Source: Candidatus Muproteobacteria bacterium RBG_16_65_34 (lineage in GTDB: Bacteria; Pseudomonadota; Gammaproteobacteria; Acidiferrobacterales; Sulfurifustaceae). Taken from it: a DNA stretch of 41,103 nt. Positions within the stretch are counted from its first letter, which is position 1. Each line of letters starts with the position of its first letter. Below, in pieces: positions 1-41,103 of the stretch. The DNA is taken from the NCBI GenBank assembly GCA_001785115.1, contig MFSU01000039.1:1-41103 (forward strand), written 5' to 3'. The position numbers and the translations under genes were made by a program. Below the pieces are notes generated by a model. The model ran no database searches. It was not told the origin of the DNA and saw only the letters and a program-made list of their open reading frames with translations.

Positions 1-647
1 GTGAAGGTCACTTCGGCCTCGCGCATGATCTTGGGATCGTGCGTGGAGAACACGAAGGTCGTGCCGAACTCATCGCGCATCGTCTTCATCAGCGCGATGA
101 TGCGGTAGGCGGTGTCGTGGTCGAGATTGGCCGTGGGCTCGTCGGCGAGCACGAGTTTGGCGTTGGTGGCGAGCGCGCGCGCCACGGCCACGCGCTGCTT
201 CTGCCCGCCCGAGAGCTGATCCGGGCGCTTGTCGGCCTGGTCCGTCATGCCCACCGCTTCGAGCAGCGCGCGCACACGCGCGCGGCGTGTCTCCGCCGGC
301 CAGTCCTGCACCATGAACAGCGGGTACTCGATGTTCTCGTAGGCCGAGAGCACCGGGATCAGGTTGAAGTCCTGGAAGATGAAACCGATGTTCGCGCCGC
401 GGAAATCCGCGGCCGCGCGCCGGTCGAGCGTGGCGACATCGGTGTCGAGCACCGTGAGTCGGCCTGCGCTCGGGTGGTCGAGGCAGCCGATCATGTTGAG
501 CAGCGTGCTCTTGCCGCTGCCGGAGGGACCGACGAAGCAGACGAACGAGGCGGGCGCGATGGTGAAGTCCACACCCTTGATCGCCTGCACCGCGACGTCG
601 CCGGCCTGGTAGCTCTTGGCGAGTTGCTGCGCCTCGATGAGCGGCAT
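1..647 (-). CDS. ABC transporter ATP-binding protein, LolD/MacB type (3' end beyond window)
   Basis: This is an ATPase subunit of a LolCDE/MacB-class ABC transporter that would power FtsX-type permeases from the cytoplasmic face. About 215 codons are present, and the C-terminus runs off the window at base 1. Visible motifs in order are Walker A GPSGSGKST, the Q-loop region GFIFQDFNLIPV, signature LSGGQKQR, Walker B LVLADEPT and the H-loop STHD. The ATG at 647 places the first strand MPLIEAQQLAKSY in the usual position, although no clear Shine-Dalgarno is seen. The gene follows the DUF302 gene by 24 nt and is probably co-transcribed with it. It is a paralogue of the ATPase at 9544-10233 (same signature region and the same DFNLIPV/SYNLIPV segment). 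Its permease partners should lie just outside the window. Confidence 0.93.
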   Translation of the reverse strand, partial: MPLIEAQQLAKSYQAGDVAVQAIKGVDFTIAPASFVCFVGPSGSGKSTLLNMIGCLDHPSAGRLTVLDTDVATLDRRAAADFRGANIGFIFQDFNLIPVLSAYENIEYPLFMVQDWPAETRRARVRALLEAVGMTDQADKRPDQLSGGQKQRVAVARALATNAKLVLADEPTANLDHDTAYRIIALMKTMRDEFGTTFVFSTHDPKIMREAEVTF

Positions 648-671
648 GGGTTTGGTTCGCCGTGGGTGGGT

Positions 672-1160
672 TTACTTGGCGATATTAAGCGCCTCTTTAA
701 CGATCTCGTCGAGCAGTTCTTCCACCGCCTTGAGCGAGGCCTTGGAGGCTTCCGAGCCCACGGGTTGCGGGTGGCGGTAGCCGACATAGACCTTCCTGGG
801 ATCGTCCGGCAGCGTGTAGAGCACGATGATGTACGGGCAGAAGACGATATTCGCTGGGTCGGCCTCCATCGTGCGGCGCGAAACCGTGGCCGAGCAGAAT
901 TGCAGCGACTCGGCCTTGCCGTAGACTTTTTTGGTCGCGCCGAGATCCTTGCCGGTGCGCGCGAGCATGTCGCCGATGTGGGAGGTGTGGTCGATGACCA
1001 GCCCGCGGTTGGTGATGGCGAGCACGATGTCTTCCTTGACGGTGTCGAAGTCGCCCTGCACGGCGTACAGCGCGAGATGCCCGGGGGCGGAGAGTTTCTG
1101 CGCGACGGAAATCGCCGGTAACCACAGGAGCACGGCAAGCGCCGCGACGTAGCGTTTCAT
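672..1160 (-). CDS. DUF302 domain protein with signal peptide
   Basis: This is a 162-residue exported protein. Residues 1-20 form a typical Sec signal peptide (MKRYVAALAVLLWLPAISVA, cleavage after SVA). The rest looks like a DUF302 domain: an N-terminal strand, a lone Cys in ESLQFCSA, and the FCPYIIVLYTLPDD core followed by VYVGYRHP. DUF302 proteins are small alpha/beta proteins of unproven function, often beside sulfur-oxidation or transport genes. The start is supported by a good ribosome-binding site (GGAGGA, about 6 nt upstream). The stop lies 24 nt before the ABC ATPase start, so an operon is likely and the protein may be a periplasmic accessory of that transporter. That role is inference from position only. 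Confidence 0.85.
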   Translation of the reverse strand: MKRYVAALAVLLWLPAISVAQKLSAPGHLALYAVQGDFDTVKEDIVLAITNRGLVIDHTSHIGDMLARTGKDLGATKKVYGKAESLQFCSATVSRRTMEADPANIVFCPYIIVLYTLPDDPRKVYVGYRHPQPVGSEASKASLKAVEELLDEIVKEALNIAK

Positions 1161-1291
1161 GGGTCCTCCGCTGGATGCCTTGAGTTTATGGTTCAGGATC
1201 GGTGTAACGGAATTGTTGTCTGCTGGACGCAGTATAACGCACGCGGCGCTCGCCCAGGATAGCGGCGCTTTCCTTGCGCTGCACGAATGAC

Positions 1292-1310
1292 GCCGCGCCG
1301 AGGGCGCGGC
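1292..1310 (-). terminator. GC-rich hairpin downstream of the small secreted protein gene
   Basis: This is a perfect 8-bp stem (GCCGCGCC / GGCGCGGC) with a 3-nt loop, starting 9 nt past the stop codon of the minus-strand gene at 1319-1687. The sequence that follows on the minus strand is only mildly T-rich, so it may be a weak terminator or an mRNA-end hairpin. Confidence 0.4.
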
Positions 1311-1318
1311 AGGATCGC

Positions 1319-1687
1319 TCAGTAACCGCCCATGCCGCGTCCCGGACCCATCCCGCCGCCGGGGCCCATGCGACCGGGACGCGCCGGCGGCTCCTCCGGC
1401 AGCGTGACGCCGCGCTCCTTGGCTCGGGCCACCATCTTCTCGTGGTGCTCGTTCCGGATCTTGGCGCGCTCCTCGGCGGTCTTGGCGGCGCGCATCGTGT
1501 TGCGGTACTCGGTGATTTCTTCCGACGTCATCATCTGCCGGCCGTATATCCGGTCCTGCTCCGGTTCTGTTTGTTGCGCCTGTGCCTGCGCACCCTGCGG
1601 CGGATTGATATCCCAGGCCCAGGCGGGTGCGCCGAGACCCAGGAGCAGCGCGCCGGCAAGGATTCCGTAAAGCGTGTGAGGTTTCAT
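1319..1687 (-). CDS. Small secreted Gly/Met/Pro-tailed protein
   Basis: This 122-residue protein has a clear signal peptide (MKPHTLYGILAGALLLGLGAPAWA). A charged helical segment follows, with IYGRQMMTSEEITEYR and AKTAEERAKIRNEHHEKM and many Glu, Arg and His residues. The tail is a low-complexity PGRMGPGGGMGPGRGMGG. I recognise the overall type (short periplasmic proteins with an IYG-MT-EE-EYR core) but know no function. The helical, Met/His-rich make-up loosely recalls Spy/CpxP-like metal or misfolding-response proteins, which is speculation. Two in-frame ATGs exist (1693 and 1687). GGAG lies immediately before the first, so spacing favours the second. The frame remains open upstream to 1894, but that extension is not protein-like. 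Confidence 0.75.
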   Translation of the reverse strand: MKPHTLYGILAGALLLGLGAPAWAWDINPPQGAQAQAQQTEPEQDRIYGRQMMTSEEITEYRNTMRAAKTAEERAKIRNEHHEKMVARAKERGVTLPEEPPARPGRMGPGGGMGPGRGMGGY

Positions 1688-1921
1688 GACCATCTCCGTT
1701 TCGGTGTCAGGGGTATTGTTCCGTGAAGGGGAAACATCTATCAGTCGCTCGGGCGCAAAACTTTGATGCCCGTCAATTTTTCGGGGGACATCCGACAGCG
1801 CTCCGGCGTGCCCGATGCCGGGCACGAAAGGTCTCGAATCGCCGGATGCCATCGGGGATTTCACAGGGTGAGAACCGACCGGCTTCCCCGCCACTTATAG
1901 TCCCATAAAAATTAATGAATA

Positions 1922-1948
1922 TTGATTTGATCGGCAGTCTTCTATAGT
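1922..1948 (+). promoter_or_regulatory. Possible sigma-70-type promoter of the CBS gene
   Basis: TTGATT (1922-1927) and TATAGT (1943-1948) are separated by 15 nt, slightly short of the ideal 17. They lie in the only AT-rich stretch of the 311-nt gap 1688-1998, about 50 nt before the CBS start codon. I see no gene, tandem repeat or strong hairpin in the rest of that gap. Confidence 0.3.
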
Positions 1949-1998
1949 GGAATTGGATGCATCACTTAATTCCCGTGTTCTAAGGAAAGGAGAAAGCC

Positions 1999-2538
1999 AT
2001 GCTCGTGAAAGACATCATGCATACCGAGGTCAAGACCGCGACGCCCGATACCCGTATCCGCGATGTCGCCGTCGTGATGTGCCTGCACAAGATCAGCGGC
2101 GTGCCGGTCGTTGACAGCGACAACACTATCATCGGCGTGCTTTCGGAAAAGGATATTCTTAAGGCCATGTATCCGGATGTCGCCGAATACATGCAGAACG
2201 GCCGCCCCGATTTCGAGGGTCTGGAAGGCCAGTATCACGATGTCCTGAATCGGCGCGTCGGCGATCTCATGACGTCGAAGGTTTTTACGGTGAGTCCCGA
2301 GATTCCGGTCCTCAAGGCCGTTTCCATCATGGTCGTTCACAAGATCCGCCGCATCCCGGTGGCCGAGAACGGCAAGCTCGTCGGGATCATCAGCATCGGC
2401 GACGTGCACAAGGCGATTTTCCAGACGAGCCTGGACGCGGCGCGGCGCGCCGAGAGCCACGGTACGGACACGGCCGGTATGATCGGCCGGCAGCCCAAGG
2501 CGGAGGCGGCGCGCCCGGTCGGTACCCGGACGCACTAG
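1999..2538 (+). CDS. Two-CBS-domain (Bateman module) protein
   Basis: This 179-residue cytoplasmic protein consists of a CBS pair. CBS1 spans about residues 1-60 (MLVKDIMHTEVKTATPDTRI ... ISGVPVVD ... GVLSEKDIL). CBS2 spans about 88-142 (VGDLMTSKVFTVSPEIPV ... IRRIPVAENGKLVGIISIGDV). The last 35 residues are charged and probably disordered. CBS pairs bind adenine nucleotides and act as energy or redox sensors. With no catalytic domain this one would work in trans, and the target is unknown. The start is decided by a strong AAGGAAAGGAG about 7 nt upstream of ATG. The gene stands alone on its strand, and an array of short repeats follows the stop codon. Confidence 0.9.
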   Translation: MLVKDIMHTEVKTATPDTRIRDVAVVMCLHKISGVPVVDSDNTIIGVLSEKDILKAMYPDVAEYMQNGRPDFEGLEGQYHDVLNRRVGDLMTSKVFTVSPEIPVLKAVSIMVVHKIRRIPVAENGKLVGIISIGDVHKAIFQTSLDAARRAESHGTDTAGMIGRQPKAEAARPVGTRTH

Positions 2539-2565
2539 GGAAGTTCCGATTAAGTATGATTATTT

Positions 2566-2590
2566 GACGCGAAGGCGCGAAGGCGCAAAG
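2566..2590. repeat. Single arm of the 8-nt-unit intergenic repeat (gcgcaaag family)
   Basis: There are three 8-nt units (acgcgaag, gcgcgaag, gcgcaaag) just after the CBS gene. The same unit family occurs as inverted pairs at 10245-10326 and 20546-20614 and as a single arm at 18125-18141. No inverted partner is visible here. Confidence 0.7.
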
Positions 2591-2624
2591 AACGTTGATG
2601 GGGCTGGCAGAGATCAGCAATCGG

Positions 2625-2778
2625 CCGATAGCCCATAGCCCATAGCCCATAGCCCATAGCCCATAGCCGATAGCCGATAGCCGATAGCCGATAGCTGTTA
2701 GCTGTTAGCTAAAGGCTAAAAGCTAAAGGCTAAAGGCTAAAGGCTAAAGGCTAAAGGCTAAAGGCTAAAGGCTAAAGG
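2625..2778. repeat. Heptanucleotide tandem array of 22 units in blocks
   Basis: Twenty-two contiguous 7-nt units fill the gap between the convergent CBS and ROK genes. They are one CCGATAG, five CCCATAG, four CCGATAG, two CTGTTAG, one CTAAAGG, one CTAAAAG and eight CTAAAGG. Units are homogeneous within a block and change by one or a few bases between blocks, as expected from slippage spreading successive variants. There is no spacer between units, so this is not CRISPR. Seven is not a multiple of three, so it is not a coding repeat. A second heptamer array is at 12932-13007. Confidence 0.97.
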
Positions 2779-2790
2779 CTGTACGTACCT

Positions 2791-3738
2791 TCACGTCTCC
2801 TCGGGCGTCCAGAGCTGTGCGGCCCCGCGCACGCCGGAGGAATCGCCGTGGACGTTGGGGAGGATCGCGGTGCGCAGCTCGTCGTTGGCCGCTCCCGTCG
2901 TCCTGTCTCCCGCGACATTCGTACATCCATGTACAGCAAAGACGTGGCGCGCGACTGCGGCGCGGCCTTCTGCATAAAGCCGCGCGATGTTCGACATCCC
3001 ACCGCCCAGCACCACCGCGTGCGGGTCGAGGATATTGATGACCGCGGCGAGCGCGCGCCCGAAGCGACCTAAGAACCGCTGCATTGCGGCCTCGGCCGCG
3101 GCATCGCCCGCCTCCGCGCGCACCACGATGGCTTGCGCATCCAACGCGGAATTACCTCCATGCGCGCGGTAGTCGCGCGCGAGCCCCGGCCCCGAGAGAA
3201 AGGTCTCCACGCAGCCGCGCTTGCCGCAGTAGCACGGCGGTCCGTCGGGCTCGAGCACGTTGTGGCCCCATTCGCCGGCAACGTGCTGCAAGCCTTCCAG
3301 CAGCTTTCCGTGCGCAACGATCCCGCCGCCCACGCCCGTGCCCAGGATGACGCCGAAGACGACCGCGTGTCCGCGGCCCGCGCCGTCGAGCGCCTCGGAA
3401 AGCGCGAAGCAGTTGGCGTCGTTGGCGATGCGGATCGGGCGCGCGAGTAGCCGCTCGAGATCCTCGCGGATCGGGCGGCCGTTCAAGCAAACGGTGTTGG
3501 AGTTTTTGAGGCAACCGGTGCGCGTCGAGATCGCGCCCGGTGTGCCGATGCCCACGCGGCAGGGCACGCCCGCACGGCGTTCGAGGTCAGTCACGAGATC
3601 GCGGATGTTAGCGAGGATGGCCTCGTAGCCTTCTGCCTGCGGGGTCGGGCGGCGCTCGCGAAAAAGCATCTCGCCGCCGTTGTCCAGGACAACGCCTTCG
3701 GTCTTGGTGCCGCCGAGGTCCAGTCCAACTCTTAACAT
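2791..3738 (-). CDS. ROK-family sugar kinase
   Basis: This is a 315-residue ROK kinase (fructokinase, glucokinase and N-acetylhexosamine kinase group) that phosphorylates a hexose with ATP in the cytoplasm. The N-terminal phosphate-binding segment GLDLGGTKTEG is at residues 5-15. The sugar-binding loop has NDANCFALSEA and GVILGTGVGGGIV. The zinc-binding ROK signature GHNVLEP ... CYCGKRGCVETFLSGPGL is complete, and the adenosine segment is VLGGGMSN. The exact sugar cannot be read from sequence. ATG at 3738 is chosen because the ROK fold begins at once. The frame stays open to 3897, but that extension translates a hairpin repeat. The gene converges on the CBS gene across the heptamer array. Confidence 0.92.
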   Translation of the reverse strand: MLRVGLDLGGTKTEGVVLDNGGEMLFRERRPTPQAEGYEAILANIRDLVTDLERRAGVPCRVGIGTPGAISTRTGCLKNSNTVCLNGRPIREDLERLLARPIRIANDANCFALSEALDGAGRGHAVVFGVILGTGVGGGIVAHGKLLEGLQHVAGEWGHNVLEPDGPPCYCGKRGCVETFLSGPGLARDYRAHGGNSALDAQAIVVRAEAGDAAAEAAMQRFLGRFGRALAAVINILDPHAVVLGGGMSNIARLYAEGRAAVARHVFAVHGCTNVAGDRTTGAANDELRTAILPNVHGDSSGVRGAAQLWTPEET

Positions 3739-3755
3739 AGATTTTCGCCGACTCC

Positions 3756-3872
3756 CCCTCTCCCGCGACAGCGGGAGAGGGCAAGGGGTGAGGGTTCCTT
3801 CGACATTTCTTTCACCAACTCCCCCAAAGTGAATGAGTGCGCGCTCTCGCGCGGCCTCGTTCACTCTGGGAG
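3756..3872. repeat. Two adjacent palindromic hairpins upstream of the ROK gene
   Basis: The first hairpin is a perfect 11-bp stem (3756-3766 with 3771-3781, loop GACA), a C-rich strand against a G-rich strand. The second is a 25-nt imperfect dyad (3819-3843 with 3848-3872). Together they lie between the amidotransferase stop at 3940 and the ROK start at 3738. They are probably mobile or REP-like intergenic hairpins that would also act on the transcript as structure. They have no T-run on either strand. Confidence 0.8.
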
Positions 3873-3939
3873 AGGGGAAGTAGGTGAGAATCTCCATTCC
3901 GGTCGGAAGTAGGTGAGCGTCTATATTTCGAGTGGGGCA

Positions 3940-4656
3940 TCATCCGAGGCCCTGCACCCAGCGGTCGTAGAAGACGTCGGCGATGCGTTGCATGCGCGCC
4001 ACGCGCGCCTCGAGGTCCAGGCACTGCTCGGCCTCGGTCTGCACCGTGGCGGTCGCGCCCGCGGCGCGCGCCTGCGCGATCTCTTCGGCCCCGGTGCGCG
4101 CCCAGTCGCGCACCATCGCGGCGGTCATTTCGACGTGGCACTGAAACGCCAGGGTCTTTCCGATCGCAAAGGCCTGGTTGGCGCAGTCGCGCGAGGCGAG
4201 GATGCGCGTCGCCCCCGGCGGGATCGAGAAGGTCTCGCCGTGCCAGTGGTAGACCTCGAATTCGCCCGGCAGTCCCCCCATCCACGCGCGCGCCTGCGGG
4301 TTGTCGTTGCGGCGCACCGGCAGCCAGCCGATCTCCTTGACCGGATTTTTCGTGATGCCACCGCCGAGCGCCCGGGAGATCAACTGGCCCCCGAGGCAGT
4401 GGCCGAGCACGGGGATATCCGCATCCACGGCCTGCTTAATAAGGTGCAGCACCTTCGGGATCCAGGGCAGCGGGTCGTTCACGCTCATCGGGCCGCCCAT
4501 GAACACAAGCGCGGGGATTCCGGCTATGCTTTCAGGCACAGGGTCGTTCCGGTCGACGCGGACCAGGCGGTGACGCAGGCCGCGGCGGTCGAGGTAGTCC
4601 CCGAGATACCCCGGGCCCTCGTGCGGGACGTGGCGGAAGATCAGGATCTCGTTCAT
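3940..4656 (-). CDS. Class I glutamine amidotransferase (GMP-synthase-like)
   Basis: This 238-residue cytoplasmic protein has a class I glutamine amidotransferase fold. The nucleophile elbow is GHCLGGQ at about residues 86-92. A catalytic His and acid lie in QCHVEM near residue 179. FMGGPMSVND is the typical oxyanion-side segment. The YHWHGETFSIP segment is also typical of stand-alone GMP-synthase-like amidotransferases, which may hydrolyse glutamine or act on gamma-glutamyl compounds. The substrate is unknown. ATG at 4656 gives the canonical start MNEILIFRHVPHEGPGYL. The gene is divergent from the protease gene at 4703, with 46 nt between starts. The longer frame, open to 4989, overlaps that gene antisense and is rejected. 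Confidence 0.9.
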   Translation of the reverse strand: MNEILIFRHVPHEGPGYLGDYLDRRGLRHRLVRVDRNDPVPESIAGIPALVFMGGPMSVNDPLPWIPKVLHLIKQAVDADIPVLGHCLGGQLISRALGGGITKNPVKEIGWLPVRRNDNPQARAWMGGLPGEFEVYHWHGETFSIPPGATRILASRDCANQAFAIGKTLAFQCHVEMTAAMVRDWARTGAEEIAQARAAGATATVQTEAEQCLDLEARVARMQRIADVFYDRWVQGLG

Positions 4657-4702
4657 GCGCGGGATTTTATCGGCGTTCGCCGGTTTTAGGAATACGAATC
4701 GT

Positions 4703-5347
4703 ATGCGTCGGTCACTGCTCCTTATACTTATGATGAGCGCGCTCGCGCCGTCGGTGCAGGCCGCGGAGAAGCTCGCGCTGCACGCGCTCTTCAAGGACAA
4801 GGCCATTCTGCTCATCGACGGCGCCCGGCGGGTCCTGACCACGGGCGAGACAAGCCCCGAGGGGGTGAAGCTCATCGCCACCGATACCCGCGAGGAGACC
4901 GCGGAGATCGAGCGGGACGGCCGGCGCCAGGTGCTTACGCTCGGTGTTGTCGCGTCAGCCCTCGTGCCGGAGGGGAAGGGCCGCGTCATGCTCTTCGCCG
5001 AGTCGAACGGCCACTACCATACCGATGGGCTCATCAACGGCAAGGCCGTGCGCTTTCTCGTGGACACGGGCGCAACCGCGGTCGCCCTGAGCGGCGCGGC
5101 GGCCGAACGCATCGGCATCGACTACCGGCGCAACGGCCGCCCCGGGATCGCACAGACCGCCGCGGGCATGGTGCGCACCTATAATCTCACGCTCTTCAGC
5201 GTCCAGGTCGGCGAGATCGTGCTGTACAACGTCGAGGCCGGCGTGATCGAAGGTAATTTCCCGACTGAGGTGCTCCTGGGCATGTCGTTCCTCGGGCAGC
5301 TCGACATGAAGCGCGATGCCGACAAAATGGAGCTCAGGCAGCGCTGA
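4703..5347 (+). CDS. Retropepsin-like clan AA aspartic protease (TIGR02281-like), exported
   Basis: This 214-residue protein has a signal peptide (MRRSLLLILMMSALAPSVQAA). A linker of about 90 residues follows, then a single-lobe retroviral-type aspartic protease domain. That domain starts at SNGHYHTDGLINGKAVRFLV and contains the catalytic DTGAT, followed by VALSGAAAERIGI. It ends with the typical LLGMSFLGQLDMKRDADKMEL flap and second psi-loop. Proteins of this type act as homodimers because each chain supplies one Asp. The physiological substrate in proteobacteria is not known. ATG 4703 is preferred over ATG 4655 because it begins the signal peptide. The next gene follows after 30 nt and may be co-transcribed. 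Confidence 0.88.
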   Translation: MRRSLLLILMMSALAPSVQAAEKLALHALFKDKAILLIDGARRVLTTGETSPEGVKLIATDTREETAEIERDGRRQVLTLGVVASALVPEGKGRVMLFAESNGHYHTDGLINGKAVRFLVDTGATAVALSGAAAERIGIDYRRNGRPGIAQTAAGMVRTYNLTLFSVQVGEIVLYNVEAGVIEGNFPTEVLLGMSFLGQLDMKRDADKMELRQR

Positions 5348-5377
5348 GCGCGGGCGCAAGCGCCGTCTCCTTCACGC

Positions 5378-6097
5378 ATGGGACCGAATCTCGTCGAGTA
5401 CCGTTTTCACCTTCCGGGCGGCGCCAGTCACCGCATCGTCGTCGGGCTCGATCCCGCGACCCTCGAAGCGCGCGCCGGCGGTTCCGGCGAGCTCCCGGAT
5501 TGGACGCGGCTTGAGTTCCATAAATGTCCGAACTGCCCGCTCACGCCGGCGCAGTCCCCGCATTGCCCGGCGGCGGTGGGCCTGGTCGAGCTCACGCGGA
5601 TGGGTGCGGAGCTGCTCTCGCACGATGAGCTCGAGGTCGAGGTGGTCACGCCCGCGCGCACGGTCGCGGGCCGCACGACCGCGCAGCGCGCGGTGAGTTC
5701 CCTCATGGGACTTTCGATCGCCACGAGCGGCTGTCCGCACACGCGCTTTTTCAAGACCATGGCGCACTTTCATTTGCCTTTTGCCACGGAAGAAGAAACA
5801 ATCTTCCGCGCCGTGTCGGTCTATCTCATGGGCCAGTATTTCCGCCGGCGCGCCGGCGAGACCCCGGACTGGGAGCTGGAGGGTCTGAATCGGATTTACC
5901 GGGACGTCCAGACGATCAATACGCAACTCGCGCATCGTCTGCGCGCCGCCAGCAGTAAGGACGCGGCGGTCAATGCGGTGATCCTGCTCGATCTCCTGGC
6001 CAAGGCGGTCCCGGACTCGGTCGCGGACTCGCTCGAGGAGATCCGGCGCCTGTTCCCGTTTTTCGTCTCCGGGTCCGGGGGCGCGCGACCGCCGTAG
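5378..6097 (+). CDS. Conserved hypothetical protein with CPNCP cysteine cluster
   Basis: This is a 239-residue protein without signal peptide or membrane segment. The first 45 residues form a strand-rich region (VEYRFHLPGGASHRIVVGLD). Next comes a Cys cluster KCPNCPL ... HCPAAVG (about residues 49-65) that could bind a metal, then a further SGCPH at about 128-132. The C-terminal third is helical (EIRRLFPFF near the end). I recall uncharacterised DUF families of this layout (possibly DUF6901) but cannot confirm it. It sits 30 nt after the aspartic protease and 42 nt before the LolA-like gene, so all may be one transcript. No strong ribosome-binding site is seen, and the start could move by a few codons. 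Confidence 0.7.
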   Translation: MGPNLVEYRFHLPGGASHRIVVGLDPATLEARAGGSGELPDWTRLEFHKCPNCPLTPAQSPHCPAAVGLVELTRMGAELLSHDELEVEVVTPARTVAGRTTAQRAVSSLMGLSIATSGCPHTRFFKTMAHFHLPFATEEETIFRAVSVYLMGQYFRRRAGETPDWELEGLNRIYRDVQTINTQLAHRLRAASSKDAAVNAVILLDLLAKAVPDSVADSLEEIRRLFPFFVSGSGGARPP

Positions 6098-6139
6098 CGG
6101 GCGAACCGGCCGGCGCGGTGCGGTAGAATAAGGAATCGG

Positions 6140-6907
6140 ATGCCACCAAAAACCAAAGCGCTTTATTTAACCCTCGCCGCGCTCGCCCTGATCCTCCCGG
6201 CGCGCGCCGCGGCGCAGGACGCCGCCACGATCGTGAAGACGGCGATCGACTACTGGCGCGACGTGTCGTCCTATTCGGTCGTGGACATGACCATCCACCG
6301 CCCGGACTGGAAGCGCACCATGACGATCCGTGTGTGGACCCGCGGGCAGAAGGAATCGCTCGTGCGCGTGAGCGCGCCCCCGAAGGACGCCGGCAACGCC
6401 ACGCTCCTCCTCGACAACGACATGTGGAGCTTCAGCCCCAAGATCAACCGCGTCATCAAGATCCCCTCGAGCATGATGAACCAGGGCTGGATGGGATCGG
6501 ACTTCTCCAACAACGATCTCGCCAAGGCCGACGACCTCATCGAGCAGTACACGCACAAGCTGCTGCGCACCGAGACGCACGAGGGCCGCAAGGTCTATGT
6601 GATCGAATCCACGCCCCTGGAGACCGCGCCGGTGGTGTGGGGGCGCGAGGTGGTGAAGGTCCGCGACGATTGGATCATCCTGGAACATGCGTTCTACGAC
6701 CAGCAGGATGCGCTCGTGAAGAAGCTCGTGACCTCCGAAATCCGGCCCATGGGCGGCAAGACCGTCGCCGCGCGCGAGCGCATGCAGAGAGCGGACAAGC
6801 CCGGCGAGTGGACCGAGGTGGTGACGCGGGAGGTGCAGTTCGGGATCGACGTGCCGGCGAGCATCTTCACGCTCGCCAACCTGCGCAATCCCAGGGAACA
6901 AAGGTGA
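6140..6907 (+). CDS. Outer-membrane lipoprotein-sorting protein (LolA-like, PF17131 type)
   Basis: This 255-residue periplasmic protein has a signal peptide ending ALILPARAAA|QD. The mature part matches the LolA-like family linked to ABC or RND exporters: AIDYWRDVSSYSVVDMTI, RTMTIRVWTRGQKESLVRV, PKDAGNATLL, MWSFSPKINRVIKIPSSMM and SDFSNNDLAKADDL. These proteins form a half-barrel with a hydrophobic cavity and are thought to carry lipids or lipoproteins across the periplasm. The gene precedes two FtsX-type permeases, a LolD-like ATPase and an outer-membrane barrel, all on the same strand. It therefore most likely acts as the carrier between inner-membrane extraction and the outer membrane. An inverted repeat element starts directly after the stop codon. 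Confidence 0.9.
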   Translation: MPPKTKALYLTLAALALILPARAAAQDAATIVKTAIDYWRDVSSYSVVDMTIHRPDWKRTMTIRVWTRGQKESLVRVSAPPKDAGNATLLLDNDMWSFSPKINRVIKIPSSMMNQGWMGSDFSNNDLAKADDLIEQYTHKLLRTETHEGRKVYVIESTPLETAPVVWGREVVKVRDDWIILEHAFYDQQDALVKKLVTSEIRPMGGKTVAARERMQRADKPGEWTEVVTREVQFGIDVPASIFTLANLRNPREQR

Positions 6908-7061
6908 AACCGCAGATGAACGCAGATGAACGCAGATCAATAACGCTGGTTCTTGTTTGGCGGCGCTACTGAAAACGACCGTGTTCTCAATGCGTCGAAC
7001 GATCTCACAGTATTGCGGGCTGATCTATTTTATCTGCGTTAATCTGCGTTCATCTGCGGTT
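6908..7061. repeat. Inverted-arm element of 10-nt units (cgcagatgaa family)
   Basis: The left arm 6908-6937 and right arm 7032-7061 are 30-nt inverted repeats with 29 of 30 positions matching. Each arm consists of three 10-nt units. The 94-nt spacer has no coding potential that I can see. The left arm begins immediately after the LolA-like stop codon, and the right arm ends 11 nt before the permease start. The permease therefore has no normal space for a Shine-Dalgarno outside the repeat. The same family recurs at 11577-11608 and 33196-33308. Confidence 0.95.
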
Positions 7062-7072
7062 CCAAGAATTAT

Positions 7073-8308
7073 ATGACTATTACCTTACGCCTCGCCTGGC
7101 GTAATCTCTGGCGCTACCCGCGCCGCACCTGGCTCACCGCCTCGGCGATCGCGTTCGTCACGCTGCTGATGGTGTTTCTCATCACGCTGCAGCTCGGTTC
7201 CTACGACCTCATGGTGGACAGCAGCCTGCGCATCTTCACCGGCCAGCTCCAGGTGCAGCGCGAGGGCTACCTCGACAAGCCGCAGATCCGCACCGTCGTC
7301 CCCGAGGCGCTTGCGCTCGCGCAGCGGATGCGCCAGAGCCCGGCGCTCGCGAACGTCGGGATCGCCGCGCGCGCCCAGGGGTTTGCGCTCGCATCGAGCG
7401 GGCGGCGCAGCTACGGCGTGCAGGTCGTCGGCGCCGAGCCCGAGCACGAACCGCGCGTCTCGACGATCCCGCGGTTGATGAAGTCCGGGCGCTACCTGTC
7501 GCGCCTCGATGCGCCGGAGGCGGTCGTGGGCGCGACGCTCGCGCGCAACCTCAACATCAAGGTCGGCGACGAGCTGACGCTGCTCGGCTCGGCCATGGAC
7601 GGATCGGTGGCGGCCACCGTCGTGCCCGTGGTCGGGCTGTTCGAAAGCGGCATGCGCGAGCTCGACCGCCAGCTCGTCGAGTTGCCGCTGCGCACGTTTC
7701 AGGAGACCTTCGGCATGGGGGACGCCGGACATGCCATCGTGCTCGTCGCGCCCGACCTCAAGGCGCTGCCGCAACTGCGCACCGCGGTGGCCGCTCTGCT
7801 GCCCGAAGGCCGGGGGCTGGTGGCGCTCGACTGGGAGCGGCTCATTCCGGGCCTGAAACAACTGATCCAGGCGGACTGGGCGAGCGGCTGGTTTACCTAT
7901 ATCGCGCTCATCGTGGTGGTCACCTTCAGCATCCTCAATACCTTTATTATGTCGGTGCTCGAACGCACGCGCGAATTCGGCGCCATGCTCGCGCTCGGCG
8001 CCACGCCCGCGCGCATCGGCGTGCTGGTCTTCTTCGAATCGCTGTTTCTCACGCTGATCGGGCTCGCCCTCGGCATGGGGCTCGGCCTGTTGGTCGCGTT
8101 CTATTTCTCCGTCTACGGCTTCACCTATCCCGGCCTCGCGGAGCTGATGGGGCAGTACGGGCTGCCCGGCCTGATCTACCCGAAGCTCTCGTTCGTCAGC
8201 GTCGCGCTCGGCCCGGCCGTGATCCTCGGCTTTGTCCTGCTCGCCTCGCTCTATCCGGCCCTGCGCATCCGCCGGCTCAACGCCGTGGAGGCGATGCACG
8301 CGGTCTGA
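7073..8308 (+). CDS. ABC transporter permease, FtsX/LolC-E family
   Basis: This is a 411-residue inner-membrane permease of the MacB/FtsX class. A basic N-terminus (LAWRNLWRYPRRTW) leads into TM1 (about 20-42). A periplasmic domain of about 220 residues follows, then three TM helices near 270-295, 318-345 and 372-395. The hallmark VLERTREFGAMLALGATPARIG lies between TM2 and TM3, and the C-terminus is LRIRRLNAVEAM. Such permeases extract lipids or lipoproteins from the inner membrane by mechanotransmission. It pairs with the permease 3 nt downstream, making a heterodimer (LolC/LolE-like) likely. The start follows a repeat arm by 11 nt and has no clear ribosome-binding site. Confidence 0.93.
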   Translation: MTITLRLAWRNLWRYPRRTWLTASAIAFVTLLMVFLITLQLGSYDLMVDSSLRIFTGQLQVQREGYLDKPQIRTVVPEALALAQRMRQSPALANVGIAARAQGFALASSGRRSYGVQVVGAEPEHEPRVSTIPRLMKSGRYLSRLDAPEAVVGATLARNLNIKVGDELTLLGSAMDGSVAATVVPVVGLFESGMRELDRQLVELPLRTFQETFGMGDAGHAIVLVAPDLKALPQLRTAVAALLPEGRGLVALDWERLIPGLKQLIQADWASGWFTYIALIVVVTFSILNTFIMSVLERTREFGAMLALGATPARIGVLVFFESLFLTLIGLALGMGLGLLVAFYFSVYGFTYPGLAELMGQYGLPGLIYPKLSFVSVALGPAVILGFVLLASLYPALRIRRLNAVEAMHAV

Positions 8309-8311
8309 TCC

Positions 8312-9541
8312 ATGCGCCTCGCCGACTTGCCGCTTCTCACGACCCTCGCATGGCGCAACCTCTGGCGCCACACCCGCCGCACGGCGGTCATGGTGTTCGC
8401 GCTCGCGCTCGGTGTCTGGTCGATGGTCACGCTGGCGTCGCTCGTCCGCGGCTCGATGGAGCAGCAGATCACCAAGGAAATCCTCAATCTCACCGGGCAC
8501 GCGCAGATCCACGCGCGCGCCTACCCCGACGATCCGGCGGTCGCGCATCGTTTCCGGCCCGCGCCCGCGCTCGATCAGGCGCTGCGGCAGAGTCCGATCG
8601 GCGCGTGGAGCGCGCGTGTGCGCGTGCCGGCCGTGGTCTCGAGCGAGCGCGAGTCCGCGGGGGTGATGCTGGTCGGCATCGACCCGGCCGGCGAGCGTGG
8701 GCTTTCGTTCATCCCGCAGGCCGTCACCGCGGGCCGCTACCTGGATTCGCCGGACGATCCGGGCCTGCTGCTCGGACGCAAGCTCGCCGAGCAACTCGAG
8801 ACCGCGTTGGGCCGGCGCGTGGTGCTGATGAGCCAGGACGCCGGCGACCAGATCGCCGACCGCGGCTTCCGGGTCGTCGGCATCTTCGACGCCGACCCGC
8901 AGGCGATGGAGACCGGCTACGTGTTCATCGGCCGCGGCATCGCCCAGCGGATGCTCAAGATCGGGGCCGAGGTGTCGGAGATCGCCGTGATGACGCCCGA
9001 CCGCAAGCGGCCGCAGGCCGCGGTGGCGGGCCTGCGCGCCGCCGCCGGCGACCTGGACGTCGCCCCGTGGACCGAGGTGCAGCCGCTGCTCGTGCTCACG
9101 GAGAAGATCAATAACGTGGTGCTGCTCATCTGGTTCGCGGTCGTGTTCGCGGCCATGGCCTTCGGGCTCGTCAACACGCTGCTGATGGCGGTGTTCGAGC
9201 GCACGCGCGAGTTCGGGTTGTTTCAGGCGCTCGGCATGCCGCCGCGCTACATCCTCGGGCAGGTGCTGATCGAGTCGCTCATGTTGCTCGTCGTCGGCCT
9301 CGTGCTCGGCAATGCCGCGGCGTGGGCGACCGTGGCAAGCTTGAAGGGCGGCATCGACCTCAGCGCGTTCGCCGAGGGTCTGGAGATGGTCGGCGTGAGT
9401 CCGGTGATCTATCCGGCGCTCGCCGGGAGCGACATGGCCGCGGCGAATATCATTGTCATGACGCTCGGCGTGCTGGCGAGCCTGTACCCGGCGTGGCGCG
9501 CCTCGCGCTACGTGCCGGTCGAGGCGATCACGAGGGTGTAA
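8312..9541 (+). CDS. ABC transporter permease, FtsX/LolC-E family (second subunit)
   Basis: This 409-residue paralogue of the preceding gene starts 3 nt after its stop. It has the same plan: LAWRNLWRHTRRTAVMVFAL leads into TM1, followed by a large periplasmic domain (GRYLDSPDDPGLLLGRKLAEQL region), and then three C-terminal TM helices around VFERTREFGLFQALGMPPRYIL. It ends ASLYPAWRASRYVPVEAITRV. The two permeases are clearly diverged outside these motifs, which favours a heterodimer. The ATPase gene starts 2 nt after its stop, and the ATPase ribosome-binding site (GAGGG) is inside this gene's last codons, so translation is coupled. Confidence 0.93.
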   Translation: MRLADLPLLTTLAWRNLWRHTRRTAVMVFALALGVWSMVTLASLVRGSMEQQITKEILNLTGHAQIHARAYPDDPAVAHRFRPAPALDQALRQSPIGAWSARVRVPAVVSSERESAGVMLVGIDPAGERGLSFIPQAVTAGRYLDSPDDPGLLLGRKLAEQLETALGRRVVLMSQDAGDQIADRGFRVVGIFDADPQAMETGYVFIGRGIAQRMLKIGAEVSEIAVMTPDRKRPQAAVAGLRAAAGDLDVAPWTEVQPLLVLTEKINNVVLLIWFAVVFAAMAFGLVNTLLMAVFERTREFGLFQALGMPPRYILGQVLIESLMLLVVGLVLGNAAAWATVASLKGGIDLSAFAEGLEMVGVSPVIYPALAGSDMAAANIIVMTLGVLASLYPAWRASRYVPVEAITRV

Positions 9542-9543
9542 AG

Positions 9544-10233
9544 ATGGAGCATACTGTTATCTGCCGCAACGTGAGCAAGATCTACCGCCAGGACGCCGTT
9601 TCGGTGCAGGCCCTGACCGACATCAACCTCGAGATCCCGCGGCTCGATTTTGTCTGCCTCTCGGGACCCTCGGGCTCGGGCAAGAGCACGCTGCTCAATC
9701 TGATCGGCGGGCTCGACAAGCCCACGAGCGGCGAGATCACCGTGGACGGAGCGCGCGTGGATCTTCTCGATAAGGGCGCGCTCGCGAAGTTGCGGCTGCA
9801 TCGTCTCGGCTTCGTGTTCCAGTCCTACAATCTGATTCCGGTGCTGACGGCGCGGGAGAACGTCGAGTTCGTCATGCAGCTCCAGGGCGTGCGCGCGGTC
9901 GAGCGCTCGGAGAAGGCGCGCGATATCTTGAAAGAGGTCGGGCTCGATGGCCTGGAGGACCGCCGCCCCGGCGAGCTTTCGGGCGGCCAGCAGCAGCGTG
10001 TGGCGGTGGCGCGCGCCATCGTCTCGCAGCCCTCGCTCGTGCTGGCCGACGAGCCCACCGCGAACCTCGACTCGAAGACGGCCGAGAACCTCATGCAGCT
10101 CCTGCGCCACATGAACCGGGAGCACGGCGTCACCTTCATCTTCTCCACCCACGACCGGCTCGTGATGGATTTCTCCCGCCGGCTCATCACGCTGCACGAC
10201 GGGCGGATCGTGGATGATCGGAAGAGAGAATGA
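9544..10233 (+). CDS. ABC transporter ATP-binding protein, LolD/MacB type
   Basis: This is a 229-residue ATPase. It has Walker A GPSGSGKST (about residues 40-48), GFVFQSYNLIPV, signature LSGGQQQR, Walker B LVLADEPT, D-loop NLDSKT and H-loop STHD, and it ends HDGRIVDD. This is the full length expected for LolD-type subunits. ATG 9544 is preferred over the longer frame open from 9322, which overlaps the permease. It completes a permease-permease-ATPase transporter. The next gene starts 1 nt after its stop, so the outer-membrane barrel is part of the same transcript. Confidence 0.95.
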   Translation: MEHTVICRNVSKIYRQDAVSVQALTDINLEIPRLDFVCLSGPSGSGKSTLLNLIGGLDKPTSGEITVDGARVDLLDKGALAKLRLHRLGFVFQSYNLIPVLTARENVEFVMQLQGVRAVERSEKARDILKEVGLDGLEDRRPGELSGGQQQRVAVARAIVSQPSLVLADEPTANLDSKTAENLMQLLRHMNREHGVTFIFSTHDRLVMDFSRRLITLHDGRIVDDRKRE

Positions 10234-10234
10234 T

Positions 10235-11560
10235 ATGAGTTTCCGGCGCAGAGGCGCAAAGACGCAGAGATATGACAGAAGAAAAAGCATTCGTTATCTT
10301 CTCTGCGTTCTCTGCGTCTCCGCGTCAAACAATCATATAACTCTCTCAACCGCGCAGGCCGGGGGCTGGGAGCTCGGCGGCCATATCAAGTACCAGTACA
10401 CGCATGCCGACTATCGCGCCGACGATCTCAACGCGGTCCTCGGCGCCGACCCGGCCGACGACCACGACCTCGATCTGCGTCTTAAGGCCGAGCGCCGTGC
10501 CGGGCCCTGGGATTTCGCCGCGCATTACGAGCTGCTCGGACTGGCCGGTGACACGCTCGAAGCGCGCCGACGCAGCGCCGCGCTCGGGCTGTCGGGTGCC
10601 GGGACCGTCACCGGTCTTCCGGACGATCGCCGGAGGCTCTTCGATCTCACGGGCGAGTTGGCCGATGGGGACCGCAGCGCGGCGGTGCAGCGGCTCGATC
10701 GGCTGTCCGCAGGCTACAGCACCGGGCGGCAGACAGTGCGCTTCGGGCGCCAGGTAATAAGTTGGGGTAACGGGCTGGTGTTCCATCCGCTCGACTTCGT
10801 GAATCCATTCTCCCCGATCGCGATCGACAAAGACTACAAGACCGGCGACGACATGCTCTACGGCCAATGGCTGGCGGGCGTGCAGGGCGATGTGCAGGCG
10901 GTGATTGTTCCCCGGCGCGATTCCGCGACGCGCGAAGTCAAAGCGCGGCAGAGCACCTATGCCGTCAAATCCCGCTCGCGTTTCAACGGGCTCGATCTCG
11001 ACCTGATCCTGGCGCGTCACTACGATGAAAACCTGGCCGGCTTCGGTCTCGTGCGCAGCGTCGGGGGCGCGGTGTGGCGCATGGATGTGGGTTATGCCGC
11101 CATCGAAGACGGCTCCAGCGCCGTTTCGCTGGCGACCAACGTGGATTATTCCTGGATCTCAGGTGGCAAGAATGTCTACGGCTACGCCGAGTATTTCCGC
11201 AACGGCTTCGGCGAGCGCGACCGCGCCCGATACGCCGCCCCCGATCCGGCGCTCGCGGCGCGGCTGGCCCGCGGCGAGCTGTACACCCTTGCGCGCGACT
11301 ACGCCGCGCTGGGGCTTCAGATCGAGGCTGCGCCGCTACTCAACTTCCACACCAACCTGATTTGGAACCTGAACGACGCCAGCCGGTTTCTCCAGCTCCG
11401 CGGCGTGTACGATTGGCGACAAAATACCGAGTTGAGCGCCGGCGTCAACTGGCCCGCGGGCGCGCGCGGCGATGAATACGGCGGCATCCCGGTTGGCTCG
11501 ACGAATACGTTCACCGCGCCCGCGCGCTCGCTCTACGTCCGGCTGGCGCAGTATTTTTGA
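10235..11560 (+). CDS. Outer-membrane beta-barrel protein with repeat-derived signal peptide
   Basis: This 441-residue protein is a predicted outer-membrane barrel. It has alternating amphipathic strands, a segment RFGRQVISWGNGLVFHPLD typical of porin-like export proteins, and a terminal RSLYVRLAQYF ending in the aromatic residue recognised by the Bam machinery. ATG 10235 lies 1 nt past the ATPase stop, with GAAGAGAGA upstream. The N-terminus is odd. Residues 4-31 of the approximately 42-residue signal peptide are translated from an 8-nt-unit inverted repeat. They give a strongly basic n-region and the hydrophobic run YLLCVLCVSAS, followed by a plausible cleavage at AQA|GG. The context suggests it is the outer-membrane partner of the upstream Lol-like transporter. 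Substrate is unknown. Confidence 0.85.
   Translation: MSFRRRGAKTQRYDRRKSIRYLLCVLCVSASNNHITLSTAQAGGWELGGHIKYQYTHADYRADDLNAVLGADPADDHDLDLRLKAERRAGPWDFAAHYELLGLAGDTLEARRRSAALGLSGAGTVTGLPDDRRRLFDLTGELADGDRSAAVQRLDRLSAGYSTGRQTVRFGRQVISWGNGLVFHPLDFVNPFSPIAIDKDYKTGDDMLYGQWLAGVQGDVQAVIVPRRDSATREVKARQSTYAVKSRSRFNGLDLDLILARHYDENLAGFGLVRSVGGAVWRMDVGYAAIEDGSSAVSLATNVDYSWISGGKNVYGYAEYFRNGFGERDRARYAAPDPALAARLARGELYTLARDYAALGLQIEAAPLLNFHTNLIWNLNDASRFLQLRGVYDWRQNTELSAGVNWPAGARGDEYGGIPVGSTNTFTAPARSLYVRLAQYF
10245..10326. repeat. Inverted-arm element of 8-nt units inside the barrel gene's 5' end
   Basis: The left arm (10245-10272) has units gcgcagag, gcgcaaag and acgcagag. The right arm (10295-10326) has the inverse units ctctgcgt, ctctgcgt and ctccgcgt. 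The 22-nt spacer is A-rich. This family is otherwise intergenic in the window (20546-20614, 2566-2590), but here it is translated as codons 4-31 of the barrel protein. Confidence 0.85.
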
Positions 11561-11576
11561 CCTTGGAAAAAACCGT

Positions 11577-11608
11577 TAACCGCAGATGAACGCAGATAAA
11601 CGCGGATA
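11577..11608. repeat. Single arm of the 10-nt-unit repeat
   Basis: Three units related to cgcagatgaa lie 17 nt after the barrel gene stop. No inverted partner is found before 11663. The 347-nt gap 11561-11907 also holds a strong hairpin, a 19-codon ORF with a good ribosome-binding site and a CRP-like palindrome. These are listed separately. Confidence 0.8.
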
Positions 11609-11662
11609 TTCAATGCGCTGCCGGGATTCGCCAGTCCACCGAAGCGAAGGGTCGGAAAAAAA

Positions 11663-11692
11663 TTCCCTCCGGCCGGTTCCGGCCGGAGGGAA
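11663..11692 (-). terminator. Strong rho-independent-type terminator (minus strand)
   Basis: This is a perfect 14-bp stem (11663-11676 with 11679-11692) around a 2-nt centre. On the minus strand it is followed by seven T residues (A-run at 11656-11662 on the plus strand). It lies 216 nt past the hypE stop and would end the hypE transcript. The plus-strand side also begins with As, so it could work weakly for the barrel operon. Confidence 0.75.
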
Positions 11693-11710
11693 ACTCCAAC
11701 GGAGGAGAGG

Positions 11711-11770
11711 ATGAAACACTTTCGCCGGTGTTGGCGCGGAAGAACCAGTTCGACCAAGCATCCAGGTTAA
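11711..11770 (+). CDS. Possible 19-codon ORF with strong ribosome-binding site
   Basis: ATG at 11711 follows GGAGGAGAGG directly and opens a 19-codon frame (MKHFRRCWRGRTSSTKHPG), then TAA. The hairpin at 11663-11692 lies just upstream. It is very basic, with no recognisable family. It could be a real micro-ORF, a leader peptide, or the decayed 5' end of a lost gene. Nothing beyond the ribosome-binding site supports expression. Confidence 0.2.
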   Translation: MKHFRRCWRGRTSSTKHPG

Positions 11771-11790
11771 TGCCTGCCGCAGGGGTGCGC

Positions 11791-11806
11791 TGTGAACCGC
11801 ATCACA
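11791..11806. promoter_or_regulatory. Orphan CRP-like palindrome TGTGA-N6-TCACA
   Basis: TGTGA (11791-11795) and TCACA (11802-11806) are separated by 6 nt, an exact match to the core of the Escherichia coli CRP/Vfr half-sites. It is not in front of any recognised gene. It lies 21 nt past the 19-codon ORF and about 100 nt beyond the hypE 3' end. It may be a chance match or a relic of a lost promoter. Confidence 0.3.
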
Positions 11807-11907
11807 ATCCGGAAAAATATTTGCCCGCGGTTCCGGCGGCGGCGACATCGCGTGCAGGCGGGGCGTGCGGTGCGATGCGCCGTAGGGTTGGGTGGGAGGC
11901 GAGAAAC

Positions 11908-12927
11908 CTAGCAAATCCGCGGCAACGGGTCGTCTTCGAGCTCTTCGATCACGCGCTCGCCGCCGAGCCCGGTTTCCAGCACCACGCGCGGTTTTGAGTT
12001 TTCCACCCGCCCGATGATTGCGGCGTCCTTGCCTTGCGGCAGCCGCTTCCAGGCCGCGAGCGCCGCGTCGGCCCGATCGGGCGCGAGCACGGCGACGACG
12101 CGGCCTTCGCAGGCGAGATACAGCGGGTCGTAGCCGAGCATCTCGCACACCGCAACGACCGGTTCGCGCACCGGCACCGCCTCGGCCCGCAGTCGCACGC
12201 CCAGGCCGGTCGCACGCGCAATTTCGTTGCAGATCATGGCGAGCCCCCCGCGCGTGGGGTCGCGCATGAAGCGCAGGCCCGGTAGCGGCAGCAGCGCGCT
12301 GGTGAGCGGAAAGACACTCGCGGCGTCGGACTGCAAATCGCCGCGCAGGCCGAACTGCTCGCGCGCGAACATCACGGCGATGCCGTGATCGCCCACCGGG
12401 CCGCTCACCAGAATCGCATCCCCTTCCTGAATGCGGTCCATCCCGAGGCGCAGAGCCCTGTCCTTCACGCCCACGCCGGTGGTGGCGAGATACAGCCCGC
12501 CGCCCTCGCCGCGGCGTAAGACCTTGGTGTCGCCCGCGACGACCTGCACGCCGGATTCTTTCGCCGCGCGCGCGAGGCTGGCGACGATGCGTTCCAGTTG
12601 CGCAAGCTCGAGCCCTTCCTCGATGAAGGCATTGAGGCCGAGATAAAGCGGTGTCGCGCCGGAAACGCAGAGATCGTTCACCGTCCCGTGCACGGCGAGC
12701 GAGCCGATGTCGCCGCCGGGGAATTCCAGCGGCTGCACCGTGAAGCCGTCGGTGGTGAACATGACCTCGCCGCCGTCGAGCGGCAGCGGCACCGCGTCGG
12801 CCCGGATGTCGAGCAGGGGATTCGCGAGGTGCCGGGCGAATACGTCCTCGATCAGCTCGCGCATGAAGCGTCCGCCGTTGCCGTGGGCGAGGGTTACGGT
12901 TCCAGTATTCAAAGTTTCAGGTTCCAA
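11908..12927 (-). CDS. hypE: Hydrogenase maturation protein HypE
   Basis: This is a 339-residue PurM-fold ATPase. It dehydrates the carboxamide that HypF places on its C-terminal Cys, forming the thiocyanate that donates CN to the [NiFe] active-site iron. It has TLAHGNGGRFMRELI near the N-terminus, FTTDGFTVQPLEFPGGDIG, VAGDTKVL, and the essential C-terminal PRIC ending exactly in Cys. Normal HypE begins a few residues before LAHGNGG. Here the only start codons before that motif are two TTGs (12927 and 12912), both inside a 7-nt repeat, and neither has a good Shine-Dalgarno. The first residues (EPETLNTG) are therefore repeat-encoded. The gene is separated from hypF and the other hyp genes by a signalling module. 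Confidence 0.95.
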   Translation of the reverse strand: MEPETLNTGTVTLAHGNGGRFMRELIEDVFARHLANPLLDIRADAVPLPLDGGEVMFTTDGFTVQPLEFPGGDIGSLAVHGTVNDLCVSGATPLYLGLNAFIEEGLELAQLERIVASLARAAKESGVQVVAGDTKVLRRGEGGGLYLATTGVGVKDRALRLGMDRIQEGDAILVSGPVGDHGIAVMFAREQFGLRGDLQSDAASVFPLTSALLPLPGLRFMRDPTRGGLAMICNEIARATGLGVRLRAEAVPVREPVVAVCEMLGYDPLYLACEGRVVAVLAPDRADAALAAWKRLPQGKDAAIIGRVENSKPRVVLETGLGGERVIEELEDDPLPRIC

Positions 12928-13007
12928 GTTCAGGGATCGGGGATCAGGGATCAGGGGTCAGGGGTCAGGGGTCAGGGGTCGGGGGTCGGGGGTCGGGGGT
13001 CGGGGTC
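12901..13007. repeat. Heptamer repeats at the hypE start: gttcaaa arm and a (A/G)GGG(A/G)TC array
   Basis: 12903-12931 carries units of the gttcaaa/gtttcag family seen at 34729-34824. It is followed directly by ten 7-nt units at 12932-13001 plus a partial unit: AGGGATC, GGGGATC, AGGGATC, four AGGGGTC and three GGGGGTC. As at 2625-2778, variants are clustered in blocks. The first part is translated as the N-terminus of HypE. Confidence 0.9.
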
Positions 13008-13358
13008 GAGGCGCAAAGTTTAACTTGAAACTTGTAACTGCTTCTTTGATTTGCCTCCAGATCATCCCAGCATCGTTGCCCGGACTCTCGGGCACCGTCG
13101 CGCCAGGCCGCGGCGCTACAGGGTTAGGGTTTTTGTGCCGATATATCCCAGTTGGGGGTCTGATTGCGGCTTCCGGGCGGCGTCGGCGCCGGCCGGCGCA
13201 TTTGTGCGGCGGATGCCGGTGCGCGGGCCCCGGAGTGCCTCAGCGGGAAAGGCACGGGTTTTGCGCTCCTCAGAATACAGGGGTTTCTACGGCTTTTCGT
13301 TTTTCGCGCGGAAAAACGCGCCATGCGCCCGTCATCGGGCGCCATCCGAGGGTTATGC
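13008..13358 (+). other. Leader region of TonB receptor 1 with hairpins
   Basis: This 351-nt stretch before the receptor has no convincing gene. It holds an 8-bp hairpin (13298-13305 with 13311-13318), then a 7-bp hairpin (13325-13331 with 13336-13342) that ends 5 nt before the GAGGG ribosome-binding site. A further possible stem is at GTGCC ... GGCAC. I do not recognise a cobalamin, c-di-GMP (GEMM) or other known riboswitch core. A regulated 5' leader is possible but unproven. Confidence 0.35.
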
Positions 13359-15383
13359 ATGAGACGAACGCATCGCTGTGCTTTTCCGCCGTTTTCGGAC
13401 CGTAACCGCCGGGTTGCCTGCCGGCGGGCTTTAGCCGCGTCGCTCCTGATTGTGGCGACGGCCGCGCAGGCCGCGCCGGCCGATCTCACCGAGCTCTCGC
13501 TCGAGCAACTGCTCGGTCTCGAAGTGGTGAGCGCCTCGCGGTTTCCCCAGAAGCGCAGCGAAGCGCCGTCGGCCGTGACCGTGATTACGGCCGCCGACAT
13601 CAAGACCTACGGCCACCGCACGCTCGCCGACATCCTGCGCAGCGTGCGCGGGCTGCACGTGACCAACGACCGCAACTACAGCTACCTCGGCGCGCGCGGT
13701 TTCGGGCGCACCGGCGATTACAACGGGCGCATCCTGCTGCTCGTGGACGGTTACCGCATCAACGAAAACGTTTACTACTCGGCGTTCATCGGTCAGGAGT
13801 TCCTCGTGGACGTGGATATGATCGAGCGCGTCGAGTTCGTCCCCGGTCCCGGTTCGGCGCTCTATGGCAACAACGCCTTCTTCGGCGTGCTGAACGTAAT
13901 CACCAAACGCGGCCGGGATGTCAACGGCATCGAGCTGTCGGCGGAGGCGGGCGCTTTCGGTGCGTCCAAGGGGCGGTTGACGTACGGCCAGAGCGCCGAG
14001 GACGGCGCGGACCTGCTGCTGTCGGCGAGCGGTTACGACCGCCGCGGCGACAACCTCTACTTCCCGGAGTTCGACAGCCCCGCAACGAACAACGGCGTGG
14101 CCCAGGGACTCGATGACGAGCGTCACGGCAGCCTGTTCGCCAAGCTCGCGAACAACGGCTTCACGCTCCATGCGGCGCAGGTGCGGCGCACCAAGGGCGT
14201 GCCGACGGCGTCGTATTGGCAGGTGTTCAACGATCCGCGCAGCCGTACCTACGATGCCGAGTCGCTGGTGGGTCTGGCGTATGAAGCCGCCTACGCGCCG
14301 AAGGTGGATGTCGCCGCGCGGCTCTATTACAACCAGTACGACTACTGGGGCGACTACGTCTACGACAACGGAGCGGGCGGCACCTACGTGAACCGCGACG
14401 AGGGAAACGGCGCCTGGTGGGGCGGCGAGTTGAAGCTCGTGCACCGCGCGTTCGAGGCGCACAAGCTCGTGGCCGGCGTCGAGTACCAGCGCGACAACCG
14501 CCAGGACCTCTATAACGCCGATCTCGACCCGACCGTCGTCAATCTCGACGAGCGCCACAGCGGCACGCGCGAGAGCGTGTATGCGCAGGACGAGTACACG
14601 CTGCGCGCGGACCTGCTGCTCAGCGCCGGGCTGCGGCACGAGCGGGCCACGATCGGCGGCGACACGACGAACCCGCGCGTGGCGCTCATCTACAAGGCGA
14701 CCGAGGAGTCCACCTTCAAGGCGATCTACGGCACGGCGTTCCGGGCGCCGAACGTCTATGAGCTCTACTACGCCGCGCTCGCCACGGGGATGAAGGCGAA
14801 CCCGGATCTCAAGCCGGAGGAGATCGCCACCCGCGAGCTCGTGTGGGAGCGCCAGTTCGGTCCCAAGACGCGGCTCACCGTGGCCGCGTTCGACAACCAC
14901 ATCAGCAACCTCATCGCCGCGGTCACCGATCCGGCCGACAGCATGCTGGTGTTCGAGAACGTCGCCAGCGCGCATGCCCGCGGGCTCGAGGTCGAGGGCG
15001 AGCGTATCCACGACTCCGGGCTGCGCTGGCGCGCGAGCTACTCGCTGCAGCGCGCCGAGGACCTGGCGACCGGCGAGCGGCTGGTCAACTCGCCGCGCCA
15101 GCTCGCCAAGCTCAACCTCTCGGCGCCGGTGGCGGGTGTGCGCGCCGGCCTCGATGTGCAGTACACCGACAACCGCCGCACGCTCGCGGGCGAGACCGGC
15201 GGATATACGGTGACGAATCTTACGGTTGTGACCGAATCGCTTGCGAAGGGGATCGAGGCCTCGGCGAGCGTCTACAACCTGTTCGACAAGGCCTATGTCT
15301 ATCCGGCGGGGGAGGAGCATTCGATGGACGTGCTGCGGGAGGACGGGCGCAGTTGGCGCCTGAAGCTCAATTATCGTTTCTGA
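13359..15383 (+). CDS. TonB-dependent outer-membrane receptor 1
   Basis: This is a 674-residue TonB-dependent transducer or receptor. The signal peptide is about residues 1-38 (basic, then ALAASLLIVATAAQA). It is followed by LTELSLEQLLGLEVVSASR and a plug domain starting SEAPSAVTVITAADIKTYGHRTLADIL, with the DGYRINENV and VPGPGSALYGNNAFFGVLNVIT plug signatures. The 22-strand barrel contains FRAPNVYELYY and NPDLKPEEIATRELVWE, and it ends with the terminal aromatic NYRF. This is the Cir/FyuA/BtuB-like class, and the ligand is not deducible. ATG 13359 has GAGGG at 6-nt spacing. Longer frames from 13164 are not protein-like. A YfiR-like gene follows after 7 nt and a GGDEF-EAL gene after that, so the receptor probably feeds a c-di-GMP circuit. 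It is a paralogue of 23394-25355. Confidence 0.93.
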   Translation: MRRTHRCAFPPFSDRNRRVACRRALAASLLIVATAAQAAPADLTELSLEQLLGLEVVSASRFPQKRSEAPSAVTVITAADIKTYGHRTLADILRSVRGLHVTNDRNYSYLGARGFGRTGDYNGRILLLVDGYRINENVYYSAFIGQEFLVDVDMIERVEFVPGPGSALYGNNAFFGVLNVITKRGRDVNGIELSAEAGAFGASKGRLTYGQSAEDGADLLLSASGYDRRGDNLYFPEFDSPATNNGVAQGLDDERHGSLFAKLANNGFTLHAAQVRRTKGVPTASYWQVFNDPRSRTYDAESLVGLAYEAAYAPKVDVAARLYYNQYDYWGDYVYDNGAGGTYVNRDEGNGAWWGGELKLVHRAFEAHKLVAGVEYQRDNRQDLYNADLDPTVVNLDERHSGTRESVYAQDEYTLRADLLLSAGLRHERATIGGDTTNPRVALIYKATEESTFKAIYGTAFRAPNVYELYYAALATGMKANPDLKPEEIATRELVWERQFGPKTRLTVAAFDNHISNLIAAVTDPADSMLVFENVASAHARGLEVEGERIHDSGLRWRASYSLQRAEDLATGERLVNSPRQLAKLNLSAPVAGVRAGLDVQYTDNRRTLAGETGGYTVTNLTVVTESLAKGIEASASVYNLFDKAYVYPAGEEHSMDVLREDGRSWRLKLNYRF

Positions 15384-15390
15384 GGAAGGC

Positions 15391-15915
15391 ATGCGCCTCA
15401 ACGCACGGATCGCCACCGGACTGCTCGGGCTTGCGCTCGCCGCGCCGGCCGCGGCGGCGTACGCCGAGCGCGTCCCCGAGTACGAGCTCAAGGCGGCGCT
15501 GCTCTACAACCTGACGCACTTCGTCGAGTGGCCGGAAGGCCGCAACCGGTCCTTCAACGTCTGCGTCGTGGGCGAGGATCCGTTCGGCGCGGTCGCCGGC
15601 GCGCTGGCGACGAAGACTGTCAACGGCAAGCCGATCGCCGTGCGCCGCGCCGCCGTCTCGCCCGAGCTCAAGAGCTGCCAGATCCTGTTCGTCGCCGCCT
15701 CGGAGGCCGACAGCCTTGGGCCGATACTCGAGGCGGTGAAGGGTCAGCCGGTGCTCACGGTGGCCGATGCCGACGGGCCCGCGCGCCGCGGCGCCGTCGT
15801 CACGCTCGCGCTCGAGGGGCCGCGGATCGCCTTCGACATCGACGCCACCACCGCGCGCACCGCCGGGCTCAGCATCAGCTCGAAGCTCTTGCGCCTGGCG
15901 CGGACCGTCTACTGA
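15391..15915 (+). CDS. YfiR-family (DUF4154) periplasmic protein
   Basis: This is a 174-residue periplasmic protein. The signal peptide is about residues 1-25 (LLGLALAAPAAAAYA). The YfiR core begins EYELKAALLYNLTHFVEWPEG, the family hallmark. It continues with FNVCVVGEDPFG, LKSCQILFV and ISSKLLRLAR. In Pseudomonas, YfiR binds the periplasmic domain of the diguanylate cyclase YfiN and inhibits it. Two cysteines (58 and 96) match the spacing of one conserved YfiR disulfide, and the second disulfide pair is absent. It lies between the TonB receptor (7 nt upstream) and a YfiN-like enzyme (8 nt downstream), so it is very likely the periplasmic regulator of that enzyme. Confidence 0.93.
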   Translation: MRLNARIATGLLGLALAAPAAAAYAERVPEYELKAALLYNLTHFVEWPEGRNRSFNVCVVGEDPFGAVAGALATKTVNGKPIAVRRAAVSPELKSCQILFVAASEADSLGPILEAVKGQPVLTVADADGPARRGAVVTLALEGPRIAFDIDATTARTAGLSISSKLLRLARTVY

Positions 15916-15923
15916 GGGCCGCG

Positions 15924-17996
15924 ATGCCGACGCTGCACGAAAAGTTCCGCGACCTGCCGATCCGCCACAAGCTCGGGGCGATCAACCTCGTCACGACGGG
16001 GCTGGCACTGTGCCTCGCGACCGCGGTCCTGATCGTGACCGAGTTCTTCTCCTACCGGCAGACGCTGCTCGAGGACGTGCGCGTGCAGGCGGCGATGATC
16101 GGCGAGAACAGCGCCGCGGCGCTCGTGTTCAACGACGCGCGCGGTGCGCAGGAGATTCTGAGCGGGCTCGCCGCCTCGCCGAGCGTCGTCCAGGCGGCGG
16201 TATTCGACGCGCGCGGGACGCTGCTCGCGGTCTACCGGCGGGCGGGCACCAAGGCGATGCCCCCGGCCCAGCCCGACCCCGACGGCGATCGCGTTACCTG
16301 GCGGCGCCTGGAGGTGTTTCACGGCGTGCGCGTGAAGGGCGAGCGCACCGGCACCGTCTATGTGCACGCCGACCTCGATAAACTCTACGCGCGCATCCTG
16401 TGGTACGCCGTGCTGGTGACCGTGGCGGTGCTGGCGGCGCTCGCGGCGGCCCTGCTGCTGCTCGGGCGGTTGCAGCACGGCATCACCGGTCCGCTCATGC
16501 GGCTGGTCGGGATCATGCGCGAGGTCTCGCAGACCAAGAACTACGCCGCGCGCGCCGCGGTCGATTCGCGCGACGAGGTCGGGGCACTCGCCTCCGGCTT
16601 CAACGCGATGTTGATCCAGATCGAGGGCCATCAGCGCGATCTGACCCAGGAGCTTCAGGAGCGCAAGCGCGCCGAGCAGCGGCTCGACTATCTGGCGCAC
16701 TACGACACGGTCACGCACCTGCCGAACCGGCACTTCTTCAACGAGAAGCTCAAGCTCGCCATCCCCCTGGCGCTGGGCACCGGGAATCACGCGGCGCTGC
16801 TGTTCATCGATCTCGACAACTTCAAGATCGTCAACGACACGCTCGGCCACCAGATCGGCGACCGGCTCCTGAAGAGCGTCGCCGAGCGCCTGGGCGCCTC
16901 GCTGCGGCGCGGCGACATGATCTGCCGCATCGGCGGCGATGAGTTCGCCGTGATCCTCGAGGGTCTGGGGTCGCGCGACGATGCGAGCATGGTGGCGCAG
17001 AAGCTGCATCACTCGCTGTCGCAGGTGTTCGTGCTCGACACGCACGAGATCTTCGTGAGCGCGAGCATCGGCATCAGCGTCTGCCCGGACGACGGCACCG
17101 AGAGCGATACGCTCCTGCGCCACGCGGACACGGCGATGTATTACGCCAAGGAGCGCGGCAAGAACAACTTCCAGTACTTCCAGGCGGAGATGACGGGCAA
17201 GGTGCTCAAGCGCCTGACGCTCGAAACCCACCTGCGCCGCGCGCTCGAACGCGAGGAGTTCACGCTGTATTACCAGCCGCAGTACGACTTGAAGACCCGG
17301 GGCATCGTCGGCGTCGAGGCGCTGCTGCGCTGGCGGCACCCGGAGCTCGGTGTGGTCAACCCGGGCGAGTTCATTCCGGTGGCGGAGGAGACCGGGCTCA
17401 TCGTGCCGATCGGCGAGTGGGTGCTGCGTACCGCGTGCCGCCAGTGGAGTACGTGGAAGGCGACGGTGGGCGCCGTGCCGGTCGCGGTCAACGTCTCGGG
17501 GCGGCAGTTCCAGGAGGACAGGCTCGTGGACCTGGTGCTCGAGATCGTGGCCGAGACCGGGATCGAGCCCTCGCAGCTCACGCTCGAGCTGACCGAGAGC
17601 ACCCTCATGGACAACTCCGAAACGATGCTGGAAGAGCTCCGGCGCTTCGAGCGCGCCGGCATCCAGCTCTCGATCGACGACTTCGGTACCGGCTACTCGT
17701 CCATGAGCTACTTGACGCGCTTCCCGGTCAACACGCTCAAGATCGACCGTAGCTTCGTGCGCGATATTCCGGGCGACGCCGACGACGTGGCCATCGCCAA
17801 GACGATCATCGCCATGGGCGAGAGCCTCAATCTCAAGATCGTCGCCGAAGGCGTGGAAAATCTGGAGCAGGTGAACTTCCTGCAGGCCTACCCGAGCGTT
17901 GCGGTGCAGGGCTACTACTTCAGCCGCCCGGTGCCGGTGGAGGCGCTCACGGCGCTGCTGCAGGAGCAGCAGGCGGGCGCGGCGCGCGCCGCGTGA
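15924..17996 (+). CDS. Membrane GGDEF-EAL protein with CHASE8 and HAMP (YfiN-like plus EAL)
   Basis: This is a 690-residue inner-membrane c-di-GMP enzyme. TM1 is about 18-42. A periplasmic CHASE8-type sensor follows (ENSAAALVFND, SPSVVQAAVFD). TM2 is about 161-181, then HAMP to about 235. The GGDEF domain has an intact GGDEF (337-341) and I-site R328-x-x-D331. The EAL domain has EALLRW (465), [35 protein letters not shown] and QGYYFSRP, so all metal and catalytic residues are present. Both synthesis and hydrolysis of c-di-GMP are therefore possible, and the cyclase side can be product-inhibited. Pseudomonas YfiN has the same front half but no EAL. It is third in a TonB receptor-YfiR-cyclase operon. 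Its stop is followed by inverted repeats. Confidence 0.95.
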   Translation: MPTLHEKFRDLPIRHKLGAINLVTTGLALCLATAVLIVTEFFSYRQTLLEDVRVQAAMIGENSAAALVFNDARGAQEILSGLAASPSVVQAAVFDARGTLLAVYRRAGTKAMPPAQPDPDGDRVTWRRLEVFHGVRVKGERTGTVYVHADLDKLYARILWYAVLVTVAVLAALAAALLLLGRLQHGITGPLMRLVGIMREVSQTKNYAARAAVDSRDEVGALASGFNAMLIQIEGHQRDLTQELQERKRAEQRLDYLAHYDTVTHLPNRHFFNEKLKLAIPLALGTGNHAALLFIDLDNFKIVNDTLGHQIGDRLLKSVAERLGASLRRGDMICRIGGDEFAVILEGLGSRDDASMVAQKLHHSLSQVFVLDTHEIFVSASIGISVCPDDGTESDTLLRHADTAMYYAKERGKNNFQYFQAEMTGKVLKRLTLETHLRRALEREEFTLYYQPQYDLKTRGIVGVEALLRWRHPELGVVNPGEFIPVAEETGLIVPIGEWVLRTACRQWSTWKATVGAVPVAVNVSGRQFQEDRLVDLVLEIVAETGIEPSQLTLELTESTLMDNSETMLEELRRFERAGIQLSIDDFGTGYSSMSYLTRFPVNTLKIDRSFVRDIPGDADDVAIAKTIIAMGESLNLKIVAEGVENLEQVNFLQAYPSVAVQGYYFSRPVPVEALTALLQEQQAGAARAA

Positions 17997-18013
17997 AAAT
18001 CATAAAGAGAATA

Positions 18014-18141
18014 GACAGGATTAACAGGATTTACAGGATTAAATCAAAAACGACTCTACTTTACTGATGGTTTTATTTTTCGCACTAATCCTGTTAATCC
18101 TGTAAATCCTGTCCGTTCGTTTTTCTCTGCGTACTCTGCGG
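18014..18141. repeat. Inverted-arm element of 9-nt units (acaggatta family) plus an 8-nt-unit arm
   Basis: Arms 18014-18041 and 18086-18113 are 28-nt inverted repeats with two mismatches, each built of about three 9-nt units, separated by 44 nt of AT-rich DNA. A lone arm of the ctctgcgt 8-nt family follows at 18125-18141. The element lies between the stops of the convergent GGDEF-EAL gene and hypF, and could end both transcripts. Confidence 0.92.
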
Positions 18142-18162
18142 TGAAAATTCATATGACCGTCC

Positions 18163-18197
18163 GTTTATTGCGGCGGCATCATGCCGCCGCAATAAAC
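18163..18197. terminator. 17-bp perfect palindrome spanning the hypF stop codon
   Basis: 18163-18179 and 18181-18197 are exact inverted repeats around a single base, and the hypF TGA occupies the centre (18179-18181). The stem codes for the last HypF residues EFIAAA. No T-run follows on either strand, so this is a structured mRNA 3' end rather than a classical terminator. Confidence 0.6.
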
Positions 18198-20440
18198 TCG
18201 ATCACCTGCCCGTAGCCGATCCCGGCGTCGTTGCACGGGATCGTCGCCCCGAGCCGCGCGTCGAACCCGGCGGCCGCGAGCAAGGCGAGCGCGCGTTCCG
18301 TCAGGATCCGGTTCTGGAAGACGCCACCGCCGAGGCCGACCGTGAACTCGCCGTGCCGCGCGCGCAGGTGGCGCGCCTGAGCGGCGAGTGCGTGCGCGAG
18401 ACTTTCATGGAAGACCGCGGCGCGCTCGGCGACGGAGCGGGCGTCGTCCATGAGCACCGGCAGCAGCGGCGCCCAGTCGGTGCACGCTATGCCCCGCCCG
18501 CCGGGCGCGAGCGGAAGCGCTACGGGTTCGGCGGCTTCACCCGCGACCGCCTCCAGCATCGTCGGTCCCTGACCTTCGAAGCTCGACTCGAGATTGACTC
18601 CGGTAAGCGCCGCCGCGGCGTCGAACAGCCGGCCGACGGCGCTCGAAGGCGGAGCGTTCAGGCGGTTCCCCCATGCCGCGCGCAGCAAGGCCGTGTCCCG
18701 GGGACACGCGCGCCATTCGATGCCGGCCTCCCAGCAAAGCGCAACCGCCGAGCGCCACGGCTCGCGGGCGGCGCGCTCGCCGCCGGGAAGATGAAACGGG
18801 CGCATGCTCGCGGCGCGCTTCCACGCGCCGGGCCTTCCGAGCAGCGCCTCGCCGCCCCACAGGGTTCCGTCCTCGCCGTAGCCCACGCCGTCCCACGCGA
18901 ACACGAGCCAGCGTCGAACCTCGGGGTGTTCGCCCGCGAGCGCCGAGGCGTGGGCGTGGTGATGGAACACCCGGGTAAGCGGCAACCCCGAGCGGATCGC
19001 CCAGCGCGTGCTCGCGTAACCCGGATGCGCATCGCACACGATTCCCTCGGCGCGCACGCCGTAGAGCCGCTGGAGGTCCGCGACCACCTGCTCGAAGACC
19101 GCGAGGCTGCGCGGCGCATCGAGATCGCCGATGTGCGGCGAGACGACGACGCGGTCGTCCCAGGCGAGCGCGACGGTATTTTTCATATGCCCGCCGACGG
19201 CGAGCACCGGCCGCCGGAGCGTGGACGGAAGGGCAAGTTCGAGCGGTGCGATACCGCGTCCCAGTCGGATCGGGCGCGGCCGGCCGGCGACGACGCGAAA
19301 CACCGGATCGTCCGCCGGCCGCTCGATCGGGCGGTTGTGGTGCAGAAAGGTCTCGGCGACGCGCACCAGGCGCGCCTCCACCTCGGTGTTATCGGTAAGT
19401 ACCGGCTCGCCGCGCACATTGGCCGAGGTCGCCACGAGCGGTGCGCCGAAAGCGTCGAGCAGCAGGTGGTGCAGCGGGCTGTAGGGCAGGAACGCGCCGA
19501 TCTCTTCGAGGCCCGGGGCGATGAGGGCGGACAGTGTCGTTTCGGCGCGCTTCGTGACGAGCACGATGGGGCGCGAGGGATCGCGCAACAACCGGGCTTC
19601 TTGCGGATCGGGCGCGGCCGACTCGCGCACGGCATCGAGCCCGTCCGGGCCGCGCCACGGAAACATCACGGCGAGCGGCTTGTGCGGGCGCGGCTTGTTG
19701 CGCCGCAGGCGCGCGAGGGCGACGTCATCGCGCGCATCGCACATCAGATGATAGCCGCCGACGCCTTTCACGGCGGCGATGCCTCCGGCCCTGAGCGCCG
19801 CGACACAGGCCGCCAGGGCCGCCCCGGTTTCCGCGACCGCCGGATCGCCCGGTGACACGAAACGCAGGCTCGGCCCGCAGGCGGGGCAGGCGATGGGCTC
19901 GGCGTGGAACCGGCGATCCGCCGGGTTTTCGTATTCTTGGCGGCAATCGGGGCAGAGCGTGAAGCCCGCCATGGTGGTGTTGGGCCGGTCATATGGCAGG
20001 CGCGCGATGAGGGTGTAGCGCGGACCGCATTGGGTGCAGTTGATAAAAGGATAACGATAGCGGCGATCCAGCGGGTCGCGCAGCTCGCGCAGACAGTCGT
20101 CGCAGGCGAAGTAATCGGGCGGCACGTGGATGTGCGGGCGCGCGGATTCCTCGCTCGGCAGGATGGCGAAGGAGGCCAGGGCCTGCGCGGCGACGGAATG
20201 ATTGGAAATGATTTCGGGCCGGGCGAGTGGCGGGGCTTCGGCGATGAGCGCGTGCGCGAATTGCGCGAGCGCCGAGGGCGGCCCCTCCGCGAAAATTTCC
20301 ACCTGCCCCGTTCGGTTTATCACCCAGCCGGCGAGCCCGAAGCGCTGCGCCAGCCGGTACACGAACGGGCGAAACCCCACGCCCTGGACGCGGCCGCCGA
20401 GCAGGAGGAGTTTCGCCTCGATGTCATGCGCAGGATCCAT
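18179..20440 (-). CDS. hypF: Carbamoyltransferase HypF, hydrogenase maturation
   Basis: This 753-residue protein is the full length for the family. HypF converts carbamoyl phosphate and ATP to carbamoyl-adenylate and transfers the carbamoyl group to the C-terminal Cys of HypE. An N-terminal acylphosphatase domain is present with GRVQGVGFRPFVYRL (Arg) and GWVINRTG (Asn). Zinc fingers follow with CDDC, CTQC, CPDC and CPAC. A YrdC-like domain has AAVKGVGGYHLMCDA and the KPLAVMF segment. The C-terminal Kae1-like domain has HHHAHASALAGEH, FAWDGVGYGEDGTLWGGE and GLGGGVFQNRIL. ATG 20440 begins the acylphosphatase domain, and the longer frame to 20614 runs into repeats. It lies alone, between two signalling modules, away from hypE and hypABCDX. 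Confidence 0.96.
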   Translation of the reverse strand: MDPAHDIEAKLLLLGGRVQGVGFRPFVYRLAQRFGLAGWVINRTGQVEIFAEGPPSALAQFAHALIAEAPPLARPEIISNHSVAAQALASFAILPSEESARPHIHVPPDYFACDDCLRELRDPLDRRYRYPFINCTQCGPRYTLIARLPYDRPNTTMAGFTLCPDCRQEYENPADRRFHAEPIACPACGPSLRFVSPGDPAVAETGAALAACVAALRAGGIAAVKGVGGYHLMCDARDDVALARLRRNKPRPHKPLAVMFPWRGPDGLDAVRESAAPDPQEARLLRDPSRPIVLVTKRAETTLSALIAPGLEEIGAFLPYSPLHHLLLDAFGAPLVATSANVRGEPVLTDNTEVEARLVRVAETFLHHNRPIERPADDPVFRVVAGRPRPIRLGRGIAPLELALPSTLRRPVLAVGGHMKNTVALAWDDRVVVSPHIGDLDAPRSLAVFEQVVADLQRLYGVRAEGIVCDAHPGYASTRWAIRSGLPLTRVFHHHAHASALAGEHPEVRRWLVFAWDGVGYGEDGTLWGGEALLGRPGAWKRAASMRPFHLPGGERAAREPWRSAVALCWEAGIEWRACPRDTALLRAAWGNRLNAPPSSAVGRLFDAAAALTGVNLESSFEGQGPTMLEAVAGEAAEPVALPLAPGGRGIACTDWAPLLPVLMDDARSVAERAAVFHESLAHALAAQARHLRARHGEFTVGLGGGVFQNRILTERALALLAAAGFDARLGATIPCNDAGIGYGQVIEFIAAA

Positions 20441-20545
20441 GGGTAGGCGCGCCTTGGGAAAACGTATCCGCAGTCTGTCACAAAACCCCCGATGCGCAAA
20501 AACATCCACGCGCGCCACGGGATTAAGCAAGCTTATTAATATTAC

Positions 20546-20614
20546 TTGACGCAAAGGCGCAAAGAAAAACGGGGAAAACAGACCGCAAAAAATACCTTTG
20601 CGTCTCTGCGTCAA
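20546..20614. repeat. Inverted-arm element of 8-nt units upstream of hypF
   Basis: Arms 20546-20564 and 20596-20614 are 19-nt inverted repeats with two mismatches (units acgcaaag and gcgcaaag). It sits between the first SPW gene stop (20656) and the hypF start (20440), both on the minus strand, so it is in a tandem intergenic gap. Confidence 0.9.
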
Positions 20615-20655
20615 AAACTAATAGATAAGATTCCTTCAAGAAAACAGCGAAGCGT

Positions 20656-21003
20656 TCAGGTCGGGGTCTTGCCGATCCGGCGCCGGAATATGACCCAGAG
20701 CGCATCCGCGCAGATCAGGATCCCCAGCACGATATGGTTCCACCGTGCGATCGCTTCGGCCTCGAAGCTCAACGCGAAGGGCGACAGGATGAGCCAGACG
20801 CCGAGCACGAGGTTGGCCCAATCCTCCCACATCCGCGGCCTGAGCAGCGCCGCGGTGGCGAATACGGCAAGGCCGATACCGAGAACGTACGAATTCAGCG
20901 CGGCTTTGCCGGCGAAATCGCCGTATTGCAGAACGAACGGGGAGAGCAGGAGCCATATGCCCGATGCTAGCATCGCCCAGTCCCGCCGGCGTTTTCGGGT
21001 CAT
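20656..21003 (-). CDS. SPW-repeat integral membrane protein (copy 1)
   Basis: This is a 115-residue membrane protein with two SPW repeats: WAMLASGIWLLLSPFVLQY and WANLVLGVWLILSPFALSF, each holding the Ser-Pro-aromatic signature. There are four predicted TM helices (LNSYVLGIGLAVFATAALL and HIVLGILICADALWVIF are the others). The function of SPW proteins is unknown. The start is fixed by a near-consensus AAGGAGGT about 5 nt upstream of ATG 21003. A close paralogue lies 193 nt upstream on the same strand. Confidence 0.88.
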   Translation of the reverse strand: MTRKRRRDWAMLASGIWLLLSPFVLQYGDFAGKAALNSYVLGIGLAVFATAALLRPRMWEDWANLVLGVWLILSPFALSFEAEAIARWNHIVLGILICADALWVIFRRRIGKTPT

Positions 21004-21143
21004 CGCGCACCTCCTTACATCGCTGAACTCAAGGCGATTGGACTTGCCGGCCGCGCGATCATTCCGCAAGCGTCTGAGCGCAATTCCTGTGAGGTTCGAA
21101 GGGGATTTGCGTTCCGTCGCGCACCAGCGCGCGGAACAGCAAA

Positions 21144-21169
21144 GCGGCGCGCCCGGACGGGCGCGCCGC
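21144..21169 (-). terminator. Hairpin terminator after SPW copy 2
   Basis: This is a perfect 11-bp GC stem (21144-21154 with 21159-21169, loop of 4), followed on the minus strand by TTTGCTGTT. It lies 28 nt past the stop of the SPW gene at 21197 and before the ribosome-binding site of copy 1. The two paralogues therefore probably have separate transcripts. Confidence 0.6.
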
Positions 21170-21196
21170 AACAAGGAACATCAAGACTGAAGTCTT

Positions 21197-21544
21197 TTAT
21201 GCGGGCTTGCCGCTTGGGGGGTATTGCAGCCAACTCATGGTCGCGTCCGCGCAGATCAAGAGACCCACGATCACGTGGTTCCAGCGCGCGATATCGTCAC
21301 CCGAGAAGCCCAACGCCATGGGCGAAAGGAACAACCAAACGCCCAGGACGAAGTTGACTCCTTCCTCCCACATCTGCGGTCTCGCAAGCGCCCCGCTGGC
21401 GAACGCCACCACGAGAATTCCCAACACGTAGGAATTGATGGCGGCGGCTCCGGCGAGATTGCTGTATTGCAGAACGAACGGGGAGATCAAGAGCCAAGCT
21501 CCCAATGTCAGCTCGACCCAGTCTTGCCATCGTCTTTCGGTCAT
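21197..21544 (-). CDS. SPW-repeat integral membrane protein (copy 2)
   Basis: This 115-residue protein has the same length and plan as the gene at 20656-21003, with repeats WVELTLGAWLLISPFVLQY and GVNFVLGVWLFLSPMALGF. The two share PFVLQY, the AAxNSYVLGI segment, RPxMWE and IARWNH...LICADA, so they are clearly tandem duplicates that have since diverged. A GGAGGT ribosome-binding site precedes ATG 21544. It could form mixed oligomers with copy 1 (inference). The GC hairpin terminator at 21144-21169 follows the stop. Confidence 0.88.
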   Translation of the reverse strand: MTERRWQDWVELTLGAWLLISPFVLQYSNLAGAAAINSYVLGILVVAFASGALARPQMWEEGVNFVLGVWLFLSPMALGFSGDDIARWNHVIVGLLICADATMSWLQYPPSGKPA

Positions 21545-21728
21545 GGCTCACCTCCGTATGTGGACTGGTACCCAACAGGTTAGACCCATCGGGCCTGCGT
21601 ATTATCCAGCCGCGACCGCATTGACGGTAGTGAAGAAACGGGGGAATAAAAAATTTCAATAGAAACCGGCGACGAGCGGTTCAATAAGAATTTCTTATGA
21701 ATTCGGTTTTCAGGGAATTGCGCTGCCG

Positions 21729-23207
21729 CTACAGTGCAGCCTCGATCCGTTCGCAAAGCGTTTTCAGGATCTTGATGCGCGCGTAGCGCTTGTCGTTCGC
21801 CTCAACGAGCGTCCACGGGGCGATCTCGGTGCTCGTGCGGTCGACCATGTCGCACACGGACCTTTCGTACAGCCCCCATTTCTCGCGGTTGCGCCAGTCT
21901 TCCTGCGTGATCTTGAAGCGTTTGAACGGCGTCTGCTCGCGCTCCTTGAAGCGCCGGAGCTGCTCCTCCGGGCTTATGTGCAGCCAGAACTTCGCCAAGA
22001 CGATGCCGTGGCGCGTGAGTTGCTCCTCGAAGTCGTCGATCTCGCGGTAGGCGCGCATCCAGTCGTATTCGGAGCACAGGTTTTCGATGCGCTCCACCAG
22101 CACGCGCCCGTACCACGAGCGATCGAAGATCGCGATATGGCCGCGGCGCGGGAGCCGGCGCCAGAACCGCCAAAGGTAAGGCTGCGCCAGCTCCTCGTCG
22201 CTCGGCGCGGCGATGGCATGCACGTCGTAATAGCGCGCATCGAGCGCGCCGGTCACGCGCCGGATGGCGCTGCCCTTGCCGGCGGCGTCCATGCCTTCGA
22301 ACACCGCAACGACGGAAGTGTCCTTGAAGCGCTTGTGGCGCGTCAGCAGACTCAACCGCCCCTGGTATTTCTCGAGCTGCTTTTCGTAATCGTTTTTGTC
22401 CAGGCGCAGCGCGAGATCGAGCGTCTTGAGCAGATTGCGGTTGTCCGCCGCGGCGGGCGCAAGCGGCGCGGAAAGCGCGCGCTGCGGCGGGGTCTCCTGG
22501 TCCAGTCGCTGGCGCAGCGCGGCGAGCAGCGTCTTGCCGACCATGAGGTTGCGATAACGCGGGTCGGTTCCCTCGACGATGTGCCACGGCGCCTCGGCGG
22601 TGCTCGTGAGCCGCAAGGCGCGCTCGGAGACCCGGTAGAACTTGTCGTAGCGCTTGTAGTGCTCCCAATCGCGCTCGGTGGCGCGCCAGCGGGTCTTGGG
22701 GTCCTTCTCGAGCTTCTTGAGTCGGCGCTTCTGCTGATCCTTCGAGAGATGGAACCAGAACTTGAAAATCAGCGCGCCCTCGTCGGCGAGCATGCGCTCG
22801 AACCGCACGTTCTCCACCATCGCCTGATCGAGCTCGGCGTCGCCCGTCGCGCCGAAGACGCGCCCGAGGATCGGCAACGTGTACCAGGAGCCGAAGAAAA
22901 CGCCGATCCGCCCCTTGGGTGGAAGCGCGCGCCAGATGCGCCACATGGGCGGATACTGCCGCTCTTCCTCGGTAAGCTCGCGCAGCGCGTGCACCTGGAT
23001 GTGGCGCGGATCCATCCACTCCTTCAGTAGATTCACCGTCTCGCCCTTGCCCGCGCCGTCCACGCCGTTAACGAGGATCAGCACCGGAAGGCGCGCCGCG
23101 CGCAAAAGGTCGTATTGGGCGCCGAGCAGCGCCTCGCGCAGCCGCGGGACCTCCCGTTCGTAGGTTGCCTTGTCGACGGTGTGCCCCACCTCGGCGGATT
23201 CGAACAT
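21729..23207 (-). CDS. pap: Polyphosphate:AMP phosphotransferase (two-domain PPK2)
   Basis: This 492-residue protein has two fused PPK2 domains. Domain 1 has Walker A GVDGAGKGE (48-56) and the lid segment around FGSWYTLPILGR. Domain 2 has Walker A GMDAAGKGS (305-313), FDRSWYGRVLVERIE, and KFWLHISPEEQLRRFKERE. Two-domain PPK2 enzymes (class II) mainly use polyphosphate to phosphorylate AMP to ADP. The C-terminal domain has the more typical catalytic set (FDRSWYGR), and the N-terminal one is altered at the matching site (FFGSWYTL). The enzyme links polyphosphate stores to nucleotide charge in the cytoplasm. It is divergent from TonB receptor 2, and the 186-nt gap holds a 19-bp inverted repeat. 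Confidence 0.93.
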   Translation of the reverse strand: MFESAEVGHTVDKATYEREVPRLREALLGAQYDLLRAARLPVLILVNGVDGAGKGETVNLLKEWMDPRHIQVHALRELTEEERQYPPMWRIWRALPPKGRIGVFFGSWYTLPILGRVFGATGDAELDQAMVENVRFERMLADEGALIFKFWFHLSKDQQKRRLKKLEKDPKTRWRATERDWEHYKRYDKFYRVSERALRLTSTAEAPWHIVEGTDPRYRNLMVGKTLLAALRQRLDQETPPQRALSAPLAPAAADNRNLLKTLDLALRLDKNDYEKQLEKYQGRLSLLTRHKRFKDTSVVAVFEGMDAAGKGSAIRRVTGALDARYYDVHAIAAPSDEELAQPYLWRFWRRLPRRGHIAIFDRSWYGRVLVERIENLCSEYDWMRAYREIDDFEEQLTRHGIVLAKFWLHISPEEQLRRFKEREQTPFKRFKITQEDWRNREKWGLYERSVCDMVDRTSTEIAPWTLVEANDKRYARIKILKTLCERIEAAL

Positions 23208-23253
23208 GATCGGTCCCGATCGGATTGGATAAGCTGAATTGTAGCCGCGGACC

Positions 23254-23323
23254 GCCCCGCCACTAAATCGACGGTGCCGCCGTGCCGGTTTGTAGTCCCA
23301 ATGTGTCGATTTAGTGGCGGGGC
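23254..23323. repeat. Perfect 19-bp inverted repeat with 32-nt loop
   Basis: 23254-23272 and 23305-23323 are exact inverted copies. They enclose 32 nt that include a small CGGTGCCGCCGTGCCGG inner dyad. The sequence is unrelated to the tandem-unit elements elsewhere in the window. It lies in the divergent gap between pap and TonB receptor 2. It may be a minimal MITE, solo terminal repeats of an excised insertion sequence, or an operator or attenuator. No target-site duplication is evident. Confidence 0.85.
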
Positions 23324-23345
23324 CGACGCTGGCATGGATATTGCC

Positions 23346-23351
23346 TATAAT
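23346..23351 (+). promoter_or_regulatory. Likely -10 box of TonB receptor 2
   Basis: A perfect TATAAT lies 42 nt before the start codon in an AT-rich patch directly after the 19-bp inverted repeat. There is no good -35 at 17 nt (the spacing reaches back into the right arm of the inverted repeat), so an activator may be required. This is inference. Confidence 0.4.
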
Positions 23352-23393
23352 TTGGTTTGTTCAATTCTCGATACCTGCACCACGGAGGGACCT

Positions 23394-25355
23394 ATGCCCA
23401 GAAAAATCATGCTCGCCTTCGCGGCGGCGTTCGCGTTTCCGGTCGAGGCGGTTGGGGGACGCGGCACGGGCGGGGAGGAAATCCTGTTCCAGGACATCCC
23501 GGCCGTCTTCGGTGCCTCCCGGTACGAGCAAAAGTTGAGCGAGGCCCCGGCCGCGGTCACGATCGTCACCGCCGACGAGATCAAGCGCTATGGGCACCGC
23601 ACGCTCGCCGACATCCTGCGCAGCGTGCGCGGCTTCTACACCGCCAACGACCGCGCCTACACCTATGCCGGCGTGCGCGGGTTCGGGCGTCTGGGCGATT
23701 ACAACACGCGGGTGCTGCTGCTCATCGACGGCTACCGCACCAACGACAACATCTTCGACCAGGCCTTCATCGGGACCGAGTCCCTCGTCGACGTGGACAC
23801 CATCGACCGGGTGGAGGTGATCCACGGACCGGGCTCCTCGCTCTACGGCACCAACGCCTTCTTCGCCACGATCAACGTCATCACCCGGCGCGGCCGCGAC
23901 TTAAAGGGGGCGGAGGTGTCGGCCGAGGGCGGAAGCTTCCGCAGCAACCGGGGCCGCGTGAGCTACGGCGACAAGTACGAAAACGGCGCCGAGATGCTGC
24001 TCGCCGCGTCGTACTACGACAGCGCCGGCCGGTCGCTCTATTTCGCCGAGTTCGACGACCCCGCCACGAATAACGGCGTGGCCGAGAACGTCGACGCCGA
24101 GCGCTACCGCAACTTCTTCGGCAAGCTCTCCGCCGGCGACTACACGCTGACCGCGGGCTACGTCGAGCACAACAAGGCGCTGCCGACCGGGGCGTTCGAC
24201 ACCGTGTTCAACGATCCGGGCACGCGCTTGCGCGACCCGGTGCTCGGCTTCGTCAACGTCAAATACGAGCGCGCGATCGCCGCCGATGCGCAGCTGATGC
24301 TGCGTCTGGGGCAGAACCGCTATCGCTACCAGGGCAGCTACGTCTACCCCACGGAGACCCAGCGCGAGGACGACTACGGCGCGTGGTGGACGGCCGAGGC
24401 GGTCTACACCGCGCGGCCCGCGCGCGGCCATCGGCTCGTCGCGGGCGCGGAGTACCAGGGCAACACCCGCCAGGACCAGAGCACCGTGAACGAGGCCGGC
24501 GTCCTGCTCGACGACCGGCGGGATTCGGCGCGCTCGGCGCTGTACGTGCAGGACGAGCTGCGGCTGCGCGAGGACCTTCTCGTCAATGTCGGCGCGCGCG
24601 GCGACCGTTACGAGTCTTTCGGTGGCACCGTCAACCCGCGCCTCGGCCTGCTGTACGCCGCGAGCGCGCAAACGACCGTGAAGCTGCTCTACGGCGAGGC
24701 CTTCCGCGCGCCGAATGTCTTCGAGATCTACTACAGCGACGGCGCAGTCACGCAGAAGGGCAACCCGGACCTCAAGCCCGAGACCATCGCCACGAGCGAG
24801 CTGGTGGTCGAGCAGGACCTGGGCGGGGGCCTGCGCGGCGCGGCCTCGCTTTATCGCTACACGATCCGCGACCTCATCACGCAGCAGGTGGACCCGAACG
24901 ACGGCCTGCTCGTGTTTCGCAACGTCGAGCGCGTAACGGCCGAGGGGATCGAGCTCGAGCTCGGCGGCTGGTTCGCGGCGCGCTTCGAGGGTCGCGCGAG
25001 CTACGCCTACCAGGCGAGCACGGACGCCGGGACGGGCGAGCGCCTGGTGAACTCGCCGCGCGCGCTTGCGAAGCTTAACGTGAGCACGCCGTTCATCGAG
25101 CGGCGGCTGCGCGGCGGCGTGGAGCTTCAGTACACCGGGCCGCGGCTGACCCGTACGCGCGCGGAGACCGGCGGTTTCACCGTGGTCAATCTCACGCTGC
25201 TCGCGCGCAACTGGGTCAAGGGGCTCGAGTTGTCCGCCTCCCTCTACAACGTCCTCGACAAGGCGTACGCCGACCCCGTGAGCGACAGCTACGCGCCGGA
25301 GACGATCGCGCAGGACGGCCGCCGCTATCGTCTCAAAGCGGCGTATGAGTTTTGA
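23394..25355 (+). CDS. TonB-dependent outer-membrane receptor 2
   Basis: This is a 653-residue receptor. The signal peptide is MPRKIMLAFAAAFAFPVEAVG, followed by LFQDIPAVFGASRYEQKLSE and the plug (AVTIVTADEIKRYGHRTL, DGYRTNDNI, IHGPGSSLYGTNAFFATINVIT). The barrel has FRAPNVFEIYY and NPDLKPETIATSELVVE and ends in the aromatic YEF. It is clearly paralogous to the receptor at 13359, including 38 identical consecutive nucleotides in the plug region. ATG 23394 has a CGGAGGGA ribosome-binding site. The next gene, a periplasmic ABC_sub_bind protein, starts within 10 nt, then a hybrid kinase and a GGDEF-EAL regulator. Receptor and signalling genes therefore form one operon. Ligand unknown. Confidence 0.93.
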   Translation: MPRKIMLAFAAAFAFPVEAVGGRGTGGEEILFQDIPAVFGASRYEQKLSEAPAAVTIVTADEIKRYGHRTLADILRSVRGFYTANDRAYTYAGVRGFGRLGDYNTRVLLLIDGYRTNDNIFDQAFIGTESLVDVDTIDRVEVIHGPGSSLYGTNAFFATINVITRRGRDLKGAEVSAEGGSFRSNRGRVSYGDKYENGAEMLLAASYYDSAGRSLYFAEFDDPATNNGVAENVDAERYRNFFGKLSAGDYTLTAGYVEHNKALPTGAFDTVFNDPGTRLRDPVLGFVNVKYERAIAADAQLMLRLGQNRYRYQGSYVYPTETQREDDYGAWWTAEAVYTARPARGHRLVAGAEYQGNTRQDQSTVNEAGVLLDDRRDSARSALYVQDELRLREDLLVNVGARGDRYESFGGTVNPRLGLLYAASAQTTVKLLYGEAFRAPNVFEIYYSDGAVTQKGNPDLKPETIATSELVVEQDLGGGLRGAASLYRYTIRDLITQQVDPNDGLLVFRNVERVTAEGIELELGGWFAARFEGRASYAYQASTDAGTGERLVNSPRALAKLNVSTPFIERRLRGGVELQYTGPRLTRTRAETGGFTVVNLTLLARNWVKGLELSASLYNVLDKAYADPVSDSYAPETIAQDGRRYRLKAAYEF

Positions 25356-25363
25356 CGACGGTC

Positions 25364-26317
25364 ATGACCATCGTGCGGCTGCGCCGGCTTGCGCTGACCG
25401 CGGTGGCCCTCGCCGGCGCCGCCGGTCCCGCGGCCGCACAGCCCGCGCCCGATAGCCGGGAAACCCGCATCGCCGTCCTGGTGAGCCAGGAGGCCCCGCC
25501 CTACCGCCAGGCGCTCGCGGGCTTCACGCGCGCGCTCGAGCGCCGCGGGCTCAAGGTCTCGGTGCGCGTGGGTTCCCTCGAGGGCGACGGCGCCAAGGCG
25601 GCGCAGGCGCTCGCGGCGGCGCGGCCCGAGCAGGCGCAACTCATCCTCACGTTGGGGACGCTCGCCACCCAGGCGGTCGCGGCGAGGAAGGATCTCACGG
25701 CGCCCGTCGTCACGGGCCTCGTGCTCAGGGTCTCCGACCTCGGCGGCGCGAATGCCACCGGGGTCGTGCTCGAGTTTCCGGTCGAGACGGAGCTTCGCTG
25801 GTTGCAGCGCTTCTTCCCCGGCCGGCGCGCCGTCGGGGTGCTGTATCACCCGGACGAAAACCGCAGCCGCATCGAGGCCGCGGTCAGGACGGCGCAGGCG
25901 CTCGGACTGACGCTGGTTGCGCGCAGCGTGGAGCGCGCGCGCGACCTGCCCGATGAGCTGGAGTCGCTGGCCAACCGGGCGGACCTGCTCTGGGGGGTGG
26001 CCGACTCGGTGGTGCTCACGCCGCAAACCGCGAAGCCCATTTTGCTCTTCTCGTACCGCAACCGCATTCCGTTCGTGGGCCTGTCCCAATCCTGGGTGAA
26101 GGCGGGCGCGCTGTACGCGCTTGACCGCGATTACGACGACATCGGCGCGCAGTGCGCCGAGCTCGCGTTCAAGGTGCTTCGCGGGACGCCGCCATCGGCG
26201 CTGCCTCCGGAGCCGCCGCGCAAGCTGGTGTATTCGATCAATCTGCGCACCGCGCGACACATGAAGCTCGAGATCCCCGACGCGCTCCTCAAGGGCGCGC
26301 AGGAAGTGGTGGACTAG
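25364..26317 (+). CDS. Periplasmic ABC_sub_bind-family protein (PF04392 type)
   Basis: This is a 317-residue exported protein with an N-terminal signal sequence (LALTAVALAGAAGPAAAQ). Two Rossmann-like lobes are visible: TRIAVLVSQEAPPYRQALAGF ... LILTLGTLATQAVAARKDLTAPVVTGLVL, and FFPGRRAVGVLYHPDENRSR ... LLFSYRNRIPFVGLSQSWVKAGALYALDRDY. The fold and motifs match the ABC transporter substrate-binding PF04392 family. No permease or ATPase gene is nearby. Instead it is placed between a TonB receptor and a membrane histidine kinase, the place YfiR takes in the sister module. It is probably a ligand sensor for the kinase (inference). An in-frame TTG at 25352 overlaps the receptor stop, and ATG 25364 is the alternative preferred here. 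Neither has a strong ribosome-binding site. Confidence 0.88.
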   Translation: MTIVRLRRLALTAVALAGAAGPAAAQPAPDSRETRIAVLVSQEAPPYRQALAGFTRALERRGLKVSVRVGSLEGDGAKAAQALAAARPEQAQLILTLGTLATQAVAARKDLTAPVVTGLVLRVSDLGGANATGVVLEFPVETELRWLQRFFPGRRAVGVLYHPDENRSRIEAAVRTAQALGLTLVARSVERARDLPDELESLANRADLLWGVADSVVLTPQTAKPILLFSYRNRIPFVGLSQSWVKAGALYALDRDYDDIGAQCAELAFKVLRGTPPSALPPEPPRKLVYSINLRTARHMKLEIPDALLKGAQEVVD

Positions 26318-26326
26318 GAGGACGCG

Positions 26327-29187
<2,861 letters not shown>

Positions 29188-29191
<4 letters not shown>

Positions 29192-31311
29192 ATCCGAGGG
29201 AAGCAACGGACGCGCAGCCCCTGGTGCTGGTCGCCGACGACGACTCGGCCACGCGCTTTCTCATTCACAAGGCCTTGGAGCAGGCGGGTCTTTCCGTGCT
29301 CGACGCCGAGAACGGCGCGCAGGCGCTCACGCTGTTCGAGGCGCACCGGCCGCACATCGTGCTGCTCGATGTCATGATGCCGCAGATGGACGGTTTCGCC
29401 GCGTGCGCCGCCATCCGCCGCCTGCCGCGGGGCGCGACCGTGCCGATCCTGATGCTCACCGGGCTCGACGATCTCGACTCGATCAAGCGCGCCTACGAGG
29501 CCGGCGCGACCGACTTCGCCGCCAAGCCCATCAACTGGCTGGTCTTGAGCCACCGCGTGCGCTACCTGCTGCGCATGGGCCGGGTGCTCGAGGATCTCGC
29601 GGCGAGCGAGGCCCGGCTCGCGGCGGCGCAGCGCATCGCCCACCTCGGCAACTGGGAGTGGAACTTGAGGACCGACGCCTGGTATTGGTCGGATGAACTC
29701 TACCGCCTGCTCGGTTACCAGCCGCGCGAGATCATGCCGGGCATCGAGCGCTTCCTCGAGCGGCTGCATCCCGAGGATCGCGAGGCGGTGGCGCAGATCA
29801 TCGAGTGCAGCCGGCGCGAGCAGGGCGCCTACGGCGTCGAGTTCCGCGTGCGGCTGCCGGACGGCGCCGTGCGGTATCTGCACGCGCAGGGCGAGGTGGT
29901 GGGCGATGAGCGCGGCGATCCCGCGAAGCTTTCCGGAACCATCCAGGACGTCAGCGCGCGCAAGCAGGCCGAGGACCAGATCAGCTTTCTCGAAAACTAC
30001 GACAAACTCACGGGCCTGCCGAACCGCGTGCGGTTCAAGGAGCGTCTGGATCAGGCGCTGGCGACGGCGAAGCGCCAGACGCAGAAGCTCGCCGTGCTGG
30101 TGCTCGATCTCGACCGCTTCAAGCGCGTCAACGACACCATGGGCCACAGTCTGGGCGATCGGCTGGTGCAGGCGGTGGCCAAGCGCATCGAGGCGTGCGT
30201 GAGCGAGGATTCGCCGCCGCGCGTGGGCGCCTTCGCGCGCCTGGGCGGGGACGAGTTCAGTCTGCTGCTGCCCGACCTCAAGCACCCGGCGGATGCGGCG
30301 GCGGTTTCGCGCCGCATCCTCGAGGCGCTGTCGAAGCCGTTTCGGCTGGAGGCACAGGAGGTCTTCATCACGGCGAGCGTCGGCATCGGCCGCTATCCCG
30401 AGGACGGCTCCGACTGTGAGGCGCTGCTCAAGAACGCCGACACCGCCATGTACCACGCCAAGGGCGCGGGCGGCAACGGCTATCGGCTCTACGACCACTC
30501 CATGAACGCCGCGGCGTTCGAGCGCCTGACGCTGGAGAACGGCCTGCGGCGCGCGCTCGAGCGCGGCGAGTTCCTGCTCTATTATCAGCCCCAGATCGAG
30601 ATCCAGAGCGGTGCGATCGCCGGCGCCGAGGCGCTGCTGCGCTGGCGGCATCCGGAGCTCGGGCTCGTGCCGCCGGACCGCTTCATCCCGCTGGCGGAGG
30701 AGACCGGCCTCATCCTGCCGATCGGCGAGTGGGTGCTGCGCACGGCCTGCGCGCAGGCGTTGGCGTGGCGGCGGGCGGGCCTGCCGCCCGTGCGCGTGGC
30801 GGTGAATCTCTCGGCGCGCCAGTTCCGCGATGAGACCCTGGCCGAGAGCATCGCGCAGGCGCTGAGGCTCGCCGAGCTCGATCCGCAGGGGCTCGGGCTC
30901 GAGATCACGGAGAGCGTGATCATGCAGAACGCCTCCGGCACCGTGAACACGCTCCAGGAGCTCAAGCGCATGGGGCTTTCCATCTCCGTGGACGACTTCG
31001 GCACCGGGTATTCCTCGCTCAGCTACTTGAAACGCTTTCCCATCGACGTGCTCAAGATCGACCGCTCCTTTGTCCGCGACCTCGCCACGAATCCCGACGA
31101 CGCCGCGATCGCCTCCGCGATCATCGCCATGGCCAAGAGCTTGAAGCTCGACACCGTCGCCGAAGGCGTCGAGACCGAGGAGCAACTGGCGATCTTGCGC
31201 CAATACGGCTGCCGGCTGGTGCAGGGGTTTTTATTCAGCAAGGCGTTGCCGGCGGAAGAGTTCGAGGTGTTGCTGCGCGAGCAGAAATGGCGCCGCGCTG
31301 CGAGCGAATAA
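29188..31311 (+). CDS. Response regulator REC-PAS-GGDEF-EAL
   Basis: This is a 707-residue cytoplasmic c-di-GMP enzyme. REC covers about 10-130, with acidic DDDS (17-20) and phospho-acceptor Asp61 in [15 protein letters not shown] domain of the PAS_3 type follows ([10 protein letters not shown] ... LHPEDREAV, about 150-260). The GGDEF motif is intact (353-357), but the I-site position reads PRVG, so product inhibition is probably lost. The EAL domain is complete (EALLRW at 481, [41 protein letters not shown]). The start is TTG 29188, overlapping the kinase stop as TTGA, with GGGAGAAGGG upstream. The frame stays open much further upstream but is antiparallel noise inside the kinase gene. Phosphorylation by the hybrid kinase would set its c-di-GMP activity. 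Confidence 0.93.
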
Positions 31312-31316
31312 GAATG

Positions 31317-31452
31317 GACAGGATTAACAGGATTTCTCAGGATTTACAGGATTAAGCCAAAAAGCTTTTTGGCTGTTGTTCTGTTACTGATCGCTTTTAA
31401 TTTTTTTAAAGTTTTAATCCTGTAAATCCTGAGAAATCCTGTTAATCCTGTC
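31317..31452. repeat. 38-bp perfect inverted repeat of 9-nt units with nested palindrome
   Basis: 31317-31354 and 31415-31452 are exact inverted copies over 38 nt, made of acaggatta-type units. The spacer starts with a perfect 20-nt palindrome (31355-31374, agccaaaaag and its inverse) and goes on with T-rich DNA. It lies between the convergent ends of the REC-GGDEF-EAL gene and hypX, and its right arm touches the hypX stop. Base pairing would make a very long hairpin in either transcript, a likely bidirectional terminator. Confidence 0.97.
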
Positions 31453-33173
31453 TATTGAATTTTTGCTGGTGTGTTTGCGCGCCGGTGGCCGGCGAGGTGC
31501 AGCGGTGTCCAGGCGGGGAGGCGCTTGAAGACGAACTCGTAGCGCGCCACGTGGTAGCTCGGGTCGAAGCCGTAGAAGTTGCGCTTCATGTGCTCGAGCT
31601 CCTCGGCGCGGTAGGCCTCCAGAGGTTTCTCGGTTTCGTCGTGCGCTCGCGCCGCGCGCTTGGCGGCGAGCCGCTCGCCGAGGGCCGGATCGCGCGCGAG
31701 CGTCTCGGCCCGCTCGACGATCCGGCGGCCGAAATCGGCGAGGTCGTCGCCGAAGCACTCGTCGATAAGCCCGAGCCGCTTTGCGGCTGGGGCGCTCAGG
31801 GGCAGCCGGTTCTCCGTGATCGCGAGCGCCCGCTCGCGCCCGATACGCTTCGGCAGCAGGTATGTCCAATACTCCGAGCCGTAGAGGTTACCCATACCCT
31901 TGTAGTGCGGGTTGAGCACCACACCGCGGCGCGCGCACACCCGATCGGCGGCGAGTGCGAGGAACGCGCCGCCGGCGCCGGCGTTGCCCTGGAGCGCGGC
32001 GATCGTGAGGTGGCTGTCGGTCGTGAGGATGGCGCGCGCGAGATCGTTCATGGCGTTGATGTTGCGCCAGGACTCGTCCGCGGGGCTGTCCGCCGCCTCG
32101 ATGACGTTCAAGTGAATGCCGTTCGACCAGAAGTCGGGGCCGCCCACGAGCGCGATGACGCGCGTCGGGCGGCCGCGGGCGTATTCATACGCCGCGCGCA
32201 GGCGCGCGCACTGCCCGGTGCTCATGGCGCCGTTGTAGAAATCGAAGTGCAGGTAACCGACGGCGTTGCGCTCCTCGTATCGGATTTCGCGGAAGGTGCG
32301 AAGCGGCGCGGGGGCGTGGAGCGGCGCCGGGATTTCCGGAACGCCCGAGAGCGCCGTGCCGAGAACTGTCGAGGCGGGCAATTTGAGGGCCGGCTCGCCG
32401 GGGATGATCGGCTTGAGATGGCCGATCCAGACCGCGCCGTCGCGCGTCGCGCGGCAGATGGCGCCGTCGCGCCTCGCGATCACCGCGCCCGGTTCGCCGC
32501 GCAGCCCATCTTCCTCGCAGGCGTCGTAGAGCCGGCAGCGCCGGCCGAGAAGCTCGTCCTCGACGCCGGGCGCGCCGTCGGCGGCGCGGATTTTCTTCAG
32601 CACCGTGTCGGTGTCGTCGCGGAGCCAGTCGATCGCGCGATCGCACTGGCGTATGAGCGGATGCCGGCGGCCGCGCACGTCCGCTCGGCCGTAGTCGAGC
32701 GGCTCGGGCGCGAAGATCTTATGTTGCAGCCGCTCGAGCGCCTGGAGCACCGCCGCGACTGCCGCCTCGGTGACCTCGTTGCGGTAGAGGCTGCTCTTGC
32801 GCGCCGCCCGCATCGGGAAGCGGGCCTCGGCCCACACATCGCCCGCGTCCATCTCGGCGTCGGCCTGCAGTACTGTCACGCCCCACTCGCGTTCGCCCCG
32901 CAGGATCGCCCAGTCGAGCGCCGACGGCCCGCGGTCGCCCTGGATGCCCGGATGCACCACGAGGCAGAGATGGTTACGCCACACGGCTTCCGGGATGGCG
33001 CGCCTGAGATAGGGCGCGACGATCACGTCCGGCTCGTAGAGCCGCGCCGCCTCGATCGTCACGGCGTCGTTGATGTCGAGCTCGATCGAGACCTCGTGCC
33101 CGCGCTCGGTGAGCTCGGCGTAGAGACGCTGGGCGAGGCTGTTGAAGCTGTGGGTGAGAAAAAGGATGCGCAC
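31452..33173 (-). CDS. hypX: Hydrogenase maturation protein HypX (HoxX)
   Basis: This 573-residue protein has two domains. The N-terminal domain (about 1-260) is formyl-transferase-like: RILFLTHSFNSLAQ, ELDINDAVTIEAA and the pocket VVHPGIQGDRGPSALDWAI. The C-terminal domain (about 275-550) is enoyl-CoA hydratase-like: GGPDFWSNGIHLNVIEAAD, LQGNAGAGGAFLALAADRV and NPHYKGMGNLYGSEYWTYLLP. HypX makes CO from N10-formyl-tetrahydrofolate through formyl-CoA, supplying the CO ligand of [NiFe] hydrogenases under aerobic conditions. Start GTG 33173 gives the standard MRILFLTH. Longer frames enter the repeat element upstream. Its last residues and stop touch the right arm of the 38-bp inverted repeat. 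It follows hypD on the same strand after a 153-nt gap filled by a repeat. Confidence 0.95.
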   Translation of the reverse strand: MRILFLTHSFNSLAQRLYAELTERGHEVSIELDINDAVTIEAARLYEPDVIVAPYLRRAIPEAVWRNHLCLVVHPGIQGDRGPSALDWAILRGEREWGVTVLQADAEMDAGDVWAEARFPMRAARKSSLYRNEVTEAAVAAVLQALERLQHKIFAPEPLDYGRADVRGRRHPLIRQCDRAIDWLRDDTDTVLKKIRAADGAPGVEDELLGRRCRLYDACEEDGLRGEPGAVIARRDGAICRATRDGAVWIGHLKPIIPGEPALKLPASTVLGTALSGVPEIPAPLHAPAPLRTFREIRYEERNAVGYLHFDFYNGAMSTGQCARLRAAYEYARGRPTRVIALVGGPDFWSNGIHLNVIEAADSPADESWRNINAMNDLARAILTTDSHLTIAALQGNAGAGGAFLALAADRVCARRGVVLNPHYKGMGNLYGSEYWTYLLPKRIGRERALAITENRLPLSAPAAKRLGLIDECFGDDLADFGRRIVERAETLARDPALGERLAAKRAARAHDETEKPLEAYRAEELEHMKRNFYGFDPSYHVARYEFVFKRLPAWTPLHLAGHRRANTPAKIQ

Positions 33174-33195
33174 GATTAAGTCTTGAAAAGCTATT

Positions 33196-33308
33196 GTCCG
33201 CAGATTACGCAGATTTTCGCAGATTAAACCCAAAAAACAGGTAACCGCAGATGAACGCAGATAAACGCGGTGAAATTCATCTTTTGAAATCTGCGTAAAT
33301 CTGCGGAT
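33196..33308. repeat. Inverted-arm element of 10-nt units between hypD and hypX
   Basis: The outer arms (33196-33217 and 33286-33308) are imperfect inverted copies of ccgcagatttacgcagat-type units. A second, same-direction arm (33241-33272, aaccgcagatgaacgcag type) is nested inside, like the one at 6908. It fills the gap between the hypD stop and the hypX start. Confidence 0.88.
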
Positions 33309-33326
33309 CTAATCGCCGTTCTTCGG

Positions 33327-34475
33327 TTAACCGGTGGACGCCGCCGCCCGCTGCTCGATCTCGTGCCGCCGGTAGCGGTAGTAGGCGCTGCACGCGCCCT
33401 CCGGGGACACCATGCACGAGCCGATCGGGTCGCTCGGCGTGCACACGGTGCCGAAGATCTTGCAGTCGTTCGGCTGCTTCACGCCGCGGATGATGGCGCC
33501 GCACTCGCAGGCCTGGTTCTCGGGCACCGGCTGCTCGACGAGCGCAAAGCGCGTCTCGGCGTCGAAGGTGGCGTAGGGCCGCTTGAGGCGCAGGCCGCTG
33601 TACGGCACGACGCCCAGGCCGCGCCACTCGAAGCGGCGGCGCAGCTCGAACACCTCGGCCACCAGCGCCTGGGCCTTGACGTTGCCCTCGCGCGTCACGC
33701 CGCGCGTGAACTCGTTCTCGACCTCCGCGCGGCCCTCGTTCAACTGGCGCACGAGCATGCGCACCGCCTGCAGCACGTCGAGCGGCTCGAAGCCGGCGAT
33801 CGCCACCGGCCGCCGGTACTCGCGCGCGAAGTACTCGTAGGGCCGGCTGCCGATGATCGTGCTCACGTGCGCGGGTCCGATGAAGCCGTCCACGCGCACG
33901 AGCCCGAGACGGCGCACCTCGGGCGAGTCGAGGATCGAGCGGATCGCCGAGGGCGTCAACACGTGGTTGCAGAACACGCTGAAGTTCTCGAGCCCGAGGC
34001 GCTGCGCCTCCCGGATCGCGACCGCCGTCGGCGGGGTCGTGGTCTCGAAGCCGATGGCGAAGAAGACGATTTGCTTGTCCGGGTTGGCCTGCGCGATCGC
34101 GAGTGCCTCGGCGCAGGAGTAGACCATGCGCACGTCGTGGCCCTGCGCGCGGCTCTTCTGGAGGCTGCGCTTGCGCGAGCCCGGCACGCGCAGCATGTCA
34201 CCGTAGCTGCACAGGATTACATCGGCGCGCGCGGCGAGCTCGATCGCGAGATCGAGGCGGCTCACCGGCAGCACGCACACCGGGCAGCCGGGCCCGTGCA
34301 CCAGGCGGACGTTCGGCGGCAGGAGATCCTGTACCCCGTAGCGGAAAATGGCGTGCGTGTGGCCGCCGCAGAACTCCATCAAATAGTAATCGCGCGCCGG
34401 GCTCGCCTCGGCCGCCAAGGCCGCGGACAGCGCCCGGGCGAGGCGCCGGTCGCGGAACTCACTGAGGTATTTCAC
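33327..34475 (-). CDS. hypD: Hydrogenase maturation protein HypD
   Basis: This is a 382-residue iron-sulfur scaffold that, with HypC, assembles the Fe(CN)2CO group. Conserved motifs are FCGGHTHAIFRYG (active Cys), VHGPGCPVCVLP, GFETTTPPTA, DGFIGPAHVSTIIG and GFEPLDVLQA. The C-terminal [4Fe-4S] cysteines lie in ACECG, NDCKIFG, TVCTPSDP and IGSCMVSPEGAC. The start codon is GTG (34475) with GGAGCG upstream, and it overlaps the end of hypC by 17 nt, so the two are translationally coupled. All catalytic cysteines appear present. Confidence 0.96.
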   Translation of the reverse strand: MKYLSEFRDRRLARALSAALAAEASPARDYYLMEFCGGHTHAIFRYGVQDLLPPNVRLVHGPGCPVCVLPVSRLDLAIELAARADVILCSYGDMLRVPGSRKRSLQKSRAQGHDVRMVYSCAEALAIAQANPDKQIVFFAIGFETTTPPTAVAIREAQRLGLENFSVFCNHVLTPSAIRSILDSPEVRRLGLVRVDGFIGPAHVSTIIGSRPYEYFAREYRRPVAIAGFEPLDVLQAVRMLVRQLNEGRAEVENEFTRGVTREGNVKAQALVAEVFELRRRFEWRGLGVVPYSGLRLKRPYATFDAETRFALVEQPVPENQACECGAIIRGVKQPNDCKIFGTVCTPSDPIGSCMVSPEGACSAYYRYRRHEIEQRAAASTG

Positions 34476-34716
34476 CGCCGGAGCGCTCCTGCCGCGCGAG
34501 GTGCGCCGCGATCTCGGCGAACAGCGCGAGCGTCTTTTCCGCCTCCGCGGCGTCGAGCCGCGCGATGGCGAAGCCGACGTGCACGATCACGTAGTCGCCG
34601 ACCGCGACCCCGTCCACCAGCGCGAGCGAGACCGCGTTCTCCACGCCGCCCGCCTCGACGCGCGCGCGTTCGCCGTCGAGCAGCTCGGCGACACGCATGG
34701 GGATGGCGAGGCACAT
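34459..34716 (-). CDS. hypC: Hydrogenase maturation chaperone HypC
   Basis: This 85-residue OB-fold chaperone carries the Fe(CN)2CO unit with HypD and delivers it to the hydrogenase large subunit. It begins MCLAIPMRV with the essential Cys2, has GGVENAVSLALVDGVAVGDYVIVHVGFAIARL, and ends in a helix (EAEKTLALFAEIAAHL). The length is normal. Its ATG is 12 nt from a repeat arm (34729), and no Shine-Dalgarno is visible in the short space. Its 3' end overlaps hypD by 17 nt. Confidence 0.95.
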   Translation of the reverse strand: MCLAIPMRVAELLDGERARVEAGGVENAVSLALVDGVAVGDYVIVHVGFAIARLDAAEAEKTLALFAEIAAHLARQERSGGEIPQ

Positions 34717-34728
34717 AAATCGTTTAGA

Positions 34729-34824
34729 GTTCCAAGTTCAAAGTTCAAAGTTTCAGGCTTATGGGACTGACCGAAATCGTGGGGCCGTTACGCCAACTTT
34801 GAACTTTGAACCTGGAACTTTGAA
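34729..34824. repeat. Inverted-arm element of 7-nt units (gttcaaa family), partly coding for the HypB tail
   Basis: The left arm 34729-34757 and the right arm 34792-34824 are imperfect inverted copies built from gttcaaa/gttccaa units. The right arm and spacer are read as the last 21 codons of hypB. The left arm lies just upstream of the hypC start. The same unit family forms the N-terminal codons of hypE at 12903-12931. Confidence 0.9.
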
Positions 34825-35547
34825 CTGTTGTAATTGACCGCGCAGCCATCCGAGCCAGGCATCGAGACCGATCCGTTTCTTCGCCGAGAGCTGAAACAGC
34901 GGCGCGGGGCTGGCGAGCGCGCGCAGGTTCGCTTCGGCCCGCGCCGGGTCGAAGTCATCGAGCACGGGCAAGAGATCGGCCTTCGTGAGCAGCACGAGGT
35001 CCGCGGCGCGGAACATCACCGGGTATTTGGCGGGCTTGTCGTCGCCCTCGGGTACCGAGAGCAGCACGACGTTGCGGTGCTGGCCGAGATCAAAGGCCGC
35101 CGGGCAGACGAGGTTGCCGACGTTTTCGACAAACAGGATGTCTGCGTCGTCGAGTGCCATATGGTGCAGGGCGCCGTGCACCATGTGGGCATCGAGATGG
35201 CAGGCGGTGCCGGTCGTGATCTGATAGGCCGGTACGCCCTTGGCGCGGATGCGGTTGGCGTCGTTCTCGGTTTCGAGGTCGCCCTCGATCACGGCCAGGC
35301 GCAGCTCGCCTTCGAGCGCCTCGATCGTCGCCTCGAGCAGCGCGGTCTTGCCCGCGCCGGGCGCGGACATGAGGTTCACCGCCAGCACCCCGTGCGCGTC
35401 GAAGTGTGCGCGGTTGTGCGCCGCCGCACGGTCGTTTTCGGATAAGAGATCCTTAAGCACCGTGACGGCGCTGCGCCCATGCGCGTCCTTCTCGTGCGCA
35501 AGGTGCGCGTTGCCGTGGGTTACGTTACAGCCGCAGGTATCACACAT
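34759..35547 (-). CDS. hypB: Hydrogenase nickel incorporation GTPase HypB
   Basis: This is a 262-residue SIMIBI GTPase that inserts Ni with HypA. The N-terminal metal motif is MCDTCGCNVT. The P-loop is SAPGAGKTALLE. The switch and metal-binding region is GDLETENDANRI, TTGTACHLDAHMVH and VENVGNLVCPAAFDLGQ. The guanine-specificity motif is TKADLL. The conserved protein ends near WLGWLRGQLQQ. The last 21 residues (FKVPGSKFKVG then VTAPRFRSVP) are encoded by a repeat arm and its spacer, so this is an acquired tail. ATG 35547 starts the metal motif. The upstream frame to 35679 is again repeat sequence. The gene lies between hypA and hypC with a repeat on each side. Confidence 0.95.
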   Translation of the reverse strand: MCDTCGCNVTHGNAHLAHEKDAHGRSAVTVLKDLLSENDRAAAHNRAHFDAHGVLAVNLMSAPGAGKTALLEATIEALEGELRLAVIEGDLETENDANRIRAKGVPAYQITTGTACHLDAHMVHGALHHMALDDADILFVENVGNLVCPAAFDLGQHRNVVLLSVPEGDDKPAKYPVMFRAADLVLLTKADLLPVLDDFDPARAEANLRALASPAPLFQLSAKKRIGLDAWLGWLRGQLQQFKVPGSKFKVGVTAPRFRSVP

Positions 35548-35561
35548 ATATAGATGATCCC

Positions 35562-35644
35562 AATGCGGAGTTCGGAATGCGGAGTGCGGAATATCAACGA
35601 GGAAAACATCTTTATTCCGCATTCGCCATTCCGCATTCCGCATT
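35562..35644. repeat. Inverted-arm element of 7-nt units (atgcgga family), partly coding for the HypA tail
   Basis: Arms 35562-35593 and 35613-35644 are 32-nt inverted repeats with about five mismatches, built of ttccgca/tgcggaa units around a 19-nt spacer. The right arm is read as the last ten codons of hypA. The left arm ends 14 nt before the hypB start. Confidence 0.92.
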
Positions 35645-35986
35645 TGATTCCAGTTCCACGCAGACGAGCAACAGCTCATCGCCGCTGATAAGCCGGGTAT
35701 GCCAATCCCCGCACGCGCTGCACAGCAGCCGGTTCGCCGCCGCTTCGTTTTCGGCGCCGCAGGTGTCGCAGCGCACCCGGATCGGCAGGCGCTCGATCAC
35801 GAGCTCGGCACCGTCGGCCACGGTCCCGGCGCGCGCCAGCGGGAAGGCCTCGGCGAGCAGATCGGGCTCGACACCCGAGAGCGGTCCCAGGCGCAGCACG
35901 ATGCGGCGCACCGCGGCCGCGTCGTGCCCGGCGGCGACCCGCGCGACCTCGCGCAGCATCGCCTGACAGACCGAGAGCTCATGCAC
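35612..35986 (-). CDS. hypA: Hydrogenase nickel metallochaperone HypA
   Basis: This 124-residue protein binds Ni through its N-terminus (MHEL, His2) and Zn through CDTC ... CSAC, and passes Ni to the hydrogenase with HypB. The family core (SVCQAMLREV, GPLSGVEPDLLAEAF, VIERLP) is complete and ends at LLLVCVELES. The final ten residues NAECGMANAE come from a heptamer repeat arm that also supplies the stop codon. The start is GTG 35986, and the first 8 nt overlap the 35-codon hypC remnant (GTGCATGA), so its translation is coupled to that ORF. Confidence 0.95.
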   Translation of the reverse strand: MHELSVCQAMLREVARVAAGHDAAAVRRIVLRLGPLSGVEPDLLAEAFPLARAGTVADGAELVIERLPIRVRCDTCGAENEAAANRLLCSACGDWHTRLISGDELLLVCVELESNAECGMANAE

Positions 35987-36086
35987 CCGCCGGGCCCTCG
36001 GCGTTCGACAGCGCGTCGTACTTGGCCACGCGGCGCGCCGTCAAGCCGCCGATTTCCACAATCCGCATGGGGACGCCAAGACACAT
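35979..36086 (-). pseudogene. Truncated second hypC/hupF-like ORF (35 codons), upstream of hypA
   Basis: The ORF starts with a strong GGAGGGG ribosome-binding site and ATG at 36086. It reads MCLGVPMRIVEIGG, a perfect HypC/HupF N-terminus with Cys2, then LTARRVAKYDALSNAEGPAGA and TGA. The remaining two thirds of the HypC OB fold are missing, and the stop overlaps the hypA start. HypC-type proteins are normally 75-95 residues. It may be a deletion remnant kept as a translational leader for hypA, or a small peptide that still binds. The intact hypC is at 34459. The 236 nt upstream (36087-36322) form the divergent spacer to the cytochrome gene and hold only GC-rich dyads that I can see. Confidence 0.75.
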
Positions 36087-36322
36087 AACCCCTCCATCCT
36101 AGCGCGGCGCCGCGCGCCGCGATACCCGAGCCGGAAACTCTTGCCTATCGTAGCGCGCGCCGCCAGCGGGATCGTGTTGCTGATGACTTGACCCTCTCTG
36201 GACGCACGGGAATCCCTGTTTCTACCGGTTCCCTCGTCTTTCTCCGGCCCTGCTAAAGGAGCCCGCTGTCCCTGCCGATAAAGCTTAAGCCCGCATTGCG
36301 GGTCGGGCCCGCTATTCGAACA

Positions 36323-37954
36323 ATGATCGCACGGACGCTCCTTTTCCTGTTGCTGGTGCTGGCACTCCCCGTGTGGGCGGACGCGCCGATAACGGGGTTC
36401 GTGGTCACGAGCGCGGGCGCGGCCGTCGGCGGGGCGCTGGTGCGCATCCAAGGAACGGAGGTCAGCGCCCGGACCGACCCATCCGGCCGCTTCGTCCTGC
36501 CGCGCGGGCACCGCGCGGGGGTTACGGTGACGGCGTGGAAACAGGGCTACCTCAACGGGGGGACGACGGTGGCCGCGGGCGGCGAGCTTGTCATCAATCT
36601 CAAGCCGCTGCCGGATCGTGACCACGAAGGCTACGCCTTCGTCTCGCCCGAGGCACCCACCTTTCTGCAGAAACTCTCCATCGTGTTCTGGAAGGCCGCG
36701 GTCCTGGTGACCGGCAACGAGCGGCTCGAGAGCCATTACGCGGCCAACTGCGCCAACTGCCACGCCGATACCACGCTGCCGCAGTGGCGCAAAGACGCGC
36801 ACTCCACGGCCGCGACCAATCCCATCGTGCTCGGCATGTACAACGGTACCGACAACAACGGCGGGCGGAACGTCTTTCCGGGCTACAAGCTGGATTTCCC
36901 GAACTCGGCCGGCAACTGCGCCGCCTGTCATGCGCCGGCGCAGGCGCACGCCAATCCCTGGGGCACGGATCTCAATGGCATCGAAGGCGTGGCGCGCCAC
37001 GGTGTCTTCTGCGATGTCTGCCACAAGGTCGAGGAGGTGAAGCTGCATCCGGAAGGCGGCTATCCGGGCGTGCTGTCGCTGAAGTTCCGCCGTCCGCCCG
37101 CGGGCGAGCAGGCCTTCTACGGGCCGTTCGACGATGTCATCGCCGGTCCCGATACCTACGCGCCGGTGTTCAAGTCGAGCCGCTTCTGCGCCTCCTGCCA
37201 CAGCGCCAAATTCTGGGGCGTGCCGATTTATTCCGAATACGACGAGTGGCTCGCGAGCCCTTATGCGAAGGACGGCAAGACCTGCCAGAGTTGCCACATG
37301 GCGCCGGATGGCAAGGCGACGCATTTCGTCCCGCCGGAGAAGGGCGGCGTCCGCAGAGACCCGAAGACCGTCGCCACGCACGACAACCCCGGCGTGCGCG
37401 ACCGGGAATTCCTGTCGCGGGCGATCAAGATGGAGTTCACCGCGGTACGCCGCGGCGCCGCGATCGAGGCGACCGTCAAGCTCGTCAACGAGAAGGCCGG
37501 GCACCACGTTCCCACCGGCGTGCCGATGCGCAACCTGATCCTGCTGGTCGCCGCCCGCGACGCCGCCGGTCATGAACTGAACTATTTGGACAAGGCCGTC
37601 GTGCCGCCCTGGGGCGGTGTCGGTGCGCGCGGCCAAGGCAATTACGCCGGTCTGCCAGGTAAGGGATTCGCCAAGATTTTGGCGGATGCCGCCGTGAGCT
37701 ATCCCAAGTTCAATCCCGATCGCCGCGCGCCGACGCCGCATTGGCGCCAGGCACGAATCGAGAGCGACAACCGCATTCCGGCCAAGGGGAGCGATGTGTC
37801 GCGGTATCGCTTCGAGGCGAAGCCGGGCGGCGGTTGTGTGACGGTCAGTGGACGGCTCATCTATCGGCGCGCCTTCAAGCCCTGGACCGACGCCAAGGGC
37901 TGGCAGCTGGCGGACACGGAGATGGCGGCGAAGGAGTTTACGCTCTGCCCCTGA
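36323..37954 (+). CDS. Exported pentahaem c-type cytochrome with N-terminal carboxypeptidase-regulatory-like domain
   Basis: This 543-residue protein has a signal peptide (LLFLLLVLALPVWA|DA). A beta-sandwich resembling CarboxypepD_reg follows (ITGFVVTSAGAAVGGALVRI ... TDPSGRFVLPRG, about 20-95). Five CxxCH haem sites are then visible, starting at Cys143, 199, 230, 289 and 321. After the haem region comes a beta-rich domain with GHHVPTGVPMRNLIL, seen in multihaem cytochromes of the c554-related group. It is a periplasmic or surface electron-transfer protein, and partner and redox role are unknown. ATG 36323 starts the signal peptide, and an upstream in-frame TTG (36296) is less likely. The gene diverges from the hyp operon, and the propeller gene follows 84 nt later. 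Confidence 0.92.
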   Translation: MIARTLLFLLLVLALPVWADAPITGFVVTSAGAAVGGALVRIQGTEVSARTDPSGRFVLPRGHRAGVTVTAWKQGYLNGGTTVAAGGELVINLKPLPDRDHEGYAFVSPEAPTFLQKLSIVFWKAAVLVTGNERLESHYAANCANCHADTTLPQWRKDAHSTAATNPIVLGMYNGTDNNGGRNVFPGYKLDFPNSAGNCAACHAPAQAHANPWGTDLNGIEGVARHGVFCDVCHKVEEVKLHPEGGYPGVLSLKFRRPPAGEQAFYGPFDDVIAGPDTYAPVFKSSRFCASCHSAKFWGVPIYSEYDEWLASPYAKDGKTCQSCHMAPDGKATHFVPPEKGGVRRDPKTVATHDNPGVRDREFLSRAIKMEFTAVRRGAAIEATVKLVNEKAGHHVPTGVPMRNLILLVAARDAAGHELNYLDKAVVPPWGGVGARGQGNYAGLPGKGFAKILADAAVSYPKFNPDRRAPTPHWRQARIESDNRIPAKGSDVSRYRFEAKPGGGCVTVSGRLIYRRAFKPWTDAKGWQLADTEMAAKEFTLCP

Positions 37955-38038
37955 GGGTTTTGTAGTACGCGGTTCCCTTAAGGCCGCGCCGGCGGGAGCC
38001 GATGGTGTTGGGTAACGGGCCGTTACGGGGGATTTGTC

Positions 38039-40609
38039 ATGGCAAGGGAACGCTGCGTGGTGAAATTCCTGCAAGCACTTACGCTGGGCGCGCTGTGCGC
38101 GTCCGTCCCGGCGCGGGCTTGGGTCAAGACCGGCGGGCCGCTCGGCGGCCTGGGGTACGATGTACGCATCCATCCCGCCGACAAGGCGGTCATGTTCTTC
38201 AGCGACAACAACAGCGGCGTCAACAAGAGCGCCGACGGCGGCGCGACCTGGAGCGAGACCAACAGCGGCATTGATATCCGCGCCGGCGCGACCGCGGACG
38301 CCGTGCCGATCTTTTCGCTCACCGTAGATCCCAACGATCCCAACCGTTTATGGGCCGGCACGCAAGGCGAGGGCGCCAACTTCGGCGTTTACCTCTCGAC
38401 CGACGGCGGCGCCAACTGGACGAAGAAGGTCACCGGCATCGCGCTCGGCGCGGATATCGGCCTCGTGTTCCGCGGCTTCACCGTGCAGGCGGGCGACTCC
38501 AATGTGGTCTATGCCATGGCCGAGGTGCCGACGACCACGCAGGGAAAGGAGTTCAACCGCACCAAGGGCAGGATCTATAAGACCGTGGACGGCGGCGCCA
38601 ACTGGACGCTCGTCTGGTCGGGCGACAGCCTCGCGCGCTACCTCATCGTCCACCCGACGAGCGCGAACACGCTTTATGCCTCGACCGGAATCTTCGATCG
38701 CGAGGCCTTCAACTTCGATTGCACCACGGGCAACGGGGGTGGCGTCGGCGTCCTCAAAAGCACCGACGGCGGGGCCGCGTGGAGTCAGATCAACACCGGG
38801 CTCACGGATCTCTACGTCGGCAGCCTGCGGATGCACCCGACCGACCCGCAGGCGATGTTCGCGGCGACGGGTAACAATGCCTGCTCCTGGTCGGGAGCGA
38901 GCGTTGTCTCGGGCCTCTTCAAGACCACGGACGGCGGCGCGACCTGGAGCAAGGTCGTCGCCAACGACATCATGACCGCGGTCGCTTTCGCGCCCTCCGA
39001 TCCGAACGTGATCTACGCCGGCAGCGCCTCGGCCTTCTACCGCAGCAGCAACGGCGGCGCGAGCTTTACGTCCTACGGGAAACCGCAGGGCAGTTGGGGC
39101 CCCGCCGGCATCCGCGCCGGCGTGCCGATTGACATCACCGTGGATCCCAACGACGCCAACACGCTCTATGCCAACAACTACGGCGGCGGCGTGTTTCGTT
39201 CCACCGACGGCGCCCAGACCTGGGCCGCCTGGAGCAAGGGCGCGAGCGGGGCGGATATTCGCGATCTCGATGTCGGTGACGCGGGCGGCGCCCGAGTGTA
39301 CGCCATCGGCCGCAGCGGGCCGTTCGTGAGCATCGACGGCGGCGCGACCTGGGTCGGCATCGCCAACGGCGATGCCGCCGGCACTCCCGAGTGGTATGCC
39401 ATCAAGCAAAAACCCGATGACACGGATGTCGTGCTGCTCGCGGACGAGCATCAGGGAATGATCTTCCGCAGTACCGACGGCGGCGCGAATTTTATCACGG
39501 TGCTCACGCACCCGCAGGCGGAAGCCTCGAGCTTGAACACCCGCCAGGGCTTCAAGGCGCTTGTCTTTGCGCCCTCCAGCACCCAGGTCGTCTACGCCGG
39601 CCTCGCCAAGGACCGCAGCACGCTCGCCACCTCGGCGCCCGTGGGCACGGTGATCTATAAATCGAGCGATGCCGGCGCGAGTTGGACGGCGATGGCCTCG
39701 GCGGTGGACGGCAAGAATGTCAACGCGCTTGCCGTGGCGCGTACCGACCCGAACCTGGTATATGCGGTGACCGGCGGTGCCAGCACCACCGGCGGCGCCT
39801 ACAAGACCACGGACGGTGGAGCGAACTGGTCGCTGCTGGCCGCGCTCGGGACGCGCGACCTGCGCGCCGTGGCGGTTGATCCGAGCGACAGCCAGACCCT
39901 CTACGTGGGGGAGGAAAACGGCGGAGTGTGGAAGAGCGGCGACGGCGGCACGACCTGGGCCGGACCGCTCAACACCGGTTTTTCTTCCGGCAACCCCTCC
40001 ATCCGTGGCATCGTCGTGGATCCCACGAACCGGCAGATCGTCTACGCCGCGGACTGGACCTCGGGAGTTTACCGCTCGACCGACGGCGGCGCGACTTGGG
40101 CGCCGTATGCCGATGCTTCGATGACGGGACTTTCGATGCGGGCGGTGAAGGATATCGCGATTTCTTCGGATGGCGCGGTGGTGTACGCCGCGACCCAGGG
40201 CGGCGGCGTCTTTCGTGAAGGCGCGCCGACCGTCGTCTCGACAGGCGGAACGACGACGAGCGGGTCGACCGCCGCCGGCGGGGGAGGCGGCGGGGGTTGC
40301 TTCATCGCGACCGCCGCCTACGGCAGCTATCTCGCCCCGGACGTGAAGGTGCTGCGGGACTTCCGCGATCGCCATCTCCTTACCAACTCACCCGGCCGGT
40401 CGTTCACGCGCCTCTATTACCGCTACGCGCCGCCGATTGCGGACTATATTTCCGCGCACCCAGCGCTGCGCGCGCTCGCGCGCGCAGCGCTGACGCCCGT
40501 GGTTTACAGCGTCAAATATCCGCACTGGTCGGCCACGATGATTCTTGTGTCGCTGGTCGTGTTCGCCGCACGTCTGCGCGGACGGGTGCGTGGGGCGCAC
40601 GCTAAATAA
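38039..40609 (+). CDS. Secreted Asp-box (BNR) beta-propeller protein with CFI-box C-terminus
   Basis: This 856-residue protein has a signal peptide ([18 protein letters not shown]). About thirteen Asp-box repeats follow ([32 protein letters not shown] and variants), spaced about 50-70 residues apart. This is the pattern of one or two sialidase/sortilin/Ycf48-like propellers. A Gly/Ser/Thr linker ([10 protein letters not shown] ... GGGGGG) leads to [16 protein letters not shown], the CFI-box C-terminal module. A membrane-spanning segment ([14 protein letters not shown]) and a basic tail complete it. The CFI-box is thought to be a processing or anchoring signal, and its mechanism is unproven. 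Start ATG has GGGGGA upstream. It lies 84 nt after the pentahaem cytochrome on the same strand, so a joint surface complex is possible. Confidence 0.9.
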
Positions 40610-41103
40610 AAAGCTCATCGCGTACCCGCGTGGGCAACAGGACCGGTCGCACGACCGGACCCTGTAATTCCTGGTCAAGGACGCAGTTTGAAGCGTGGCT
40701 CCGATTCGCCATGATCCCACCCGTAACAGCGCTTTGGTCGAATCGCCTCCGGCGATGATTGAACGGCTACTTGTGGGTGGCTGACCCACGGCAGGTAGCT
40801 TTTCTTTGCTCGTGCAAAGAAAAGCTACCAAAAGAAACACGCCCCGGTCGCTTCGCCGCACAAACACCGTGCGGTCCCCTGCGCTCCTCGCGCCCCCAAG
40901 CGCGCGCCTAACTCGCCGGCCGCTGAACAACGCGGCTCGGGCTCGAACAGGAGGCGCGCGACACCCCTTGGGGGCACTGCGCTGCTCGGCTCGCTCCGAC
41001 GGGGATGGGAACAACACCCATTAGGCCGTGCCGGATAGATAGGGCCTGCTGGTCTGAGACATCTGTGAACGGCAACGGCCAAATGGGTGTTGCTTTTGGG
41101 TCC
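40610..41103. other. 494-nt 3' region without recognisable gene
   Basis: No convincing coding sequence is seen. The frames here look like translations of repeat DNA. There is an imperfect dyad GGACCGGTCG-CA-CGACCGGACC at about 40640-40661, shortly after the propeller gene stop, which may end its transcript. A 16-bp hairpin is listed separately. The stretch after it (from about 40830) resembles the AAAGAAAC-GCCCCGG type of gammaproteobacterial repeat. Confidence 0.5.
40794..40829. repeat. Perfect 16-bp hairpin (ggtagcttttctttgc)
   Basis: 40794-40809 and 40814-40829 are exact inverted copies with a TCGT loop. The right strand runs on into ACCAAAAGAAAC. I know this combination from interspersed hairpins in several gammaproteobacteria. 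Neither strand has a T-run after the stem, so I class it as an interspersed hairpin rather than a terminator. Confidence 0.8.

Follow-up and report, generated by a model that had tools for sequence, protein, structure and literature searches.

The window analysed here, the whole stretch of 41,103 nucleotides, is contig 39 of a draft genome of 2.03 Mb (109 contigs, 75% complete). Between positions 6140 and 11560, genes for a LolA-like protein, two LolC/E-like permeases, a LolD-like ABC ATPase and a porin-like barrel protein form one operon (Table 1). LolD was the best NCBIfam match of the ATPase, with a score below the LolD cut-off, and the true ATPase start probably lies further inside its open reading frame. 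The barrel protein, 441 residues long when started at the ATG at 10235, had no family match in Pfam or NCBIfam profile searches. Its AlphaFold model (pLDDT 71.6, pTM 0.72) presents a beta-barrel from residue 45 onwards, and the 50 PDB structure matches listed were outer-membrane barrels, mostly porins and AlgE. The mature domain thus models as a porin-like outer-membrane barrel, and a protein of this fold must be exported to function. Beggiatoa relatives and bins carrying the label Desulfobacteria also have orthologues of the barrel, often right after the end of an ATPase-like gene. The operon possibly represents an uncharacterised lipoprotein or lipid export system.

Table 1. Features of the operon, of the palindromic element and of the N-terminus of the barrel protein (positions in the window).
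Feature	Position	Strand	Basis or remark
LolA-like protein	6140..6907	+	PF17131, E 5.7e-48
LolC/E-like permease	7073..8308	+	Pfam/NCBIfam search
LolC/E-like permease	8312..9541	+	Pfam/NCBIfam search
LolD-like ABC ATPase, open reading frame	9322..10233	+	ABC_tran, E 3.5e-34; stop codon 10231-10233
Alternative in-frame ATG	10214..10216	+	site of the relatives' ATPase-overlapping barrel start
Possible Shine-Dalgarno sequence GGAAGAGAG	10220..10228	+	sequence; 6 nt before the ATG at 10235
Whole palindromic element copy (termini, unit arms, loop)	10233..10338	+	74 aligned ends of 37 copies, same genome
5′ terminal inverted repeat ATATGAGTTTCCGG, holding the start codon	10233..10246	+	consensus (A)TATGAnTnTTYGM
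5′ arm, three 8-nt units, coding the basic n-region	10247..10270	+	copy comparison, sequence
Loop, coding part of the n-region and the start of the h-region	10271..10299	+	copy extraction
3′ arm, units spaced 9 and 8 nt, coding LCVLCVSA	10300..10324	+	translation, copy extraction
3′ terminal inverted repeat TCAAACAATCATAT, coding SNNH	10325..10338	+	terminus alignment
Predicted signal peptide, residues 1-42	10235..10360	+	score 0.999
TLSTAQA, the only signal-peptide residues outside the element	10340..10360	+	orthologue comparison
Mature outer-membrane beta-barrel domain	10361..11560	+	AlphaFold model, PDB structure matches
Second element copy, hypF leader, outside the protein	~20535..20624		contrast to the barrel copy

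A palindromic element at the ATPase-barrel junction

The copy in front of the barrel gene measures about 106 nt and comprises terminal repeats of 14 nt, arms assembled from 8-nt units, and a loop. The arms of the inverted repeat were located at 10255-10285 and 10294-10324, and the RNA fold of this repeat reached -55.8 kcal/mol, compared to -32.4 kcal/mol in shuffled sequences (z = -6.3). The element termini also pair in the mRNA (window 10225-10345), which would place the barrel start codon within a long hairpin, and the opening of this hairpin may depend on translation coming from the ATPase gene upstream.

In the source genome, a 17-mer unit probe with up to two mismatches gave 94 matches, against 17 for the reversed control, and between 37 and 55 element copies could be delimited; they were gathered by pattern, so the copy list may be incomplete. 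The copies are built alike: behind one terminus stand two or three purine-rich units of 8 nt (CGCARAGR), then comes a loop that varies between copies, and the complementary pyrimidine-rich units (TCTYTGCG) lead to the second terminus in inverted form. Alignment of 74 copy ends revealed the terminus consensus at both ends, with conservation stopping about 13-14 nt outside the 8-nt units, which is why the element in front of the barrel gene was delimited as 10233-10338. No clear target-site duplication was detected outside the termini in these 74 ends. The many dispersed similar copies, the terminal inverted repeats and the presence/absence pattern at the orthologous site (occupied in the source genome and in its closest relative, vacant in other orthologues) characterise it as a REP/MITE-like element, probably non-autonomous and mobile or formerly mobile. 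No Rfam family matched the window, and the unit sequence had no match in the open-access papers searched. Among 399 genomes drawn from the phylum, an exact 25-nt pattern was found in the source genome only; either this pattern is too strict or the element family is local. The translated search detected element relatives in 26 of 60 near genomes and in 19 of 369 genomes of the class.

The N-terminus encoded by the element

The element copy codes residues 1-34 of the barrel protein completely, start codon included. The first 42 residues read MSFRRRGAKTQRYDRRKSIRYLLCVLCVSASNNHITLSTAQA, followed by GG, and the ATG at 10235-10237 sits at conserved positions of the 5′ terminal repeat. In the open stretch upstream, ATG, GTG or TTG codons in the frame of the barrel occur only at 10214 and 10235; because every in-frame start is upstream of or inside the element, the barrel is not translatable in frame without the repeat, and the repeat encodes its N-terminus. 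The preliminary description had assigned residues 4-31 to an inverted repeat of 8-nt units. The repeat itself was confirmed, while its extent had to be widened to residues 1-34, and re-translation returned the same basic n-region, the same YLLCVLCVSAS and the same AQA before GG.

The ATG at 10235 is the likeliest start, that at 10214 being possible. The former lies one base past the ATPase stop codon, and this spacing, together with the possible Shine-Dalgarno sequence, suggests that translation of the barrel is coupled to that of the ATPase. A start at 10214 would add seven residues upstream, and it may be the ancestral start, as relatives begin the barrel gene there. In the sister genome (G010, locus L002), the ATG matching 10214 meets a stop at once, and the terminus ATG is the sole ATG left, accompanied by one TTG within the element loop.

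A predicted Sec signal peptide

Signal peptides were predicted with a home-made logistic scorer of four features, trained on 30 exported and 94 cytosolic proteins of E. coli K-12, which in leave-one-out runs classified 29/30 exported and 92/94 cytosolic proteins correctly and which does not tell cleaved signals from membrane anchors. The barrel N-terminus, earlier proposed to be a working export signal, scored 0.999 from its own start. The corresponding N-termini in G010 and in a genome of another family (G045) scored 0.927 and 0.973, and element-free orthologues scored 0.86-0.995. The same protein deprived of the element scored 0.002.

The features of a Sec signal peptide of the signal peptidase I type are all found here, namely a basic n-region, an uncharged hydrophobic core and the motifs VSA30 and AQA42 at positions -3/-1. 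The LCVLCVSA encoded by the 3′ arm comprises the h-region plus the cleavage-type motif VSA. Cleavage could possibly occur after Ala30 (VSA), which is very near the core, or after Ala42 (AQA), which is 14 residues from it, a long distance. A Tat signal was rejected, since FRRRGAK lacks the FL of SRRxFLK and lies about 15 residues off the core, as was a lipoprotein signal, since the lipobox [LVI][ASTVI][GAS]C is unmatched and the cysteines are preceded by YLL and CVL. Judged from these sequence features, the element-encoded N-terminus is predicted to act as a Sec signal and probably does so.

Orthologues and a second origin

Orthologues were taken from 60 related genomes and GTDB contigs. About 25 of them, devoid of the repeat, carry ordinary, unrelated short signal peptides leading up to the same mature start, such as MRCLGRALLLVALAASAPAVADD followed by W. 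In the closest relative, G010, which belongs to another genus and whose protein is 73% identical, the element lies in frame between the same flanks (GAGAATGATATGA ... CATATAA), with the N-terminus MNSRRKGAKAQRSIGRKEQRDNKEKLFARFVLCALCVFATNDHIKSSAAAE followed by GW. The two element copies differ at 32 of 105 positions and by a 27-nt (9-codon) in-frame indel, the loop being longer in G010, and the hydrophobic core in G010 is at least as strong. Both proteins are sisters in the tree (support 99/95), so the most economical interpretation is a single insertion in their common ancestor.

At this junction, G045 carries a copy of different build, which also feeds a signal peptide. Its termini are CTCAACGC...GCGTTGAG, the start codon is located in the loop, and the N-terminus reads MVKSYLFTGFPLRLCAFALSFFLLPLVVVADD, followed by W; the gene is cut by the contig end, so only its N-terminal part was read with the leader. 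The tree requires two gains, and the three element-bearing sequences were united in only 2% of bootstrap trees. The element thus seems to have joined the signal peptide of this gene at least twice, with a separate origin in G045, as far as the sequences indicate.

The idea, put forward in the preliminary description, that the repeat had replaced the original signal is well supported by these comparisons: repeat-free orthologues are normal at the same junction, the relative from another genus keeps the element in frame, and G045 is independent. The orthologues begin at this same junction and do not start downstream in another frame, contrary to a possibility considered there. TLSTAQA is probably a remnant of the original c-region.

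The comparison also bears on the quality of the assembly. The source is a metagenome-assembled draft genome in 109 contigs and 75% complete, and repeats can cause misassembly, so the junction could be an artefact of assembly or binning. Yet G010, a genome of another genus assembled independently, shows matching junctions at either end of the element, and no break interrupts the reading frame across it, which makes such an artefact extremely improbable.

At the same ATPase-barrel junction, a genome of another genus (G014; L005/L029) harbours a different palindrome, CATCATTCCGCC...GGAATGATG, outside the signal peptide. The junction seems to attract small palindromes.

Possible maintenance of the reading frame

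Between the source genome and G010, the mature domain shows dN 0.19 and dS 0.97. It is under purifying selection, and therefore the gene is not the pseudogene that had earlier been considered as a possibility. At the codon level, no constraint on the element frame was shown, with dN/dS of 0.37 in the element-coded codons and 0.34 in the +2 frame. Under naive random substitution, the frame stays open in a fraction of 0.46, a score above 0.9 is kept in 0.14, and a core as hydrophobic as that of G010 is retained in only 0.006. The simulation is suggestive of a maintained signal, given an assumed ancestor and Leu/Phe-preserving transitions shared by the copies.

It could be argued that the element is translated as a merely tolerated extension, in which case the barrel would be poorly exported, if at all, and the gene would be heading to decay. 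The element-coded residues evolve faster than the mature domain and residues 1-42 have very low pLDDT in the AlphaFold model, as such a scenario would have it. Signal peptides are normally fast-evolving, though. Moreover, two genera share an intact barrel domain (73% identity, dN/dS about 0.19), and its only predicted signal is the one encoded by the element, so we regard mere tolerance as improbable.

A further alternative is that the repeat acts on the mRNA or DNA, as a terminator, an attenuator or an mRNA stabiliser between the ATPase and barrel genes, the coding being incidental. The hairpin is strong, the start codon is inside the stem formed by the termini, and most other copies lie outside proteins, for instance before hypF. 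On the other hand, the element is compulsorily translated here, and both the frame and the hydrophobic core have persisted in the sister genus, even though the sequence diverges by 30% there and the loop has an in-frame indel. A role in RNA or DNA with only incidental coding is accordingly very improbable, although RNA and coding roles may coexist.

Why the element suits signal peptides

The arms are reverse-complementary, and in either orientation the element reads first as a charged stretch (rotations of TQRRRDAE) and then as a hydrophobic one (rotations of LCVSASLR). As 8 and 3 have no common factor, all frames yield rotated versions of one peptide. The 9-nt unit spacing in the barrel copy results in LCVLCVSA, which is free of arginine. 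With the same tail attached to every sequence for scoring, 69% of element orientations offered one or more open signal-like frames; for dinucleotide shuffles the proportion was 11%, and for windows drawn at random from the same genome it was 19%. Swapping the halves lowered the proportion of signal-like frames from 29% to 16%. The element is thus predisposed to a signal-peptide role. Only 3 of 74 orientations start in the terminus, stay open as far as the other end and also score as signal-like; the barrel copy scores highest among them and the other two precede no recognisable gene. A signal reading requires a stop-free loop of suitable length, such as the barrel copy has.

In regard to the course of events, the best explanation, and in our view a probable one, is that an inserted element displaced the original signal peptide and now serves the export of the barrel. 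The element would have inserted at the tight junction of the ATPase gene with the barrel gene that follows it in the operon, displacing the original signal peptide of the barrel. Translation would begin at the ATG in the 5′ terminal repeat, the purine-rich arm would be read as the basic n-region, and the pyrimidine-rich arm as the hydrophobic core LLCVLCVSA, with the signal-peptidase-like VSA at its end. Of the old c-region, the seven residues TLSTAQA may still be present. The resulting peptide would then send the barrel via Sec to the outer membrane.

Comparison with known systems

The closest precedent is YPO1552 of Yersinia pestis, in which an RU-2 repeat codes residues 1-30 of a predicted 41-residue signal peptide, while relatives without RU-2 carry unrelated signal peptides (Delihas 2007; PMC2759123). 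In both cases a dispersed MITE-like repeat codes the start and most of a predicted signal peptide. The present case involves another element family and a conserved operonic outer-membrane barrel; two genera have retained the insertion, the same gene shows a second, independent origin, and the arms are predisposed to form n- and h-regions. The kind of event is therefore already known, whereas the element family, the conservation across genera, the second origin and the quantified predisposition are new.

Rickettsia palindromic elements (Ogata 2000/2002), as reviewed in PMC10969869, occur in frame in many genes and insert a conserved peptide into unrelated ones. They resemble our case as short palindromic repeats in frame within protein genes and differ in that our insert forms the very N-terminus, where it would assume a targeting role. 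In-frame fusions of REP/MITE elements (ERIC/RU-1, BOX and others) are reviewed in PMC10969869. The present element is likewise of high copy number, palindromic, mostly intergenic and occasionally fused to a gene, but its unit is unmatched in the open-access papers searched and has no match in Rfam.

In Enterobacterales, whole signal peptides are gained or lost between orthologues by insertion or deletion, and ISEScan found no transposable elements near the N-termini (PMC5952966). Here, by contrast, one element of transposable type, small and non-autonomous, does lie at an N-terminus, and an insertion-sequence finder would be expected to miss it. Gain or exchange of whole signal peptides has remained largely unobserved, and the survey for transposable elements found none (PMC5952966). 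In the barrel case, orthologues represent the states before and after the event, two genera conserve the insertion, the gene shows a second independent origin, and the suitability of the element has a simple structural cause. That palindromes of 8-nt units are portable, nearly ready-made signal peptides, whose spread is a recurrent and overlooked source of new or replacement export signals in bacteria, is a tentative and rather doubtful generalisation.

Other copies and repeats

The second copy in the window precedes hypF, whose product is cytosolic and begins downstream of it. Inspection of about 55 copies in the source genome and of 33 long-open-frame matches in relatives and the class yielded no other convincing case of an exported gene whose signal derives from a repeat. 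Where a long frame crosses an element, it mostly runs antisense to a real gene, or else the gene begins at or after the element end. Within this limited screen, the element often abuts gene starts, but leaders translated from it turned up only where the protein needs export. Annotators could mistake open frames that extend from an element into a cytosolic gene (hypF, hisC, maf) for exported proteins.

The starts of several apparently cytosolic genes, which we take to be maf, hisC (in two families), gatB, purD and hisI from their protein starts without a family search, are located at or just past the outer end of the element (L144, L146, L148, L059, L105, L060), an end whose sequence is often CATATG. 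Apparently the element either inserts at start codons or provides them.

The window also contains another dispersed repeat built on CGCAGATGAACGCAGATAAACGCGGAT, with units resembling 10-mers, at 6911-6937, 7032-7058, 11581-11607 and 33246-33272 (four occurrences, against none expected in shuffles), one of which follows the stop of the barrel gene. Finally, heptanucleotide tandem arrays (GCCCATA/GCCGATA, GCTAAAG, TCAGGGG and AACTTTG) occupy 2624-2780, 12930-13007 and 34795-34826. At 2624-2780, two different heptamer arrays directly adjoin each other, and a half element lies nearby at about 2555-2590.

What the first reader, a model, noticed from the sequence alone, without database searches (positions are those of the whole stretch)
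23394..31311. Sister module: TonB receptor-ABC_sub_bind-hybrid kinase-REC-GGDEF-EAL
The second operon has a paralogous receptor, but the YfiR slot is taken by an ABC_sub_bind protein with no transporter, and the direct cyclase is replaced by a full phosphorelay (His313, Asp602, Asp745, His894) that ends in a c-di-GMP regulator with Asp61. Together the two modules suggest a general three-layer design, with an outer-membrane receptor, an interchangeable periplasmic sensor and a membrane transducer feeding c-di-GMP, that I do not know as a described system.
Basis: partly seen in the sequence, partly recalled or inferred. Interest (0 to 1): 0.7.

Follow-up and report, generated by a model that had tools for sequence, protein, structure and literature searches.

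The report
Outer-membrane receptor to c-di-GMP relay
Four overlapping genes encode an outer-membrane receptor, a periplasmic binding protein, a membrane kinase and an enzyme that makes or breaks the messenger c-di-GMP, and surveys of hundreds of genomes show that this kind of receptor–binding-protein–transducer set is a widespread and largely undescribed way for bacteria to sense things outside the cell.

Summary
A tight four-gene operon (23394-31311, +) encodes a TonB-dependent receptor, a PF04392 solute-binding protein (SBP), a HAMP-HisKA-HATPase-REC-REC-Hpt kinase and a REC-PAS-GGDEF-EAL regulator. The same operon occurs in one class relative and in an Acidobacteria MAG. 'Interchangeable sensor' needs refining: the SBP comes with its own kinase ectodomain (YfiR partners carry CHASE8, 27/27; SBP partners mostly sCache_4), so the pair is exchanged as a unit. 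The window's receptor nests inside a YfiR-associated receptor lineage, apart from the main SBP-associated clade. The YfiR half is already recognised in NCBIfam (TOL_0242-0244 type cassette), and SBP-activated kinases and cyclases are known in general. I found no description of the PF04392-TonB version. Ligand, direct contacts and phosphotransfer are untested. Verdict: new variant of a known kind, real and widespread.

The parts
23394..25355 (+). TonB-dependent receptor (Plug + beta-barrel, no STN signalling domain)
   Evidence: Pfam PF07715, PF00593; start ATG 23394; nests in a YfiR-associated receptor lineage (AU test)
25352..26317 (+). Periplasmic solute-binding protein, PF04392 ABC_sub_bind, with Sec-like N-terminus; start TTG 25352 or ATG 25364
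   Evidence: Pfam PF04392 8.3e-31; PDB relatives 3lkv, 6hni, 3lft; no ABC permease/ATPase found in the operon
26327..29191 (+). Unorthodox hybrid histidine kinase: two TM helices around a ~150-aa periplasmic domain, HAMP-HisKA-HATPase-REC-REC-Hpt; H313, D602, D745, H894
   Evidence: Pfam, residues, TM estimate, ectodomain of the SBP-partner type
29188..31311 (+). Response regulator REC-PAS-GGDEF-EAL, D61, both enzymatic motifs intact; likely output of the relay
   Evidence: Pfam, residues; 4-nt overlap with the kinase gene; same gene follows the kinase in L035 and L054/L209
31313..31456 (.). 43-nt-arm inverted repeat of a genome-wide dispersed family, behind the operon; includes a terminator-like hairpin 31355-31374
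13164..17996 (+). Sister module for comparison: TonB receptor (to 15383), YfiR-like DUF4154 protein (15391-15915), CHASE8-HAMP-GGDEF-EAL protein (to 17996)
   Evidence: Pfam PF13689, PF17152 and others; NCBIfam NF053592 210 bits above cut-off 194, NF053591 119.5 just below 125

Best explanation
This is an import-and-sense relay. The receptor brings (or lets) an unidentified ligand across the outer membrane using TonB energy. The PF04392 protein binds that ligand in the periplasm and docks on the ectodomain of the kinase. The kinase signal runs H313 to D602/D745 to H894 and then to D61 of the regulator, changing the balance of its GGDEF (synthesis) and EAL (breakdown) activities and so the cell's c-di-GMP. 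Shown: the domain anatomy, the intact residues, the tight operon, conservation of the whole set in two distant relatives, and the general coupling of PF04392 genes to transducer genes. Inferred: ligand binding, SBP-ectodomain docking, direction of phosphotransfer, and the effect on c-di-GMP.
For: Anatomy and residues. Same four-gene operon in L035 and L054/L209. Survey of 100 PF04392 loci: 50 kinases and 19 GGDEF/EAL genes directly downstream on the same strand, 3 fusions, 30 receptors directly upstream (26 of them receptor-SBP-kinase), about 10 with ABC genes; about 6.6 receptors per genome, so well under one such adjacency is expected by chance. A second class repeats it: 15 of 15 SBPs precede a kinase, and 9 have a receptor directly before them, one of the 9 on a contig-edge fragment. 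All four PF04392 genes of the window's genome lie beside signalling genes. Kinase ectodomain matches SBP-partner ectodomains at 64.7 bits against 17.8 for YfiR partners. SBP-type activation of kinases and c-di-GMP enzymes is established elsewhere (PMC9602780, PMC11113362). Receptor, SBP and kinase distances co-vary (Mantel r 0.85-0.89).
Against: No interaction, ligand or phosphotransfer data. Over half of the SBP-transducer pairs have no adjacent receptor, so the receptor may be a fellow traveller that supplies something else. Co-variation also follows from common descent. In L054 the first receiver has lost its acidic pocket (DDN replaced by AQP), so that receiver at least is not essential there. 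Only three exact four-gene copies were found.
Confidence: 0.6

Rival explanations
1. The receptor and SBP contact each other, and the receptor passes a conformational signal to the SBP (as YfiB does to YfiR, or FecA to FecR) instead of importing a ligand. The SBP then acts as a switch protein that holds or releases the kinase.
For: The window's receptor belongs to a lineage otherwise paired with YfiR-like proteins. In YfiBNR the periplasmic protein is a repressor sequestered by an outer-membrane protein (PMC4655355, PMC4887326). The sister module in the same window has a YfiR-like protein in the middle position.
Against: No STN-type signalling domain in the receptor. Many SBP-transducer pairs have no adjacent receptor (36 of 69 have no scored gene upstream), so a receptor relay is not essential to the core. 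Much of the SBP's C-terminal lobe sequence is invariant across the distant trio, which fits ligand binding.
Confidence: 0.2
2. The SBP serves an ABC importer encoded elsewhere, and the kinase is a nutrient sensor that happens to lie beside it; the c-di-GMP output is a by-product of local gene order.
For: PF04392 proteins of known structure are SBPs of presumed transporters (3lft was solved with Trp). Some loci in the survey do have ABC genes.
Against: Transporter-associated SBPs fall in a different part of the SBP tree, while all 31 receptor-associated ones lie in one large part rich in kinases and cyclases. All four PF04392 genes of this genome lie beside signalling genes. SBP-kinase and SBP-GGDEF/EAL fusions exist.
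Confidence: 0.1
3. The ligand is tied to [NiFe]-hydrogenase biology (for example a nickel chelate), since both window modules sit among hyp genes and another PF04392-GGDEF/EAL pair follows a hydrogenase operon in this genome.
For: HypE, HypF, a HypX-like protein, HypD and HypB flank the modules on the other strand. In G004 (same family) the YfiR module also lies between hypE and hypF, and an SBP-GGDEF/EAL pair follows the same hydrogenase operon in both genomes.
Against: No hydrogenase gene was found near any other of the surveyed modules, including L035 and L054, so this is at best a lineage-specific ligand or use. Gene order alone may reflect a shared genomic island.
Confidence: 0.12

Closest known systems
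SBP-activated sensor kinases and c-di-GMP enzymes (LuxP-LuxQ, TorT-TorS, NspS-MbaA, BctC-BctE)
   Same: A periplasmic SBP gene beside the gene of a membrane kinase or GGDEF/EAL protein; SBP docks on the ectodomain
   Different: SBP is PF04392; a TonB receptor gene precedes it; the ectodomain is of an sCache_4-related kind; output through a REC-PAS-GGDEF-EAL regulator. Neither paper consulted (PMC9602780, PMC11113362) mentions TonB
NCBIfam TOL_0242-0244 type cassette (NF053590 receptor, NF053591 YfiR-like, NF053592 kinase)
   Same: TonB receptor - periplasmic protein - membrane transducer; the window's first module is close to it, and the receptors of both modules are distant relatives
   Different: Second module has PF04392 in place of DUF4154 and a different ectodomain; its receptor scores 145 against a cut-off of 645
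YfiBNR of Pseudomonas aeruginosa
   Same: Three envelope layers ending in c-di-GMP
   Different: Outer-membrane part is the lipoprotein YfiB, periplasmic part DUF4154, transducer a CHASE8 cyclase; none of these is in the second module
FecA-FecR-FecI transducers
   Same: TonB receptor at the head of a signalling chain
   Different: No STN domain in the receptor; phosphorelay and c-di-GMP instead of anti-sigma/sigma factor
BarA/GacS-type unorthodox kinases
   Same: HAMP-HisKA-HATPase-REC-Hpt layout and an sCache_4-like ectodomain
   Different: Extra receiver domain, SBP partner, c-di-GMP regulator; 544.6 bits against BarA cut-off 890

Membership tests
SBP-activated receptor systems (works like) | SBP gene adjacent to gene of a transmembrane kinase or c-di-GMP enzyme | tested here: met
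   Window and 69 of 100 PF04392 loci; 15 of 15 in a second class
SBP-activated receptor systems (works like) | Ligand-loaded SBP binds the ectodomain and changes output | not testable with these tools
   Needs protein work; complex prediction not available
ABC importer with PF04392 SBP | ABC permease and ATPase genes with the SBP | tested here: not met
   None found in the operon; none scored by permease/ATPase profiles near the other three PF04392 genes of the genome
YfiBNR | DUF4154 periplasmic protein | tested here: not met
   Module 2 protein is PF04392
YfiBNR | CHASE8 ectodomain in the transducer | tested here: not met
   No Pfam CHASE8 match; 17.8 bits with YfiR-partner profile against 64.7 with SBP-partner profile
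YfiBNR | OmpA-like outer-membrane lipoprotein YfiB | tested here: not met
   Outer-membrane gene is a TonB receptor
NCBIfam TOL_0244 cassette | Receptor above NF053590 cut-off | tested here: not met
   145.2 bits against 645
TonB-dependent transducer (FecA type) | N-terminal STN domain | tested here: not met
   No STN match in Pfam scan
Unorthodox hybrid kinase phosphorelay | HisKA His, receiver Asp, Hpt His all present | tested here: met
   H313, D602, D745, H894
REC-controlled GGDEF-EAL regulator | Receiver Asp plus intact GGDEF and EAL motifs | tested here: met
   D61, GGDEF 353, EAL 481 and downstream EAL motifs
REC-controlled GGDEF-EAL regulator | Enzymatic activity and which of the two dominates | not testable with these tools
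   Needs assay

The most novel reading that the evidence does not exclude
PF04392 proteins in these bacteria are mainly signalling proteins, and they form with TonB receptors a general, modular outer-membrane-to-cytoplasm sensing chain. Receptor lineages can trade one periplasmic protein plus matching ectodomain (YfiR + CHASE8) for another (PF04392 + sCache_4-like), with kinase or c-di-GMP outputs fitted behind.
Probability: 0.5. Interest if true: 0.72.

Novelty: new variant of a known kind. Interest (0 to 1): 0.58.

Why it matters
TonB receptors are usually read as importers and PF04392 genes are annotated as ABC-transporter parts. If the reading is right, many such genes are misannotated sensors. 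The two kinds of module offer a natural exchange experiment on how a periplasmic protein and a sensor ectodomain recognise each other, and give a concrete list of systems that may link what the outer membrane takes up to biofilm and motility control.

Tried and rejected
(1) rpoB search to place the MAG taxonomically gave nothing; the class is left unnamed. (3) AlphaFold of the kinase ectodomain from two sequences was too poor to use (mean pLDDT 41.5); profile comparison was used instead. The SBP model (pLDDT 61) finds PF04392 structures first, but with low TM-scores, so only the family assignment is taken from it. (4) First idea that the kinase ectodomain is CHASE8 like the sister cyclase, suggested by weak cross-hits, was rejected. 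(5) hhalign of full N-terminal regions was set aside because shared TM and HAMP parts drive it. (6) The inverted repeats behind both operons looked like a module signature but are a dispersed family with 155 copies. (7) Hydrogenase linkage as a general clue to the ligand was rejected: among the loci looked at it is confined to the window's family. (8) Literature searches for a PF04392-TonB-kinase system returned nothing relevant; the library is open-access only, so absence is not proof.

Full report
What is there. The operon at 23394-31311 is as described. Pfam gives a Plug and barrel receptor, a PF04392 protein, a kinase with HAMP, HisKA, HATPase, two receivers and Hpt, and a regulator with receiver, PAS, GGDEF and EAL. 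The four genes are packed with overlaps or a 9-nt gap. No ABC permease or ATPase gene was found in the operon.

The exact operon recurs. An Acidobacteria MAG contig (L035) and a near-complete class relative (G271: L054, L209) carry receptor, SBP, HAMP-HisKA-REC-Hpt kinase and REC-GGDEF-EAL regulator in the same order, with SBPs 58% and 41% identical to the window's. In L054 the first receiver of the kinase has lost its DDN acidic pocket, while the second receiver, Hpt and regulator receiver keep their key residues. This suggests that the relay runs through the second receiver.

The general association. I searched 281 genomes of the class for PF04392, took 100 loci from the top of the score list, and scored neighbours with profiles built from window proteins and E. 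coli ABC genes. 30 have a TonB receptor directly upstream on the same strand. 69 have a kinase (50) or GGDEF/EAL gene (19) directly downstream, and three more are fused to one. About ten have an ABC context. The list was sorted by score and begins with transporter-type proteins, so the signalling share is if anything understated. The receptor-associated rows of the tree come from 21 different families of the class. Thirty genomes hold 197 Plug genes, about 6.6 each, so receptor adjacency by chance would be well under one in 100 (inference). In a second class of the phylum, 15 of 15 SBPs precede a kinase, and nine have a receptor directly before them. In the window's own genome all four PF04392 genes lie beside signalling genes; three directly precede a kinase or GGDEF/EAL gene, and the fourth follows a receptor with a kinase on the other strand.

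The parallel with YfiR. Of 40 DUF4154 loci, 18 have a receptor directly upstream, five more a receptor downstream, and 26 a kinase or GGDEF/EAL gene downstream. NCBIfam already models such a cassette from Thalassolituus, whose receptor TOL_0244 rises seven-fold on n-C28 alkane (PMC6304351). For c-di-GMP, 25 of 69 PF04392 transducers and 11 of 26 DUF4154 transducers are, or are at once followed by, a GGDEF/EAL gene.

What is exchanged. N-terminal regions of 27 YfiR partners all match CHASE8. Of 70 SBP partners, 39 match sCache_4 and only two CHASE8. A profile of SBP-partner ectodomains made without the window and L054 scores the window's ectodomain at 64.7 bits, against 17.8 for the YfiR-partner profile. 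So the periplasmic protein and its ectodomain change together. On the receptor tree the window's receptor, L035 and L054 form a supported group inside a clade otherwise made of YfiR-associated receptors, apart from a fully supported clade of 28 SBP-associated receptors; holding all SBP-associated receptors together is rejected (AU p about 2e-56; the group was defined by neighbour, not by the tree, but long branches are present). On the SBP tree the trio is likewise separate from the main receptor-associated group (99% SH-aLRT each). The simplest reading is at least two separate pairings of a PF04392-kinase unit with a TonB receptor, one of them in a receptor lineage that also works with YfiR. 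The direction of the exchange is not established.

Mechanism. The favoured reading is import-and-sense: receptor delivers, SBP binds and docks, kinase relays, regulator sets c-di-GMP. It rests on the stability of the SBP-transducer core with or without a receptor, the known behaviour of SBP-activated receptors (PMC9602780, PMC11113362), and the strong conservation of the SBP among distant copies. Direct receptor-to-SBP signalling remains possible. The ligand is unknown; PF04392 relatives of known structure include a Trp-bound protein (3lft), which does not settle it.

Context. Both modules sit on the + strand among hydrogenase maturation genes on the - strand: HypE-like 11908-12927, HypF 18179-20614, HypX-like 31452-33233, HypD 33327-34475, HypB-like 34759-35679, with PPK2 at 21729-23207. 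In G004 of the same family the YfiR module lies between hypE and hypF too. In both genomes an SBP-GGDEF/EAL pair directly follows a [NiFe]-hydrogenase operon ending in the HycI protease. No other surveyed module is near hydrogenase genes, so this is a lineage trait that suggests, weakly, a nickel- or hydrogen-related use there.

Limits. Neighbour calls use profiles iterated on the same loci, and several genomes are close relatives. The literature library is open-access only. No biochemical step has been tested.

Noticed in passing
window 11908-12927, 18179-20614, 31452-33233, 33327-34475, 34759-35679 (all -): Both sensory modules are embedded, on the opposite strand, in a [NiFe]-hydrogenase maturation cluster (HypE, HypF, HypX-like, HypD, HypB); in same-family G004 (L139) the YfiR module is also between hypE and hypF.
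   Followed up: partly
L210 (G000:C46:12000-22000) 152-7713 and L214 (G004) 5749-13609: A [NiFe]-hydrogenase operon (Fe-S/FAD-NAD, small, large subunit, HycI protease) is directly followed by a PF04392 SBP and a GGDEF-EAL gene in two genera of the family; looks like a soluble group-3-type hydrogenase coupled to a c-di-GMP sensor.
   Followed up: partly
window 18016-18111 and 31313-31456; genome-wide: Palindromic repeat CAGGATTTACAGGATTAA: 155 copies (up to 1 mismatch) in the 2.03 Mb MAG, none for the reversed control; inverted pairs directly behind both operons.
   Followed up: partly
window 23254-23272 / 23305-23323: Perfect 19-nt inverted repeat GCCCCGCCACTAAATCGAC with a 32-nt spacer upstream of the receptor; only copy in the window; possible regulator site or mobile-element trace.
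   Followed up: no
L054 5831-8647 (kinase, first receiver): Receiver 1 has lost the DDN acidic pocket in the G271 homologue while receiver 2 and Hpt keep their key residues, hinting that receiver 1 is regulatory and not part of the relay.
   Followed up: no
L057 3230-6058, L131 3688-6087, L113 4113-6041: Natural fusions of PF04392 domains with GGDEF-EAL or with a histidine kinase core, useful templates for the SBP-transducer interface.
   Followed up: no
window 38039-40609: 856-aa protein with Sortilin-Vps10/BNR repeats downstream of the hyp genes.
   Followed up: no
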